From Gallionellales bacterium GWA2_54_124 (lineage in GTDB: Bacteria; Pseudomonadota; Gammaproteobacteria; Burkholderiales; Gallionellaceae): a stretch of 64,000 bases of DNA. The stretch spans positions 66,201 to 130,200 of the forward strand of contig MGWO01000003.1 of the NCBI GenBank assembly GCA_001801025.1, read 5' to 3'. The translations under genes and the position numbers were made by a program. This document shows positions 1 to 64,000 of this stretch, in pieces. The notes under the pieces are model-generated. The model worked only from the letters and a program-made list of their open reading frames with translations. It was not told the DNA's origin and made no database searches. Every line of letters starts with the position of its first letter. The stretch's first letter is position 1.

Positions 1-346
1 AAGAATAAACAAAATCTACACTTCCATCAGCCAATGGAATTCCATATGCCAGATCATGATGAATAAAGAAATGGCTCCCCAACAGTCGGCAATATTCTGG
101 CTCACTATAATATCGATTGGCACCGGTAACTCGATATGCTAATCGATGAATCAAAGAAGGGAAGTTTGCAATTAGTGCGTTGAGGCTCCCATCAATATTA
201 ATCCAACCAGCGGCCACTGCAAGTCCGCAGCCAAGATTAACTTTTACACTGGCAGAATATTCAACAGGAATATTTTTTTTCTGTCGTCGTTTTAATTTTC
301 CCAGTAATATTGTGGTGGTATCAACCAACCGGCGCATCAATCTCAT
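1..346 (-). CDS. SAM-dependent methyltransferase (partial, C-terminus beyond left edge)
   Basis: Reading the minus strand from an ATG at 346 gives an open frame that runs off the window after about 115 codons. A Shine-Dalgarno AAGGAG lies 5 bases upstream. Residues about 31-43 contain VKVNLGCGLAVAA, the glycine-rich SAM-binding loop of class I methyltransferases, followed by WINIDGSLNAL with the acidic residue that binds the ribose. Further on, HHDLAYGIPLADGSVDFVYS resembles the type-11 methyltransferase core. It is the last visible gene of the polysaccharide locus, so a role in methylating a sugar or glycan end is inferred. The substrate cannot be read from the sequence. Confidence 0.75.
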   Translation of the reverse strand, partial: MRLMRRLVDTTTILLGKLKRRQKKNIPVEYSASVKVNLGCGLAVAAGWINIDGSLNALIANFPSLIHRLAYRVTGANRYYSEPEYCRLLGSHFFIHHDLAYGIPLADGSVDFVYS

Positions 347-425
347 GTAGTCTCCTTGCCTTGCGTGAAATTCACATCACGATGTTTTGGTGTAATTAAA
401 TTAGAATGTTCAAACTCAAATAATT

Positions 426-1328
426 TCAAGGATAATTCCCAACTAGGCTCAGCGTTTCATGCCATTTACCTGCTATATAGGTATCTGTTTGACAATGTGC
501 TCTAGGTTGTAATTTAAACAACTCTCCGAACATTCGCCTGTAATCTCGAATAACCAAGGCCAGCAGAACACAGAATGCTAGGACTAAGAAATGAATTTTT
601 TTCAAATTTAAAAAATATCGGCTTTGAATTATAAAAAATACCCAACGTGTCCTAACGACCCTTTTCCAATTGTTTTTGCCGCGCACACGGTAGGCAAATA
701 ACACATCTTCCGTAGCGCCGAACTTGCTCGTGCAATAACTACGCAGCAGCAACTCCTGATCCTCACAAAAAAATGGCCCCGGAATTGTATACCGATACTT
801 GCGGAACCATTCAATTTTTCCCATCCAAGTAGGATGTGCAAAACAGAATCCCTGCCATGGTCTGGCACAGATCAGTTCATGAGTAACAGGACATGGGAGC
901 AATCCGGTGATTTCGTTGTCATCCGAAATGGTAATGGCACTGGCGGCAACCAGATCCAGAGAGGGATCATCTTGCAATAATGCTATCTGCCTTAAAAATC
1001 GTTCAGGATATGAAACATCATCTTGATCCATGCGGGCGAAGTACCGCCCGCGAGCCTTCTCTATCGCCTCATTTAGCCTAGCTGCCAGCCCCTTATTCAG
1101 ACCATCACGCAGAATTGTTATGCGCGGATCATTAATATCACTCAAGGATTGCAATGCATTATCCGTTGAACCGTCATCGATAATTAGCAGCTCCCAATTG
1201 CAAAATGTTTGATGGACAATCGACAATACGGCCAACCGTAAGTGATGCCCTGCATTAAATATAGGCATAGCGACGGTAATAAGAGGGGAAGAGTCCAATC
1301 CCGGATCAACAGATGAAATTCTATACAA
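426..1328 (-). CDS. Family 2 glycosyltransferase
   Basis: A 300-residue GT-A fold transferase predicted to add one sugar to the lipid-linked glycan on the cytoplasmic side. Residues about 16-50 carry ITVAMPIFNAGHHL and LLIIDDGSTDN, the nucleotide-binding start of GT2 enzymes. RYFARMDQDDVSYPERF near residue 95 holds the metal-binding DxDD motif. A hydrophobic stretch near residues 240-260 may anchor it in the membrane. The start is TTG at 1328, with AAGGA 6-7 bases upstream; no ATG fits. It overlaps the end of the upstream epimerase gene by 8 bases, suggesting coupling. Donor and acceptor are unknown. Confidence 0.85.
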   Translation of the reverse strand: MYRISSVDPGLDSSPLITVAMPIFNAGHHLRLAVLSIVHQTFCNWELLIIDDGSTDNALQSLSDINDPRITILRDGLNKGLAARLNEAIEKARGRYFARMDQDDVSYPERFLRQIALLQDDPSLDLVAASAITISDDNEITGLLPCPVTHELICARPWQGFCFAHPTWMGKIEWFRKYRYTIPGPFFCEDQELLLRSYCTSKFGATEDVLFAYRVRGKNNWKRVVRTRWVFFIIQSRYFLNLKKIHFLVLAFCVLLALVIRDYRRMFGELFKLQPRAHCQTDTYIAGKWHETLSLVGNYP

Positions 1329-2271
1329 AACAATTCCTTAACCAATCACGCGTCATCAACAACCCTTCCTGAAATCCAATTTTTGGCATCCAGCCTGTAT
1401 GCTGTCTCAACTTGGCAGAATCCAGCACATTGGCATGCACATCAAACACACGCACCGGAAAATGTTCAATACAAATCTTACAGCCGATCTCACTCATCAG
1501 AGGGTATATCTCCTCCACAACATCCATATTAGAACGTCCGATACCCGAGCCAATGTTGTACGTTTGCGACAAACACCCATATTCCAGGGCACTAACGATA
1601 CCTGACGCCAAATCATTTACATAAATATAATCGCGAACAGTACCCCGCTCTCCAAATATCTTTACCGGCTGATCCTTCATTATTGACGCCATCGCCGTAG
1701 CAATGAATCCTTGTCCTGAAAAAGGCCGCTGCCCAACCCCATATGCATTGGCCGGACGCACACAAATAAACTTCAGCCCGTGCGTGGCAGCATATAAATA
1801 GGCATAATTTTCCAGTGTCAGCTTTGTTACTCCATAGGGTGAAATCGGTTTGGCGGGATGTTCCTCTGAAATGGGTAACTTGGTCGCTTCGCCATATACC
1901 GTTCCACCTGAGGACACCAACACTAACTTCACCCCCCTATCCGCGGCCTCAGCGAATAGCTGTACCGTTGGCGGCAAGTTTTGCAGCAAATCAGCCAACG
2001 GGTTATCAAAGGAAGTGTTTGGCACGGTCGCATACGCTAAGTGAATAACTTCCTGATGCTTATCCAATAAACGACCAATTAATTCGAGCTCCCCGAAATC
2101 ACCGCAACAATATTCCACTTCTCCGGACAATGGGTAACGCGGGAGCTGGCTCCTCCCAAGAACGGTCACGCGTCGACCCGAAGCCAACAAGCCGGAAATC
2201 AAATGACTGCCAATATATCCGCCGCCACCGATTAACAGCGTATTTACTTGTTTATTGGGATTAATTTCCAT
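1321..2271 (-). CDS. NAD-dependent sugar epimerase/dehydratase (extended SDR)
   Basis: A 316-residue nucleotide-sugar epimerase-like protein. NTLLIGGGGYIGSHL at residues 11-25 is the Rossmann NAD-binding loop (GxxGxxG). SSGGTVYGE and SPYGVTKLTLE supply the catalytic Ser/Thr and the YxxxK pair. This is the layout of UDP-glucose 4-epimerase (GalE)-type enzymes, but the substrate cannot be fixed from sequence alone. The ATG at 2271 overlaps the stop of the upstream glycosyltransferase gene by one base (TAATG), so translation is probably coupled. It sits between two GT2 genes and likely provides the donor sugar for one of them. Confidence 0.85.
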   Translation of the reverse strand: MEINPNKQVNTLLIGGGGYIGSHLISGLLASGRRVTVLGRSQLPRYPLSGEVEYCCGDFGELELIGRLLDKHQEVIHLAYATVPNTSFDNPLADLLQNLPPTVQLFAEAADRGVKLVLVSSGGTVYGEATKLPISEEHPAKPISPYGVTKLTLENYAYLYAATHGLKFICVRPANAYGVGQRPFSGQGFIATAMASIMKDQPVKIFGERGTVRDYIYVNDLASGIVSALEYGCLSQTYNIGSGIGRSNMDVVEEIYPLMSEIGCKICIEHFPVRVFDVHANVLDSAKLRQHTGWMPKIGFQEGLLMTRDWLRNCFV

Positions 2272-3332
2272 TATCTCTGTTTATCGTCACCTGAATATAC
2301 CGAGCCAATAACAGGTGTATGGCCCAGCCAGTTTTTAATCGAGGCAATTATTTTTTCCATGCGCTGAGTCCCAAGCAACAGAATAGCAAAAAAATACACA
2401 TGAAATAACAACTGCCTGCCAAATCCCAGTTTTATCAATGACCAGTAATACTGGAAAAACACCCACAAAGGCTTATCCGCCTGAAAAAATAAGATCGGGT
2501 AAGAATAATTGGACAGATCCCTGAGTATGCTCCGGTAAATATTGACATGACGTGTATTTTCAACAAACTGTGCGATTTCGAGCATACCCTGCATAAAGTT
2601 TACCGATGATTCCGGTGTCCTCGTTTGCGGCACGAACTTTCCCTTTTCTGACGCGCTGTTTCCAAAGTCAGGAGTCCCGCCATTTCGGTACAATGTGACA
2701 ATCTCAGGCGAAAAAACACCATTCCATTCAACCAGGATATTTGCAATAAGATAAATCTGGTAAAGCAACGAACCATCAAACTTGTCAGTGGCAAACGTTA
2801 ATGCAGCCTCACGATGAAATGTAACACCCGGGATAACAACGGAACGCTTATAAAATGTGCTGATAGTTCCAGCGCCGGCGGGGAAAAATAACTCCCTGTC
2901 AAAATATTTAAAAGTTTGAACAATATTTTGTGGTGAACCGTCAAAGGCCTCAAAACTTCGTAAGAAAACACCAATTTTCGGATAACGTGAAATTGCACCA
3001 GATATCGTTTCAAGGGCACTCGGGCACATCAGGTCATCGTTACCCATGAACAAACAGTATTCACCACTGGCACGCTCAACCAGCGATCTCAAATTTGCAT
3101 CATATCCAAGATTATGTACATTCTCGAAATACCTGATCCGATCAGGATAAAGAATGGAATAGTGCTCGACAACTTTGCGAATTTTCTCTCGCTCTGGCGA
3201 ACCATCCTCGTTGATAACCACTTCAAAATCATCATAATTTTGCGTGAGTATCGACTCCAAGAGCGCTGGCAATACACCCGCTCGATTGTATGCCGGAATG
3301 CACACGCTTATTTTTATTAAATTTTGATTCAC
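2271..3332 (-). CDS. Family 2 glycosyltransferase
   Basis: A GT2 transferase of 353 residues counted from the GTG at 3332. The open frame extends to a TTG at 3410 inside the upstream gene, but GTG 3332 removes the overlap and places ISVCIPAYNRAGVL near the N-terminus, as usual for the family; GGTGA lies about 9 bases upstream. Motifs are VVINEDGSPE (acidic nucleotide-binding turn) and YCLFMGNDDLMCPS (DxD-like metal site). The C-terminal third is hydrophobic, with likely membrane association near FHVYFFAILLLG. It is predicted to transfer a sugar to the growing repeat unit; specificity is unknown. Confidence 0.83.
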   Translation of the reverse strand: MNQNLIKISVCIPAYNRAGVLPALLESILTQNYDDFEVVINEDGSPEREKIRKVVEHYSILYPDRIRYFENVHNLGYDANLRSLVERASGEYCLFMGNDDLMCPSALETISGAISRYPKIGVFLRSFEAFDGSPQNIVQTFKYFDRELFFPAGAGTISTFYKRSVVIPGVTFHREAALTFATDKFDGSLLYQIYLIANILVEWNGVFSPEIVTLYRNGGTPDFGNSASEKGKFVPQTRTPESSVNFMQGMLEIAQFVENTRHVNIYRSILRDLSNYSYPILFFQADKPLWVFFQYYWSLIKLGFGRQLLFHVYFFAILLLGTQRMEKIIASIKNWLGHTPVIGSVYSGDDKQR

Positions 3333-3366
3333 AACACAATCACCGCAAGCATAAACATCGCTTCCA

Positions 3367-4245
3367 TTATAATTTTTGCCAGCCAGCTGGGATAATATCC
3401 GATGAATCAAAATCCGCTGCGAACCAACGCTGTGGCGCTATGACAATTTTTTCTAAGCTTGGATTTAGCCAAGCCCCCCACCAACTGAATGAGCTATTAG
3501 CGATAATATGATGCTGACACAAACTCATCAAACGCATATCGTTATAACTCTCAGCGCCCTTGTTATGATCAACATAATGACACGGGTGCGCCAGTTGTAA
3601 GTTCTCCCGCACCCAAGAAATATCATCCGAAAAAATATAAAACGTAGGTTTTTCGATGCATTCTGTAATATGCGCAATGGCTCTCCGGTAATAATCGAGT
3701 GAACATAAACCATGAAATGCCAGCGATGCCGGATTGGCTGCGATATCACCACGGCGCACGTGCAGGCTCACCGCCATACTGCTACGTATCTGCGCGGCTA
3801 ATTCATCGTTACGCCCAACGGCTGGTGATCTGAATGAAAAATCCTCACGGATAACGTTTTGAAATTTTTCAAAGTATTGCTCCGTCTGCCAATTGCCCAT
3901 CAAATAGCACGCATCTGGCACCTCTTTGATTTGTCGCCACGAGCGAAATTGGGTATCTACAAATAACCTCGAGCCTCTCAATTTTAAAAGTTTTTCATTA
4001 AACAATTTTTTTCTGATCGGTGAATAGGCACGCCAGCCCAGCACGGACTTCAGGTCTTCCTGTGTGGCTAATTTGGCATCACAATTAAAAATACGATCCA
4101 ATTCATAACCGTTATGCAAGGCATAACCGGCGAAATCCTGTATATCTAGACGTAACGGCACGTCTCTTTCCAATGAAAGCGCGCGCCCCGCTGCATACTG
4201 GAACATTTGATTGCCAAGACCACCAATGATATGAGAAATAATCAT
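3367..4245 (-). CDS. Family 11 alpha-1,2-fucosyl/colitosyltransferase
   Basis: A 292-residue GT11 enzyme. The start ATG 4245 gives MIISHIIGGLGNQMFQYAAG, the usual first block of GT11 alpha-1,2-fucosyltransferases; a GTG at 4260 is possible but less typical. SLHVRRGDIAANP near residues 175-187 is the HxRRxD donor-phosphate-binding motif of fucosyltransferases, and IANSSFSWWGAWLNP is the second conserved block. Family members use GDP-L-fucose, and O-antigen enzymes in this family also transfer GDP-colitose. The same locus encodes Gmd, an Fcl/ColC-like synthase and a ColD-like enzyme, so the donor is probably made by those genes. Confidence 0.9.
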   Translation of the reverse strand: MIISHIIGGLGNQMFQYAAGRALSLERDVPLRLDIQDFAGYALHNGYELDRIFNCDAKLATQEDLKSVLGWRAYSPIRKKLFNEKLLKLRGSRLFVDTQFRSWRQIKEVPDACYLMGNWQTEQYFEKFQNVIREDFSFRSPAVGRNDELAAQIRSSMAVSLHVRRGDIAANPASLAFHGLCSLDYYRRAIAHITECIEKPTFYIFSDDISWVRENLQLAHPCHYVDHNKGAESYNDMRLMSLCQHHIIANSSFSWWGAWLNPSLEKIVIAPQRWFAADFDSSDIIPAGWQKL

Positions 4246-4252
4246 ATCAATT

Positions 4253-5173
4253 CTAAGCACGCCTCTTTGTTAGCAAACTCAGCCATTTTTTTATAAATTT
4301 AATACTTGGACTTATCGCAAATAATTTAATAATTTCTAATAATTTACACGGGAAAAATAAAATTAAAACTAACTTGCTAACACCTTGTGCAATACGTATA
4401 TAACCATAAATATATTTAATTTGTTGAGTAATAAACGAAAGATAGATCGGAATATTCCATTTTTTGCCTGTCTCGATGTAATCCTTTTTATTGCCGACAG
4501 TACAACCAAAAAGTTGCTTTTCACTTAATGCGAGACGGCCTTTAGTCATCAGCCAGAATATGAATAATGCGTCAGCGGCATTCCCACCATATTTTTCAGT
4601 AAAGCCAGTCCATGAAAAACCTGCCAAGACATCCCGACGTATCAATCCATAAATTGGATGTGGCTTGGCAGTTCCTTCTTTAAGCAAGAAAAAACTGACT
4701 TGTCTGAGGAATGCGGATGATTTACACATTAATTTCAACGCGTCAAGGAACTTTGGAAATCCAAGCACTGTGGCACCCTCCTCATTTCTTGAGTCAAAAT
4801 CACAGAATGCTATAACCGCACAACTATCACCTGATAGTTTTTGATACAACTCTTCAATAAAATTAGCCTTGCGCCAATCATCATCAGCAGCCCACATGAA
4901 ATATTCACCTCGTGCTTGCGCCAACACAAATTGAAAGTTTGGATGTACACCTAAATTTGTTATCTGTTTGAAGTATCGGATGCGCTGGTCATTGCGCATA
5001 AATTCTCGCACTATATTTTCTGTATCTTCGCCTGAAGATGCATTATCAGAAACAATAATGTCCAAATTTGGATACGTTTGTCCCGTAATCTCCGTGAGCG
5101 TGCGACGCAAACCATCTGGGCGGTTATAAGTGGGAATTCCAATGCTAATTAAGGGTTCGTTCAAACTATGCAT
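4253..5173 (-). CDS. Family 2 glycosyltransferase
   Basis: A 306-residue GT2 transferase with ATG at 5173. LISIGIPTYNRPDGL at residues 9-23 and DIIVSDNASSGED near 45 are the nucleotide-binding segments; EYFMWAADDDWRKANF near 90-105 holds the acidic metal-binding cluster. The C-terminal 70 residues are rich in Ile, Leu, Phe and Lys, suggesting an amphipathic membrane-binding tail. The DNA coding for that tail is extremely AT-rich (about 24% G+C over 4261-4440 by hand count), far below the housekeeping genes to the right. Sugar specificity is not predictable. Confidence 0.85.
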   Translation of the reverse strand: MHSLNEPLISIGIPTYNRPDGLRRTLTEITGQTYPNLDIIVSDNASSGEDTENIVREFMRNDQRIRYFKQITNLGVHPNFQFVLAQARGEYFMWAADDDWRKANFIEELYQKLSGDSCAVIAFCDFDSRNEEGATVLGFPKFLDALKLMCKSSAFLRQVSFFLLKEGTAKPHPIYGLIRRDVLAGFSWTGFTEKYGGNAADALFIFWLMTKGRLALSEKQLFGCTVGNKKDYIETGKKWNIPIYLSFITQQIKYIYGYIRIAQGVSKLVLILFFPCKLLEIIKLFAISPSIKFIKKWLSLLTKRRA

Positions 5174-5182
5174 ATCCGTTCC

Positions 5183-6709
5183 TCAATGAATTTGATGTGC
5201 ATAAAGCATGTTATTTTTAATGGTTCGTACAACTTCACGGCCAACTGGCGTTGCTAAGGCCGCAGCGAATAAAGTTAGCATCGAGAAAAAAAATAGAACA
5301 CCAAGGCTATAAAAAGGTGCAGCTAAATCTGGCTTCGCAACTACACACCTTCCGACGAAAACAATCACACTCGACACGAAAAACGCAGGGAGAACATCCT
5401 GCCGATACCAATTCCCCAACTCCCCCGGCATAAGCTTGCGATGCATGACAGGCAAAGCTACGACGATAAAGAATGCATTAATTCCGGCCCACAACCAAGC
5501 CGCCCCTAACGAACCAAAAGAAGGAACAACAAGGAACAAACTAGGAATATAGATCAACACCACCACAACAGAAATTTGGATCGTTAATCGCGTCCACCCG
5601 TAAGCAAGCTGCAAAAAATAGGGCACACTCATCAAGGCGTTTAGAAACGTGCCAATACACAGCGCCGAGACAATGGGTGATACTGCAGCCGATATCTGCA
5701 AATCGCGTGTCCACAGCAACAACAAATGATCAGAAAATGTAGCGATAACCAATGCGGCCGGTGCCACCGTCATCGTTAGAAATTGTGAATAGCGGTGATA
5801 TGCCTTTTTTATTGCAACCACCTCACCTTTTGCCACCATCTCAGCCAATCGTGGCGAAACGGCTGACCCAACCGGATTAACCAACATATACAGTACGCTC
5901 GCCACAACCCCGGCAATGGAGTAGTAACCAAACTCGGTCAGCGACAGCCATTTAGATAGCAGTAGCTTATCTACTTGTGTCATCAACAATACAAGCAACG
6001 TGATTAACATGACCCCGCCCGTAAACCGCCATGCTTGTGAGATGGCCTCCCAGCTAAATCGACTTGGCACAGATGCACGCGGCAACAAGACGTGGAGCAT
6101 TACGCCCAACACAATAGTTTCAAACAGGGACACGATACCTTGGTAGAAAAAGAAAGCTTGAATCGAGGGAGAAAACCATGCCAGCACCCCGATCACGCCC
6201 AAACCACGTAACGTGGCAAACATAATATTACTCACATTAAGCCATACTTGTTCCTGCAATCCGGATATAGCACTACGATATAGACCGCCAAGCCATCTAA
6301 ATGCAATTACAGCACCCATGATTGCCAAAGCATCGGCTACCACTAATGGATTTAGCGTCTCTACCTTCAACCAGCTGATCGCAATCCACGGAGACCCATA
6401 GAAAATTGTGCCCGCAATAACTATAGCCACAAGAAGATAAACTATCTCCATCGATCGTAGCAGATTGCGAATGGATTCCACCGTATGCGCTCCCCCGCGG
6501 AATCGCGCCATTTCTCTGTTTAAAGTCTGGCTCAGCCCCATGTCCAAGAGAACAAACCAAGCTTGCATCGCAGCAAATATACCCATTAACCCATATGACT
6601 CGGCACCCAAGTAGCTGATATAGAGGGGGACAAAGACAAAACCCATCAGTGCACTCCAAGCACCACCGACATAGTTTGAAAAAATATTTTTTTTAACGGA
6701 TGCCGTCAC
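5183..6709 (-). CDS. Wzx-like lipid-linked oligosaccharide flippase
   Basis: A 508-residue integral membrane protein of the MOP/polysaccharide-export superfamily, predicted to flip the undecaprenyl-linked repeat unit across the inner membrane. About 12-14 hydrophobic helices alternate with short charged loops. The N-terminus SNYVGGAWSALMGFVFVPLY and LLDMGLSQTLNREMARFRGG are typical of Wzx/RfbX proteins. The start is GTG at 6709, with GGAG about 13 bases upstream. Its presence suggests a Wzx/Wzy-type pathway, although no polymerase is visible here. The Wzx call rests on topology and context. Confidence 0.8.
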   Translation of the reverse strand: MTASVKKNIFSNYVGGAWSALMGFVFVPLYISYLGAESYGLMGIFAAMQAWFVLLDMGLSQTLNREMARFRGGAHTVESIRNLLRSMEIVYLLVAIVIAGTIFYGSPWIAISWLKVETLNPLVVADALAIMGAVIAFRWLGGLYRSAISGLQEQVWLNVSNIMFATLRGLGVIGVLAWFSPSIQAFFFYQGIVSLFETIVLGVMLHVLLPRASVPSRFSWEAISQAWRFTGGVMLITLLVLLMTQVDKLLLSKWLSLTEFGYYSIAGVVASVLYMLVNPVGSAVSPRLAEMVAKGEVVAIKKAYHRYSQFLTMTVAPAALVIATFSDHLLLLWTRDLQISAAVSPIVSALCIGTFLNALMSVPYFLQLAYGWTRLTIQISVVVVLIYIPSLFLVVPSFGSLGAAWLWAGINAFFIVVALPVMHRKLMPGELGNWYRQDVLPAFFVSSVIVFVGRCVVAKPDLAAPFYSLGVLFFFSMLTLFAAALATPVGREVVRTIKNNMLYAHQIH

Positions 6710-6758
6710 TATTTTTATAAAACTCCAATAATATTCATTATGTGCATTCGCAAACGTC

Positions 6759-7562
6759 TCATGGTTTGATGATTACACCCTGCCCTGTAGGCAAAGAGAG
6801 AACTTGAACACCTCGTTCGACCGCAAAACGGTCAAAGGCTTCTTTTTGCAAGATATGCCCAGACCACCCATAATCATCCAATACAATGACGGCCCCGCTA
6901 GAAAGGCGACTCCAAAAATATTCCGCCGCAGCAATTTCTGGTTCAACACAGTTCATATCAATAGACAAAAAAGCTATTTTGCTAGCGTTAACCTCTTTCA
7001 AGGTCTCAGGCACAGCTCCTTTTACAATAATCACATTAGGGAAATCAGAAAAAGTTCGCTTAACTGCGTCATAACATTCTTCATAACCGTCAGCATTAGA
7101 ATCCCGCCTTTTCTCATCTTCAGTAAGATATCGCGCAACCAAGCCATTATAAGTATCCAGCAAGTACAACTTACGCGATGTTTTGTATAGCTCGGTGTAA
7201 TGCAGCACTGCACTTGCCAGTCCACCTTTGTTAACGCCACATTCTACAAAATCACCATCGAGCGCCATCCCCTTTTTCGCCGCCCAACAAACAACATGCG
7301 CTCTCCAATGGACATCAGAATTTCCCCAAGAACCAGTGGCTTTACCCGCAGCGTATGCTTTAGAAAAGTGTACATCCTTAATGAAATCACAGTTATGCGT
7401 ACTCGCTAAACCATCTTGATTATATGTTAGCGGCCCATCAACCTTTTCCTCTATTCGAGCGAAAAAATGCAGCCATTTCATTTTTCGCCAAACCAAATCC
7501 GGGATAAGGGCTCGGCGAATAGCCCTGAATAAGTTTCTCCACTTTCCTCCGAATAGACTCAC
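6759..7562 (-). CDS. TylF/MycF-like O-methyltransferase
   Basis: A 267-residue protein of the macrocin O-methyltransferase (TylF) family. GDFVECGVNKGGLASA near residues 104-119 is the SAM-binding loop, KLYLLDTYNGL follows, and IAFLSIDMNCVEPEIAA plus AVIVLDDYGWSGH match the family core, whose acidic residues bind a divalent metal. Known members methylate hydroxyls of deoxysugars. The start is GTG 7562, whose GTGA overlaps the stop of the carbamoyltransferase gene, and an AGGAGGG ribosome site lies 4 bases upstream, so the two are translationally coupled. Inferred role: O-methylation of a sugar in the surface glycan. Confidence 0.83.
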   Translation of the reverse strand: MSLFGGKWRNLFRAIRRALIPDLVWRKMKWLHFFARIEEKVDGPLTYNQDGLASTHNCDFIKDVHFSKAYAAGKATGSWGNSDVHWRAHVVCWAAKKGMALDGDFVECGVNKGGLASAVLHYTELYKTSRKLYLLDTYNGLVARYLTEDEKRRDSNADGYEECYDAVKRTFSDFPNVIIVKGAVPETLKEVNASKIAFLSIDMNCVEPEIAAAEYFWSRLSSGAVIVLDDYGWSGHILQKEAFDRFAVERGVQVLSLPTGQGVIIKP

Positions 7563-9703
7563 GCACCCTCCTGTGAGAATCCCAAGGAGGCCAGATATTC
7601 ATTTAGTTTCTGTTCACTGAAGAAAAACCATGGGCCATAGGCTCTAACATTTAACTCGCTTAACGGATCAAGGTTCTTGCGGCGATAACGCTCTTTGCGC
7701 TTTCCTAAATATTCGTCATGTGTAATCGGCGGAAAAAGCGAAGCGTTCTCTACCTTCGAAACCCAATACTTTCCAATCGCAAGGAAATCAATATCCATAA
7801 AACCAAAAGACTCGATTGCATCCAATGGCTCATCCACGATGGTCTCCCCATTGACATTAAAACTTGTGTTTATTACCACTGGAATACCAGTCAACTTTTC
7901 GACTTCCTTTATCGTGGCGTAGAAATCTTCGTTCTGTTCTGGTGTTACTGTTTGTACACGCGCAGTGCCATCTGCATGCACTACAGAAGGAATAAGTTTG
8001 TGCGCACTTTTCTTAGCTTTGGCAATTAGCAACATAAATGGAGATTCGGTATTTATCTCAAAATAGTTGTCAACTTTTTCCCGCAAACAAGCTGGAGCAA
8101 ACGGGCGAAATTCTTCCCGGTGTTTTACGCGCAAGTTAAGGATATCTTTCATATCCTTCTTGGCTGGGTTCGCCAAAATCGAGCGATTTCCCAGTGCGCG
8201 AGGCCCAAACTCTGCTGGGCCGTTGTACCGTGCAACAATTTTTCCATCCGCTAGCGCTAGCGCAATCGCCTTGTTAATTGAATCAGGAGAAGAGAACTTC
8301 ACTTTGGCTGCATTTAAAGCATTCTTGATTTCTTCGTCTGTTGCATTGTGGCCGAAATAGCATGAACGCAGCCGATTTGGTTTTTTGATTATATCTTTGC
8401 TTCGTAAAATATACGCATGTGCAGCACCGACGCTAGTGCCATCATCTGATGCCGCCGGATAAATAAATATTTCATCACAGGAGCCCGAGCTTCTAATGGC
8501 TTCATTCATTAGCCCGTTCAAACCTACACCACCGGCAATTGCGATATTGCGCTCTCCAGTTAGCTCTACCGCCCTTTGAGCTAAACGAACTCCGATATCT
8601 TCAGTAATCTTTTGTACTGTCGCCGCAAAATCAAAGTGCTTCTGCTCGAAAGGTTCATCGCTTTTCCTTGCAGCAATCAGATGCCCCATTGCCTCCGTAA
8701 AGTGAAACCTGGTATGCCCTGTTTTCGCTACATCGCGCCTAACGAAATACTCGTTTTGCACCAATCTAAGGACAGCATCTTCTCCAACGTCCATCATTCC
8801 GGCTAGCTCTGAAAATAATTTTGGCTGTCCATAAGCCGCCATACCCATGACCTTGTATTCGTCCCCGTGATCGAACCCCAGGTGTCGTGTGGCAGCAAGA
8901 TAGAACGCCCCGGCACTATGAGGCCATGTACTTTGCGAAACTAAAGTTAGGCCTTTGGAGTCACCCTTATAAATACTCACAGTATCAGCTTCGCCATGTC
9001 CATCTATCACCAAGACCGTTGCATCCTTGAACCCAGAATCAAAGAATGCTGACGCGGCGTGGCATTCATGATGGTTTATAAATGTCACCGGCAACCCATT
9101 GAACAACTCGGAAATAATGTTCCCAATCTTTTGGTATTTGATGGCAGCATTAAAGTACCAAGTTAGCCTCGGAATTAACTGCCTAGCTTCTTCTTTTGTT
9201 ACGTGATAATTGCGCAATTCTTCTTCAATTTTCGTTGAAGTTTGATTTCTCTCTCCAATGCAATACGAATCAGCTCCGTCAAACATATCAATGACTTTGG
9301 CAAATAGCCCCTCTGAGCGAGATGCATCATTCAATATCACCGATATTTCGTTCTTCAATGTCTTGGTGATGAACTCTACAGCATGGAAATTTACCGCAAC
9401 CTGGCTAATTGTGAATCCTTCTTTTTCTGCCGCCTGACAGCACTGCTCGATCGCACCTATAGGAAATCGACTGTCGTGTTTAACGTTCGAGAGCCTTTCT
9501 TCTGCCACTGCGTAAATTACTTTCCCCGTTTCCAGCGAAACAAGGGCTGCTGATGTGTCGTGAGTAAGTGCGCCTATCCCGATAATCGCCTGCGGTAATC
9601 CACTTCGAGCATCACTAGGTAAGAAGGCTTGCGGATATTTTTCTTTAATGGACTGTATCTGAAACTTGAATTGTTCCGGATATATTTGTCTGTTTTCTTC
9701 CAT
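7559..9703 (-). CDS. NodU/CmcH-family carbamoyltransferase
   Basis: A 714-residue O-carbamoyltransferase, which moves the carbamoyl group from carbamoyl phosphate via carbamoyl-AMP to a hydroxyl. The N-terminal Kae1-like domain shows GIGALTHDTSAALV (residues 42-55), the HHECH metal-ligand motif at 211-215, DGHGEAD at 234-240 and GGVGLNG at 391-397. The C-terminal YrdC-like domain shows GPAEFGPRALGNRSI at about 495-509. Length and motif order fit NodU (Nod factor), CmcH (cephamycin) and TobZ (tobramycin). ATG 9703 has AGGAA 6 bases upstream. Between two methyltransferase genes in a polysaccharide locus, the acceptor is probably a sugar. Confidence 0.92.
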   Translation of the reverse strand: MEENRQIYPEQFKFQIQSIKEKYPQAFLPSDARSGLPQAIIGIGALTHDTSAALVSLETGKVIYAVAEERLSNVKHDSRFPIGAIEQCCQAAEKEGFTISQVAVNFHAVEFITKTLKNEISVILNDASRSEGLFAKVIDMFDGADSYCIGERNQTSTKIEEELRNYHVTKEEARQLIPRLTWYFNAAIKYQKIGNIISELFNGLPVTFINHHECHAASAFFDSGFKDATVLVIDGHGEADTVSIYKGDSKGLTLVSQSTWPHSAGAFYLAATRHLGFDHGDEYKVMGMAAYGQPKLFSELAGMMDVGEDAVLRLVQNEYFVRRDVAKTGHTRFHFTEAMGHLIAARKSDEPFEQKHFDFAATVQKITEDIGVRLAQRAVELTGERNIAIAGGVGLNGLMNEAIRSSGSCDEIFIYPAASDDGTSVGAAHAYILRSKDIIKKPNRLRSCYFGHNATDEEIKNALNAAKVKFSSPDSINKAIALALADGKIVARYNGPAEFGPRALGNRSILANPAKKDMKDILNLRVKHREEFRPFAPACLREKVDNYFEINTESPFMLLIAKAKKSAHKLIPSVVHADGTARVQTVTPEQNEDFYATIKEVEKLTGIPVVINTSFNVNGETIVDEPLDAIESFGFMDIDFLAIGKYWVSKVENASLFPPITHDEYLGKRKERYRRKNLDPLSELNVRAYGPWFFFSEQKLNEYLASLGFSQEGA

Positions 9704-9812
9704 TTTAATTCCTATCGTTTCTCTTACCGCTCAACTTCAAATTATCTAGATGTGCCTAATGCTAGACACCGTGTTCTTTTAGCCAGCAATACTTGCAACA
9801 GCCCTTAATTCA

Positions 9813-10559
9813 CTATTTCACGCGACGAAGATATCCATCTATTGTTTCCGTGATCATGGCCTTATTGGTCAGGCTGTGATCGGTTTCAAACATATCGGTT
9901 TCACCCAAGTACTGTTTCATTCCTGTGTATGGGTTGTCGCCCACGTCCCATGGGCGATTATGTGAGAAATATCCCTTGGGGAAAAATTCAATGAAGGTAT
10001 CTGGCAGTACGCAATAAGAACCTACTGTTACCATTGGTGCGTATGCTTTCAATTCGTTATATACATGCTCATGGCTATGCAGGGAATCCAGTATGACCAT
10101 GACGCATTTTTTTCCGATGGTGTGCTTCCGAACCAATTCGACAACTTCTGCGCTAGTTGAGCTGCCCTCGTACATCGTAATTCGTTTTGCCATTGGATGA
10201 TCTTCAATTAGCTTACGATTGTGCTGTCGAATGTCGACATCAATACCAACCACTTCACCATTGATACCCATCATTTCCATCATGGACGCCGTAAATATAA
10301 TGGATCCACCGTGAGCGATCCCTGTCTCAATGACAAGATCCGGCTTGAGGTTCCACATGAGTTCTTGCTGAATAACGATATCGCTTGGGAATTTAATAAT
10401 GGGGCGCCCCATCCATGTAAAGTTATAGGTGTATTTATAACGATCTGCATGAAGCATCCAATCTAGCGATTTACGGCGAAGTTCTTCGTCTCGCCCCATT
10501 GCTTCAATATCCGCTGCTCGCTCTGAATAGAATTGTGCTACGGGGTCAGTTGTTGGCAT
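9813..10559 (-). CDS. CmcI-like SAM-binding protein (probable methyltransferase)
   Basis: A 248-residue protein of the family often labelled cephalosporin hydroxylase. KYKYTYNFTWMGRPIIKFP, LKPDLVIETGIAHGGS (SAM-loop position, about residues 73-88), GIDVDIR and VMVILDSLHSHEHV are the conserved CmcI blocks, including acidic residues that bind metal. Structural work on CmcI showed a methyltransferase fold, so methylation is likelier than hydroxylation. ATG 10559 overlaps the upstream epimerase gene by 14 bases. A spacer of 109 bases follows before the carbamoyltransferase gene. Function in the glycan locus (O-methylation of a sugar) is inferred. Confidence 0.82.
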   Translation of the reverse strand: MPTTDPVAQFYSERAADIEAMGRDEELRRKSLDWMLHADRYKYTYNFTWMGRPIIKFPSDIVIQQELMWNLKPDLVIETGIAHGGSIIFTASMMEMMGINGEVVGIDVDIRQHNRKLIEDHPMAKRITMYEGSSTSAEVVELVRKHTIGKKCVMVILDSLHSHEHVYNELKAYAPMVTVGSYCVLPDTFIEFFPKGYFSHNRPWDVGDNPYTGMKQYLGETDMFETDHSLTNKAMITETIDGYLRRVK

Positions 10560-11505
10560 AAATCATTTCCTTTTGAAAGTTGTTGTTGTCGAAAAGCTGT
10601 GTAATTACATTAATCATGGTTTGACGCGATTCATCTGGTAACGGCCGCACAGACGCGACTCTTGATGCTATCGTAAACAAATTTCCCTCCTTCGGTTCAT
10701 CCGACAAAATATTCACTTGAAGGGTCTCACCATAGCGCGCCAAGTATATCTGCTTTGTTATTTCAGCAATATCACGAATACTACTTAACCAACTGGAGCC
10801 CAGGTTGACAACCTCGCATCCTTGAGGAAAATCACTTAAGAGATGGAGGCACACATTCGCCACCTCATTAGTTGAAATAAAATTTCGCTGCTGTCGACCG
10901 GAAGAACGTAGAGTTAATGTGCCAGTTTGAATGGCCTCCTTCACAAAACACATAGGAACAAGAGTATCCCTACGCACGGTTGACACATCGGGGATTCCAT
11001 AAACATTAGATGGTCTCAGTAAAACGACATCAAGACCGTGGGTTCGCGCATACATTCGACATAATTCTTCGCCAAAAAAATGATTGAGTGCATACGGTGA
11101 CTGGCAACAAACAGGGGTATCCTCGGATATTTCCCCGATTAGTTCGGTACCATAAACTTGCAACGTTGAAACGAATATTATTCGCTTAACTCCTCGCTTC
11201 ACTGCGAACTCCAAAATATTTCGAGTTCCATAAACAGATAGGTTAACACCTGCCTCAAAGTCTCGTGACAAAACATCATTAGCTGTCGCACAATGAATGA
11301 TGGCATCAATGTGGGCGCTGTCATTGCCCTGCAAAATTGGTTTAAGAACATCCAGCGCTATAATTGGCATCCCTAACTCTTGCTCAAGGGTGTCCGATGA
11401 TTTTCTAGAACTAGCAATAACTTCATATCCATCTTGCTTTGCACGAATGGCAACTCGGCTACCAATAAATCCGGAACACCCGGTGATGAGAATTTTAGAC
11501 ATCAT
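10546..11505 (-). CDS. NAD-dependent epimerase/reductase with altered YxxxK motif
   Basis: A 319-residue extended SDR. SKILITGCSGFIGSRV at residues 3-18 is the NAD(P)-binding loop and VSTLQVYGTE supplies the catalytic Ser/Thr. The usual YxxxK is read as SPYALNHFFGEEL: tyrosine is present but the lysine position is histidine (codon CAT). Position after rfbF-rfbG and an RmlC-like epimerase suggests the final 4-keto reduction or epimerisation of a CDP-6-deoxyhexose; the substituted lysine leaves the chemistry uncertain. ATG 11505 (or 11502) follows AAGG, and its start overlaps the end of the upstream gene. Confidence 0.8.
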   Translation of the reverse strand: MMSKILITGCSGFIGSRVAIRAKQDGYEVIASSRKSSDTLEQELGMPIIALDVLKPILQGNDSAHIDAIIHCATANDVLSRDFEAGVNLSVYGTRNILEFAVKRGVKRIIFVSTLQVYGTELIGEISEDTPVCCQSPYALNHFFGEELCRMYARTHGLDVVLLRPSNVYGIPDVSTVRRDTLVPMCFVKEAIQTGTLTLRSSGRQQRNFISTNEVANVCLHLLSDFPQGCEVVNLGSSWLSSIRDIAEITKQIYLARYGETLQVNILSDEPKEGNLFTIASRVASVRPLPDESRQTMINVITQLFDNNNFQKEMIYANN

Positions 11506-12059
11506 GAACCTTGCTTCGTGTTAAGTTTATCAACTGATAGCAATGCCCACTGTCTATCTTTGTCTGACACCTCGGTGACAGGTAAAGGCCACTTAATTCC
11601 CAGCGCAGGATCATCATATCTAAGCCCTCCTTCCGCTTCAGGCGCATATACCGTCGAGACCATATAAAATGCTGTTGCGCCATCGGATAGGGCTTGATAA
11701 CCATGTGCGAATCCCTCAGGAACAACTATCATCAAGCCATTGTCTTCGCTAAGCTCGACGCCGTACCACTGCCCATAAGTCAGTGAATTTTTCCGAATAT
11801 CTACAATGACATCGAAAATTGCGCCGTGGATGCAGCGGACTAGTTTAACTTCGGCATGCGGGGCACGTTGAAAGTGCATGCCTCGTACAATTCCCGCGCA
11901 CTTATTGGTGCTTATATTGCTTTGCATGATATCGACAGCAATTCCGTGCGCGGCGAACTCATTCTTGCAATAAGTACGCGCAAAAACACCTCGTTCATCA
12001 CAACGCTTTTCAAGTGACACTAAAAATGCACCCTCTAGCGGTATTGATTGAAACTTCAT
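11502..12059 (-). CDS. RmlC-type nucleotide-sugar 3,5-epimerase
   Basis: A 185-residue cupin of the dTDP-4-dehydrorhamnose 3,5-epimerase family. GIVRGMHFQRAPHAEVKLV holds the catalytic His (equivalent to LRGLHYQ), GAIFDVIVDIRKNS the second acid/base block, and VPEGFAHGYQAL the conserved Tyr. I start it at ATG 12059, which gives the standard MKFQSIPLEGAFL beginning and the family length; the frame also reaches a TTG at 12095. No rmlA, rmlB or rmlD genes are present, and it directly follows rfbF and rfbG, so it more likely epimerises a CDP-4-keto-6-deoxyhexose than a dTDP sugar. Confidence 0.88.
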   Translation of the reverse strand: MKFQSIPLEGAFLVSLEKRCDERGVFARTYCKNEFAAHGIAVDIMQSNISTNKCAGIVRGMHFQRAPHAEVKLVRCIHGAIFDVIVDIRKNSLTYGQWYGVELSEDNGLMIVVPEGFAHGYQALSDGATAFYMVSTVYAPEAEGGLRYDDPALGIKWPLPVTEVSDKDRQWALLSVDKLNTKQGS

Positions 12060-12075
12060 AGAAAAAACACCCAGT

Positions 12076-13125
12076 TCAAAATTGGTAATCAGCAATTTGT
12101 GCTAACGTAACAGATCGCATATCTGCCCCGTTTCGCCACGCATCATGCCATGCCATTGTTTTTTGCAAAGCAGTTTTAAGCCTCCAGCATGGTTGCCAAT
12201 TTAACAGGCTATTCGCCTTACTGCTATCTAATTTCAAATAATTCGCTTCATGCGGTTGTAGTGATTCGTCGCATTGCCATATTACATCTTTACGCATTTC
12301 GGCCATCCGTTCAACAATCCACCCAACCGGACGCGCATCCTCATCTTTTGGTCCGAAATTCCATGCTTCTGCAAACGGCATCCCCTCGGTATAAAGTCGT
12401 TCCGCCAGCGTCAAATAACCCGACAGGGGCTCCAGCACATGTTGCCATGGGCGGGTGGATTGCGGTGAACGAATTTTTAAGGTCTCACAAGCATCCATTG
12501 CACGCAAAAAATCCGGGATGAGTCGATCTTCGGCCCAGTCGCCACCACCGATAACGTTACCAGCACGAGCTGAAGCCAATGCAATACCTGCCGTCTGCAA
12601 AAATGACTGCCGATAAGCCGATGTCACCAACTCCGCGCAGCCCTTGCTGCTGGAATACGGATCGAATCCGCCCATCGCCTCGTTTTCGCGATAACCCCAC
12701 ACCCATTCACGATTTTCATAGCACTTGTCGGTGGTAATATTCACTACCGCCTTGACACTGGACGTTGCGCGCACCGCTTCGAGCAGATTCACTGTTCCCA
12801 TCACGTTGACTTCATAGGTTTCTGCAGGCTGTGCGTAGGAGTAGCGCACCAAAGGTTGCGCGGCCAGATGAAACACGATCTCCGGGCTGGCGGACTGCAT
12901 TGTCCGCTTCAAATGATGAGCATCGCGAATATCTGCGATGACACTGCTTGCCATCCCCTTTTCCACCTTTGCAACAGTGAACAGGTTAGTATCGGTCGGC
13001 GGATTGAGCGCATATCCATGCACTTCTGCGCCCATTGCTTGCAGCCACAGCGACAGCCAACCGCCCTTAAAACCGGTATGCCCAGTCAAAAAAACACGCT
13101 TGCCGCTCCAAAAATCCGGATTCAC
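12076..13125 (-). CDS. rfbG: CDP-glucose 4,6-dehydratase
   Basis: A 349-residue enzyme that turns CDP-D-glucose into CDP-4-keto-6-deoxy-D-glucose. [19 protein letters not shown] (N-terminal) is the signature RfbG NAD-binding loop. [35 protein letters not shown] and YSSSKGCAE (catalytic YxxxK) all match the family. I prefer the GTG at 13125, whose GTGA overlaps the rfbF stop and which has GGAAGG 7 bases upstream; GTG 13131 would add two residues. It works directly after RfbF and commits glucose-1-phosphate to CDP-6-deoxysugars. Confidence 0.93.
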
Positions 13126-13895
13126 TTCCACACCTTCCAGGGTGCGCGCCCTGATTGCCAGAGCTCTTCCAAGTGATTCTTGTCTCGCAGCGTATCCATG
13201 GGTTGCCAGAACCCACTATGTTCGTAGGCCATCAGCTCTCCTTGGGCCGCCAGATTGCTCAGCGGCTCTCCTTCCCACGAAGTGCGATCATCTGCGATCA
13301 AGTTTATACAGCTCGGCGACAATACGAAAAACCCTCCGTTTATCCACCCGCCATCACCTTGCGGCTTTTCGATAAAGCCGCGTACCAGTTTTCCGTTCAG
13401 ATCCAACGCACCGTATCGCCCGGGAGGCTGGACCGCAGTAACAGTCGCAAGCTTACCGTGCATTTTGTGAAATGCCAGTTGAGCTGTGATATTGACGTCA
13501 GAAACACCATCTCCATAAGTAAAGCAAAATGCCTCCTCGTCTTTAACATATTCGGCCACACGCTTCAGACGACCACCCGTCATGCTGTTTTCGCCTGTAT
13601 CTACCAGCGTCACACGCCATGGCTCAGCATTGCGCTGATGCACTTCCATCTGATTATTATGCATATCAAAAGTGACATCTGACATGTGCAAAAAGTAATT
13701 AGCGAAGTATTCCTTGATCACATAACCCTTGTATCCACAGCACACCACGAAATCATTTATTCCATGAGCAGAATACATTTTCATAATGTGCCAGAGAATT
13801 GGTCGTCCACCAATTTCTATCATCGGCTTCGGTCGTAAGGAGGTTTCTTCGCTGATGCGCGTTCCTAACCCCCCCGCAAGAATAACGGCTTTCAT
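13122..13895 (-). CDS. rfbF: Glucose-1-phosphate cytidylyltransferase
   Basis: Makes CDP-glucose from CTP and glucose-1-phosphate. [18 protein letters not shown] is the nucleotidyltransferase signature; [27 protein letters not shown] (metal-binding Asp) and [19 protein letters not shown] are conserved in RfbF. The ATG at 13895 overlaps the upstream stop as TAATG, has GGGGAT 8 bases upstream and gives 257 residues, the usual RfbF length; an in-frame ATG at 13916 has no visible ribosome site. It couples with rfbG through a GTGA overlap, so the pair is one metabolic unit. Confidence 0.95.
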
Positions 13896-15073
13896 TATAT
13901 TGATCCCCGCAGACATGAAAGGGCTGCTATCGCTTCCGGCAATGGATAGTGATGATTTCCCACAAATAATCCATTCTGGTCGATATGCTCGGCGTTTTTC
14001 AAAATGCCATGCACTTCCGAATCAAAATATTTGACCACTTCATTTTTAGCGAAATTACCCGCTACGATAGGACGGCACTCGAATCCCAGCTCATTTAGCT
14101 TGATTACCAGCGCTTTACGCGTCAGTTTACTGCCAGGACGAATGACCAGACTGAAACCGAACCAGCTGCTTTCACCAATTTCCTGTTGAATAATGAGATC
14201 GGGATGATTCGCCAGCGCGGCTTGCAGCATTTTCCCGTTCTTGCGACGCTCTTCAATCAGCATCGGTAAGCGTTTTACCTGCTCAATCCCCAACGCCCCC
14301 TCCATTTCCAGTGGGCGAACGTTGTATCCAGGCAATACAAAACGGAACGACTCCTCAAATGGATCATCGCTTTTATCGCTGCAAACCAAATTCTGCTTGG
14401 GCAGGTTGCGCGTCCAACCGTGCGCACGCAGCGACAACAAAATTTGATATAGTTCTTCGTCATCGGTAACGATCATGCCGCCTTCCATAGTCGAAATATG
14501 ATGACTGAAGAAGGTGCTGTAGCCACCCATTACACCAAACGTGCCAGCATGCTTGCCATGATATTTGGCACCCATAGACTCACAGTTGTCTTCCATCAAA
14601 ACGATGTTGCGTTCGCCGATGATTTGTTGAATGCGCCCGAAATCATTCGGATTGCCCAGCAGGTTCACCGCCATGATCGCACGCGTTTTATCTGTAACGG
14701 CCTGCTCGAGTTGGTCGAGATCGTAATTCAAGGTATTCAGATCGATATCCACAAACTTGATCTTCAAGCCATATTGATACAACGGATAGTAAGTGGTGCT
14801 CCACGATACAGCCGGCACAATCACCTCATCACCGCGCTGCAGTTTCAGCGCAGGATTCTTGGTGTAAAACAGGGCAGCCACCATCAGCAAAATCGCCGAC
14901 GAACCAGAGTTCACCATTACACAATGCTTACTGCCGACATACTGCGCGAAATCACGCTCAAAGGCCTGCACGTTTGCACCCATGGTGTACATGCCGGATG
15001 AGATCACGCGTTGCATCGCATCCTGCTCTTCTTGCCCCCAGGTAGCAGTGGCCAAAGGAAACTTGAAACTCAT
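13895..15073 (-). CDS. colD: ColD-type PLP-dependent sugar 3-dehydratase (DegT/DnrJ fold)
   Basis: A 392-residue aspartate-aminotransferase-fold enzyme. The lysine that normally binds PLP is replaced by His in [14 protein letters not shown] (His191/192), the hallmark of the 3-deoxygenating dehydratases ColD and RfbH. The cysteine-rich [2Fe-2S] segment of RfbH is absent; instead [13 protein letters not shown] and [14 protein letters not shown] match what I recall of ColD, which acts on GDP-4-keto-6-deoxymannose. The neighbours gmd and an fcl/colC-like gene fit that substrate. ATG 15073 has AAGGAG 8 bases upstream, and ATGA overlaps the upstream stop. Substrate is inferred; a CDP-sugar substrate is the alternative because rfbF follows. 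Confidence 0.82.
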
Positions 15074-16002
15074 TGCAAAAGCTCCTTCAAATAAAAGCTG
15101 TAGGTTTTTTCAATTCCTTCGCCCAAGCTGCGCTGCGCTTCCCAGCCCCACGCTTTTTGCCGTTCCACATTGACTAATTTTCGCGCCATTCCGACTGGCT
15201 TACTGAGTTCATGTGAAAATCCGCCCGTGTAGCCTATCACATCGGCTGCAGCCTGATAGTATTCGTTGATGGTGTAATCATACCCCAGTCCGATATTCAT
15301 CAAAGCCGGCAACGAATCGAATTCCTTGATCGCGCGAACCATCGCATCGGCTAAGTCGCCTGCATACATAAATTCACGCCGCGCTGTTCCATCACCCCAT
15401 ATCTCAACTGATGTCTGTCCGGCCTGTTTAGCCTGATAAACTTTATGAATAATGGCCGGAATCAGATGCGAATGCGCAGGATCGAACTTATCATGACAGC
15501 CGTAGAGATTACACGGAATGAGTGTCTTGTACTGGAAGCTCGCATCCTCGCGCATGATGTATTCACACAACCGTGCGGTCACCACTTTAGCTAGGGCGTA
15601 ACCTTCATTGGTCGGCTCCAGCTCCCCCTTCAATACCATTTCTTCTGACAACGGCTCCGAGTGGTTACGCGGATACATGCAAGAACTGCCCAGATTGATC
15701 AGGCGTTTAATCCCTGCCTGATGCGCAGCCCAGACAATGTTGCGCCCCATGTCGAGGTTGTCCATCAAGAAACCAACCGGTTCGCGCATATTGGCCTGAA
15801 TACCCCCCACCTTGCCTGCTGCATGGATCACCATATCGGGCTTAGTTTTAAGCAAATAGGCTTGCACGGCATCGAAGTCGAGCAAATTCAATTCACGGCT
15901 AGCTGGAGCGAGAACATCAAACTCACCAATACCCGGATGATCAAGCAGGTTACGCCCGACCATCCCGCCACCACCGGTCAATAAAATTTTCAATTTATTC
16001 AT
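15070..16002 (-). CDS. GDP-L-fucose synthase family protein (Fcl or ColC)
   Basis: A 310-residue extended SDR that epimerises and reduces GDP-4-keto-6-deoxyhexoses. KILLTGGGGMVGRNLLDH is the NADP-binding loop, AAGKVGGIQANMREP and LGSSCMYPRNH (catalytic Ser and Cys) are family signatures, and NEGYALAKVV carries YxxxK. LIPCNLYGCHDKFDPAHSH and RREFMYAGDLADAM complete the pattern. The next gene encodes a ColD-like dehydratase, so this may be ColC (GDP-L-colitose synthase) rather than Fcl (GDP-L-fucose synthase); the two cannot be separated by motifs. It lies 14 bases after gmd and overlaps the next gene by ATGA. Confidence 0.85.
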   Translation of the reverse strand: MNKLKILLTGGGGMVGRNLLDHPGIGEFDVLAPASRELNLLDFDAVQAYLLKTKPDMVIHAAGKVGGIQANMREPVGFLMDNLDMGRNIVWAAHQAGIKRLINLGSSCMYPRNHSEPLSEEMVLKGELEPTNEGYALAKVVTARLCEYIMREDASFQYKTLIPCNLYGCHDKFDPAHSHLIPAIIHKVYQAKQAGQTSVEIWGDGTARREFMYAGDLADAMVRAIKEFDSLPALMNIGLGYDYTINEYYQAAADVIGYTGGFSHELSKPVGMARKLVNVERQKAWGWEAQRSLGEGIEKTYSFYLKELLQ

Positions 16003-16016
16003 CGCGTAGGCAGCTA

Positions 16017-17144
16017 TTATTCTTTGGGCGTTGAAGTTGAATAGCCGTGTTTCTTTAACAAGGCATGACGGCGCGCATCTTCCAGATCGTGTGCGGCCAT
16101 TTCAGCGCACATTTGCTGCACGGTGATCTCCGGCACCCAGCCCAATTTTTCTTTAGCCTTGGTCGGATCACCCAGTAGGGTCTCAACCTCAGCGGGACGG
16201 AAATAGCGAGGATCAATGCGCATAACCACGTCCCCCACCTTTAATGCAGGGGCCTTATCTCCTCCGATCGCGACCACCGTCGCCACTTCATCGACACCTG
16301 TACCGGCAAATTCAAGGGTAAGGCCCAACTCCGCAGCCGACCAAGTAATAAACTGGCGCACCGAATACTGCACGCCGGTCGCAATCACGAAATCTTCCGG
16401 CTTCTCCTGTTGCAACATCATCCACTGCATGCGCACGTAATCTTTTGCATGACCCCAGTCACGTAGCGAGTCGATATTGCCCATGTACAGACAAGCTTCC
16501 AGACCCTGCGCGATATTCGCCAGACCGCGCGTAATTTTACGCGTCACAAACGTCTCGCCGCGACGCGGAGATTCGTGGTTAAACAGGATACCGTTGCAGG
16601 CGTACATACCATACGCTTCGCGGTAATTCACCGTGATCCAGTACGCATACAGTTTCGCCACCGCATACGGGCTGCGCGGATAAAACGGTGTAGTTTCCTT
16701 TTGTGGCGTTTCCTGCACCAAGCCGTAGAGTTCGGAAGTGGACGCCTGATAAAAACGCGTCTTCTTCTCCAGACCCAGCAAACGGATCGCCTCCAGTATG
16801 CGCAATGTGCCCATGCCGTCGACATCCGCCGTGTATTCGGGCGACTCGAAACTCACCGCCACATGCGATTGCGCACCCAGGTTGTAAACCTCATCGGGCT
16901 GCACTTCCTGCAGGATACGTGTGAGATTAGAGCTGTCGGAAAGATCACCGTAATGCAATTTGAAGCGCACATTTTTAATGTGGGGGTCTTCAAAAATATG
17001 ATCTATCCGCTGGGTATTGAACGACGAGGCACGGCGCTTGACCCCGTGAACCTCGTAGCCTTTTTCAAGGAGAAATTCAGCCAGATACGAACCGTCCTGA
17101 CCGGTAACCCCAGTGATCAGTGCAACTTTATTTGCCGAACTCAT
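16017..17144 (-). CDS. gmd: GDP-mannose 4,6-dehydratase
   Basis: Converts GDP-D-mannose to GDP-4-keto-6-deoxy-D-mannose, the branch point to GDP-fucose, colitose, rhamnose and perosamine. At 375 residues it matches Gmd length. [18 protein letters not shown] is the Gmd NADP loop, [17 protein letters not shown] the conserved cofactor-binding segment, STSELYG and [12 protein letters not shown] the catalytic Ser/Thr and YxxxK, and [16 protein letters not shown] the tetramer/cofactor block. ATG 17144 overlaps the stop of the upstream regulator (ATGA). manC and manB are not in the window, so GDP-mannose must come from elsewhere. Confidence 0.97.
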
Positions 17145-17509
17145 GCAGGAACACCCTCACGCTCATTGATTTTAATTTTTGTAGCGCCATGCTGCTCAAC
17201 GCTCTGCCTTAGTTCTGCAATTTCTACCCGCAATCGCTCGTATTCCCGAATCTTGATTTGCAGAAACTCTACAGTTAAGTGCGCCTTTTGCTCTACACCC
17301 TGTGGTGTCAGCAGGTAAACATAGGCTAGTTTATTGTCGCTGTTACGAAAATTCTCTGCTTTCAAGCAGCCCTTAGCGATCAACGCATTCAAGCAAAAAT
17401 TTACCTTGCCAAGACTAACACCCAACCGCTTCGCCAAATCTCTCTGGGAAAGGTTGGGCTCATCGGCCAATGTCTTGAGCAATCCGTAACTGGTGGTATC
17501 GTCGAACAT
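17141..17509 (-). CDS. MarR-type EPS-associated transcriptional regulator
   Basis: A 122-residue winged-helix protein. Residues 4-60 ([40 protein letters not shown]) form a MarR-like helix-turn-helix; [17 protein letters not shown] is the wing, and residues 80-115 ([20 protein letters not shown]) are a probable coiled coil for dimerisation. This matches the small EPS-associated MarR family found beside exopolysaccharide clusters. It is the first gene of the minus-strand polysaccharide locus and overlaps gmd by ATGA, so it is cotranscribed and may control the whole run. The promoter should lie in 17510-17576, where I see no clear -35/-10 pair. Confidence 0.85.
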
Positions 17510-17576
17510 GCAGTGCGTTCATTCAGTGAACAGCTCGCATTAAACAGCCCGGAGGATGTGGTGTCAAGCTGTGAGC

Positions 17577-18911
17577 TTACTTCAGCGCCCCGTTGACCTT
17601 GATCAATACCGCTTCGCCCAGCGATCCGACTGCCGCTTTCAGGCGCAGTTGACTAAGAAGGTAGTTGTATTCGGCCTGATAGAGATCACGGCGGGTCGAA
17701 TACAGCTGCTGCTGGGCGTTGAGCACATCAAGATTGGTACGAACGCCCACTTCCTGCCCCAGACGACTGGCCTCAAGCACGCTTTCACTGGAGGTGAGCG
17801 CCTGTTGCAGCGCTTGAACCTGCGCGATACCGCTCACGACCCCCAGATACGCCTGACGGGTTTGCGATGCGACGCTGCGGCGCGCGTTTTCCAGCTCCTG
17901 CCGCGCCCGTTCGCTATTCGCATTCGCTTCGCGCCACTTCGAGTTGGTTGCGCCGCCCTGAAAGATCGGCAAATTCAGCTGCACGCCGACGCTCTTATTG
18001 ACGCTGTCGCTGCCGACGCCGAAACTGCTGCCGTTCGCAAAGTTTTTAGAATAGTTCGCCACCAGATCCATCGTCGGATAATGACCGCCGCGATTTCTCG
18101 CGACTTCCTTTTCGGCAAGCTGAGCGCCGGCCTGCGCGATGGCGATCTGCGGACTGTTAATCTGAGCATCGCCCACCCATTTTTCCATATCGGCAGGTTG
18201 CGGTGCATCCAGACTGAATTGTTTGCCTAAGGATTTAAGCTCCTTGGGCTGCGCATTGATCAGCTGCTGCAACGCGCTGCGCTTGATTTCCAGATTGTTC
18301 TGCGCGGCAATTTGTTGCGAGGAAGTCAGATCGAAACGCGCCTGCGCCTCGTGGGTATCGGTGATGGTCGCGCTGCCGACTTCGAAATTGCGTTTGGCCT
18401 GCGCCAGCTGCTCGGAAATCGCCGTTTTTTGCGCCTCGGCCAACTGCACACTGTCCTGCGCGATCAACACATCGAAGTAGGCTTGAGCGGTGCGCAGCAG
18501 CAGGTCCTGCTCGGCCACTTTAAATTGCGCCTCACTTTGTGCGACCTGCAGTTCTGATTCGCTATAGGCCAGCCAATTTTGCTGACGGAGCAGGGGCTGC
18601 ACCAGCGTCACGCCGTAACCATGGGAGTTGTAGCGCTGATTGCCGCCGGGAAACAGGGTCGCCCCCTTGTACTGCGTCGTTAAATCATTAAAGGTGCTGT
18701 TGGCCGACAGATTGACGCTCGGCATCAGCAGGGCACGGCCTTGCGGCAATTTTTCCTGTCCCGCCTGTTGCGCGGCGCGCGCCGCGGCAAACACCGGATC
18801 GTTGCTTTGCGCGCTGCGAAAGGTGTCGAGCAAGTCGGCGGCCTGCGCACAGAGAGGAGCACCGAGGACAATCGCCAGTGCCAGACGTGAGGTGAATAGC
18901 TTAGTTTTCAT
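17577..18911 (-). CDS. tolC: TolC family outer membrane channel
   Basis: A 444-residue outer-membrane efflux/type I secretion channel. The start is taken at ATG 18911, which exposes a signal peptide (MKTKLFTSRLALAIVLGAPL, cleavage after AQA near residue 24); the frame extends upstream without initiation signals. Two OEP repeats follow: N-terminal ADLLDTFRSAQSNDPVF and long amphipathic helices rich in Gln, Ala and Glu, then a second set (TNLDVLNAQQQLYSTRRDL near residue 400). Length fits TolC. It is downstream of the arabinose-type operon with a 116-base gap, and pcm-like and thiC genes lie beyond that operon. Confidence 0.9.
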   Translation of the reverse strand: MKTKLFTSRLALAIVLGAPLCAQAADLLDTFRSAQSNDPVFAAARAAQQAGQEKLPQGRALLMPSVNLSANSTFNDLTTQYKGATLFPGGNQRYNSHGYGVTLVQPLLRQQNWLAYSESELQVAQSEAQFKVAEQDLLLRTAQAYFDVLIAQDSVQLAEAQKTAISEQLAQAKRNFEVGSATITDTHEAQARFDLTSSQQIAAQNNLEIKRSALQQLINAQPKELKSLGKQFSLDAPQPADMEKWVGDAQINSPQIAIAQAGAQLAEKEVARNRGGHYPTMDLVANYSKNFANGSSFGVGSDSVNKSVGVQLNLPIFQGGATNSKWREANANSERARQELENARRSVASQTRQAYLGVVSGIAQVQALQQALTSSESVLEASRLGQEVGVRTNLDVLNAQQQLYSTRRDLYQAEYNYLLSQLRLKAAVGSLGEAVLIKVNGALK

Positions 18912-19027
18912 CGGATTCGCGCATAGTTTATTAGATTTTGCTAATATTATCGCTTGCCGCCCTAATGCGCAAACAATACTTGAAGTGCCGCCAACAGTAC
19001 CAAGCATTCACCGCCGGCACAATACCC

Positions 19028-19984
19028 TCAACGATTTTTCAAACGGCGCTCGGACATCGACAGCGCAATGACGCCCAGCGCCACTGCGAACCACAGCGTC
19101 GCAAGCCGAATCAGCACGGTTGCCGCCACCGCCTGCGGTTGCGCGACACTGTTTAACATCAACAGCGCAACCATGGTCGCTTCCGCGCCACCCAAGCCCC
19201 CCGGCAGAAAGCTGAGCGCGCCAATCAGCATGGAAAACACATAGATGAACAGCGCGACCTGAAGCGACAAATCACTACCCAACCAATGCATGATGTAATA
19301 AAACGCCAGCCCTTCCGCACCCCACGCCACCAGCCCCAGCGCGATGCCATACAACAGCATCGGCAGACTAAAACAGTGCCGCGAATGCAGCACGACATCA
19401 ACAGCATGCCCGGCAAGATTGCCCAACCGAGCAGGCAGTCGCCGCTGCGCGAAAGATTTGAGCACTTCCAGCCAGCGTGCCTGCTGGAGCACCAGCAGAA
19501 TAACAATAATCAGCACGGCCAGGATCAGCACGACAGGCCCCGCCTTGGGATAAATCGCCATGCCGATTGCGACTAGCAGCAACATGCTGATTAAATTAGA
19601 TAAATGCTCAGAAAAAAAGGCGGCCAAACTCTCAGGATAGGGCACGCCGTGCTTTTTCAAAAATACGCTGCGTATCGCCTCACCCGCCTTACCCGGCAGG
19701 ATCGTCAGGCCAAAGCCCGCAATGTAGATACGCAGACTCTCCGGCGTATGCACCCGGTGACCCAGTACCCCTAAAAATTTTTGCCAGCGCACAAAACGCA
19801 CACCGTAGTTGACCAGCGAAAGCAGCAGCGCAATGGCGATGCCCGTCAATCCGACCCGCACGATCGCCGCCACCACTTCGTGCCAACCGCCCCACAGCGA
19901 AAAAGCCAGATAGCCTATGGCACTCAGCAAAATCACCAGCAATAGCGCGCGAAATCGCCAGCCTGACAACACGGCGCCCGTCAT
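19028..19984 (-). CDS. Flippase-like membrane protein (LPG synthase TM-region/UPF0104 family)
   Basis: A 318-residue protein with about eight hydrophobic segments. FGLTILPGKAGEAIRSVFLK and SFLPGGLGGAEATMVALLML are the two conserved blocks of the UPF0104/lysylphosphatidylglycerol-synthase membrane family, some members of which are proposed lipid flippases. There is no C-terminal aminoacyltransferase domain, so it is not MprF. The ATG at 19984 overlaps the stop of the UbiA-type gene (ATGA), making it the last gene of the arabinose-type operon. A role in moving polyprenyl-phosphoryl-pentose across the membrane is inferred from this position only. Confidence 0.75.
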   Translation of the reverse strand: MTGAVLSGWRFRALLLVILLSAIGYLAFSLWGGWHEVVAAIVRVGLTGIAIALLLSLVNYGVRFVRWQKFLGVLGHRVHTPESLRIYIAGFGLTILPGKAGEAIRSVFLKKHGVPYPESLAAFFSEHLSNLISMLLLVAIGMAIYPKAGPVVLILAVLIIVILLVLQQARWLEVLKSFAQRRLPARLGNLAGHAVDVVLHSRHCFSLPMLLYGIALGLVAWGAEGLAFYYIMHWLGSDLSLQVALFIYVFSMLIGALSFLPGGLGGAEATMVALLMLNSVAQPQAVAATVLIRLATLWFAVALGVIALSMSERRLKNR

Positions 19985-20853
19985 GAGATCAGCAGCATTG
20001 TCGCGAGCAGCCAGGCGCCCAGCGAAATAAACAGGTGGGGATCGCGCACCAGATCATGCGACGGGTCGCCCCCGCGGCTCTGGTGATGCAGCAGGTAGAT
20101 GTAACGGAACATGCCGTACATGACAAACGGCACGGTGTAGATCAGATTATTCGTGCCGTGGATGCGGATCGTGTCCGCGTTCATGGTGTACAGGCTATAG
20201 CTCATAATCACGCCCGAGGCGGTGATGCCGATCATCTTGTCCAGCAGCACCGGACTGTAATGCGCCAGCACCCGGCGATGCGCGGCCTTGTCTTCGGTCA
20301 GCGCGATGATCTCCGCGCGGCGTTTGGCAAAACCCAGAAACAGCGTCACCATCAGACCGCACAGCAGCAGCCATTGCGACGGCGGAATGCCCACCCCGAG
20401 CGTGCCGGCGAGCAGGCGCAACATGAATCCCGTGGCGATGATGAACACATCCAATATCACCACATGCTTGAGCCGCAACGAATAGGCAATGTTCATCAGC
20501 GCATAGCCTGCCAGTATCAGCAGCACGACGGGGGAGGCGAGATACGCCAGCAGCAGCCCCGCGGTTCCCAGCAATACGGCGAGCAGGATGGCGGCGAACA
20601 CCGATACCTCACCTGAGGCCAGCGGTCGTAACCGCTTCTTCGGATGCTGTTTGTCCTGCTCCACATCGACCAGATCGTTGAGCGTATAGATCGCACTGGA
20701 CACCAGACAAAAGGCCGCGAAGGCCATCACGACCTGCATCACTGCCGCCTGATCATGCCACGCATGGCCGAACAGCAGGCCGGCAAACACAAAGGTATTT
20801 TTCACCCACTGATAGGGGCGCATCAAACGCAACAGCGATAATAATTTTTTCAT
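19981..20853 (-). CDS. UbiA-family polyprenyl-phosphate phosphoribosyltransferase (Rv3806c/NoeC-like)
   Basis: A 290-residue membrane prenyltransferase-fold protein. RPYQWVKNTFVFAGLLFGH and IYTLNDLVDVEQDKQHPKK (NDxxDxxxD metal/diphosphate site, about residues 59-68) followed by RLRPLASGEVS are the signature of 5-phosphoribose-1-diphosphate:decaprenyl-phosphate phosphoribosyltransferase rather than of ubiquinone UbiA. It would transfer 5-phosphoribose from PRPP to a polyprenyl phosphate. TGATG overlap links it to the upstream HAD gene, which would remove the 5-phosphate. About nine membrane helices are visible. Confidence 0.87.
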   Translation of the reverse strand: MKKLLSLLRLMRPYQWVKNTFVFAGLLFGHAWHDQAAVMQVVMAFAAFCLVSSAIYTLNDLVDVEQDKQHPKKRLRPLASGEVSVFAAILLAVLLGTAGLLLAYLASPVVLLILAGYALMNIAYSLRLKHVVILDVFIIATGFMLRLLAGTLGVGIPPSQWLLLCGLMVTLFLGFAKRRAEIIALTEDKAAHRRVLAHYSPVLLDKMIGITASGVIMSYSLYTMNADTIRIHGTNNLIYTVPFVMYGMFRYIYLLHHQSRGGDPSHDLVRDPHLFISLGAWLLATMLLIS

Positions 20854-21467
20854 CAGCTCGATTCCGGAAATTGCCGGTAAAAGGAGAAATCCGCGCCCGC
20901 CAGCAATTCGCGATCGCCCCGACTGTCGCCGTAGGCGTACAAGGTATACACGCTGCGCTCACCCAGCAACGCGTTAAGCCGCCTGACCTTTTCTGCGCCA
21001 AAACAGTTTACCCCCGACATCCGGCCGGTCAGGGTGCGATCATCGCGAATTTCGAGTTGCGTGGCGATCACCTCATCAAAGCCCGCGTTTGTCGCCCAAG
21101 GCCTGACGTATAACTCAAGCGAGGCGCTAATCACCACACAGCGATGCCCCTGCTGTTTGTGCCACGCAAACCGCCGCATCGCCTCCGGCCGCAACAATCC
21201 GGGCACCACCTGAGCGGCGAACACATCGGCCTCCTGTTGCAACGCCTCGATATTTTTTCCCTCTAGGCACGCGACAAATACCCGCTCCTTCGCAATGCCG
21301 TTATCAATCAACCCAAAAGCGTGGGCGGCCAGCGTGCGAGATAAACGCACCGCCTGAATCATCACCGCCCGCACACCCAGCGTATGCAGCAAAAAAGGCA
21401 ACAGCGTATCGCGACGCGTTAACGTGCCGTCGAAATCGAATGCCGCTACGACCTCGCGCTGACTCAC
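20853..21467 (-). CDS. HAD-IB phosphatase, probably removes 5-phosphate of polyprenyl phosphoribose
   Basis: A 204-residue HAD hydrolase. AAFDFDGTLTRRDTLLPFLL near the N-terminus is motif I (DxDGT), RCVVISASLELYV motif II, and the C-terminal AEKVRRLNALLG with YAYGDSRGDRELL supplies motifs III and IV. The protein has the serine-phosphatase-like (IB) layout. GTG 21467 overlaps the upstream SDR stop as GTGA. In the Azorhizobium noe genes a HAD protein (NoeH) occupies the same place between the NoeC and NoeO homologues; mycobacteria are reported to use a different phosphatase family. The substrate is inferred from this operon. Confidence 0.83.
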   Translation of the reverse strand: MSQREVVAAFDFDGTLTRRDTLLPFLLHTLGVRAVMIQAVRLSRTLAAHAFGLIDNGIAKERVFVACLEGKNIEALQQEADVFAAQVVPGLLRPEAMRRFAWHKQQGHRCVVISASLELYVRPWATNAGFDEVIATQLEIRDDRTLTGRMSGVNCFGAEKVRRLNALLGERSVYTLYAYGDSRGDRELLAGADFSFYRQFPESS

Positions 21468-22201
21468 ATCTTCATCCGTTTAAAGACAGCCTCGGGAATA
21501 TGCTTGATGATCAGCATGATATAGCGCCAAAATCCCGGCAGATACACCACGTCGGCCGGTTTCCCCAGGGTCGCGACGATGCGCTGACCGATCTGCTGCG
21601 GGGTGGCGACCAGAAACAAGCCGGGCAAACCATAGGTCATCGCCGTATCCACGAAACCGGGCTTCACGGTGATGACGCGTACCCCGTGAGGATAAAGCCG
21701 GTTACGCAGCCCCTGCAGGTAAAGACTGAGCGCCCCCTTGGCCGCACCGTACACATAATTGCTCTGCCGGCCGCGATCTCCTGCCACCGAAGAAATACCG
21801 ATGATAAAACCGCGCTGCAAGGGCTCAAAATAATTCGCACACAGGCTCAGGATTGAGACCGCACCGGTAAAATTGCTGGCGATGACTTTAGCGGCCACGG
21901 CAAAATCGCGCGCCGCCAGCTGATTGCCCAGATAGCCAAAAGCCAGCACGACACCCGACAAATCGGGCGTGTCTGCCAGCACCGCATTAAAGAAGGCCTC
22001 GTGTGTTTCGGTCGCTTCCGCGTCGAACACACGATAATGCACCGTCACCCCATAGCGCAATTGAAGGTCGGCGGCACTGCGCCGCAATTCGTCCTCGTCA
22101 CGGGACGCCAGGTACAGGTTATCGCCCCGCGCGGCAAAAGCGGCCGCGACTCCGCGCGCAATGGCGGAGGTCGCCCCCAGTATCAGTATGCATTCGCTCA
22201 T
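21464..22201 (-). CDS. DprE2-like SDR, ketopentose reductase subunit
   Basis: A 245-residue classical short-chain dehydrogenase. ILILGATSAIARGVAAAFA is the NAD(P) loop with the TSAI variant typical of DprE2, ISSVAGDRGRQSNYVYGAAK contains catalytic Ser, Tyr and Lys, and VITVKPGFVDTAMTYGLPG follows. DprE2 reduces the 2-keto intermediate made by DprE1, inverting C2 to convert polyprenyl-phosphoryl-ribose into the arabinose form. It overlaps the DprE1-like gene (ATGA) and the HAD gene (GTGA). Family membership is clear; the exact pentose is inferred. Confidence 0.87.
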   Translation of the reverse strand: MSECILILGATSAIARGVAAAFAARGDNLYLASRDEDELRRSAADLQLRYGVTVHYRVFDAEATETHEAFFNAVLADTPDLSGVVLAFGYLGNQLAARDFAVAAKVIASNFTGAVSILSLCANYFEPLQRGFIIGISSVAGDRGRQSNYVYGAAKGALSLYLQGLRNRLYPHGVRVITVKPGFVDTAMTYGLPGLFLVATPQQIGQRIVATLGKPADVVYLPGFWRYIMLIIKHIPEAVFKRMKM

Positions 22202-23529
22202 CTGTCCTCCGCCGTAATGCCCAGACGCCGTGACAGGCTGGAACTAAAGCGCTGCTCAGGATCAACCGAATTTTTTACGGCCCGCCATTCCTGATAGCGC
22301 GGATACATCAAGGCAAAGGTCTCCGCTGATAAGCGCGCATCCTTAGCCAGATAAACCCGGCCACCGTAGTGCAGCACGATTTCATCAAGCGTGTTCAACA
22401 GATCAAACAGCCCCGCGTCGCGGATCGGCAAATCGAGCGCCAGCGTGTAACCCTTCATCGGAAAGGACAGCAGCCCGCGCCCTTCGGCGCCGAAGCGTTT
22501 CAACACAGCCAGAAACGACGGCCGGCGACTCGCTGACAGCGTTTGCAGCAATTTTTGCATCCCATCATAGGCCGCCGCATCCGGAATCACACACTGGTAT
22601 TGCACGAAACCGCGCTTGCCGTACATCCGGTTCCAGTTTTCCAGCGCATCCAAGGGATAGAAATACGCATCCCAGCCGCTCGCGAAGGCCTCGGGCTTGC
22701 CCGATTCGCGGCGAAAATACTGCGAATTGAATGCGCCGATGCTGATTGAATTGAGTGCCCAGTCGGGAAAATCGAACGGGATGCGACGCTGAGAAGCTGC
22801 TTGCGGTATGGTCGTCACGTCTTCCGCATGATGACCGCACATCAAAATGCCGCGCCCCAGTTGTGCACCGGTCGCCATGCTGTCTATCCACGCCACGGTG
22901 TAACGATCATCGATAGCAGGATTCTGCATCAGCGCGAATAACTGTTCGAGATTCGCTGCCGCATGGTGCCGCACCGTCATCTGCGAATTTTGAATTGCGA
23001 TGAGCTTAATCGTCACCTCGGCGATAATGCCGGTCAGCCCCATCCCGCCGACCGTCGCCCAGAACAGCAGCGCATTTTGCTCCGCCGAGCAGGTCATGCG
23101 ACTGCCATCCGCCAGCACCAGTTCAATGGCCAGCACATGATCGCCAAAGGCGCCGTCATGGTGGTGATTCTTGCCGTGCACATCCGCTGCCACGCAACCG
23201 CCCAGCGAGACAAATTTAGTCCCCGGGGTGACCGGCAAAAACCAGCCTTTGGGGACGATGACCGCCAAAATCTCGCCCAGCGTCACCCCCGCTTCCGCGC
23301 GCAGAATACCCTGATCCGTATCGAATTCAAGCAGCCGGTTCACGCGTTCGGTCAGCAACACGCGCCCGTTTTCGTTGAGCGAGGCATCCCCGTAGCTGCG
23401 CCCCTGACCGCGCACGATTAAGCTTGCCGTATCGGGGAGCAACGCCGCATAACGCTCGGGGCGCGCCAATTCGCAGACCTGCACCGGATAGCGCCCCCAG
23501 CCACTGATCGCCGTTGTTAAAGTTCCCAT
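22198..23529 (-). CDS. DprE1-like FAD-dependent oxidase subunit of pentose 2-epimerase
   Basis: A 443-residue FAD-binding oxidoreductase of the VAO/D-arabinono-lactone oxidase type. IVRGQGRSYGDASLNENG (about residues 38-55) and KFVSLGGCVAADVHGKNHH (about 106-124) are the FAD-binding loops seen in mycobacterial DprE1. The substrate domain includes YPLDALENWNRMYGKRGF, and the C-terminus LAKDARLSAETFALMYPRY matches the family. It would oxidise C2 of polyprenyl-phosphoryl-ribose. ATG 23529 abuts the stop of the GT-C gene with no gap, and its own end overlaps the DprE2-like gene. Confidence 0.87.
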   Translation of the reverse strand: MGTLTTAISGWGRYPVQVCELARPERYAALLPDTASLIVRGQGRSYGDASLNENGRVLLTERVNRLLEFDTDQGILRAEAGVTLGEILAVIVPKGWFLPVTPGTKFVSLGGCVAADVHGKNHHHDGAFGDHVLAIELVLADGSRMTCSAEQNALLFWATVGGMGLTGIIAEVTIKLIAIQNSQMTVRHHAAANLEQLFALMQNPAIDDRYTVAWIDSMATGAQLGRGILMCGHHAEDVTTIPQAASQRRIPFDFPDWALNSISIGAFNSQYFRRESGKPEAFASGWDAYFYPLDALENWNRMYGKRGFVQYQCVIPDAAAYDGMQKLLQTLSASRRPSFLAVLKRFGAEGRGLLSFPMKGYTLALDLPIRDAGLFDLLNTLDEIVLHYGGRVYLAKDARLSAETFALMYPRYQEWRAVKNSVDPEQRFSSSLSRRLGITAEDR

Positions 23530-25041
23530 CTAGTTCACCTGTTCCGGAAAATATTTTTCGCAGAAATAACACGGCGCATGCGGTAAAAATTCCGGGATTT
23601 TATAGTGCCGGCTCAAAATGGGTCTCAATATCTTCTCTTTATAAGAACGGTAATCAAAATCATAGCCCAGCACAAAATAGAAGGGCACGCCGCGCAGCTC
23701 AAATTTCACAACCTCCACACGATTAAAATAAGGCGCATACAACGCCAGATCCGGCGCGGATTTGATAACGACCAGCACATTGCGCCCGTTCAACTGACGA
23801 AAATCGGTCAGCATGTCGTCCTGCCGCGCAAAAGTCGACCCGCTGCCGAACACCGAAAAATTCTTGCCGTAATGGTAGGAGATGATCGCCGCCGACGTAT
23901 AGCCGTCCGATGACAGCACGAAGCCCTGCTGTTCATAGGGGCGAACCTTGTCGACGATCTCGTCATTTCGGAACATGAACACGATGCCGTCGTACAGGTT
24001 AGTGCCCTTCCAGCTCTCCATCGGCATCAAAGCGATCACCGCGACAACCGCCAGATGCGCGCCGGTAAACCACAGGGTGAATTTAAAGGTCGAGCGCAGC
24101 GCCTGCCCGCTTAGCATCATGCCGAGCATCACATACAAGAAGGGGTAGAACGCCAGCACCCAGTGCAGACCGATATCCCGCTTGAGCGACAACAAGGCAA
24201 ACAGAGTGAGCGGAAGGCAGAACAGCCAGGCAAACAGGCGAAACTCCGGGTAACGTAATGTTTCACGCCATTGCGCACGGTGTTTAAACACATAGTAAAT
24301 CACCGGCGGCGTCATCAGATACAGCTGCACCGCGAGGAAAGTCGCGATCTTGTCCGGCGAAAAATGCTCATTTTCGTTGCGGTTATACAGATTGAACAGG
24401 ATGTTGTCCCAACAATGGGTGTAGTTCCAGTACAAATTAACCAGCGCAAACGGCAGCGCAGCAAGATAGAGCAGCGCGAAACCTTTAGTCTTTTGCAGCG
24501 ACTTAGCGGAAAAAACAAAATAGGCCAGATACGCCAGGCCCAGCAGCACGGCGAAATATTTGGACAAAAATGCCATGCCGAACAGCGCGCCGGCTAACGC
24601 GTACCAGCGCAGGCTATTTTTCTGCAAGGCACGAGCGAGCGCCCAGGCCGACAGGAAAGCGAACAAAATCAAAGGGGTGTCTGTCGTGACCAGCACGTTC
24701 AGCACATTCAGCGGGGAGACCAGATACAGCATTGCGGCCAGCTCTGCACGCGTTTCGTCGAACGGTCTGATCAACCGGTAAATGCCGATGCCGATCAGCG
24801 TCGAGAGCAAAATCGCAGGCAACCGCAACACGACCTCAGAATTGCCCAGAAACAACATCAGCTGCAAAAACCAGCCCGCCATGGGCGGGTGATCGTAATA
24901 ACCAAAATCGGGGTGATGCGCCCAGACGACGAAATAAGCCTCATCACCGGACAGCGGAATCAGCCAGGCAAGATAAAACTTGATCGCCAGCGTTACCAGC
25001 AAAACAAGTGCGAGCGGCGACCCAAGCTTCATCTGGCTCAT
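23530..25041 (-). CDS. GT-C family glycosyltransferase (GT39/ArnT-like)
   Basis: A 503-residue multi-helix transferase that uses a polyprenyl-phosphate sugar donor on the periplasmic side. LIPLSGDEAYFVVWAHHPDF holds the first-loop Asp-Glu pair characteristic of GT39/ArnT enzymes, followed by GYYDHPPMAGWFLQ. At least ten hydrophobic segments precede a C-terminal soluble part. It is the first gene of the DprE1/DprE2/HAD/UbiA operon, so it is the best candidate for the transferase that uses the polyprenyl-phosphoryl-pentose. Acceptor (pilin, LPS or another glycan) is unknown. The gene begins 30 bases after the pcm-like gene. Confidence 0.83.
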   Translation of the reverse strand: MSQMKLGSPLALVLLVTLAIKFYLAWLIPLSGDEAYFVVWAHHPDFGYYDHPPMAGWFLQLMLFLGNSEVVLRLPAILLSTLIGIGIYRLIRPFDETRAELAAMLYLVSPLNVLNVLVTTDTPLILFAFLSAWALARALQKNSLRWYALAGALFGMAFLSKYFAVLLGLAYLAYFVFSAKSLQKTKGFALLYLAALPFALVNLYWNYTHCWDNILFNLYNRNENEHFSPDKIATFLAVQLYLMTPPVIYYVFKHRAQWRETLRYPEFRLFAWLFCLPLTLFALLSLKRDIGLHWVLAFYPFLYVMLGMMLSGQALRSTFKFTLWFTGAHLAVVAVIALMPMESWKGTNLYDGIVFMFRNDEIVDKVRPYEQQGFVLSSDGYTSAAIISYHYGKNFSVFGSGSTFARQDDMLTDFRQLNGRNVLVVIKSAPDLALYAPYFNRVEVVKFELRGVPFYFVLGYDFDYRSYKEKILRPILSRHYKIPEFLPHAPCYFCEKYFPEQVN

Positions 25042-25071
25042 CGGGTCACAGCTCGCACAGGTTCTGAAAAA

Positions 25072-25719
25072 TTAAAATACAAAACGTTTAGGTTGTTGCG
25101 CATTTTTCAGCGCGGCGACAGACGTTTCCATGATGTTGACCGTTTCAAATACATCCGCTGCAACGCGCGTGATCAGCCGGGCTTCCATGACCGGCGCATC
25201 GCCAACGATGGCAAACAGACGTCCGCCGACATTCAGACTGCTTTGAAACACCAGCGGCAACACCGGCGTCGACCCCGTCAACACGATCACGTCGTATTTT
25301 TCGCTGCCCCAGCCATGCGATGCGTCGCCGACCGCCAGCGTCACATTTTCGCGGTGCAGCAAATGGGTGCGCGCAACTTCACTCAATTCAGCCTCGATTT
25401 CGACCGAGGTGACGTGACCTGTCAAGGCGGAAAGCAACGCCGTCAGATAACCGCTGCCGGTGCCGACTTCCAGCACTTTATCCGAACGACCGAGATGCAA
25501 CTCCTGCAACACACGCGCTTCGAGCTTGGGCTGCCACATCGAAACGCCGTAGCCTAACGGAATTTCCATATCCATAAAGGCCATCGCTTTTTTTCCTTCA
25601 GGCACGAACTGTTCACGCCTGACGTGATGGAGCAACTCGAGAATCCGCGCTTCCAACACGTCACACGGGCGAATTTGCTGTTCAATCATGTTGAAGCGTG
25701 CCTGTTCCATATTCTGCAT
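25072..25719 (-). CDS. PCMT-family methyltransferase (protein-L-isoaspartate methyltransferase-like)
   Basis: A 215-residue class I methyltransferase. ATG 25719 has GGAG 6 bases upstream and gives MQNMEQARFNMIEQQIRPCD, the usual beginning; an ATG at 25731 lacks a site. KVLEVGTGSGYLTALLS is SAM motif I and GDASHGWGSEKYDVIVLTG the motif II region. The catalytic Ser-Gln-Pro segment of true Pcm is changed to VSMWQPKLEARVL, so repair of isoaspartate is uncertain. It is divergent from thiC, and the arabinose-type operon separates it from tolC. Confidence 0.82.
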   Translation of the reverse strand: MQNMEQARFNMIEQQIRPCDVLEARILELLHHVRREQFVPEGKKAMAFMDMEIPLGYGVSMWQPKLEARVLQELHLGRSDKVLEVGTGSGYLTALLSALTGHVTSVEIEAELSEVARTHLLHRENVTLAVGDASHGWGSEKYDVIVLTGSTPVLPLVFQSSLNVGGRLFAIVGDAPVMEARLITRVAADVFETVNIMETSVAALKNAQQPKRFVF

Positions 25720-25842
25720 TTTGATCTCCATCCCGGTGAGTTTAGATATTATTTTTGCCAGTATAACAACACACCCCGTCCGGCTCAACACAACTACAAT
25801 GCGCGGGGTTGCTTTTCCCCTACTTTTCCAGTAACTTGCACG

Positions 25843-25928
25843 ACTCGCTGGGGGTCTTTGTCTGTTTTTTTCAGCAAAGTGAGAAACACCCTTTGAACCT
25901 GTACGGATAATGCCGTCGTAGGGAAGCA
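25843..25928 (+). promoter_or_regulatory. TPP riboswitch (THI element) in the thiC leader
   Basis: The leader contains the conserved aptamer blocks in order: a GGGGGTC segment near 25850, a GAGAAACACCC junction near 25881, CTTTGAACCTG (25891-25901), GGATAATGCC (25905-25914) and CGTAGGGAAG (25917-25926). ACGG/CCGT form the short pyrophosphate-side helix. This is the standard thiamine pyrophosphate sensor and lies 31 bases before the thiC start. It should lower thiC expression when TPP is plentiful. The closing P1 helix is weak in the form I can draw. Confidence 0.93.
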
Positions 25929-25947
25929 CGATGCTTCCCTTCTTTTT
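25921..25947 (+). terminator. Hairpin plus T-run downstream of the TPP aptamer (expression platform)
   Basis: GGGAAGCA (25921-25928), loop CGA, TGCTTCCC (25932-25939) is a perfect 8-bp hairpin followed at once by TTCTTTTT (25940-25947), the form of an intrinsic terminator. Its 5' arm is the same bases as the last conserved part of the aptamer, so aptamer and hairpin compete. The thiC ribosome site AGGAA begins directly after the T-run. Confidence 0.8.
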
Positions 25948-25949
25948 AG

Positions 25950-27829
<1,880 letters not shown>

Positions 27830-27830
<1 letters not shown>

Positions 27831-28015
27831 TGTCTGCGTCCACCAAACCGGTCACGGCAGAAAGCCCGTGCGTCGGCTATTGCACGACCGTTTTGGGCGA
27901 TGACGTATGCCGCAGCTGCTTGCGGACATTCGATGAAATCACCCGCTGGGTGGAGATGAGCGATGAAGCGCGCTGTGCGGTCAATCAGCGGATCAACGAT
28001 TTGACGGCGGGTTAA
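27830..28015 (+). CDS. DUF1289 small cysteine-rich protein
   Basis: A 61-residue protein starting at an ATG that overlaps the thiC stop (TGATG), so it is translated from the thiC message. [20 protein letters not shown] contains the four cysteines of DUF1289 (CxxxC-x8-CxxC), followed by [15 protein letters not shown]. The cysteine pattern suggests metal binding. No function has been established for the family as far as I know. The stop is TAA at 28013-28015. Confidence 0.85.
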
Positions 28016-28030
28016 ACCTGATTGCAACTA

Positions 28031-28053
28031 CTGGATTCCCGCATACGCGGGAA
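28031..28053. repeat. Short palindromic intergenic repeat (dRS3/REP-like)
   Basis: CTGGA followed by TTCCCGC (28036-28042), loop ATAC and GCGGGAA (28047-28053) form a perfect 7-bp hairpin between the DUF1289 gene and uppP. It resembles the ATTCCC-N8-GGGAAT repeats scattered in Neisseria and other betaproteobacterial genomes. Only one copy is in this window. There is no T-run, so it is not an intrinsic terminator. Confidence 0.6.
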
Positions 28054-28058
28054 AAACA

Positions 28059-28883
28059 ATGGATATTATACTTTTGCTCAAAGCGGTCATCTTAGGCGTC
28101 GTCGAAGGCCTGACCGAATTTTTGCCAGTCTCCTCGACCGGCCACCTGATTCTGGTCGGCGACCTGCTCAATTTCAACGACGATCGCGGCAAGGTATTCG
28201 AGATCGTCATTCAGTTTGCGGCAATTTTGGCCGTGTGCTGGGAATACCGCGCAAAATTGCAATCGGTCACCACAGGCTTGTTGCAAAAACATGAGGCGGC
28301 GCAGCGCTTCACGCTGAACCTGTTTATCGCCTTTTTGCCACTGGCGATTTTGGGACTACTGTTCGGCAAAGCCATCAAGGCGCATCTGTTCGCCCCCGTA
28401 CCCGTCGCGCTGGCCTTCATCATCGGCGGTTTCATCATCCTGTGGGCGGAGAAGCGCACACACACCGAATCGATCGGCAGTGTCGATGAAATGCACTGGC
28501 GTGATGCACTGAAGATGGGACTGGCGCAGGCGCTGGCGCTGATTCCCGGCACCTCACGTTCGGGTGCTACCATCATCGGCGGCCTGTTCTTCGGCCTTTC
28601 CCGACGCGCCGCCACCGAGTTCTCGTTCTTTCTGGCAATCCCTACACTCACTATGGCCACGCTCTACGAAGTCGTCAAATACCGCGACCAGTTTCACGCC
28701 GACGATCTGGGAATCTTTCTGGCAGGCTCCATCGCCTCCTTCATCAGCGCGTTCATCGCGGTGCGCGGCCTGCTGCGCTACATCAGCCGCCACGATTTCA
28801 CGATTTTTGCCTGGTATCGCATCGCCTTCGGCCTGATCGTGCTGGCAACCTCCTACAGCGGACTCGTCAGCTGGTCGGTGTAA
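28059..28883 (+). CDS. uppP: Undecaprenyl-diphosphatase (BacA)
   Basis: A 274-residue inner-membrane phosphatase that recycles undecaprenyl diphosphate for peptidoglycan and surface-glycan synthesis. [20 protein letters not shown] (residues 16-35) and [17 protein letters not shown] (about 158-174) are the two active-site signatures, with the Glu/Ser and Arg/Ser residues conserved. Seven or eight hydrophobic helices are visible. It lies 43 bases after the DUF1289 gene, separated by a palindromic repeat. It supplies the lipid carrier that the polysaccharide and pentose pathways elsewhere in the window need. Confidence 0.96.
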
Positions 28884-28950
28884 GCCGCCGGACAGCCTGT
28901 CATCTTAATGTCATAATTACGTCACATAATCACTATCACGGAGATATCAC

Positions 28951-29220
28951 ATGACAAGAATGGTTCAATGCGTAAAACTGGGCCGCGAAGCCGAAGGCTT
29001 AGACCGCCTGCCGTACCCGGGTCCGTTAGGTCAGCGGATTTTTGAAAATGTCTCCAAGGAAGCATGGGCCGGATGGATCAAATTCCAAACCATGCTGGTC
29101 AATGAAAATCGCCTGAATCTGGCTGATCTGGCAGCGCGCAAATATCTTGCCGCACAAATGGACAGCTACTTCTTCGGTCAAGGTACGCAAATGCCGGAAG
29201 GTTTTGTACCGCCCAAATAA
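28951..29220 (+). CDS. yggX: Fe(2+)-trafficking protein YggX
   Basis: An 89-residue cytosolic protein implicated in iron handling and protection of Fe-S clusters from oxidation. [20 protein letters not shown] carries the conserved cysteine near the N-terminus; [20 protein letters not shown] and [19 protein letters not shown] are typical. Length is right for the family. GGAG lies 8 bases before the ATG. The next gene, ppk1, begins 12 bases after the stop, so the two may be cotranscribed. Confidence 0.96.
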
Positions 29221-29231
29221 GGTGTAACAAC

Positions 29232-31319
29232 TTGCCTAATACATTCGCCCCGCAGCAATTTCTCAACCGCGAACTCGGTCAGCTCGAATTCAACCGGCGC
29301 GTGCTCGCACAGGCGGAAGATGCAGCGATTCCGCTGCTCGAGCGCTTGAAATACCTGTGTATCGGCAGCAGCAATCTCGACGAGTTTTTCGAAATCCGCG
29401 TGGCCGGTCTGATGGAGCAAATCAAACTGGGGGGAATTTCGACCGGGGCGGACGGCATGAGCGCGCACCATACCCTCAAGCTGGTACGCGAACAGGCGCA
29501 TCAGCTCATCGAACACCAGTATCACCTGTTTAATACTGAAATCACGCCGGCACTGGCAGCCCAGGGCATCAAGTTTCTGCGCCGTACCCACTGGAACGAG
29601 GCGCAGCAGGAATGGCTAAAAGCGTACTTCTTCCGCGAAGTCATGCCGGTGCTCACCCCGATCGGGCTCGATCCCGCCCACCCGTTTCCCCGCGTACTAA
29701 ACAAGAGCTTAAATTTTGCGGTCGAGTTGCAGGGCAAGGATGCATTTGGTCGCAATTCGACCCGCGCCATCGTGCAAGCGCCACGCGTATTGCCGCGCAC
29801 GATTTTATTGCCGCCGGAAATCAGCGGCTGCCCGCACGGCTTCGTCTTCCTGTCGTCCATTCTGCACGCCCATGTCGGCGAACTGTTCAGCGGCATGGAA
29901 GTCTTAGGTTGCTTCCAGTTCCGCGTGACGCGCAACAGCAATCTGTTTGTCGATGAGGAAGAAGTCAAAAACTTGCGCCTGAGTCTGCAAGGCGAATTAC
30001 CGCAGCGCCATTTTGGTGACGCGGTACGTCTGGAAATTGCCGACAACTGCTCAGAACAGATCGAAGCCTTATTGCTCAAAGAATTCAAACTGACGCCGGC
30101 TGATTTATATCGCGTGCACGGCCCGGTCAATCTGGTTCGCCTGATGGAAATTCCCGGCATGGTCGAGCGCGCCGACCTGAAATTTGCAGAATTTGTGCCA
30201 GGCGTTCCCGGCGTCCTGCAAAAAAAGGGCGCGGACATGTTCAAGGTGATCCGCAAGAGCGATGTGCTGCTGCACCACCCTTACCAGTCTTTCAAACCGG
30301 TGATCGATTTCATCCAGCAGGCGGCCAGCGATCCAGCCGTCGTTGCCATCAAACAAACCGTATACCGCACGGGTGCGGATTCGGCGCTGATGGAGGCGCT
30401 CATCGCAGCGGCGCAGCGCGGCAAGGAAGTCACGGTGGTGGTGGAATTGCTCGCCCGCTTCGACGAAGAGGCGAATATCAACTGGGCGAACCGTCTGGAA
30501 GAAGTCGGCGCCCATGTGGTGTACGGCGTTGTCGGACACAAGACCCACGCCAAGATGCTGATGGTGGTGCGCCGCGAAGAAGGTAAGTTAAAACGCTACG
30601 TGCATCTGGGCACTGGTAACTACCATCCGCGCACCGCGCGTCTTTACACCGATTTCGGCCTGTTCACCTGCGATGAAGAAATCTGTGCCGATGCCAACGA
30701 AGTGTTCAGCCAGCTGACCAGTCTGGGGCGCGCGCGCACGCTTAACCACCTGTGGCAGTCCCCTTTTTCGCTGCATCCGGAAGTGTTGCGCGCGATACAA
30801 AACGAAACGCGCCTGGCCAAAGAAGGCAAAAAGGCGCATATCATCGCCAAGATGAATGCGCTGCTCGAACCTGACACCATCGCCGCACTCTACGAAGCCT
30901 CTCAAGCCGGTGTTAAAGTTGATCTGATCGTGCGCGGCGTGTGTGCCCTGCGCCCGGGTGTGGCAGGCCTGTCCGAAAACATCCGTGTGCGTTCCATCAT
31001 CGGCCGCTTTCTGGAACATACCCGCATTTTCTATTTCCGCAACGATCTAGCGCACGACACCTATCTGGCGTCTGCCGACTGGATGGACCGGAACTTCTTC
31101 CGCCGCATCGAGGTGTGTTTTCCTATCCTCGACAAAAAGCTCAAAAAGCGCGTGATCGATGAAGGCTTAAAAGCGTATCTGCAGGACAACTCTCAGGCCT
31201 GGGATATGGATGGCAATGGCCAATACCGCCATAAGCAACCTCGTTTAGCCGCTAAAAAGTGCGCGCAAAACGAATTGCTTAGCTTACTCGCAAGCCCGAC
31301 AGTCAAAACAACGGCGTAG
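29232..31319 (+). CDS. ppk1: Polyphosphate kinase 1
   Basis: A 695-residue enzyme that reversibly builds inorganic polyphosphate from ATP. The N-terminal domain (FLNRELGQLEFNRRVLAQ), head and two phospholipase D-like catalytic domains are all present. GHKTHAKMLMVVRREEGKL holds the autophosphorylated His, and LEHTRIFYFRNDL plus RNFFRRIEVCFPI belong to the second half-site. The start is TTG at 29232 with AAGGTG 8 bases upstream; no ATG fits. It ends exactly where the convergent Lys-rich gene ends. Together with sixA and the PPK2-type gene it forms a phosphate-metabolism block. Confidence 0.97.
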   Translation: MPNTFAPQQFLNRELGQLEFNRRVLAQAEDAAIPLLERLKYLCIGSSNLDEFFEIRVAGLMEQIKLGGISTGADGMSAHHTLKLVREQAHQLIEHQYHLFNTEITPALAAQGIKFLRRTHWNEAQQEWLKAYFFREVMPVLTPIGLDPAHPFPRVLNKSLNFAVELQGKDAFGRNSTRAIVQAPRVLPRTILLPPEISGCPHGFVFLSSILHAHVGELFSGMEVLGCFQFRVTRNSNLFVDEEEVKNLRLSLQGELPQRHFGDAVRLEIADNCSEQIEALLLKEFKLTPADLYRVHGPVNLVRLMEIPGMVERADLKFAEFVPGVPGVLQKKGADMFKVIRKSDVLLHHPYQSFKPVIDFIQQAASDPAVVAIKQTVYRTGADSALMEALIAAAQRGKEVTVVVELLARFDEEANINWANRLEEVGAHVVYGVVGHKTHAKMLMVVRREEGKLKRYVHLGTGNYHPRTARLYTDFGLFTCDEEICADANEVFSQLTSLGRARTLNHLWQSPFSLHPEVLRAIQNETRLAKEGKKAHIIAKMNALLEPDTIAALYEASQAGVKVDLIVRGVCALRPGVAGLSENIRVRSIIGRFLEHTRIFYFRNDLAHDTYLASADWMDRNFFRRIEVCFPILDKKLKKRVIDEGLKAYLQDNSQAWDMDGNGQYRHKQPRLAAKKCAQNELLSLLASPTVKTTA

Positions 31320-31766
31320 TTAGTGCTTGTTCGGACGACCGGTCTTGATTTTATCGAGACCGCTCAAAGCTGCAATCAACTGCGCTTCATTCATCGCACA
31401 CAATGCCAGCACGCCAGCGCGCAGCACTTCACTCTTCTTAACCTGCAGCCCGGATTTCAGGCCAATTTCCTTGATATCGGCGATCTTCTGATATTCGCTT
31501 TGCGGCATCGTAAAACTGTCGCGCACGACTTTTGGCTTAGGCTTTTTGGCAACCTTAACTTCTTTAACCGCCTTAGCAGCTTTGACTTCCTTCACTTCCG
31601 GAACTTTCTTTACTTCCTTCGCAACTTTCACTGCAACGGGTTCAGCTTTCTTAACGACCGGTGCGATAACCTTGGCAACCGGCTTGCTGACCTTTGAAGC
31701 TGCAGTGAGCGGTTTAGCAGCAACCGGTTTAGCGGCAACGTCCTTGTCTGATTTTTTTGTATTCAT
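31320..31766 (-). CDS. Lys/Ala/Val-rich histone H1-like protein with ribbon-helix-helix-like C-terminus
   Basis: A 148-residue protein in two parts. Residues 1-80 are a low-complexity basic tail made of Lys, Ala, Val and Pro with irregular KEVK and AAKP repeats, as in bacterial histone H1-like proteins. Residues 83-148 (RDSFTMPQSEYQKIADIKEI, then GLKSGLQVKKSEVLRAGVLA) look like a compact helical, possibly ribbon-helix-helix, DNA-binding domain. ATG 31766 has AAGGAGA upstream, and a -35/-10 pair lies further up, overlapped by a palindrome. A nucleoid or polyphosphate-linked role is possible but not shown. Confidence 0.75.
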   Translation of the reverse strand: MNTKKSDKDVAAKPVAAKPLTAASKVSKPVAKVIAPVVKKAEPVAVKVAKEVKKVPEVKEVKAAKAVKEVKVAKKPKPKVVRDSFTMPQSEYQKIADIKEIGLKSGLQVKKSEVLRAGVLALCAMNEAQLIAALSGLDKIKTGRPNKH

Positions 31767-31787
31767 TTGATTCTCCTTGGATTAAGA

Positions 31788-31812
31788 TAGCGTGTATACA
31801 GTATATACGCTA
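31788..31812. promoter_or_regulatory. Near-perfect palindrome, candidate operator between divergent genes
   Basis: Two 12-base arms, 31788-31799 and 31801-31812, are reverse complements with one mismatch around a single central base at 31800. The site lies between the divergent Lys-rich gene and sixA and covers the -10 element proposed for the former. Its size and symmetry are those of a dimeric repressor site. It does not match the LexA consensus CTGT-N8-ACAG. Confidence 0.6.
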
Positions 31813-31829
31813 TATTTTGCGGGTGTAAA
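31800..31829 (-). promoter_or_regulatory. Sigma-70-like promoter of the Lys-rich protein gene
   Basis: On the minus strand TTTACA (31829-31824) and TATACT (31805-31800) are separated by 18 bases. The -10 lies 34 bases before the ATG at 31766. The upstream palindrome arm and the central base overlap the -10, so binding there would block it. Confidence 0.55.
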
Positions 31830-31849
31830 CAGTAATATTTGGAGCCCAG

Positions 31850-32296
31850 ATGGACATAATCTTATGGCGTCACGCCGAAGCGGAAGAGGGATCGAACGAT
31901 CTTGCACGTCAATTGACCGAGAAGGGGCGTAAACAGGCAGCACAAATGGCAGAATTTTTGCATCGTCATTTACCTGTTGACACCCGCATACTGGTAAGCC
32001 CCGCTGTACGTACACAGCAAACGGCGTCCGCACTCACCAAGGATTTCATCACGGCACCCTCCATCGCGCCGGACGCCTCCCCGCACGCCGTGTTGCAAGC
32101 CGCCCGCTGGCCCAATGCCGGCGGCACGGTGCTCATCATCGGACACCAACCGACGCTAGGATCCGTCGCAGCCCAACTGCTCGGCAGCGGGCACGAATCC
32201 TTGCGCATCAAAAAAAGCGGCCTGTGGTGGCTTTCCCGTCGCGAGAGCTCATCAGCCACCACCTTGCGTCTGGTCATCACCCCGGACTATTTATAA
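31850..32296 (+). CDS. sixA: SixA-type phosphohistidine phosphatase
   Basis: A 148-residue histidine-phosphatase-superfamily enzyme. MDIILWRHAEAEEGSNDLAR begins with the RHG-type motif (here RHA) that carries the catalytic His, LTEKGRKQAAQMAEFLHRHL follows, and VLIIGHQPTLGSVAAQLLG gives the second active-site His. SixA removes phosphate from phosphohistidine, for example on the NPr/PTS phosphorelay in E. coli. GGAG sits 5 bases before the ATG. Position between ppk1 and the polyphosphate:AMP phosphotransferase gene suggests a link to phosphate metabolism; this is inference. Confidence 0.88.
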   Translation: MDIILWRHAEAEEGSNDLARQLTEKGRKQAAQMAEFLHRHLPVDTRILVSPAVRTQQTASALTKDFITAPSIAPDASPHAVLQAARWPNAGGTVLIIGHQPTLGSVAAQLLGSGHESLRIKKSGLWWLSRRESSSATTLRLVITPDYL

Positions 32297-32318
32297 TTCG
32301 CACACCTGTGAGGTTGTC

Positions 32319-33803
32319 ATGTTTGAATCTGCTGAACTCGGTCACAAGATAGACAAAGAAACTTACGACAGAGAAGTGCCGCCGCTGCGCGCAGCCCTGC
32401 TCGATGCGCAGATGGACATGGCAAAACTTGCCAAATTTCCGGTTATCATTCTGGTCGGCGGAGTCGATGGCGCGGGGCGGGGTGAGACCGTCAACCTGCT
32501 CAACGAATGGATGGATCCGCGCTACTTGCAGACGCACGGCATGGGCGATCCGTCCGATGAAGAACTCGATCGGCCGATGATGTGGCGGTTCTGGCGCGAG
32601 CTGCCACCCAAAGGCCGGATCGGCATCTTTCTGGGTTCCTGGTACACCTGGCCCATCATCAACCGGGTACAGGGAATTAGCAAGACAGCGGATCTGGACC
32701 AGAGTCTGGAGCGCGCCCGACGCCTCGAAACGATGCTGGCTGATGAAGGCGCCCTAATCCTGAAATTCTGGATGCACCTGTCGCGCGACAAACAGGAAAA
32801 GCGCCTCAAATTGCTCGAAAAAGATCCGAAGACCCGCTGGCGCGTAACCGAACGCGACTGGGAGCACTATAAAAAATACGACAAATTCCGCACGGTAGGC
32901 GAGAGTGTGATCCGCCACACCAGCACGGCCGAAGCGCCCTGGACCATCATCGAGGGCTACGATCCGCATTACCGCAGCCTGACCATCGGAAAAATTATCC
33001 TCGATGCCATCCGCAAACGCCTCGACGACGCAAACCAGAAAATATCTGAAGTGTCCGCACCGCCGCCGCTGCCGTCAATCGACAACCTGAATCTTCTCAA
33101 GTCGCTCAACTTGAAACAGAAGCTCGACAAAAAAACCTATCAAGATGAACTGGAAAAATATCAGGGCAAACTCGCCTTGCTGACGCGTAATCCGAAGTTC
33201 AAAAAAATCACCGTCATCGCAATGTTCGAAGGCAACGATGCAGCGGGCAAAGGCGGCGCGATCCGGCGCATTACCGGCGCCCTCGACTCACGCTACTACA
33301 ATGTCATTCCGGTGGCAGCACCAACGGAAGAAGAGCGCGCACAACCCTACTTGTGGCGCTTCTGGCGACATATTCCCAGACGCGGCAGAGTGACGATTTT
33401 CGATCGCTCCTGGTATGGGCGGGTACTGGTCGAACGCGTCGAAAAATACTGCTCTGAGGCCGACTGGATGCGTGCCTACAGCGAAATCAACGATTTCGAA
33501 GCGCAACTGGTACGGCACAACATCGTGGTGGTCAAATTCTGGCTGACCATCAGTCAGGAAGAACAACTCAGACGATTCAAAGAACGCGAAGCCATCGCCT
33601 TCAAGCACTTCAAAATCACCCCTGATGACTGGCGAAATCGTGAAAAGTGGACTGAATACGAGCAGGCGGTCTGCGACATGGTAGACAGAACCAGCACCGA
33701 GATCGCTCCCTGGACACTGGTCGAAGCCAACGACAAAAATTTCGCACGCATTAAAATTCTCAAGACACTTTGTGCACAAATTGAAGCGGCGATGAAAAAA
33801 TAA
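32319..33803 (+). CDS. pap: Polyphosphate:AMP phosphotransferase (two-domain PPK2)
   Basis: A 494-residue protein with two fused PPK2 domains, the arrangement of polyphosphate:AMP phosphotransferase, which makes ADP from AMP and polyphosphate. The first domain (residues about 10-235) has a degraded P-loop, GGVDGAGRGETVNL; the second (about 255-490) has a full Walker A, FEGNDAAGKGGAIRRI, plus the lid block RVTIFDRSWYGRVLVERV. In known class II PPK2 proteins the C-terminal domain is the active one, consistent with these loops. It lies 22 bases after sixA. With Ppk1 it would cycle ATP, polyphosphate and AMP. Confidence 0.94.
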   Translation: MFESAELGHKIDKETYDREVPPLRAALLDAQMDMAKLAKFPVIILVGGVDGAGRGETVNLLNEWMDPRYLQTHGMGDPSDEELDRPMMWRFWRELPPKGRIGIFLGSWYTWPIINRVQGISKTADLDQSLERARRLETMLADEGALILKFWMHLSRDKQEKRLKLLEKDPKTRWRVTERDWEHYKKYDKFRTVGESVIRHTSTAEAPWTIIEGYDPHYRSLTIGKIILDAIRKRLDDANQKISEVSAPPPLPSIDNLNLLKSLNLKQKLDKKTYQDELEKYQGKLALLTRNPKFKKITVIAMFEGNDAAGKGGAIRRITGALDSRYYNVIPVAAPTEEERAQPYLWRFWRHIPRRGRVTIFDRSWYGRVLVERVEKYCSEADWMRAYSEINDFEAQLVRHNIVVVKFWLTISQEEQLRRFKEREAIAFKHFKITPDDWRNREKWTEYEQAVCDMVDRTSTEIAPWTLVEANDKNFARIKILKTLCAQIEAAMKK

Positions 33804-33851
33804 AGAGCCGTAAAAAGCGCGCAATCCCACTTAAACCGGGTAAAGACCATC

Positions 33852-36056
33852 ATGAGTACGCTATCAGACAAACTAAAAGTACCCGGCGATTTCTGGGGCG
33901 GGCTGGCCTCAACGCTGGTCGCCCTGCCAGCAGCGGTCGCCTTCGGCGTCACCATCTATTCGGCGATCAGCCCCCAGTACGCGGTTTTCGGCGCACTGGC
34001 CGGCATATTGGGTGCTACCGCACTGGGGCTGATTGCCTCGACTTTTGGCGGCACCGACCGGCTGATCAGCGCGCCTTGCGCACCGGCCGCAGCGGTGTTG
34101 TCCGCATTCGCCATCGAACTGGTCAATCAGGGCGTTGCCCCGGCCAGCATCGTCCTGATGCTGACGGTGCTCGGCATACTGACCGGACTGATACAAATAC
34201 TGATCGGTTTTCTCGGTGTCGGCCGGCTGATCCGCTATATTCCCTACACCGTGGTAAGCGGATATCTGAGCGGCGTAGGCCTCATCATCATCGGCAGCCA
34301 GATTCCCCGTTTTGTCGGCACTTCAGCCAATACCGTGTGGTGGCGTGCCGCCGTCAACCCCGCGCTGTGGGATACGCGCAGCATCGCCATCGGTGCCGCA
34401 ACCGTGCTGGTTGCACTGCTCGCGCCCAAAATTACCAAAGCCATCCCAAGCACAATACTCGGCATTATAGCCGGCATCATCGCCTACTTTGTTCTGGCTA
34501 ACTCCGATGCAACAATGATGACACTGACCGGTAATCCACTGGTATTAGGTTCCCTCGGCGCATCAGGCGAAGGCTATATCGGCACGATTATCGGACGCTG
34601 GTACGACATCGGAGAGCTGAAACTATCGCAAGTCGCCGCACTGTTGGGCAGCGCACTGACCCTGGCTGCACTCTTGTCCATCGACACACTGAAGACCTGC
34701 GTCGTCATCGACCAGATGACCCGCACGCGCCATGATCCCAATCGGGAACTCTTCGCACAGGGCCTAGCCAATATCGCGTCCTCCGCTATCGGCGGCATCC
34801 CCGGCGCGGGCATTATGGGCCCCACCATGGTCAATCTGTCCAGCGGCGCGCAAACCCGCGTTTCCGGCATCATCGAGGGGCTTTTGGTACTGATCGTCGC
34901 ACTGGTGCTGAGCAACTTTATCGCCTGGATTCCTGTTGCCACACTCGCCGGCATATTAATTGTAATTGGCCTGCGCATGATTGACACCAAGCCGCTGAAT
35001 TTTCTGGAGTCGCGTGCGACCGTCTTCGATTTCGCTGTCGTCGCCGTCGTGATCGGCTTTGCACTGACGGTGGGATTGATCGCCGCTTCTGCTGCCGGTG
35101 TCGCTCTGTCCATTTTGCTGTTCCTGAGAGAACAGGTCGGCGGTTCAGTGATAAGACACAAGACCTTCGTCAGTCAACGCTCCTCGACCTGGTATCGCCC
35201 GGAAACCGAGATGCGACTGATCGCACAAAAAGGTGACAAAGCCGTCATCTTCGAACTGCAGGGCAGCCTGTTTTTCGGCACAACTTATGAGCTTTACTCC
35301 GTGCTCGAAGCGGAAATCAAGACTCGCGATTACATCATTCTCGACCTGAGACGCGTGCTGTCGGTCGATATCACCGCCGCGCACATGCTCAATCAAGTAC
35401 GCGACATGATGAGAGATCGCGGCATGCCGCTATTGATGAGCAACGTACGCGAACATCTGCCTAATGGCGGCAACTTACTGGAATTCTTCAAGCAGACCGA
35501 GCTGATCGATGCAACCGATGCAGTGCGCGTATTCCAGACCATCGAATCTGCAATCGAATGGGTAGAGGACAGGCTGATCGGTGAAATCGAACTAGCAGCC
35601 GAAACGGAAGTTGCGCTGAATTTGCAGGATATGGATCTGTTTCAGGGAAGAAAAGTGGAAACCCTCACCGATCTCGAAGCGCGCATGGAGCAAAGAACGG
35701 TGAAAGCGGGAGAGTCCATCTATTCCATAGGCGATCAGGAAAGAGAGCTGTATCTGATACGGCGCGGCGTGGTGCGTATTCTGGCACCGATAGGCGGGAG
35801 CCGGCAACTGCACCACATCGCCACCTTCGGACGCGGCGATTTTTTCGGCGGACTGGCTTTTCTGGATGATCATGCGCGCGGCGACAATGCAATCGCCCAC
35901 ACCGATATCGACCTGTTCGTCCTGCCGCTGGAGCAGTTCAACCAGCTGGCTGAAGATCACAAAAAACTGGCCTTTCTGCTGATCACCGCGATTTCCCGCA
36001 CCCTCGCACACCGCCTGCGTCACGCCGATGGCGAACGGACGATGCTGCATGTGTAA
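33852..36056 (+). CDS. SulP-family anion transporter with STAS and cNMP-binding-like domains
   Basis: A 734-residue membrane transporter. Residues 10-425 have about 12 hydrophobic segments of the SulP/SLC26 type (FWGGLASTLVALPAAVAFGV). Residues about 450-575 form a STAS domain (FELQGSLFFGTTYEL, IILDLRRVLSVDITAAHML). Residues about 600-720 form a CAP-like cyclic nucleotide fold (AGESIYSIGDQERELYLIRR), but the phosphate-binding cassette reads FFGGLAFLDDHARGDNA, with Gly where Glu is expected, so cAMP binding is doubtful. Family substrates include sulfate and bicarbonate; with prk nearby bicarbonate is conceivable, but nothing in the sequence decides it. Confidence 0.88.
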   Translation: MSTLSDKLKVPGDFWGGLASTLVALPAAVAFGVTIYSAISPQYAVFGALAGILGATALGLIASTFGGTDRLISAPCAPAAAVLSAFAIELVNQGVAPASIVLMLTVLGILTGLIQILIGFLGVGRLIRYIPYTVVSGYLSGVGLIIIGSQIPRFVGTSANTVWWRAAVNPALWDTRSIAIGAATVLVALLAPKITKAIPSTILGIIAGIIAYFVLANSDATMMTLTGNPLVLGSLGASGEGYIGTIIGRWYDIGELKLSQVAALLGSALTLAALLSIDTLKTCVVIDQMTRTRHDPNRELFAQGLANIASSAIGGIPGAGIMGPTMVNLSSGAQTRVSGIIEGLLVLIVALVLSNFIAWIPVATLAGILIVIGLRMIDTKPLNFLESRATVFDFAVVAVVIGFALTVGLIAASAAGVALSILLFLREQVGGSVIRHKTFVSQRSSTWYRPETEMRLIAQKGDKAVIFELQGSLFFGTTYELYSVLEAEIKTRDYIILDLRRVLSVDITAAHMLNQVRDMMRDRGMPLLMSNVREHLPNGGNLLEFFKQTELIDATDAVRVFQTIESAIEWVEDRLIGEIELAAETEVALNLQDMDLFQGRKVETLTDLEARMEQRTVKAGESIYSIGDQERELYLIRRGVVRILAPIGGSRQLHHIATFGRGDFFGGLAFLDDHARGDNAIAHTDIDLFVLPLEQFNQLAEDHKKLAFLLITAISRTLAHRLRHADGERTMLHV

Positions 36057-36171
36057 TCACCTATCTATGCTCAGCACCCGCATACCTGCCGTGACCAGCA
36101 GATCCCCGGTCATTCGCCGATACCGGGACGCTCGCCCAAGATAATCAAGGCAAACAGGGCGATCATGTTAG

Positions 36172-36480
36172 CTAGTTATCGTCACCTGCCGGTTGCACCA
36201 GCACCCACGGGCTTACTACCACCGCCCACAGCACAGCATCTGCGTCCCACCACGTTTGCGCCTGCTCATCCGTGACTTTGCCGAACTGCCCTGCCGCCAT
36301 CCACTGACTGATCAGAGGCGCATTGTCCTCAGACATCTGATACGCCGTCTCGACCAGATCCAGTTCAGGCGAGACAAAAATAGCAGCCCCGCTGGCGAAA
36401 TAGCGCTGCATCTCGCGCCACGGCATTTGCGCCGTCTCAAGATTCACCTTGGCGCGCAATATTTCTTTCGGATTAGTCAT
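36172..36480 (-). CDS. DUF2288 family protein
   Basis: A 102-residue soluble protein. MTNPKEILRAKVNLETAQMP, WREMQRYFASGAAIFVSPEL and DEQAQTWWDADAVLWAVVVS fit DUF2288, a family of unknown role in proteobacteria. I start at ATG 36480; the frame also reaches a TTG at 36492. It follows the gamma-carbonic anhydrase gene after 13 bases on the same strand, so the two are probably cotranscribed. The 115-base gap to the SulP gene stop holds nothing I recognise. Confidence 0.8.
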   Translation of the reverse strand: MTNPKEILRAKVNLETAQMPWREMQRYFASGAAIFVSPELDLVETAYQMSEDNAPLISQWMAAGQFGKVTDEQAQTWWDADAVLWAVVVSPWVLVQPAGDDN

Positions 36481-36493
36481 ATTTTCTTTCAAT

Positions 36494-37033
36494 TTAAGAG
36501 AGGGAACCCGCCAGGTAGTTATTTTTCACCTGAATATAGTGTTCAGCCGAGTGGTGCAAATGAGCGAGTTCAGCTTCTGTCAGCGCACGCACCGCTTTCG
36601 CAGGACGCCCCATGTAAAGCATGCCGCTCTCCAGCACTTTGCCGGGTGAGACCAGACTGCCAGCACCGATCATCACCTGATTGGGAATCACCACGTCGTC
36701 CATCACGATCGAACCCATGCCGATCAGACATTCATTGCCGATAGTGCAACCGTGCAGAATCACAGAATGTCCGATGGTCACATAATCGCCAATAATCAGC
36801 GGCGAGCCGTCCGGTTTATCCGCCGTCTTGTGAGACACATGAAGCATGCTCAGATCCTGCACATTGGAACCGCGACCGATCACAATACGATTCACATCGC
36901 CCCGCAGCACCGTATTACACCAAACGGAACTGTCCTCGCCTATCGTGACTTCGCCGATCACCTGACAGGAAGGGTGAAGATAGACGCGGCAACCAACCAC
37001 CGGCGTCGTTTCCAGATAAGAAGAAGTTGTCAT
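36494..37033 (-). CDS. Gamma-carbonic anhydrase family protein (YrdA-like)
   Basis: A 179-residue left-handed beta-helix protein built from hexapeptide repeats (VIGEVTIGEDSSVWCNTVLR, IGDYVTIGHSVILHGCTIG). The zinc-ligand histidines of gamma-carbonic anhydrases are present in LSMLHVSH and GHSVILHGC, and the conserved Arg-Asp sits in LRGDVNRIVIG. Many YrdA-type members have little measured carbonic anhydrase activity, so catalysis is uncertain. It starts one base after the pyrC stop. With a phosphoribulokinase gene close by, a role in CO2/bicarbonate exchange is plausible but not proven. Confidence 0.88.
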   Translation of the reverse strand: MTTSSYLETTPVVGCRVYLHPSCQVIGEVTIGEDSSVWCNTVLRGDVNRIVIGRGSNVQDLSMLHVSHKTADKPDGSPLIIGDYVTIGHSVILHGCTIGNECLIGMGSIVMDDVVIPNQVMIGAGSLVSPGKVLESGMLYMGRPAKAVRALTEAELAHLHHSAEHYIQVKNNYLAGSLS

Positions 37034-37034
37034 A

Positions 37035-38084
37035 TTAGTTTTCCTGCGCCATGTCGATAAGCTTCCAGCTCATCGTCTCGCCCGCTCTCAGCGGCACCAG
37101 GCGATGCTCGCCAAAGCTTACGCTGGCCGGCACTTGCCAGTCTTCTCGGCGCAAGGTGACGGTATCGTTGTTGCGGGGCAGGCGGTAGTAATCGGCGCCG
37201 TAAAAACTGGCAAATCCTTCCAGTTTATCCAGCGCACCGGCAGCCTCAAACGCTTCTACATACAACTCAATTGCCGAATGGGCACTGTAACAACCGGCAC
37301 AACCGCAAGCAGTTTCTTTAGTGTGCTGTGCATGCGGCGCGCTGTCCGTACCTAAGAAAAATTTAGGGCTGCCGCTGGTGGCCGCTTTAACCAGTGCCTC
37401 ACGGTGCGTCTCGCGTTTTAAAATCGGCAGACAATAAAAATGCGGACGGATGCCGCCTGCCAGCATGGCGTTACGGTTATAGAGCAGATGCTGCGGCGTG
37501 AGCGTCGCGGCGATGGTATCGGGCGCGCTGGCGACAAACTGCGCCGCATCCTTAGTGGTAATATGTTCAAACACCACGCGCAGATCGGGCATATCGGAAA
37601 GCAGCGGTTGCATCACACGCTCGATGAAGATCGCCTCGCGATCGAATATATCGATCGCGCTATCGGTCACCTCACCGTGCACCAGAAGCGGCATACCGCA
37701 ACGCTGCATCGCCTCCAGCGCGGCATAAGTTTTACGGATATCGCTCACCCCGGCGTCTGAATTAGTCGTCGCACCCGCCGGATACAGTTTGACGGCATGC
37801 ACGATACCGCTGGCTTTCGCCTCAGCAATTTCCGCCGCGCTCGTATTATCCGTCAGATACAGCGTCATCAAAGGCTCAAACGACACACCGCGAGGGACAG
37901 CGGCTAAAATTCGCTGCCGGTACTCCATCGCCTGAGCCATCGTCGTAACAGGCGGCCTGAGATTTGGCATCACGATGGCACGGGCAAACTGGCGCGCCGT
38001 ATCGGGCAGCACCGACTGCATCAGCGCCCCGTCGCGCAGGTGCAAATGCCAGTCGTCGGGGCGGATCATTGTGAACTGTTGCAT
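37035..38084 (-). CDS. pyrC: Dihydroorotase
   Basis: A 349-residue zinc amidohydrolase of the class II (E. coli PyrC) type, third step of pyrimidine synthesis. [20 protein letters not shown] supplies the first two zinc histidines, [19 protein letters not shown] the carbamylated lysine, LLVHGEVTD and [12 protein letters not shown] further ligands, and [16 protein letters not shown] the catalytic Asp. ATG 38084 gives the typical [13 protein letters not shown] start and has GGAA upstream; the frame extends to a TTG at 38099 without support. Confidence 0.96.
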
Positions 38085-38161
38085 GGGCTTTTCCGGCAAG
38101 TTAGACAGACGTAATTGTAACTGATGTCGCAGGCGGTTTTCTCAACCCGTCTTGCCGGTTT

Positions 38162-38776
38162 TCACGCAGTTCGCCTGAACTTTTCAATGTAAGCGGGCAG
38201 CTTCGCTTTGGGAACTTTTTGCAGCGTGCACAAAAATTCGTGCGTGACGACATCAAGACCCTGCCTGTTTTTAAGATCGGATACTATCTTCAACCACAGA
38301 TGAGCGGTCATTTCGGCATCGGCCAGCGCACGGTGATGCCGGGCCGTATCAGGTAAGTCTAAAAATCTCACCAGCGTGCCCAGTTTGTGATTGGGTGAAT
38401 CAGGATACAGCCTTCTTGCCAGCAACATCGAACAGGCGAATGCCTGCTCACGACGATGACCCACTCTCGACCATTCGGCATCCAGAAACCGGCTATCGAA
38501 TGAGGCGTTGTGCGCCACCAGCGGCGTGTCCCCGACAAATTCGGCCAATTCCTTCATCACTTGTGCAGCCGGTGGCGCCTGACGGATCATTTCATTGCTG
38601 ATTCCCGTCAACTCTTCGATAAAAGCGGGAATATAAGCACCTGTTTTCATCAAGCTTTGGTAACGGCCAGAGATTTTTCCATCCGACACGATGACAACCG
38701 CCACTTCTGTCACGCGTGCGCCCATATCTGGCGACATTCCGGTTGTCTCAAAGTCGATGACGGCCACGCTATCCAT
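38162..38776 (-). CDS. DnaQ-like 3'-5' exonuclease (DEDDh family)
   Basis: A 204-residue exonuclease. AVIDFETTGMSPDMGARVTE is Exo I (DxE), LVAHNASFDSRFLDAEW is Exo II, and ARHHRALADAEMTAHLW is Exo III with the H-x4-D of DEDDh enzymes. ATG 38776 has AGGA 6 bases upstream; the frame continues to a TTG at 38815 close to the prk terminator, which I reject. The protein is a stand-alone domain, related to the DNA polymerase III epsilon subunit but without its polymerase-binding tail, so a repair or RNA-processing role is more likely than replication proofreading. Confidence 0.88.
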   Translation of the reverse strand: MDSVAVIDFETTGMSPDMGARVTEVAVVIVSDGKISGRYQSLMKTGAYIPAFIEELTGISNEMIRQAPPAAQVMKELAEFVGDTPLVAHNASFDSRFLDAEWSRVGHRREQAFACSMLLARRLYPDSPNHKLGTLVRFLDLPDTARHHRALADAEMTAHLWLKIVSDLKNRQGLDVVTHEFLCTLQKVPKAKLPAYIEKFRRTA

Positions 38777-38818
38777 ATCACGTCCTGAATCTTTTGATGC
38801 AAAAAATGGGTTCAATAC

Positions 38819-38855
38819 AAAAAAACGGGGAACCAGACTTCCGTCCGATTCCCCG
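38819..38855 (-). terminator. Intrinsic terminator after prk
   Basis: On the minus strand CGGGGAA (38855-38849) pairs with TTCCCCG (38832-38826) around a 16-base loop and is followed by seven T (38825-38819). It sits 36 bases past the prk stop, separating prk from the exonuclease gene. Confidence 0.8.
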
Positions 38856-38890
38856 CCTGAGACGTTACCGGATTCCTCCGGCAGCTGCCA

Positions 38891-39787
38891 TTACTTCTTC
38901 TTGTTTGCGATCATGTCGTGCATGACCGGCGCCAGAATGACTTCCATCGCATGGCTCATCTTGCCGCCGGGCACAACGAGCGTGTTGGCGCGAGACATAA
39001 AGGAGCCTGGGATCATCGCCAGCATGTATGGGAAATCCACGCCCTTAGGTTCGCGGAAACGAACCACGACAAAACTTTCATCCGGTGTCGGAATGTCGCG
39101 TGCGATAAACGGATTAGACGTATCCACTGTCGCTACGCGCTGGAAGTTGATGTCGGTATGCGTGAATTGCGGCGTGATGAACTTGATGTAGTCCGGCATG
39201 CGACGCATGATGGTATCCACCGTTGCTTCAGCCGAATAGCCGCGTTCCGCTTTGTCGCGGTGAATCTTCTGGATCCATTCCAGATTGACGACCGGCACAA
39301 CGCCGATACCCAGATCAACGTAACGACCCGCGTCGATTCCCTTCGTTTCGTCTTTAGCAAGACCGTGCAGACCTTCGTAGAACAACAGATCAGAATTCGC
39401 TTCGATGTCTTCCCATGGTGTAAATACGCCAGGAGCCAGATCGGTCAGGCCGAAATGCTTGTTGTGCTCAACAGCCTCGGGTTCGCTGTGCACATAGTAA
39501 CGACGCTTGCACATACCTGTTTCGCCATACGCCTTGAACATTTCTTCGATCTTGTCGAAATGATTGGCTTCCGGGCCGAAATGACTGAATGTGTTGTGAC
39601 CTGCCTTGGCAGCTTCAGCGGCAGCCGCGCGAAAAGCCATACGATCCAGACTGTGAAGGCTGTCACCCTCGATCACTGCGGCGGAAATTTTTTCACGGCG
39701 GAAAATATTTTCGAAAGCACGTTTAACAGTGGTAGTGCCTGCGCCGGAAGAACCGGTAACCGCAATAACGGGATGCTTGCTCGACAT
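38891..39787 (-). CDS. prk: Phosphoribulokinase (proteobacterial type)
   Basis: A 298-residue kinase that makes ribulose-1,5-bisphosphate, the RuBisCO substrate; with RuBisCO it defines the Calvin cycle. IAVTGSSGAGTTTVKRAFEN is the P-loop, VIEGDSLHSLDRMAFRAAAA and HFGPEANHFDKIEEMFKAYG the substrate-binding parts, and DLLFYEGLHG Walker B. The short length and absence of the N-terminal cysteine pair place it with the class I enzymes that are regulated by NADH rather than thioredoxin. GGAGAGG lies upstream of ATG 39787. No other cbb genes are in the window. It is transcribed alone and ends at a clear terminator. Confidence 0.97.
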   Translation of the reverse strand: MSSKHPVIAVTGSSGAGTTTVKRAFENIFRREKISAAVIEGDSLHSLDRMAFRAAAAEAAKAGHNTFSHFGPEANHFDKIEEMFKAYGETGMCKRRYYVHSEPEAVEHNKHFGLTDLAPGVFTPWEDIEANSDLLFYEGLHGLAKDETKGIDAGRYVDLGIGVVPVVNLEWIQKIHRDKAERGYSAEATVDTIMRRMPDYIKFITPQFTHTDINFQRVATVDTSNPFIARDIPTPDESFVVVRFREPKGVDFPYMLAMIPGSFMSRANTLVVPGGKMSHAMEVILAPVMHDMIANKKK

Positions 39788-39849
39788 AATGACCTCTCCT
39801 GAACAATATGATTAAAATTTTGTGGGTGGTGATTTTATATCAAACTCAC

Positions 39850-39859
39850 ACTCACCACT
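39850..39859 (+). repeat. Copy of ACTCACCACT, upstream of prk
   Basis: The 10-mer ACTCACCACT, inside a longer CA-rich stretch, lies in the 242-base divergent spacer between prk and leuS. The same 10-mer occurs in frame inside leuS and, reversed, inside the kinase gene at 57923-59443. Confidence 0.45.
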
Positions 39860-39986
39860 ACTAGGCGCAGCTAATTAATGCAATAAATATTTTTCCCGTT
39901 TCAACATTTCACCCCATCCTCAGCCCGTTTTGTCATGAATATCCGGATAAGACAGCGCGCAATTCGCGGGAGCCGGCTGATGCCGC

Positions 39987-39992
39987 TATAAT
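39987..39992 (+). promoter_or_regulatory. Probable -10 element of leuS
   Basis: TATAAT, an exact sigma-70 -10, lies 38 bases before the leuS ATG. The best -35 is TTCGCG at 39963-39968 (18-base spacer), a poor match, so only the -10 is convincing. Confidence 0.5.
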
Positions 39993-40026
39993 GCTCAATC
40001 CAAAAATTCACGCTGCAATTTGTTAA

Positions 40027-42675
<2,649 letters not shown>

Positions 42676-42688
42676 GAGAACGCACCAA

Positions 42689-43186
42689 ATGAAATTTTCG
42701 ATTGTGCTGGCCCTTGCCGTATTGCTCGCGGCATGCGGCTTTCATCTGCGCGGCGAGGCCACCATGCCCTTTGCCTCGCTCTACATTGAAGCGGCTAATC
42801 CCGCATCCCCGCTGATCGAGGAATTGCGCCAGAACCTGCTTGCAAATCACGTCACACTGACCAATTCTGCCGGCAAAGCCGATGTGGTGCTCAACATCAC
42901 GTCCGATTTTCCGGAGAAACAGATTCTGACCATGGGCGCAAGTGGGCGCGTGAGTGAATTTCAACTGCGCTATCGCGTGTCGATACGGGCTTATGATCAG
43001 GAACAACGCGAATGGTTGCCGACGGATGAACTCATGCTCAGTCGTGACTACAAATATGATGACGCGCAGATCCTCGCCAAAGAAGCCGAAGAAACCCTTC
43101 TGTATCAAAGCATGCGCAGCGATATGGTGCAGCAAATCGTACGTCGCCTGAGCCATGCCAAGCCGCGGACTTTACCGGAAAAATAA
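42689..43186 (+). CDS. lptE: LPS-assembly lipoprotein LptE
   Basis: A 165-residue outer-membrane lipoprotein that plugs the LptD barrel and helps insert LPS. The start ATG 42689 gives MKFSIVLALAVLLAACGFHL, a signal peptide with lipobox LAAC and the cysteine to be acylated. GFHLRGEATMPFASLYIEA and VSEFQLRYRVSIRAYDQE are LptE-like. TAGGAG lies upstream; an in-frame TTG at 42665 would overlap leuS and disturb the signal peptide. It follows leuS by 13 bases and overlaps holA by TAATG, the leuS-lptE-holA order common in proteobacteria. Confidence 0.93.
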   Translation: MKFSIVLALAVLLAACGFHLRGEATMPFASLYIEAANPASPLIEELRQNLLANHVTLTNSAGKADVVLNITSDFPEKQILTMGASGRVSEFQLRYRVSIRAYDQEQREWLPTDELMLSRDYKYDDAQILAKEAEETLLYQSMRSDMVQQIVRRLSHAKPRTLPEK

Positions 43187-44184
43187 TGCAACTGACGAGC
43201 GAAGCCTTGCCGCGCCACCTGTCCTCAGGGCTTAAACCGCTCTATGTGGTGTACGGCGATGCGCTGCTGCTGGTCAATGAAGCAGCTGACAGCATACGCG
43301 CCGCCGCCCGTCTCGCCGGATTTACCGAGCGCGACACGCTGATCGCCGAACAGCATTTCAAATGGAATGAATTGAAAAACTGCGCGCAGAGCATGTCTTT
43401 GTTCGCCGAGCGACGCGTAGTGGATTTACGCATCCCGACCGGCAAGCCCGGAACAGAAGGTGGGCAGGCGTTACAGGATTACGTCTCTCATCCGAGTGAC
43501 GATGTGCTGACGCTGATCACGCTCCCCAAGCTGGACTGGACTGCACAAAAAACCCAGTGGTTCAGCGCACTGGAACGTCACGGCGTGATGATCTGCGCCG
43601 ACGATATTCCACGCAATCAGCTGCCGGACTGGTTAGCCTGCCGACTCCGGCGCCAATCCCAATCGACAGACACGGTAACGCTGGATTTTTTAGCCGACCG
43701 ATGCGAGGGAAATCTGCTCGCGGCCTTTCAGGAGATTCAAAAACTAGGGTTACTGTTCCCGGCCGGCGTACTGTCGTTCGAACAGGTAAAGGAAGCCGTA
43801 ATGGACGTTGCACGCTACGATATTTTTAAACTGTCAGAGGCGATGCTCACGGGCGATGGGGCACGCTACGCGCATATTTTAGAGGGACTGCGCGCCGAAG
43901 GCACGGCAACCGTGCTAATACTGTGGGCGATCAGCGAAGAAATCCGCACCCTCGGAAAACTATTGCAAGCGGTGCAGCGCGGCGTGAATGTGCGCGATGC
44001 CATGCGCGATGTGCGGGTACGGCGCGATAAGCAGAGCCTGATTGAAAGTGCGGCGCGGCGCCTGAAATTCCCGCATATTGAGCGCGCCATCCAGCACGCG
44101 GCGAAACTGGATAAAATAATCAAAGGGTTGCGCACGGGCGACGTATGGGATGAATTACTGCAACTTGGACTTCGCCTCCAATGA
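43186..44184 (+). CDS. holA: DNA polymerase III delta subunit
   Basis: A 332-residue clamp-loader subunit that opens the beta clamp. GLKPLYVVYGDALLLVNEAA matches the HolA N-terminus, where the ATPase-like P-loop is degenerate. TLIAEQHFKWNELKNCAQSM, LFAERRVVDLRIPTGKPG and the C-terminal collar segments (YDIFKLSEAMLTGDGARY, LDKIIKGLRTGDVWDELLQL) follow. Length is normal. The start overlaps the lptE stop and the end overlaps cutA (ATGA), so all three are coupled. Confidence 0.96.
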   Translation: MQLTSEALPRHLSSGLKPLYVVYGDALLLVNEAADSIRAAARLAGFTERDTLIAEQHFKWNELKNCAQSMSLFAERRVVDLRIPTGKPGTEGGQALQDYVSHPSDDVLTLITLPKLDWTAQKTQWFSALERHGVMICADDIPRNQLPDWLACRLRRQSQSTDTVTLDFLADRCEGNLLAAFQEIQKLGLLFPAGVLSFEQVKEAVMDVARYDIFKLSEAMLTGDGARYAHILEGLRAEGTATVLILWAISEEIRTLGKLLQAVQRGVNVRDAMRDVRVRRDKQSLIESAARRLKFPHIERAIQHAAKLDKIIKGLRTGDVWDELLQLGLRLQ

Positions 44185-44516
44185 GCGGGATACTGTTAGT
44201 CATGACAAACCTGCCCGATGCGGCTTCGGCTCAAAAATTGATACGCCAGCTTGTCGAGTCAGGCACGGCTGCCTGCGTAACCCAACTCGCGCCCGGCACA
44301 TCGACCTACCGCTGGCAGGAGAAAATCGAAAATGCCTGCGAAATACCCCTGCTGATCAAGACCACACAGGCGGCCTATCCCAGACTTGAAGCTTTAATTC
44401 TGGCATCTCATCCTTATGAACTGCCGGAAATTATCGCCGTTTCCGTCACGGCCGGCTTACCCGCCTATCTGGACTGGGTAAGTCAGGCAACATCACCCAA
44501 TTTACGCGAGGAATAA
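44181..44516 (+). CDS. cutA: Divalent-cation tolerance protein CutA
   Basis: A 111-residue trimeric ferredoxin-like protein. LLVMTNLPDAASAQKLIRQL, GTAACVTQLAPGTSTYRWQ (conserved Cys and Trp) and HPYELPEIIAVSVTAGLPAY are the CutA signatures. Members bind copper and other divalent metals; the physiological role is unsettled. Its link to copper tolerance in E. coli is shared with the adjacent DsbD, and the order cutA-dsbD is also seen there. ATGA overlap with holA. Confidence 0.96.
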   Translation: MSGILLVMTNLPDAASAQKLIRQLVESGTAACVTQLAPGTSTYRWQEKIENACEIPLLIKTTQAAYPRLEALILASHPYELPEIIAVSVTAGLPAYLDWVSQATSPNLREE

Positions 44517-44519
44517 TTC

Positions 44520-46334
44520 ATGCGCTTTGTCCTGCTGCTGTTGTTTTGCCTCATCACACCACTCAGTCTGGCCGACAATTTGCTGGATAAATTACCCGCA
44601 TTCGGCAGCAAACCCAGTTTTTTGCCCCCTGATCAGGCTTTTTCAGTCGAGCTGGTCGCGCGAGATGCGCATACGCTGCAAGCAAATTTCAAGATCACCC
44701 CCGGATATTACCTGTACCGGGACAAAGTCAGTTTTACGCTAGCAGGCGAGTCGCCAAAAATCACCAAAATTACCCTGCCGGAGGGGAAACTCAAGCACGA
44801 CCCGAATTTCGGGGAAACCCGTGTTTTCCACCAGCCCTTTCAGGCTGAAATCGAACTGGATAGCACCTCCGCCACGCACCTGACGCTCAATGCCTCGTAT
44901 CAAGGCTGCAGCGAACAGGGTCTGTGCTATCCAAGCCAGGACAAGGTACTACAAATCGACTTGACCGATGCCGGCGCATCAGAGGTCATCCCGGCCACCC
45001 CAAACAAGAATGTAAACGGTAATACGATCACTCCGCAAAGCGAAAATGCCAAAATTGCCGGTTTATTCAAACAAGGCAGCTTCTGGCTGATTGTATCGTT
45101 CTTCTTCGGAGCAGGGTTATTGCTCGCACTCACCCCCTGCGTATTTCCGATGATACCCATTTTGTCCGGCATCATCGTCGGACGCGGCCACAAGATCACC
45201 AAAACACACGCGTTTATACTGTCGCTCGCCTATGTGCTCGGCATGGCCGTCACCTATTCGGCAGCCGGTATCGCAGCAGGCCTCTCCGGCGACCTGATTT
45301 CGAACGCACTGCAAACGCCCTGGGTGCTGGGCAGCTTTGCTGCGATATTTGTACTGTTATCGCTCTCCATGTTCGGTTTTTACGAATTGCAATTGCCCAG
45401 CGCCTGGCAAAGCAAGCTATCCGACACCAGCAACCGGCTGCATGGCGGCCATCTGTCCGGTGTCTTTGTGATGGGCGCACTCTCCGCCGTCATCATGGGC
45501 CCCTGTGTCGCAGCGCCACTGGCGGGCGCCTTACTCTATATCGGACAAACCCACGACGCGGTACTGGGCGGGGTTGCACTGTTTGCACTGGCAATGGGCA
45601 TGGGCGCACCGCTGTTAGCAATCGGTACCTCGGCGGGTGCACTTTTGCCTAAGGCCGGCGCATGGATGGATGGCGTAAAGCGCATTTTCGGTGTTTTACT
45701 GCTGGCACTCGCAATCTGGATTATCCAGCCCCTGCTGCCCGTCCCGGTTCAAATGCTGCTTTGGGGCGTGTTACTGGTATTATCAGCCAGCTATTTACGC
45801 GTGCTGGAACGCCTGCCGGCGAATGCCCGCGGCAGCCAAAAACTCATCAAAGGATTAGGCCTGCTCGCGCTGCTGCTCGGAACAGCCTATCTGATCGGCG
45901 CTTTATCAGGCGCCCGCGATGTGCTCAGGCCGCTGGATGCGGTTTGCGCTGTATGTAAAGCAGACACCCAAACGGCGCCCACCTTCGAACGGATAGCAAA
46001 CCTGTCGGAGCTGGATGCACGACTGAAACAGGCTGACGGCAAAATCGTCATGCTCGATTTTTATGCGGACTGGTGCGTATCCTGCAAAGAGATGGAGCGA
46101 TTTACCTTTTCTGATCCGAAAATACAGGCCAAACTCAAATCAGCCATCCTGCTGCAAGCAGATGTAACCGCAAACAATCAGGCTGACAAAGATTTATTGA
46201 AGCAATTTGGCCTTTACGGCCCGCCAGGCATCCTGTTTTTCGATAAAAAAGGACAGGAAATGACTGATTATCGTGTCGTAGGGTATCAGGATGCCACGCA
46301 ATTTATCAGCACCTTGCAAGGCATCGGACTTTAA
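44520..46334 (+). CDS. dsbD: Thiol:disulfide interchange protein DsbD
   Basis: A 604-residue protein that carries electrons from cytoplasmic thioredoxin to the periplasm to reduce DsbC and cytochrome c maturation partners. It has a signal peptide (MRFVLLLLFCLITPLSLA), an N-terminal immunoglobulin-like domain with GCSEQGLCYP, eight membrane helices with the redox cysteines in LTPCVFPMIPILSG and MGPCVAAPLAGA, and a C-terminal thioredoxin domain with YADWCVSCKEME (about residue 520). All six redox cysteines are present. It follows cutA by 3 bases. Confidence 0.97.
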   Translation: MRFVLLLLFCLITPLSLADNLLDKLPAFGSKPSFLPPDQAFSVELVARDAHTLQANFKITPGYYLYRDKVSFTLAGESPKITKITLPEGKLKHDPNFGETRVFHQPFQAEIELDSTSATHLTLNASYQGCSEQGLCYPSQDKVLQIDLTDAGASEVIPATPNKNVNGNTITPQSENAKIAGLFKQGSFWLIVSFFFGAGLLLALTPCVFPMIPILSGIIVGRGHKITKTHAFILSLAYVLGMAVTYSAAGIAAGLSGDLISNALQTPWVLGSFAAIFVLLSLSMFGFYELQLPSAWQSKLSDTSNRLHGGHLSGVFVMGALSAVIMGPCVAAPLAGALLYIGQTHDAVLGGVALFALAMGMGAPLLAIGTSAGALLPKAGAWMDGVKRIFGVLLLALAIWIIQPLLPVPVQMLLWGVLLVLSASYLRVLERLPANARGSQKLIKGLGLLALLLGTAYLIGALSGARDVLRPLDAVCAVCKADTQTAPTFERIANLSELDARLKQADGKIVMLDFYADWCVSCKEMERFTFSDPKIQAKLKSAILLQADVTANNQADKDLLKQFGLYGPPGILFFDKKGQEMTDYRVVGYQDATQFISTLQGIGL

Positions 46335-46398
46335 GCGTTTTTGCTCATTTGTGTAAAAAATATAGACAATTCACCCGAACTTACGGCAAACTGTAACT

Positions 46399-46836
46399 AT
46401 GAAAGCTATTTTAGTACTACATGGCCCGAACCTGAATCTGCTCGGCAGCCGTGAACCTGAGGTTTACGGGAACACTACGTTAGATGAAATTAACGCAGGT
46501 TTAATCGCATTTGCCGCGGAAAATGGCGGAAAATTATCGTGTATGCAAAGCAACTCGGAAGCGGCGCTGATCGACCGCATCCATCAGGCAAGAAACGATG
46601 GCACCGCATTTATTGTCATCAACCCGGCGGCATTCACGCATACCAGCGTCGCCTTGCGCGATGCGCTGGCTGGCGTCGCCATCCCCTTTATTGAAATACA
46701 CCTGTCCAACGTGCATGCGAGAGAAGCCTTTCGCCGTGAATCTTTCTTTTCCGATCTCGCGGTGGGTGTGATTTGCGGTTTGGGTGCAGCAGGATATAAA
46801 TACGCAGTGCAATACGCACTAAATTATAAAAACTAA
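46399..46836 (+). CDS. aroQ: Type II 3-dehydroquinate dehydratase
   Basis: A 145-residue shikimate-pathway enzyme. [20 protein letters not shown] is the type II signature with the catalytic Tyr following; [20 protein letters not shown] and [20 protein letters not shown] bind the substrate, and the His of EIHLSN is the proton donor. Length is typical of the dodecameric enzyme. It is directly before accB, the aroQ-accB-accC order widespread in proteobacteria. Confidence 0.97.
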
Positions 46837-46850
46837 GCCAGGAGGATATT

Positions 46851-47312
46851 ATGGATTTACGCAAACTCAAGACTCTGATTGAACTCGTTGAAGCATCCGG
46901 CATTGCCGAACTGGAAATCAGCGAAGGTGAAGAACGCGTTCGTATCACGCGTACCATCGCTGCCGGACAACAATTGTTCGCACCGGCACCGCAGCAACAG
47001 CAGTATATGGCAGCACCCGTAGCGGCAGCGCCAATCGCAGCAGTAGCTGCGGCACCTGAAGCACCGGCGGTCGCCGAAGGACACGTTGTTAAATCCCCTA
47101 TGGTCGGTACTTTCTATCGTTCCCCTTCTCCCGGCTCCAAGCAATTCGTCGATGTAGGACAGAATGTCAACGCCGGCGATACCTTATGCATCATCGAAGC
47201 GATGAAGCTGCTTAACGAAATCGATGCAGACCACACCGGCGTCATCAAGGCAATCCTTGTTGAAAACGGTCAGCCGGTTGAATTTGGTCAGCCATTGTTC
47301 GTTATCGGCTAA
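46851..47312 (+). CDS. accB: Biotin carboxyl carrier protein of acetyl-CoA carboxylase
   Basis: A 153-residue carrier subunit. Residues 1-45 are the N-terminal domain ([20 protein letters not shown]), 46-75 a flexible Ala/Pro/Gln linker, and 80-153 the biotinyl domain. The biotinylated lysine is in [15 protein letters not shown] (EAMKL, where EAMKM is usual). AGGAGG lies 7 bases before the ATG. It works with AccC to make carboxybiotin for malonyl-CoA synthesis; accC follows after a spacer of 193 bases. Confidence 0.97.
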
Positions 47313-47372
47313 AGCCGTCATGGAGTGCGCAACCTCGCAAGCAATGACGCATAAACGCGCTCCAATAAAGTC

Positions 47373-47418
47373 CGGAGATATCACATGTTTGAAAAAATAC
47401 TGATCGCTAATCGCAGTG
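47373..47418 (+). repeat. Upstream partial duplicate of the accC 5' end
   Basis: Positions 47373-47418 repeat 47494-47539 at a fixed offset of 121 bases. The copy includes the ribosome site CGGAGATA, the ATG and the first ten codons of accC with no change, then differs at one base (A for G at 47415). The four bases between the ribosome site and the ATG differ. Confidence 0.9.
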
Positions 47419-47513
47419 ACCAGTTGCCATCAGGCAACGCAGTGGTTCTGCCAAATTGCATGGCGGCAGCAGGCCGCAAAGGCGACTTCAGCGCGGAGAT
47501 AAAAAATGTTTGA
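47385..47513 (+). CDS. Possible 42-codon leader peptide before accC (accC fragment fused to unrelated codons)
   Basis: The duplicated accC start has its own ribosome site (GGAG, 7 bases upstream) and opens a frame of 42 codons: the first ten residues [10 protein letters not shown] are those of AccC, then [13 protein letters not shown] and further residues unlike it. The stop TGA (47511-47513) lies 3 bases into the real accC frame, so ribosomes finishing this peptide would end on the true accC start. It may be a chance remnant or a translational coupling device. A small hairpin (GTTGCC/GGCAAC, 47423-47438) lies within it. Confidence 0.4.
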
Positions 47514-48861
47514 AAAAATACTGATCGCTAATCGCGGTGAAATCGCCTTGCGTATCCAGCGCGCCTGTCGCGAAATGGGCATTAAAACAGTCGTCGTGCA
47601 CTCCGAAGCGGATGCGGATGCCAAGTACGTCAAACTGGCCGACGAATCGGTCTGCATAGGCCCCGCACCTTCAAACCTGAGCTATTTGAATATCCCCGCC
47701 ATCATCAGCGCGGCGGAAGTCACCGATGCACAGGCCATACATCCGGGCTACGGTTTCCTTTCCGAAAATGCCGATTTTTCAGAACGCGTAGAAAAGTGCG
47801 GCTTCGTGTTTATCGGTCCGCGTGCGGAAACGATCCGCCTGATGGGCGATAAAGTCAGCGCAAAAATCGCGATGAAAAAAGCGGGCGTGCCTTGCGTTCC
47901 CGGCGTGGAAGGTGCACTGCCTGAAAACCCTGCCGAAATCATCAAGATCGCGCGCAGCATCGGCTATCCGGTGATCATCAAGGCTTCCGGTGGTGGTGGC
48001 GGACGCGGCATGCGCGTGGTGCACACGGAAGCGGCTCTGTTAGGCGCGGTCACCATGACCCGCGCAGAAGCGCAAGCCGCCTTTAACAATCCGACCGTGT
48101 ACATGGAAAAGTACCTGGAAAATCCGCGCCACATCGAGTTTCAGGTGCTGGCCGACCAGCATGGCAATGCTGTGTATCTGGGTGAACGCGATTGCTCGAT
48201 GCAACGCCGCAACCAGAAAGTCATGGAAGAAGCGCCGGCGCCACTGCTCAATCCTCGTCTGCGCAACAAGATAGGTGAACGCTGCGCTGAAGCCTGCCGG
48301 AAAATCGGTTATCGCGGTGCGGGTACGTTCGAATTTCTCTATGAGAACGGCGAATTCTTCTTTATCGAGATGAACACCCGCGTGCAGGTTGAACATCCGG
48401 TCACCGAAATGATTACCGGCATCGACATTGTGCAGCAGCAAATCCGCATTGCGGCCGGCGAAAAATTGCCTTTCCGTCAGCGCGATATCCAGTTTAAAGG
48501 ACATGCCATCGAATGCCGTATCAATGCGGAGCATCCCTATAAGTTTATCCCGTCTCCGGGCCGGATCACTTCATGGCATGCACCAGGCGGCCCCGGCATC
48601 CGGGTTGATTCGCATGCCTACAACAATTACTACGTGCCGCCCCATTACGATTCGATGATAGGCAAAGTGATCGCTTACGGCGATACCCGCGATCAGGCGA
48701 TGGCACGGATGCGCACTGCATTGTCGGAAATGGCCGTGGAAGGAATTGAAACTAATATCGCCTTGCACCGCGATCTGCTGCTCGATGCGGCCTTCATGGG
48801 CGGCGGCACCAGCATACATTATCTGGAAGAGCGTCTGGCTGAACGCAACAAGGACAAGTAA
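47506..48861 (+). CDS. accC: Biotin carboxylase subunit of acetyl-CoA carboxylase
   Basis: A 451-residue ATP-grasp enzyme that carboxylates biotin on Acc[21 protein letters not shown] starts the N-terminal domain, [19 protein letters not shown] is the glycine-rich ATP loop, [19 protein letters not shown] and [20 protein letters not shown] hold metal-binding and catalytic residues. Length is normal. ATG 47506 has CGGAGAT upstream and is the second of two near-identical starts; only this one leads into the full gene. It overlaps prmA by TAATG. Confidence 0.98.
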
Positions 48862-49754
48862 TGGCCTGGCTGACCCTGATCGTCGATACGGACGCAAAAT
48901 ACGCCGAAGCCTTAAGCGATGCCCTGCTCGAGCACGGTGCGTTGTCGGTCGATCTACTCGATGCTGATGCCGACACGCCGGACGAACAGGCCATCTTCGG
49001 AGAACCCGGCGAACCGCCACCGGGTGTCTGGCAACATAACCGCGTCAGCGCTTTGTTCGACGCGGACGCGGATGTCACAGGCATCCTTAGCACAGCCGCA
49101 CAAGCAGTGGGGTTGACCGGCATACCTGAACACCGCATTGAAACACTCGCCGATAATGACTGGGTGCGTCTGACCCAGTCGCAATTTGAGCCCATCCCGA
49201 TCTCGGACAGATTGTGGATCGTACCGACCTGGCACACCGCAGCCGATCCTAGCGCAATCAATATCGTGCTCGATCCGGGATTAGCATTTGGCACAGGCAG
49301 CCATCCCACCACCCGCCTCTGTCTGCGCTGGCTAGACAGCCATCTACAAGGCGGCGAGCGAGTGCTCGATTACGGATGCGGCTCCGGGATACTGGCGATT
49401 GCTGCCATCAAGCTGGGTGCCGCGCATGCCGTTGGCGTCGATGTTGATGCGCAGGCCGTCACCGCCAGCCGCGATAATGCCACGGCCAATGACGTTCATG
49501 AAGTCGCGTTTTATCTGCCCAATCAGGCGCCATCGGGTCAATACGACCTGGTGGTAGCCAATATCCTGACCAACCCCCTTCGCATGTTGGCACCCTTGCT
49601 GGCCGGCGCGACCCGATCCGGCGGGCAGATTGTGCTCTCAGGCATCCTCGAGGCACAGGCTCAGGACGTGATGGCTATTTATCAACAGTGGTTTGACCTC
49701 GATGCGCCGGTATTCGAAGACGGCTGGTCATGCCTGTCCGGCCGAAAACGCTGA
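48861..49754 (+). CDS. prmA: Ribosomal protein L11 methyltransferase
   Basis: A 297-residue enzyme that trimethylates L11. The N-terminal substrate-binding domain (residues 1-100) precedes FGTGSHPTTRLCLRWLDSH, VLDYGCGSGILAIAAIKLGA (SAM motif I) and LVVANILTNPLRMLAPLL (NxxxxP motif). The protein matches PrmA in length and order. The ATG overlaps the accC stop. accC-prmA linkage is common in betaproteobacteria. Confidence 0.97.
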   Translation: MAWLTLIVDTDAKYAEALSDALLEHGALSVDLLDADADTPDEQAIFGEPGEPPPGVWQHNRVSALFDADADVTGILSTAAQAVGLTGIPEHRIETLADNDWVRLTQSQFEPIPISDRLWIVPTWHTAADPSAINIVLDPGLAFGTGSHPTTRLCLRWLDSHLQGGERVLDYGCGSGILAIAAIKLGAAHAVGVDVDAQAVTASRDNATANDVHEVAFYLPNQAPSGQYDLVVANILTNPLRMLAPLLAGATRSGGQIVLSGILEAQAQDVMAIYQQWFDLDAPVFEDGWSCLSGRKR

Positions 49755-49760
49755 GGACGG

Positions 49761-50741
49761 ATGAACGGCACAACACGCTGCCCGCATTGCGAGACGCGCT
49801 TCAAAATTGTTGAAGCTCAGCTCAACGCGCACCAGGGCATGGTGCGCTGCGGCAGCTGCTTGAAAGCATTCGATGCCAGACCGGACTTTATCGCCGACCC
49901 GCTCGTACCGGCCACGCCAGATGCGCTGACCGTCAATTCTGACTTACCCGATAGCTTACCCGTTGAACCCTCCATCGAGCCTCATCCTCCTATTGATCTT
50001 GAAAATCTAGATCCCGAAAAAATTGAACCGGAGGAGCAGACGCCGGAAATGGTCACACCGGAGGCTCCCATAGAGATCGAGCCGGTCGCCGCTGACAAAA
50101 CGGATATCAAATTTTTTCTGAAAACAGAGAGCGTTGATAGCCTTGATTTCAGTCAGCTTCCCGATGCGCCTGCGCCATCACAAGAATCTGCCATTCCGGA
50201 TGCCGCACCCGCGAGCTTAACGTTAACAGAAAACAATACCGAGCAAGATGTGGCGACAGCGAACTCTAAACAAGGGATGTGGATTGCCGGCAGTTGCCTG
50301 CTCGTTTTATTGTTAATGGCGCAAGCGGTATATTTTTTCCGCGTTGGTATCGCAACAAACCTGCCGGCTCTGAAACCCGCACTGGTAGGATACTGTGACT
50401 TGCTGGGCTGTCAGGTGTCACTGCCGCGCCATGCCGAGTCGATCAGCATCGAGTCATCAGGTCTGGAAGCGGATCCGGAACACGAAAATATCATCACCTT
50501 TAGTGCCTTGCTGCGCAATCGGGCGAGTTACGCGCTGGAATTCCCCGTGCTGGCTTTAACGCTCAATGACAACCAGGACAAAACGCTGGCACGGCGCTTG
50601 CTGATGCCGGCTGATTATTTGCCGGCAACTGAAAATAAACTTGCCGGATTTCCCGCCAGCCATGAAGTCAGTATCCGGCTGAATTTGAATACCGCCGACC
50701 TCAAGCCTTTAGGCTATCGCCTAGAGCTGTTCTACAACTGA
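49761..50741 (+). CDS. Zinc-ribbon and DUF3426 membrane protein
   Basis: A 326-residue protein. Residues 7-41 (CPHCETRFKIVEAQLNAHQG, VRCGSCLKAFDA) form an MJ0042-type zinc ribbon with two CxxC pairs. A long acidic Pro/Glu-rich linker (50-165) follows, then one membrane helix (WIAGSCLLVLLLMAQAVYFF, about 174-193), then a C-terminal DUF3426 domain predicted outside the cytoplasm. It lies directly after prmA, its usual neighbour. Function is unknown; the layout suggests a membrane-bound sensor or assembly factor. Its 3' end overlaps the convergent TetR gene by 21 bases. Confidence 0.85.
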   Translation: MNGTTRCPHCETRFKIVEAQLNAHQGMVRCGSCLKAFDARPDFIADPLVPATPDALTVNSDLPDSLPVEPSIEPHPPIDLENLDPEKIEPEEQTPEMVTPEAPIEIEPVAADKTDIKFFLKTESVDSLDFSQLPDAPAPSQESAIPDAAPASLTLTENNTEQDVATANSKQGMWIAGSCLLVLLLMAQAVYFFRVGIATNLPALKPALVGYCDLLGCQVSLPRHAESISIESSGLEADPEHENIITFSALLRNRASYALEFPVLALTLNDNQDKTLARRLLMPADYLPATENKLAGFPASHEVSIRLNLNTADLKPLGYRLELFYN

Positions 50742-51371
50742 CACGTTTCCTGCCGGCTTTTTGATCCGCAAGGCTGCCAGAGTAAAATCGGCGATATGCA
50801 CGGCAATGGCCTCAATTTCCTGCTCGTCGTAACGCAACTCGGGGCGCAGACGTTGCAACACCGGATGAGAATTGCGGTAAAAAACACACTGACCGATCAG
50901 ACTGTACACACAACGGCGTACCTCTGCCTCATCCGCGCCCGCCCCGATAATTTCACGTATCAATTTAGCCAGAAATTCATGCAAAGGAGCTATCGCTTCG
51001 GAAACAATTTTGTCCAGCGCAGGGGTCGGATCAGCCATCTCGCGTGCCATCATCTGACATTGACGCGATGCGCCGTTTTCATCGAGCAACAATAACATAA
51101 AAGACTTGATAAACAATCTCAAGCGCATCTCAGGACAATGATCAGCCGCAATATTGGCCGACTGCAGCGCTTTGAGCGCAGAAAAATTCAGCGCTTCGGC
51201 CAGCAGGCCATCCTTACTGCCAAAGTGATAATTCACGGCCGCCACATTGGCATCCGCACGACGGCAAATTTCGCGCACCGTCGCTCCCTGAAAGCCGCAT
51301 TGCGAAAACACTTCGCGCGCTGCTTCCAGCAGGCGGACTCGTGTCTGATCAGAAGATGAAAGCACTGTCAT
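50721..51371 (-). CDS. TetR-family regulator of the RND operon
   Basis: A 216-residue repressor. RVRLLEAAREVFSQCGFQGA, TVREICRRADANVAAVNYHF and GSKDGLLAEAL form the N-terminal TetR helix-turn-helix (residues 10-60); the C-terminal ligand domain resembles DUF1956 (CecR/YbiH-type). The ATG at 51371 overlaps the stop of the outer-membrane factor gene (TGATG), so the regulator is made from the pump operon itself and probably autoregulates it. A 16-base palindrome upstream of the operon (57113-57128) is a candidate operator. Confidence 0.9.
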   Translation of the reverse strand: MTVLSSSDQTRVRLLEAAREVFSQCGFQGATVREICRRADANVAAVNYHFGSKDGLLAEALNFSALKALQSANIAADHCPEMRLRLFIKSFMLLLLDENGASRQCQMMAREMADPTPALDKIVSEAIAPLHEFLAKLIREIIGAGADEAEVRRCVYSLIGQCVFYRNSHPVLQRLRPELRYDEQEIEAIAVHIADFTLAALRIKKPAGNVSVVEQL

Positions 51372-52765
51372 CAGTTGACCTTGGTGTCGCCGGCAAGCGC
51401 TTTGTATAACTGGGTGAAGGCTGTCAGTTGCGCGCGCCGCACCTGCAATTCGCCCTGCTGTGCGGCATAGGCGTCACGCTCTGCATCGAGCAACTCCAGG
51501 TAATTAGCGACCCCCGCCCGGTAACGAGCTTCAACGAGCTTTAAGCGCTGCTGCTGAGTATGCGAGTTCGCCTGCTGCGCACTGAGCTGACGGGTCAGAC
51601 TGTCGCGCGCACTGAGCAAGTCCGCCACTTCGCGAAACGCCTGCTGTATGGTTTTTTCATATTCAGCCACCGCAATCACATTGCGTGCCCGGCTCACATC
51701 GAGATTGGCCGAATTTCGCCCCGCGTCAAACAAAGGCAAGGTGAGCGCCGGCTGAAAACTCCACGCCTGGCTGCCCGCACCAAACAAGCCCCCCAACTGA
51801 CGGCTGGCCGTCCCCAAGGCCCCCGTCAGGCTGATGCGCGGCAAGAAGGCGGCACGCGCAGCACCGATACTGGCATTGGATGCAATCAGACGCTGTTCGG
51901 CCGCGATCACATCAGGACGCCGCAATAACACTTCGCTGGGTACATCGGCAATCCAATCCGCGGCAATCGCCTGCTGGGACAACTCGCGACCTGCCGGCAA
52001 CTGTGCCGGCGTCTGCCCCACCAGCGAGTCGAGCAAATTTTCCGCAGCCGCCAGTTGTTGTTGCAGATTCGCCTGATCCGCTACGGCCGCCTGATAACTT
52101 CCCTCCGCCTGCAACAGATCCAGATCACTGGCTATCCCGACGTCACGACGCTGTCCGATCAAACTCAGCATGTCGCTGCGCCCTTTCGCCGTCGCCTGAG
52201 CCAGAGCAGACCGCTCATTTAATTCCAGCACCGACAAATAAGCATTCGCCACATCGGAAATCAGCGACAGTTGAAACGCGCGCTGTGCGGACTCAGTCGC
52301 AAGAAAACTGGCACGGGCGGCCTCATTAAGACTGGCGACGCGCCCCCAGAAATCCAACTCAAACGACACCAGATTCGCACTGACATCGTAACGCTGCACA
52401 CGAAATGGATTTCCGGTGAACGAGGTATTCGCTGGCGACAGGGAGGCCGCGCGCTGCGCGCTCAGATTCACGTTGGGCAAACGATCCGCCTGCACAATGC
52501 CGTATTGCGCCCGCGCTTCACTGATACGTGCGGTGGCAATACGCAAGTCACGGTTGTGTTCCAGCGACGCTGATATCAGCACCTGCAGGCGCGGGTCAGT
52601 GAAGTAGGCCTGCCAGTCCGGCATCCGGCTTGCCTGACCCGGCTTTACGGCCGCAGACACGGGCCACGCGGCAGACACAGGGGCGACAGGGCGCTGATAA
52701 GTGGGAGTCAGCGAACAGCCTGACACAGCGGCCAGCATGACGATCAGCGCTGATTTTTTATTCAT
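51371..52765 (-). CDS. NodT-family outer membrane efflux lipoprotein
   Basis: A 464-residue outer-membrane channel of the tripartite pump. The start ATG 52765 has GAGGAG 8 bases upstream and exposes a lipoprotein signal (MNKKSALIVMLAAVSGCSLT, Cys17 for acylation). Two OEP repeats follow, with SLEHNRDLRIATARISEARA and VAEYEKTIQQAFREVADLLS in the long helices and a conserved VPSEVLLRRPDVIAAEQRL between them. Its start overlaps the pump gene by 8 bases. It should dock onto the RND transporter and adaptor encoded upstream. Confidence 0.93.
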   Translation of the reverse strand: MNKKSALIVMLAAVSGCSLTPTYQRPVAPVSAAWPVSAAVKPGQASRMPDWQAYFTDPRLQVLISASLEHNRDLRIATARISEARAQYGIVQADRLPNVNLSAQRAASLSPANTSFTGNPFRVQRYDVSANLVSFELDFWGRVASLNEAARASFLATESAQRAFQLSLISDVANAYLSVLELNERSALAQATAKGRSDMLSLIGQRRDVGIASDLDLLQAEGSYQAAVADQANLQQQLAAAENLLDSLVGQTPAQLPAGRELSQQAIAADWIADVPSEVLLRRPDVIAAEQRLIASNASIGAARAAFLPRISLTGALGTASRQLGGLFGAGSQAWSFQPALTLPLFDAGRNSANLDVSRARNVIAVAEYEKTIQQAFREVADLLSARDSLTRQLSAQQANSHTQQQRLKLVEARYRAGVANYLELLDAERDAYAAQQGELQVRRAQLTAFTQLYKALAGDTKVN

Positions 52766-55700
52766 GATGACTCTCCTCACCCTCAATGCGCGTATGTCCG
52801 GGGAAAATCTTTCGCACCACGACAAAGAATACCGGTACTAAAAACACCGCCAGCAAGGTCGCTGCAATCATCCCGCCCATCACGCCGGTGCCGATCGCAT
52901 GACGACTCTGCGCACCCGCGCCGGTTGAAATGGCCAGCGGCAATACACCAACAATAAAGGCGATCGACGTCATCAGTATCGGCCTGAAACGCAGACGGCA
53001 GGCCTCTAACGTCGCATCGATCAGGCTCATACCGTCATCCTGCAATTTACGAGCAAATTCGATGATCAGAATCGCGTTCTTGGACGACAGACCGATGATG
53101 GCAATCAGACCCACCTTGAAATACACATCGTTCGGCAGTCCGCGCAACGTCACCGCCAGCACCGCGCCAAACACGCCCAGCGGCACAACCAGCAGCACGG
53201 CGAACGGAATCGACCAGCTCTCATACAGTGCGGCCAGACACAAGAACACTACAATCAGCGAGATGCCGAACAGCAACGGTGCCTGAGCACCCGATTGCCG
53301 CTCCTCAAACGAGGTACCGGACCATTCGAAACCGAAACCCGGCGGCAGCTTTTTAGCGACCTCTTCCATCGCTGCCACCGCTTCACCCGAACTCCTGCCC
53401 GGTGCCGGGCCGCCGGAAATCTTCATCGCTGGCTGTCCGTTATAACGATCCAGTTTAGGCGAACCGGCGATCCATCTGGGGGTCGCAAGCTCCGATAAAG
53501 GCACCATCGCACCCTTGTTGTTGCGCACCGTGAGTTTCATGATGTCTGCGGGCGTGCGACGCATATCCGCGTCGGCCTGCATCTGCACACGCAAAATCCG
53601 CCCCTGCCGCACGAAGTCGTTGATGTAGGCGACACCTAGTGCGGACTGCAGCGTGTCATTTAGACTGGCGATCGATACGCCCATGCTCTCCGCTTTGACC
53701 CTGTCGACATCGATCAGCAACTGAGGGCCCGCTTCCTGACCTTCAGGACGCACCCCGGCTAACACCGGATTCGCAGAGGCCAGACCTAGCGCCATGTTGC
53801 GCGCTTCGAGCAGCTTTTCGCGCCCCATCCCCCCTCTGTCCTGCAAACGGAAGTCGAAACCGCCAACGGCCGCCAATTCGGGGATAGGGGGCGGATTGAT
53901 CGCAAAGATCATCGCCTGCTTGATACGGAAGAACAACATATTGGCTTTTTTCACCATCGCCGGTGCCGCACTCGCCGCATCAGGACGCTCATCCCAACTC
54001 TTCAATCTGACAAACACCAGCGCCGCGTTCTGTCCGCGTCCGAAGAACGAGAAGCCCGCCACGCCAATCACGTGCGCCACTTCGGGCTGTTTGACGTAGA
54101 ACTGTTCAACCTGGCTCAACACGTCCAGCGTACGCGCCTGAGTCGCACCCGATGGCAACTGAATCATGTTGATGAAATAGCCCTGATCCTCTTCGGGCAA
54201 AAAACTGCCCGGCAGCTTGGTAAACAACCAGCCCATCGCGATCAATACCACCGCATAGACCAGCAGATAACGCGAGGTCTTCCTGATGTTTTTACTGACG
54301 TTGGCGGTATAGCCCCGTGTCGTGCGCGCAAAGAAGCGGTTAAACCAGCCGAAAAATCCCCGGCTCGGCATCATCTCGCGGCCCGGCTCATGTTTGAGCA
54401 AGGTGGCACACAGCGCCGGCGTCAAGGTCAACGCCATCAGCGCAGAGAACATCATCGTCAGCACCAGCGTCACCGAAAACTGGCGGTAAATCGCGCCGGT
54501 AGATCCCGGAAAAAAGGCCATCGGAATAAACACAGCCATCAGTACCAGCGTGATTGCAATAATCGCACCGACGATCTGATCCATGGCTTTACGGGTGGCA
54601 GCCCTAGGCGATAAGCCCTCGGTGGTCATGATACGCTCGACGTTCTCCACCACCACGATGGCATCGTCCACCACGATACCGATCGCCAGCACCATCGCAA
54701 ATAAGGTCAGCACGTTGATCGAATAGCCCAGCAAATACAGACCGACTAAGGCGCCGACCAGTGCAATGGGAATCACGATGGTCGGGATCAGCGTCGCGCG
54801 CCAGTTTTCCAGAAACAGGTACATGACCAGCACGACCAGCACCAGCGCCTCGGCCAGACTCTTCAACACTTCGCTGATAGAGACGTCGATGAACTTGGAG
54901 GTATCATAGGGCACCACCCAGTCGATGGATTTTGGAAAAAACTTGGCCAACTCGGTCATTTTTACATTGACCGCCTTCACCGTATCGAGCGCATTGGCGC
55001 CCGGCGACAAACGAATCGCAATGGCTGCAGTCGGGTTGCCATCGATGCGGGCGGTACGCGAATAGTCCTGCGCCCCCAGCTCCACGCGCGCCACATCTTT
55101 CACGCGCAAGGTGGAACCATCCGGATTGGTGCGCACGATAATGTTGCCGAACTCTTCCGGTGTAGATAACCGGCTGCGGGTGACGATTACCGCATTGAGT
55201 TCCTGGCCGGGCGCGGAAGGCAATTGCCCCAGCTCACCCGTTGCCAGCTGTGAATTCTGTGCCCGCACCGCAGCGGACACATCGGCAGGCGACAAATTGA
55301 AATGCTGCAACCGTTCGGGCTTGAGCCACAAACGCATTGAATATTCGGTACCGAACATCAGTACTTCGCCAACACCCGGCACACGGCGCAGACTGTCGAT
55401 CACGCTCGATGTTGCATAACTGCCCAGTGCGACATTGTCGAGCGACTTATCGGGCGAGAACAGCGCGACAAACATCACAAAATTTCGCGCTGTTTTGGTC
55501 ACGACAATCCCTAAGCGGCGTACATCTTCAGGCAATCGCGCCTCGGCACGCTTGATGCGGTTTTGCGCCTCAACCGAGGCCAGATCAAGATTAGATCCCG
55601 CCTCAAAGGTCAGCGTAATGCTGCCGGTGCCAAGCTCAGAGGCTGACTCCATATACAGCAGATGCTCAATGCCGTTCATCTCCTGTTCGAGCAAGGCGAC

Positions 55701-55886
55701 GGCCGTTTCCTCGATCACCTGGGCCGACGCGCCCGGATAGTTGACGGTAATCGTCAACGCGGGGGGCGCCACCGACGGATACTGGGAAATCGGCAGATTC
55801 TTCAATGCCAGCGCACCGCCTAGCAGTATGATCAGCGCGATGACCCACGCAAAAATGGGCCGGTCGATAAAAAATTTAGCGAACAT
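52758..55886 (-). CDS. RND multidrug efflux transporter (HAE1/AcrB family)
   Basis: A 1042-residue inner-membrane proton antiporter. The N-terminus FFIDRPIFAWVIALIILLGG, twelve membrane helices, two large periplasmic domains and the helix-4 aspartate pair in GIVVDDAIVVVENVER (proton relay) are all present. FLPEEDQGYFINMIQLPSGA and YEGKS-like APGRSSGEAVAAMEE blocks fit the AcrB/MexB subgroup rather than metal (HME) pumps. Likely drug or solvent export. It overlaps the adaptor gene by 11 bases and the channel gene by 8. Confidence 0.96.
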   Translation of the reverse strand: MFAKFFIDRPIFAWVIALIILLGGALALKNLPISQYPSVAPPALTITVNYPGASAQVIEETAVALLEQEMNGIEHLLYMESASELGTGSITLTFEAGSNLDLASVEAQNRIKRAEARLPEDVRRLGIVVTKTARNFVMFVALFSPDKSLDNVALGSYATSSVIDSLRRVPGVGEVLMFGTEYSMRLWLKPERLQHFNLSPADVSAAVRAQNSQLATGELGQLPSAPGQELNAVIVTRSRLSTPEEFGNIIVRTNPDGSTLRVKDVARVELGAQDYSRTARIDGNPTAAIAIRLSPGANALDTVKAVNVKMTELAKFFPKSIDWVVPYDTSKFIDVSISEVLKSLAEALVLVVLVMYLFLENWRATLIPTIVIPIALVGALVGLYLLGYSINVLTLFAMVLAIGIVVDDAIVVVENVERIMTTEGLSPRAATRKAMDQIVGAIIAITLVLMAVFIPMAFFPGSTGAIYRQFSVTLVLTMMFSALMALTLTPALCATLLKHEPGREMMPSRGFFGWFNRFFARTTRGYTANVSKNIRKTSRYLLVYAVVLIAMGWLFTKLPGSFLPEEDQGYFINMIQLPSGATQARTLDVLSQVEQFYVKQPEVAHVIGVAGFSFFGRGQNAALVFVRLKSWDERPDAASAAPAMVKKANMLFFRIKQAMIFAINPPPIPELAAVGGFDFRLQDRGGMGREKLLEARNMALGLASANPVLAGVRPEGQEAGPQLLIDVDRVKAESMGVSIASLNDTLQSALGVAYINDFVRQGRILRVQMQADADMRRTPADIMKLTVRNNKGAMVPLSELATPRWIAGSPKLDRYNGQPAMKISGGPAPGRSSGEAVAAMEEVAKKLPPGFGFEWSGTSFEERQSGAQAPLLFGISLIVVFLCLAALYESWSIPFAVLLVVPLGVFGAVLAVTLRGLPNDVYFKVGLIAIIGLSSKNAILIIEFARKLQDDGMSLIDATLEACRLRFRPILMTSIAFIVGVLPLAISTGAGAQSRHAIGTGVMGGMIAATLLAVFLVPVFFVVVRKIFPGHTRIEGEESHHE

Positions 55887-57036
55887 GATCAGCCTTTGCA
55901 GCAGGTTTAGCAGCTGCTTCTGCAGGTTTGCCCGCGATCAGCGGTGCTGATTTATCCCAGGGCACAGCTTTAACCGCCGTACCGGGACGCGCTTTTTGCA
56001 GGCCATTCACGATGAGTTGCTCGCCGCCCTTCAAGCCGTCAGCAATCACAAAATCTCCCCCCGCCATACCACTGGTCTTCACCGGGACGGGCACCGCCTT
56101 GGACTCTTCGCCCACAATCATCACAAACTGTCCCTGCGGCCCCGATTGCACCGCACGCTGCGGCACGCGGATGGCATTGCCCTGTGTTGCCTCAGGGAAA
56201 CGGATGCGCGCGAACATTCCGGGCAGCAGGTCATGCTGCGGATTGGCAAACTCGGCACGCAAGGAGACGGAACCCGTCGCGGGGTCAACCGCCATGTCGG
56301 TAAAGAAAATTTTTCCCGTTGCAGGGTATACCGTACCATCTTCAAGCAGCAGTTCGACACGCGCGGATTCGGCATGTTTATACTTGCCGCTCCTGATCGC
56401 CTGTCGCAAACGCAACAGGTCTGCGCCCGGCTGAGTGAAATTGACATAAATCGGATCGATCTGCTCGATGGTCGCAAGCAAAGTCGGTTCGCCCTTACCC
56501 ACCAGCGTACCTTCGCTCACCAGAGTGCGGCCGATGTGCCCGGAAATCGCCGCAGGAACACGGGCATTGCCCAGATCCTCCAGGGCGCGAGCGAGCACCG
56601 CCTCAGCCTGCTTTACACGCGCAACAGCCAGATCGTATTCCTGCTGACTGACCGCTTTCACGGGCAGCAAAGGCTTGTAACGCTCGACCGTTTGTCTCGC
56701 AATCGCAACATCCGCTTCTGCAGCGGCAGCAGTCGCCTTATAGGTATGCGCATCAATCTGAAATAAAGGCGCACCCGCACGCACATCACTGCCTTCAACA
56801 AACAAGCGTTTTTCGATCACCCCCTCAACCCGCGCGCGCACTTGTGCTGTGCGATAGGCCTGCAGGCGCCCCGGCAAATCCTGTGTGAGGGTCACATCCC
56901 CCCGCCCGACGGTAATCACATCGACCTCGGGTAGCGGCATCGCGGGCCCAGGACCAGCAGCCGGTTTATCACCGCACGCGGCGAGCAGGGTCATTAACAA
57001 AAATGCGGGAACGAGGGGTTTAGCAAGTGGGTTCAT
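55876..57036 (-). CDS. RND periplasmic adaptor (AcrA/MexA family)
   Basis: A 386-residue membrane-fusion lipoprotein. MNPLAKPLVPAFLLMTLLAA ends in the lipobox LAAC (Cys21). VTLTQDLPGRLQAYRTAQVR starts the barrel-sandwich domain, a short alpha-hairpin lies around residues 100-150, and VYVNFTQ-type blocks (IDPIYVNFTQPGADLLRLR, LLPGMFARIRFPEA) belong to the lipoyl/barrel domains. The C-terminal 30 residues are Ala/Lys-rich. It is the first gene of the pump operon, with a candidate TetR operator about 80 bases upstream. Confidence 0.95.
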   Translation of the reverse strand: MNPLAKPLVPAFLLMTLLAACGDKPAAGPGPAMPLPEVDVITVGRGDVTLTQDLPGRLQAYRTAQVRARVEGVIEKRLFVEGSDVRAGAPLFQIDAHTYKATAAAAEADVAIARQTVERYKPLLPVKAVSQQEYDLAVARVKQAEAVLARALEDLGNARVPAAISGHIGRTLVSEGTLVGKGEPTLLATIEQIDPIYVNFTQPGADLLRLRQAIRSGKYKHAESARVELLLEDGTVYPATGKIFFTDMAVDPATGSVSLRAEFANPQHDLLPGMFARIRFPEATQGNAIRVPQRAVQSGPQGQFVMIVGEESKAVPVPVKTSGMAGGDFVIADGLKGGEQLIVNGLQKARPGTAVKAVPWDKSAPLIAGKPAEAAAKPAAKADHVR

Positions 57037-57112
57037 GTGTGTTCCATGATAAAAGTAGCAAGAGATCCGGTGCCCGTGCTAAGGAATGGGCAATTTCAAG
57101 CTATGCAACATA

Positions 57113-57128
57113 TCAAACGCTTGTTTGA
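57113..57128. promoter_or_regulatory. Candidate TetR operator of the RND operon
   Basis: TCAAAC (57113-57118), GCTT, GTTTGA (57123-57128) is a perfect 6-bp inverted repeat with a 4-base centre, located 77 bases before the adaptor gene start and between it and the divergent lipoprotein gene. Size and spacing suit a TetR dimer; binding is not shown. Confidence 0.5.
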
Positions 57129-57245
57129 AAGTAAAGTAAAATGATCGGGTGGCCGATACGCCCCCTACTGGTTGCGAAGAAATTAACCGTATTTTGTCGC
57201 ATTGCTTTTACAATACGCGCTGTTGAGATTCAGGAAAGCTGTCAA

Positions 57246-57911
57246 GTGATTAAAATAACTACGACTCAAAACACCATATATTTAGCGGCGATGACCGCGT
57301 TCACCCTGCTGCTCTCAGCTTGCGCGACCAAGCCCGCATTGGCCCCGCAGCCGGCACAGGCAACAAATCCGGCGCGAGAACAGGCCGATGAAACCAACGC
57401 ACAAAAATCAGCGGCGCAAAGCGCCTTCCAGAAACAACGAATGATGACACCTCAGGACAGCATCGAGAAAAACAAGTTATTCGTCAGCTACAGCATGAAA
57501 GTCATCCCTGAAAAAACCGGCCATCTGATCCAGGTATCGATGGTATTCAGGAATATGAAGGATAAAGCCACACGCTTACAACCGAAAATCAGCCTCACCG
57601 ACCATAAGGGGCGCGTAATCCAGCCTTATACTAAACATGAGTTTTTAAAACTGACTTCGCGCATGAACGCATCCGCAGGCACAAACAGCCGCAACACCGT
57701 CAATGAAAGAATAAGCTGGGCCAATTCGTACTGGCTGAAAAATAAATTCACCCTCCCGCCCAACGGGATCGAAATCGGTGAACTCATGTATCACAGCAGC
57801 AGCCTTAATTTCCCGATGAAGCTGACCATCAACTCGGCGGGAGAAAATTACGTATTTGAGATCAGCGACACGCTTGCGAGCGGCCAAACTGAAGCGAGTA
57901 CCGCAAAATAG
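57246..57911 (+). CDS. Hypothetical lipoprotein
   Basis: I do not recognise a family. From the GTG at 57246 (AGGA about 10 bases upstream) it has 221 residues; the frame extends to 57141 without a better signal. Residues 1-25 are a lipoprotein signal with lipobox LLLSACATK. An Ala/Gln/Pro-rich spacer follows to about residue 70, then a beta-rich domain (LFVSYSMKVIPEKTGHLIQV, MVFRNMKDKATRLQPKISL, FTLPPNGIEIGELMYH). It is divergent from the RND operon and convergent with the kinase-like gene, sharing a small hairpin at its stop. It probably resides on a membrane facing the periplasm. Confidence 0.7.
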   Translation: MIKITTTQNTIYLAAMTAFTLLLSACATKPALAPQPAQATNPAREQADETNAQKSAAQSAFQKQRMMTPQDSIEKNKLFVSYSMKVIPEKTGHLIQVSMVFRNMKDKATRLQPKISLTDHKGRVIQPYTKHEFLKLTSRMNASAGTNSRNTVNERISWANSYWLKNKFTLPPNGIEIGELMYHSSSLNFPMKLTINSAGENYVFEISDTLASGQTEASTAK

Positions 57912-57925
57912 TCGCCCTGCGACTA
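57909..57925. terminator. Small hairpin joining two convergent stop codons
   Basis: TAGTCG (57909-57914), loop CCCTG, CGACTA (57920-57925) is a perfect 6-bp inverted repeat. Its outer bases are the TAG stops of the lipoprotein gene (plus) and the kinase-like gene (minus). There is no T-run, so termination strength is uncertain. Confidence 0.4.
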
Positions 57926-59443
57926 TGCTGGCGGCGATGAGTTCAGTACTGCCTCGTCCTCACCCAACGGCTGTGCGGTATCCATCTGATATTGCAGCAC
58001 GCGTAAATCAGCCTCCGATGCATCACGACCTGCCTCGGCACGCCGCGTGATCCGCTCACGCAAAATAGCAGGATCCGCCTGACAATCCAGAATCTGGAAC
58101 GGCACGGCACAGCGCGCTGCCAGATCGCAAAACAGGTCGCGCTGATCGCGTTCGAGAAAGGCGGCATCGACAATCACGGGCCAACCGGCCGCAAGCAGCC
58201 CTTCGGCAAGCTGCGCCAAATGACGGTAAGTAGCCAGGCTCGATTGCCGGCTATACAACCCGGGACCACTCTTGTCCAGTGCACTCAGGCCCGCCTGCCG
58301 CTTGCGCTCGACATCGGAACGCAGCCGTATCATGCCGTACCGCTCAAGCCAGCGTTGTGAATAGGTGGTTTTGCCGGAACCCGAATAGCCATGGGTAATC
58401 GTCAGCGACAGGTGATTGGGGAGCAGGGAGTGGGAAGTCGTAAGTGGTGAGTTGGAAGTGGAAAGCTGTTCAGCCCAATGCAGGCAATCGTTCATCTCAG
58501 TACGGCTGGCCCGACAGCCTTGATCTATGCGCAGCCCCGCCACTTTAGCGCGCACCAGCGCACGGTACACCGCGTAATAGCGCAGCAGCGCCACCCCCTG
58601 ATAGTCGCCGACGGCTTCTAACCAGCCATTGAGAAAGCGCGCGGCCAGCGCGGGGAGCTTGCGGTGCAGCAAGTCCATATAGCAAAAAGCCACCTCAGAG
58701 ATGACGTCCATCCAGCGCAAGGCGGAACTAAATTCCAGACAATCGAAAATCACCAGCCGGCCGTCCACCCAGGCCAGATTAGCCAGATGCAGATCGCCGT
58801 GACACTCCCGCACCCAACCCATTTTCTTGCGCTCCGTCATCAGGGGAATAAGACGCGCATGCTCGGCAACACACCAGTTTTGCAACGCAGACAGACACTG
58901 AATTTCCACAGGATCATCCAGTCTGTCCGCCAGAACTTTAAAATTTTCAGCCACCGGCCTGGCTATTTCTTCCGGCTCGCCCCACGGACTGCTGTCTGTT
59001 GCGCGCTCACATTCAAGCGAGTGAAAGTGCGCCAACCTTGCGGCCAGCGCGTCGATCGGCTGTCGCCCCAGCCCGCCGCGTTCTGCCAATTTATCGAGCG
59101 TTGCATCAGTAGGAAACTGGCGCATCTTCACCGCGTATTCGATGGCCTCGCCCGATCCATTGATGCGGGGCATCGCGGCATCGCTGATCGCCACCACATC
59201 CAGATAATAATCTGCCGCCAGCCTGCGGTTCAGACGCAACTCCTCAAGGCAATCCTGCCGGCGTAGCAGCAGCGTGGAAAAATCAAGAAAACCCAAATTG
59301 ACGGGCTTCCTGATCTTGTAGGCATAATCCCCCGTCAGTACGACCCAGGAAATATGCGTCTCGATCAGTTCCAGCTTTTTAACCGGATGATCGTAGCAGG
59401 CCGCATCGGCAAGCAGCGCACCAATTAAGGGCGGCAGCATCAT
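57923..59443 (-). CDS. Bifunctional APH-like kinase / P-loop ATPase
   Basis: A 506-residue protein with two halves. Residues about 30-315 resemble aminoglycoside-phosphotransferase-like kinases: GDYAYKIRKPVNLGFLDFST (ATP-binding Lys), WVRECHGDLHLANLAWVDGR (catalytic HGDLHxxN) and LVIFDCLEFS (metal-binding Asp). Residues about 345-500 are an AAA_33/zeta-toxin-like nucleoside kinase fold with LTITHGYSGSGKTTYSQRW (Walker A). Between them STSNSPLTTSHSLLPNHLS is encoded by a repeat that also occurs in leuS. The substrate is unknown; antibiotic modification should not be assumed. It begins two bases after rsmI. Confidence 0.83.
   Translation of the reverse strand: MMLPPLIGALLADAACYDHPVKKLELIETHISWVVLTGDYAYKIRKPVNLGFLDFSTLLLRRQDCLEELRLNRRLAADYYLDVVAISDAAMPRINGSGEAIEYAVKMRQFPTDATLDKLAERGGLGRQPIDALAARLAHFHSLECERATDSSPWGEPEEIARPVAENFKVLADRLDDPVEIQCLSALQNWCVAEHARLIPLMTERKKMGWVRECHGDLHLANLAWVDGRLVIFDCLEFSSALRWMDVISEVAFCYMDLLHRKLPALAARFLNGWLEAVGDYQGVALLRYYAVYRALVRAKVAGLRIDQGCRASRTEMNDCLHWAEQLSTSNSPLTTSHSLLPNHLSLTITHGYSGSGKTTYSQRWLERYGMIRLRSDVERKRQAGLSALDKSGPGLYSRQSSLATYRHLAQLAEGLLAAGWPVIVDAAFLERDQRDLFCDLAARCAVPFQILDCQADPAILRERITRRAEAGRDASEADLRVLQYQMDTAQPLGEDEAVLNSSPPA
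58443..58457 (-). repeat. In-frame copy of the leuS repeat, inside the kinase-like gene
   Basis: The minus strand reads TTCCAACTCACCACT, an exact 15-base match to 41139-41153 in leuS. It lies in the linker between the APH-like and P-loop domains and encodes the SNSPLT tract. Flanking bases continue as a TTCC/ACTCC-rich stretch from about 58418 to 58468. Confidence 0.6.
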
Positions 59444-59445
59444 GT

Positions 59446-60309
59446 TTAGCCGGCGTCTTTCATCTCCAGCGCCAGCTGATACAACTCGCTGCGATTGGCG
59501 CCGGTAATCTTGGTTGCCAGTTGCACGGCCTGCTTGAGCGGCAATTCTCCGAGCAGCAGGGACAAGGTACTCAGCGTCTCGGCTGACAAGCCTTCTTGAG
59601 GCTGTGCGGCAGAAACCAGCACCACAAATTCACCGCGCTGCTGGTTGGCATCTGACAACAGCCAGCATTCGGCCTCAGATAATTTGCAAGTCTTGATCGT
59701 CTCGAACAGCTTGGTGACTTCGCGCGCCAGCACGATTTGCCGTTCACCACCCAACACCGCGTGCAAATCGGCGACACATTCAACGATGCGATGCGGCGCC
59801 TCATAAAACACGAGTGTATAGGGATGGCTGATCAGCCCCTGCATTACCGTGCGGCGCGCCGCAGATTTATTGGGCAAAAAGCCGTAAAACAGAAAATGCG
59901 CTGCCGCAAGGCCGGATGCGGATAACGCGGCCACCACTGCGCTCGGCCCCGGAACGGGAATCACCCGCAAGCCCGCCGCCAGCACCCCCTCCACCAGTAA
60001 CGCGCCCGGATCGCTGACCGCCGGCGTGCCCGCATCACTAACAAACGCGATGCTCTGTCCAGACTGAATCGCCGCGACCATCTTTTCGGCTGCACCGCGT
60101 TCATTGTGCTGATGCACCGCGATCAGCTGTTTGGCATGAATGCCGTGATGCTTCAACAAGTGAGACGTGTTGCGCGTATCCTCGGCGGCGACGACATCGG
60201 CCCCGGCCAGCACATCGAGTGCGCGCAAGGTAATGTCGCGCAAATTCCCTATCGGGGTGGCAACTACATATAATGCGGGTTCCAACTTTTGCGGATGTTC
60301 GATATGCAA
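59446..60309 (-). CDS. rsmI: 16S rRNA (cytidine-1402-2'-O)-methyltransferase
   Basis: A 287-residue SPOUT-unrelated, tetrapyrrole-methylase-fold enzyme. LYVVATPIGNLRDITLRALD, VVAAEDTRNTSHLLKHHGI and IAFVSDAGTPAVSDPGALLV are RsmI signatures. The start is TTG at 60309 with a strong GGGGAGG about 9 bases upstream; no ATG is available. It is divergent from the lpoA-like gene and overlaps it by a few bases, the arrangement known from E. coli rsmI/lpoA. It methylates the ribosomal decoding centre together with RsmH. Confidence 0.96.
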   Translation of the reverse strand: MHIEHPQKLEPALYVVATPIGNLRDITLRALDVLAGADVVAAEDTRNTSHLLKHHGIHAKQLIAVHQHNERGAAEKMVAAIQSGQSIAFVSDAGTPAVSDPGALLVEGVLAAGLRVIPVPGPSAVVAALSASGLAAAHFLFYGFLPNKSAARRTVMQGLISHPYTLVFYEAPHRIVECVADLHAVLGGERQIVLAREVTKLFETIKTCKLSEAECWLLSDANQQRGEFVVLVSAAQPQEGLSAETLSTLSLLLGELPLKQAVQLATKITGANRSELYQLALEMKDAG

Positions 60310-61412
60310 CGTATTTTTCCTCCCCGGTGGTTTTGTGCCCTGCTCGCACTATACGTGAGCGGATTTGCCAGCGCTACCGCCGAGACCGCACAACCCCCGG
60401 TGCCGCATATCGCTTTGTTGCTGCCACTGGATGCACCGGGCTTAGGTTCTGCAGCTCGCGTGGTGCAGCAGGGCGTCATCGCCGCCATGCAAAACACAGT
60501 GTTGCCGCTGCGCACCTACAGCAATTACGACGAAACACGCAGCGCCTTAGCCTCCTACAAGATGGCAGTTGCCAGCGGTGCCGTTGCCGTGATCGGCCCC
60601 CTGACCCGTAACGGCATACGCCAGCTGGCAGAAGAAAAAACGCTGCCCGTTCCCACCCTTGCCCTGAACATCATCGACACCCCAGCACCGCCCCAGCTGT
60701 ATTTTTTCGGGCTGGCAGTTGAAGCCGAAGCGCGGCAGATTGCGCTGTTAGCGAAAAAACAGGGAAGACAACAGGCGATCATCGTCACTGCGAATGATCC
60801 GCTGGCGCGCCGCCTGCAATTTGCCTTCGAAGAACAGTGGATTACCTCGGGCGGGGAGATTTTGCGCGAAATCGAATACACCGGCGACACCATGGTGTTT
60901 GCCGATATCGCAGCAGATCCTTCGACGATGACGTTTTTTGCCACCGATATCGAAAAATCGCGCACCATACGCCCCTACCTGCCGAACAATATGGCAACCT
61001 ACGCCACCTCACAACTGTTCAGCGGCAATAAGGATACCCTGCTCAACTTCGATTTTGAAGGCATACGCTTCGTCGACATGCCCTGGCTGATGCAAACCGA
61101 TCTACCCGCCGTGACAGCTTTTCCGCGCGCCTATCCGCCACTCACCACAGATCAGGAGCGGCTCTACGCGCTGGGAATAGACGCGTGGCGATTGATTAAC
61201 AATCTGATATCAAACAGGGCAAAACAGCCGCTCGACGGGGTGACAGGCCAGATACGCCTGAATGGCCAAACTTTTGCCCGCACAGCGCTACCGTCCCTAT
61301 TTTATCAGGGGCACGCACAGGCGGCGGACGCCCCGCTGATTCAGTCGGTACAACTCTTTCCGGATCAGTTTAAAAATGCCTCGTCCGTGGAAGCCCCGGT
61401 GACCGTCAAGCC

Positions 61413-61416
<4 letters not shown>
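60304..61416 (+). CDS. LpoA/LppC-like penicillin-binding protein activator
   Basis: A 370-residue periplasmic protein with a signal peptide (MQRIFPPRWFCALLALYVSG, cleavage near residue 28) and a periplasmic-binding-protein-like fold as in the C-terminal half of LpoA: PHIALLLPLDAPGLGSAARV, AVIGPLTRNGIRQLAEEKTL, YATSQLFSGNKDTLLNFDFE. No lipobox and no N-terminal TPR half are present, so it is shorter than E. coli LpoA. ATG 60304, ATG 60295 and TTG 60289 are possible starts. Synteny with rsmI, yraN, diaA and dolP supports the call; activation of PBP1a is known only for the enterobacterial protein. Confidence 0.82.
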
Positions 61417-62380
<964 letters not shown>

Positions 62381-62382
62381 TA

Positions 62383-62943
62383 ATGCGTAACATATTGTTT
62401 ATTTTGCTTTTTTCAGCATCTTTGCAAGGCTGCTTTCCGGTGATTGCCGCAGGGGCAGGAGCGGGCGCACTGATGGCACAGGATCGCCGCACCAGCGGCG
62501 CCTACGTTGAAGATGAGGCCATCGAAAATAAATCCTTCGACCGCATCGGCAAGCAATACAAGAACACGGTGCACGTCAACGTGACAAGCTACAACCGCAA
62601 GGTGCTGATCACCGGCGAAGTGCCCGATGAAGCGACCAAAGTGCAGGTTGAACGGATCATCACCAATATCCAGAATGTTGGGAGAATCCACAACGAACTG
62701 GTCATCGCCGGTAACAGCTCGTTCACCTCGCGCAGCAACGATGCCCTGATCACCACAAACGTAAAAGCCCGCTTCGTCGGGGACAAACGCTTCAGCGCCA
62801 ACAACCTGAAGGTCGTCACTGAAAACGGCACGGTGTACCTGATGGGTATCGTCAACCGTGCAGAGGCTAATGCGGCAGGCTCAGTTGCCAGCGGCAGCAG
62901 CGGCGTATCACGTGTCGTCGAACTCTTCGAATATGTAGACTGA
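62383..62943 (+). CDS. dolP: BON-domain outer membrane lipoprotein (DolP/YraP-like)
   Basis: A 186-residue lipoprotein. MRNILFILLFSASLQGCFPV is a signal with lipobox LQGC; GGGGGA lies upstream of ATG 62383. A glycine/alanine-rich segment precedes two BON domains: KNTVHVNVTSYNRKVLITGE and NVKARFVGDKRFSANNLKVV with VYLMGIVNRAEANAAG. E. coli DolP maintains outer-membrane integrity and localises to cell division sites. Position after diaA matches E. coli. It overlaps rfaE2 by one base (TGATG). Confidence 0.92.
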   Translation: MRNILFILLFSASLQGCFPVIAAGAGAGALMAQDRRTSGAYVEDEAIENKSFDRIGKQYKNTVHVNVTSYNRKVLITGEVPDEATKVQVERIITNIQNVGRIHNELVIAGNSSFTSRSNDALITTNVKARFVGDKRFSANNLKVVTENGTVYLMGIVNRAEANAAGSVASGSSGVSRVVELFEYVD

Positions 62944-63428
62944 TGTACCCGGCGCCCGACTTTGAAACCAAGCTGTGCCGTTTGGCGCAGCTAGCACACC
63001 GTGTGGCCGCATTGCCCCGCCCGCTGGTATTCACCAACGGCTGCTTCGATGTGCTGCACCGCGGCCACGTCACCTATCTGGCGCAAGCCCGGACACTGGG
63101 TGCGTCTATGGTGGTCGGTGTTAACAGCGATGCCTCGGTAAAACGGCAGGGCAAGGGGGAGGATCGCCCGATCAACGCGGAAGACGATCGCATGGCCGTG
63201 CTCGCCGCGCTCGAATCCGTCAGCCTGGTTGTGCAATTCGATCAGGATACGCCGCTGGATCTGATTCTTGCCTGCCGCCCAGATGTACTGGTAAAAGGCG
63301 GCGACTGGAAACCGGAAAATATCGTCGGCAGTACGGAAGTGCTGGGCTGGGGCGGAAGCATCCACAGTATCCCATTCCGTCATGAGCGATCCACCACCGC
63401 ACTTTTGAAAAAAATAAGATCGCTATGA
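62943..63428 (+). CDS. rfaE2: D-glycero-beta-D-manno-heptose 1-phosphate adenylyltransferase
   Basis: A 161-residue nucleotidyltransferase making ADP-heptose for the LPS inner core. VFTNGCFDVLHRGHVTYLAQ contains the HxGH motif, VVGVNSDASVKRQGKGEDRP the nucleotide-binding turn, and RPDVLVKGGDWKPENIVGS the conserved C-terminal block. The protein is the stand-alone C-terminal half of HldE; the N-terminal kinase half (rfaE1) must be encoded elsewhere. It shows that the organism makes heptose-containing LPS. Confidence 0.95.
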   Translation: MYPAPDFETKLCRLAQLAHRVAALPRPLVFTNGCFDVLHRGHVTYLAQARTLGASMVVGVNSDASVKRQGKGEDRPINAEDDRMAVLAALESVSLVVQFDQDTPLDLILACRPDVLVKGGDWKPENIVGSTEVLGWGGSIHSIPFRHERSTTALLKKIRSL

Positions 63429-63778
63429 ATCCAACCGAAATCACCCTGCACCAACAATCCCGCGTGCTGGAACTTGCGTTCGATAACGGCGCCCGCTATC
63501 GGCTGCCATTCGAATTTCTGCGCGTATTCTCGCCGTCCGCCGAAGTGCGTGGTCACGGCCCCGGTCAGGAAGTACTGCAAACCGGCAAAAAGAATGTAAT
63601 GCTCACCGGCATCGAACCCGTTGGCCAATACGCTCTCAAACTGATCTTCGACGATGGTCACGATACCGGCCTGTACACCTGGGATTATTTGAGCGAACTC
63701 GGCCAATATCAGGACGGCATGTGGCAGGATTACCTGAACAAACTGGAAGCGGCCGGCGAGCGTCGCGATCCGCAATAG
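63425..63778 (+). CDS. DUF971 (GBBH-like) protein
   Basis: A 117-residue soluble protein. [40 protein letters not shown] and [14 protein letters not shown] match DUF971, the domain also found at the N-terminus of gamma-butyrobetaine hydroxylases. It overlaps rfaE2 by ATGA and precedes ubiE by 10 bases, its common neighbour in proteobacteria. A role around ubiquinone synthesis or iron-sulfur handling has been suggested from context; none is shown here. Confidence 0.9.
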
Positions 63779-63788
63779 GAGTACGACC

Positions 63789-64000
63789 ATGAGCAAAACC
63801 ACCCATTTCGGTTTCGAGACCGTAGACGAAACAGACAAAGCGCGGCGCGTTGCGGGCGTATTCACCTCGGTCGCCAGCAAGTACGACATCATGAACGATC
63901 TGATGTCGGCAGGATTGCACCGTATCTGGAAGCGTTTCGCCATCAGCGTGAGCGGCGTCCGTCCGGGTCAACGCGTGCTGGATGTGGCGGGCGGCTCGGC
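63789..64000 (+). CDS. ubiE: Ubiquinone/menaquinone C-methyltransferase UbiE (partial, right edge)
   Basis: The first about 70 codons are present. [40 protein letters not shown] and the start of SAM motif I (RVLDVAGGS) are diagnostic of UbiE, which methylates C-2 of the benzoquinol ring (and demethylmenaquinone). AGGAG precedes the ATG by 7 bases. The gene continues beyond the window. Confidence 0.95.

Follow-up and report, generated by a model that had tools for sequence, protein, structure and literature searches.

A candidate D-pentofuranosylation module inserted between tolC and pcm in a Gallionellales bacterium

We have identified a block of six minus-strand genes in the genome of Gallionellales bacterium GWA2_54_124, within a window of 64,000 nucleotides (the whole stretch of DNA that was analysed), and our best reading is that it forms a self-contained D-pentofuranosylation module. 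On the same best reading, the module would act in the manner of the pathways for extracytoplasmic pentofuranose addition published in 2024 (PMC11127046), with a candidate flippase from another protein family. Gene identities, gene order, insertion, folds and gene linkage were all computed here, and the features concerned are as follows.

25072..25929, minus strand: pcm-like methyltransferase gene, upstream flank (PF01135, 104 bits)
23530..25041, minus strand: GT-C transferase with ArnT-like fold, 503 aa (PMT_2, PF13231); proposed periplasmic pentofuranosyltransferase
22198..23529, minus strand: DprE1-like FAD oxidase, 443 aa; proposed C2 oxidation of polyprenyl-P-ribofuranose
21464..22201, minus strand: DprE2-like SDR reductase, 245 aa
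20853..21467, minus strand: HAD-IB phosphatase, 204 aa, GTG start
19981..20853, minus strand: polyprenyl-phosphate phosphoribosyltransferase (PPPRS), Rv3806c-like UbiA fold, 290 aa
19028..19984, minus strand: UPF0104/PF03706 membrane protein with MprF flippase fold, 318 aa; candidate flippase of lipid-linked pentofuranose
17577..19007, minus strand: tolC, downstream flank (TIGR01844, 331 bits)
18971..25071, no strand: inserted stretch between tolC and pcm, from the empty site of the closest relative (L201) and the gaps in 32 genus genomes

In the open reading frame list of the window, the six genes abut or overlap from 19028 to 25041. Recomputed in transcription order, the junctions comprise a 0 bp gap between the GT-C and DprE1-like genes followed by overlaps of 4, 4, 1 and 4 bp, just as the original prediction had described them, and each of its six gene assignments is upheld by a profile, a PDB sequence match or a predicted fold. 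The module is less singular than first thought, and related modules are widespread.

By analogy with characterized homologues, from which every enzymatic step and the identity of the sugar are taken, the donor pathway probably runs as follows and ends in periplasmic transfer. PPPRS would load PRPP onto polyprenyl phosphate, and the HAD phosphatase would strip the 5'-phosphate. DprE1 would then oxidize C2 and DprE2 reduce the resulting ketone, giving polyprenyl-phospho-D-arabinofuranose. The UPF0104 protein would carry the lipid-linked sugar to the periplasmic leaflet, where the ArnT-like GT-C would transfer it to an envelope acceptor.

The UbiA-fold protein scores 290 bits against NF008977 (decaprenyl-phosphate phosphoribosyltransferase; equivalog cut-off 234), matches PDB 8j8j at E 2e-40 with the motif NDxxDxxxDxxHPxKRxRP present, and keeps the PRPP-type motif NDLVDVEQDKQHPKKRLRP. 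Grouping with ubiquinone prenyltransferases had been named as a result that would count against the prediction; TIGR01474 gives just 35 bits against a cut-off of 275, and a ubiquinone-type identity is rejected. A second, distant UbiA homologue (29% identity) occurs in the genome at C7. The HAD protein matches PF12710 (140 bits) and TIGR01490 (155 bits), contains the motifs DFDGTL and GDSRGD, and is the proposed remover of the 5'-phosphate from polyprenyl-P-ribose-5-P. Its profile gives a domain match in only 5 of 48 long UbiA proteins (430 aa or more), the best at 0.006, and thus fused and separate HADs are apparently not close kin.

Among the closest parallels are the three-component systems for pentofuranose in Citrobacter youngae O1 and O2 (Kelly et al. 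2024, PMC11127046). They too cluster PPPRS and HAD-type phosphatase activity with a GT-C and a candidate flippase, add pentofuranose in the periplasm and, for Araf, include homologues of DprE1/E2. PPPRS with a phosphatase, and the GT-C, likewise lie in one cluster here. However, the HAD is separate here and fused there, the sole transporter-like gene of the operon encodes the PF03706 protein with its MprF fold rather than a MATE protein, and the 503-aa GT-C leaves no space for a CBM like that of residues 503-652 of ORF12. The mycobacterial DPA pathway (Rv3806c, Rv3807c, DprE1, DprE2, Rv3789, Emb/Aft) has homologous PPPRS, DprE1 and DprE2, and its acceptor enzymes are GT-Cs. Two further systems are likened by description. 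The type IV pilus system of P. paraeruginosa (PSPA7_6245-6251 plus TfpW) shares a PPPRS ortholog and a D-Araf product (PMC12369383, PMC11127046), but its TfpW lies in the pilA allele region and its phosphatase is of another family. The noeCHOP genes of Azorhizobium caulinodans, in the string nodABCSUIJZnoeCHOP, are proposed D-arabinose precursor genes (noeC, noeH and noeO by name) with the Nod factor as acceptor (PMC2443382).

The predicted fold of the GT-C is of the lipid-phosphate-sugar transferase type, closest to undecaprenyl-phosphate-binding ArnT, and transmembrane helix 1 is followed by an acidic residue, as PMC11127046 describes for this fold. Fold and, by prediction, undecaprenyl-phosphate-sugar chemistry are shared with ArnT (GT83), the lipid A aminoarabinose transferase, whereas identity is 15% and the donor here is predicted to be a pentofuranose. 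A profile of 26 GT-C sequences matched no PDB sequence at E 1; the likeness to ArnT is one of fold only.

This GT-C subfamily, collected with peptide patterns of its own, is linked to PPPRS. Of the best 80 named loci from 572 relatives, 55 have a same-strand PPPRS-like UbiA gene no more than 3 kb away, and 61 have one within 9 kb; six GT-C-linked UbiA proteins were scored, and five exceeded the NF008977 cut-off and one that of NF008978. A same-strand PPPRS within 9 kb is missing from the other 19 of these 80, some of which end at contig edges. Eight loci have no such PPPRS despite almost 9 kb on either side (L129, L131, L165, L172, L179, L182, L192, L194), and two have a UbiA-like gene on the opposite strand (L144, L197). 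Across 398 phylum genomes, all four long, strong GT-C matches have PPPRS within 3 kb; another 23 genomes have weaker partial matches, and PPPRS is present in nine of them, in none of which the two genes share a contig at a distance of 10 kb or less (by-eye comparison). Mainly from linkage and fold, we infer that the GT-C uses a pentose.

The order DprE1-DprE2-HAD-UbiA-UPF0104 recurs in seven congeneric genomes and in other genera, and is thus not a matter of chance. The named records with all six genes come from metagenomes, the two Sulfuriferula loci (L127, L128) among them; the GT-C/PPPRS pair is present in a strain record, that of Sulfurisoma sediminicola BSN1 (L180). In the seven congeneric loci the UPF0104 gene follows UbiA each time, and the donor cassette keeps its order while the GT-C varies. 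An eighth congeneric genome (G033, DprE1 at 44%) has a different order: UPF0104, a HAD-UbiA fusion, DprE1 and DprE2. Searching the present genome with one TPR-type protein returned seven matches, all in the C-terminal TPR part of that protein.

The UPF0104 protein reaches the Pfam gathering score of PF03706 and is predicted to have the MprF fold. It shares family and fold with MprF and the AglD C-terminal domain (PF03706, UPF0104, COG0392), but stands alone and is linked to lipid-phospho-pentose genes. Its subfamily lies within 10 kb of PPPRS for 9 of 13 strong matches, and 9 of all 16, with a profile built from PPPRS-locus members and so biased towards this linkage; the remaining four strong matches are unlinked (G074, G136, G157, G080). 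Mainly on linkage and fold, we consider it likely that this protein is the flippase of lipid-linked pentofuranose. Already in 2015 a paper proposed flippase function for every member of COG0392, and a role in glycosylation in archaea (PMC5898192). Among the papers listed in literature searches that covered mainly openly accessible main texts, we recognized none that connects UPF0104 with PPPRS or with DprE genes, and the terms 'UPF0104' and 'MprF' are absent from the main text of PMC11127046.

An alternative that alters this one step only is that the donor pathway holds while a GtrA/SMR, MATE or other protein encoded elsewhere flips the lipid-linked sugar, leaving UPF0104 another job such as lipid or undecaprenyl-phosphate recycling. 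The flippases proposed for known systems are indeed a MATE protein in C. youngae and the SMR protein Rv3789 (PMC11127046). In addition, a clear UPF0104 of the present type occurs in just 8 of 55 fetched PPPRS stretches, plus one weak fragment, and most PPPRS loci must therefore use something else. The predicted MprF flippase fold, the mostly PPPRS-linked subfamily and the position beside UbiA in the congeneric loci, after it in seven and before it in G033, argue against this alternative, which we regard as unlikely but deserving of weight.

For the acceptor, LPS is our guess, held at somewhat less than even confidence. The module adjoins an O-antigen-type locus in the window, and LptF/LptG genes lie near 6 of the best 80 of 572 GT-C loci, in two groups, against 0 of 55 PPPRS stretches. 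We treat these observations as weak hints in favour of LPS. Gene clusters common to at least five of these 80 loci were mostly housekeeping-like by reading, and LptF/LptG alone stood out. The LptF/LptG clue is weak because its profile was built from five of the same six loci and because pepA-valS-lptFG is a common housekeeping region; three of the six loci also have no PPPRS nearby. With an unchanged donor pathway, the acceptor could instead be a protein such as a type IV pilin, as for Pseudomonas TfpW, and D-Araf is known on P. paraeruginosa pilins (PMC12369383, PMC11841053). The hints towards LPS speak against this, and no pilin was noticed on reading the ORF lists alone; we judge a protein acceptor rather unlikely.

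The DprE1-like protein matches PDB DprE1 over its full length (E 7e-87) and keeps DVHGKNH and KDAR, corresponding to DxHGKNHH and KDxR; the best PDB match of the DprE2-like protein is DprE2 chain 21gq_C (E 5e-31), and it exceeds the NF005489 cut-off (300 bits against 267). The profile check suggested with the original prediction came out divided, with PPPRS above its cut-off and both DprE proteins below their equivalog cut-offs (422.6 bits against 500 for NF053785 and 188 against 250 for NF053786). These sub-threshold scores leave some room for DprE1/DprE2 giving another pentofuranose, or for a GT-C that uses ribofuranose. PPPRS occurs without DprE, UPF0104 or HAD in 46 of the best 80 of 572 GT-C loci, which suggests a ribofuranose version, and with UPF0104 and HAD but without DprE in six; C. 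youngae ORF12 accepts Ribf and Xylf (PMC11127046). However, the two DprE genes are contiguous, DprE1 and DprE2 are their best PDB matches, and Araf-containing glycans come with DprE1/E2 homologues (PMC11127046), so that we consider a sugar other than D-arabinofuranose quite unlikely.

The block had been suspected of being an insertion, and comparison within the genus bears this out. Of 41 genus genomes, 38 have tolC and 36 have pcm; the two share one contig and strand in 32, the present genome included. The gap between them is 12-529 bp in 31 of the 32 and 6,214 bp here. Four genomes with pcm (G005, G013, G015, G019) are uninformative because their pcm contig has no tolC match. Against the empty site of L201, blastn homology stops at window position 18970 and restarts at 25072, whereas in L201 itself the two matching segments are 3 bp apart; thus approximately 18971-25071, holding the six genes, was inserted. 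There is no tRNA in the window, and the repeats examined around the insertion are short and mostly inside coding DNA. The numbers of promoter-like sites (1, with 3.8 in shuffled sequence) and of terminator-like sites (13, with 10.5 in shuffled sequence) are uninformative, as is GC (0.569 in the module, 0.556 in window 25072-64000). By tblastn, PPPRS is matched in 100 of 72,556 plasmid records and the GT-C, partially, in 9; one of 50,697 phage records matches PPPRS. A position unique among the 32 genomes might suggest a degenerate or silent acquisition with no present function, but six open frames, intact checked motifs in UbiA, HAD, DprE2 and DprE1, and overlaps suggestive of coupled translation make this very improbable.

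Taken jointly, and only tentatively, these data may point to UPF0104/MprF-fold proteins as a family of lipid-linked pentofuranose flippases, within a modular system whose constant donor-and-flippase cassette serves exchangeable GT-Cs, either ArnT-like or TPR-bearing and GT-C-like, with up to five per locus. The widespread simpler pair of GT-C and PPPRS without DprE might then decorate a conserved component of the envelope, perhaps LPS, with ribofuranose in many Betaproteobacteria, and gain of DprE1/E2 might switch this decoration to arabinofuranose.

The operon is compact, with overlapping genes for UPF0104 and the donor synthase, and this makes the role of UPF0104 addressable by one deletion. 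The linkage between this GT-C and PPPRS is new here, and predicts pentofuranose decoration in many environmental Betaproteobacteria, marked by the gene pair.

The original prediction had described a six-gene minus-strand block, which is borne out by the ORF listing of the window: the junctions within 19028-25041 overlap or abut, and profile matches place a pcm-like gene upstream and tolC downstream.

Genes of the module, in transcription order
23530-25041, minus strand, GT-C (ArnT-like-fold) transferase, first
22198-23529, minus strand, DprE1-like oxidase, second
21464-22201, minus strand, DprE2-like reductase, third
20853-21467, minus strand, HAD phosphatase, fourth
19981-20853, minus strand, UbiA-fold protein (predicted PPPRS, polyprenyl-phosphate phosphoribosyltransferase), fifth
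19028-19984, minus strand, UPF0104 membrane protein, last

A grouping of the UbiA protein with ubiquinone prenyltransferases, which would have contradicted this reading, was not found: with NCBIfam NF008977 it scores 290 bits (cut-off 234), with the rejected ubiquinone-type TIGR01474 only 35 bits (cut-off 275), and it matches PDB entry 8j8j (E 2e-40). On sequence grounds it is a predicted phosphoribosyltransferase of the Rv3806c kind. The DprE1-like and DprE2-like assignments also held, as the closest relatives among PDB sequences are DprE1 (E 7e-87) and DprE2 (E 5e-31), with both proteins below the NCBI equivalog cut-offs (422.6 versus 500 and 188 versus 250). The motifs checked were found in all four of the UbiA, HAD, DprE2 and DprE1 proteins. 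Alignment to the solved chain puts alanine in the DprE1-like protein at the cysteine position of mycobacterial NICVDFP, which we take to be the covalent benzothiazinone site.

By homology, UbiA would convert PRPP and polyprenyl phosphate to polyprenyl-P-ribose-5-P, the HAD protein would remove its phosphate, and DprE1/DprE2 would epimerise C2. Fold and linkage make UPF0104 a candidate flippase for the lipid-linked sugar and the GT-C the predicted sugar transferase. The overall interpretation first proposed has computational support. A 2015 paper proposed all COG0392 (UPF0104) members as flippases (PMC5898192).

The nearest known system belongs to Citrobacter youngae: a three-component pentofuranose pathway with a MATE candidate flippase and a GT136 transferase (PMC11127046). 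The paper also describes DprE1/E2 homologues in Araf-bearing cases and mentions elaborate systems with several GT-Cs. The module resembles the Citrobacter system in its working but does not share the MATE feature, and we therefore do not file it as a C. youngae-type member. Part of the GT-C/PPPRS/UPF0104 linkage may already be drawn in the supplementary cluster maps of that paper.

Comparison across the genus confirms the insertion hinted at between pcm and tolC. Among 41 genomes searched, tolC was detected in 38 and pcm in 36, and 32, the window's included, carry both on a single contig and strand; in 31 of these the two genes stand 12-529 bp apart, against 6,214 bp in the window's genome. 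Homology to the nearest empty site ends at window position 18970 and restarts at 25072. DprE1 matches stronger than 1e-85 occur in 9 of 36 congeneric relatives, eight at 70-79% identity (one partial) and one at 44%. In three of these genomes (G007, G012, G026) the five-gene cassette from DprE1 to UPF0104 adjoins an sppA-like gene (named by reading), whose homologue in the window's genome lies on a different contig from the module. Thus, the module's genomic sites differ between genomes. The window's genome holds another tolC-like gene (G000:C2:157757-159019), which shares 84% identity with the one in the window. A plus-strand TPP riboswitch (Rfam RF00059, 59.5 bits; 25840-25941) directly precedes an ORF at 25959 taken, by reading, for thiC.

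The order DprE1-DprE2-HAD-UbiA-UPF0104 is identical in all seven congeneric loci with five separate genes (genomes G007, G012, G025, G026, G030, G035 and G036); an eighth (G033) reads UPF0104, HAD-UbiA fusion, DprE1, DprE2, and a ninth (G034) ends at a contig end. Five of the seven hold one or two large membrane proteins between HAD and UbiA, taken by reading for GT-C-like; a Pfam scan of six such proteins gave TPR matches in three (one above the curated cut-off) and none in the other three. At the G025 locus (L023, 3594-16226), five paralogous TPR-type membrane proteins stand three before the cassette and two within it. A close ArnT-like GT-C (E < 1e-200) occurs in only 3 of 37 genomes, those of the window, G007 and G012. 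It was not found in the 82% complete G025 genome, whose DprE1 is the sister of the window's (support 100/97). The fixed cassette order, the varying GT-C and this sister relationship together suggest that the transferase is exchanged on a constant donor cassette.

GT-C relatives were also gathered from named genomes by peptide patterns, and the best 80 of at least 572 confirmed relatives were kept. Among these 80 loci, profiles place a PPPRS-like UbiA on the GT-C strand no more than 3 kb away in 55, a count that rises to 61 at 9 kb; DprE1 is near in 12, UPF0104 in 16 and HAD in 17.

Architecture of GT-C loci (best 80 of at least 572)
PPPRS only, 46/80
PPPRS, DprE1, DprE2, UPF0104 and HAD, 9/80
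PPPRS, UPF0104 and HAD without DprE, 6/80
None of these genes, 14/80
Other, 5/80

Five of six UbiA neighbours checked exceed the NF008977 cut-off and one that of NF008978. At one PPPRS per ~4 Mb genome, chance would place one beside fewer than 1 of 80, although the loci are related and non-independent. Across 398 phylum genomes, with at most three GT-C candidates scored in each, 27 have a match at E 1e-30 or better, and all four with long strong matches (G000, the window's genome; G056; G083; G142) carry PPPRS within 3 kb. Nine of the remaining 23 have a PPPRS, in no case within 10 kb on the GT-C contig (compared by eye).

Of the 398 genomes, 57 have a PPPRS-like match at E 1e-30, 4 of them above the curated cut-off. 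For the 56 other than the window's genome, 55 stretches were fetched, G056 being seen as L030; these PPPRS stretches, several of which stop at contig ends, include DprE1 in 44 and a clear UPF0104 of the module's type in 8. A UPF0104 profile built from PPPRS-locus members, with at most five candidates scored per genome, gave 16 matches in the 398 genomes, 13 of them strong and 9 of those within 10 kb of PPPRS; of the exceptions, G074 and G157 seemingly lie, by reading, among other glycosylation genes. Dairy Lactococcus plasmids (H11 and H12, 47 kb) carry a gene annotated decaprenyl-phosphate phosphoribosyltransferase with 34% identity to the window's UbiA protein.

Divergent DprE1/DprE2-like pairs were seen at six further loci (L033 in G026, L032 in G058, L229 in G070, L230 in G188, L231 in G125 and L232 in G228), with no PPPRS-profile match in the fetched stretches around them. 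All six have a GT2 gene within ~5 kb (by Pfam in L033, L229, L230 and L231, by phmmer only in L032 and L232); none was found at a seventh locus, L233. The GT2 of L230, directly upstream of the pair, best matches the ArnC-type NCBIfam NF007986 (164 bits of 529), and UPF0104 adjoins the pairs in L032 and L033. The pairs may act as epimerases of a different lipid-linked sugar, with a GT2 enzyme as its synthase.

Several neighbours hint, none strongly, at LPS as the acceptor. Beyond tolC lies an O-antigen/EPS-type locus (426-17509) with a Wzx-like protein, a carbamoyltransferase and a MarR_EPS regulator (TIGR04176, 150 bits) by profile and sugar-nucleotide genes named by reading; the GC content of window 1-17500 is 0.459, well below that of the module. 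A GT9-family gene is close to the module in locus L125. LptF/LptG is close to the GT-C in 6 of the best 80 of at least 572 loci, three of these six being without a nearby PPPRS, versus 0 of the 55 PPPRS stretches.

In an 86-row GT-C tree with an arbitrary root, the window protein falls in an eight-row clade (support 99) in which all eight rows bear DprE1; DprE1-bearing rows are also present elsewhere, and large clades carry PPPRS without DprE. This pattern fits a single system that exists in two forms, one for ribofuranose and one for arabinofuranose.
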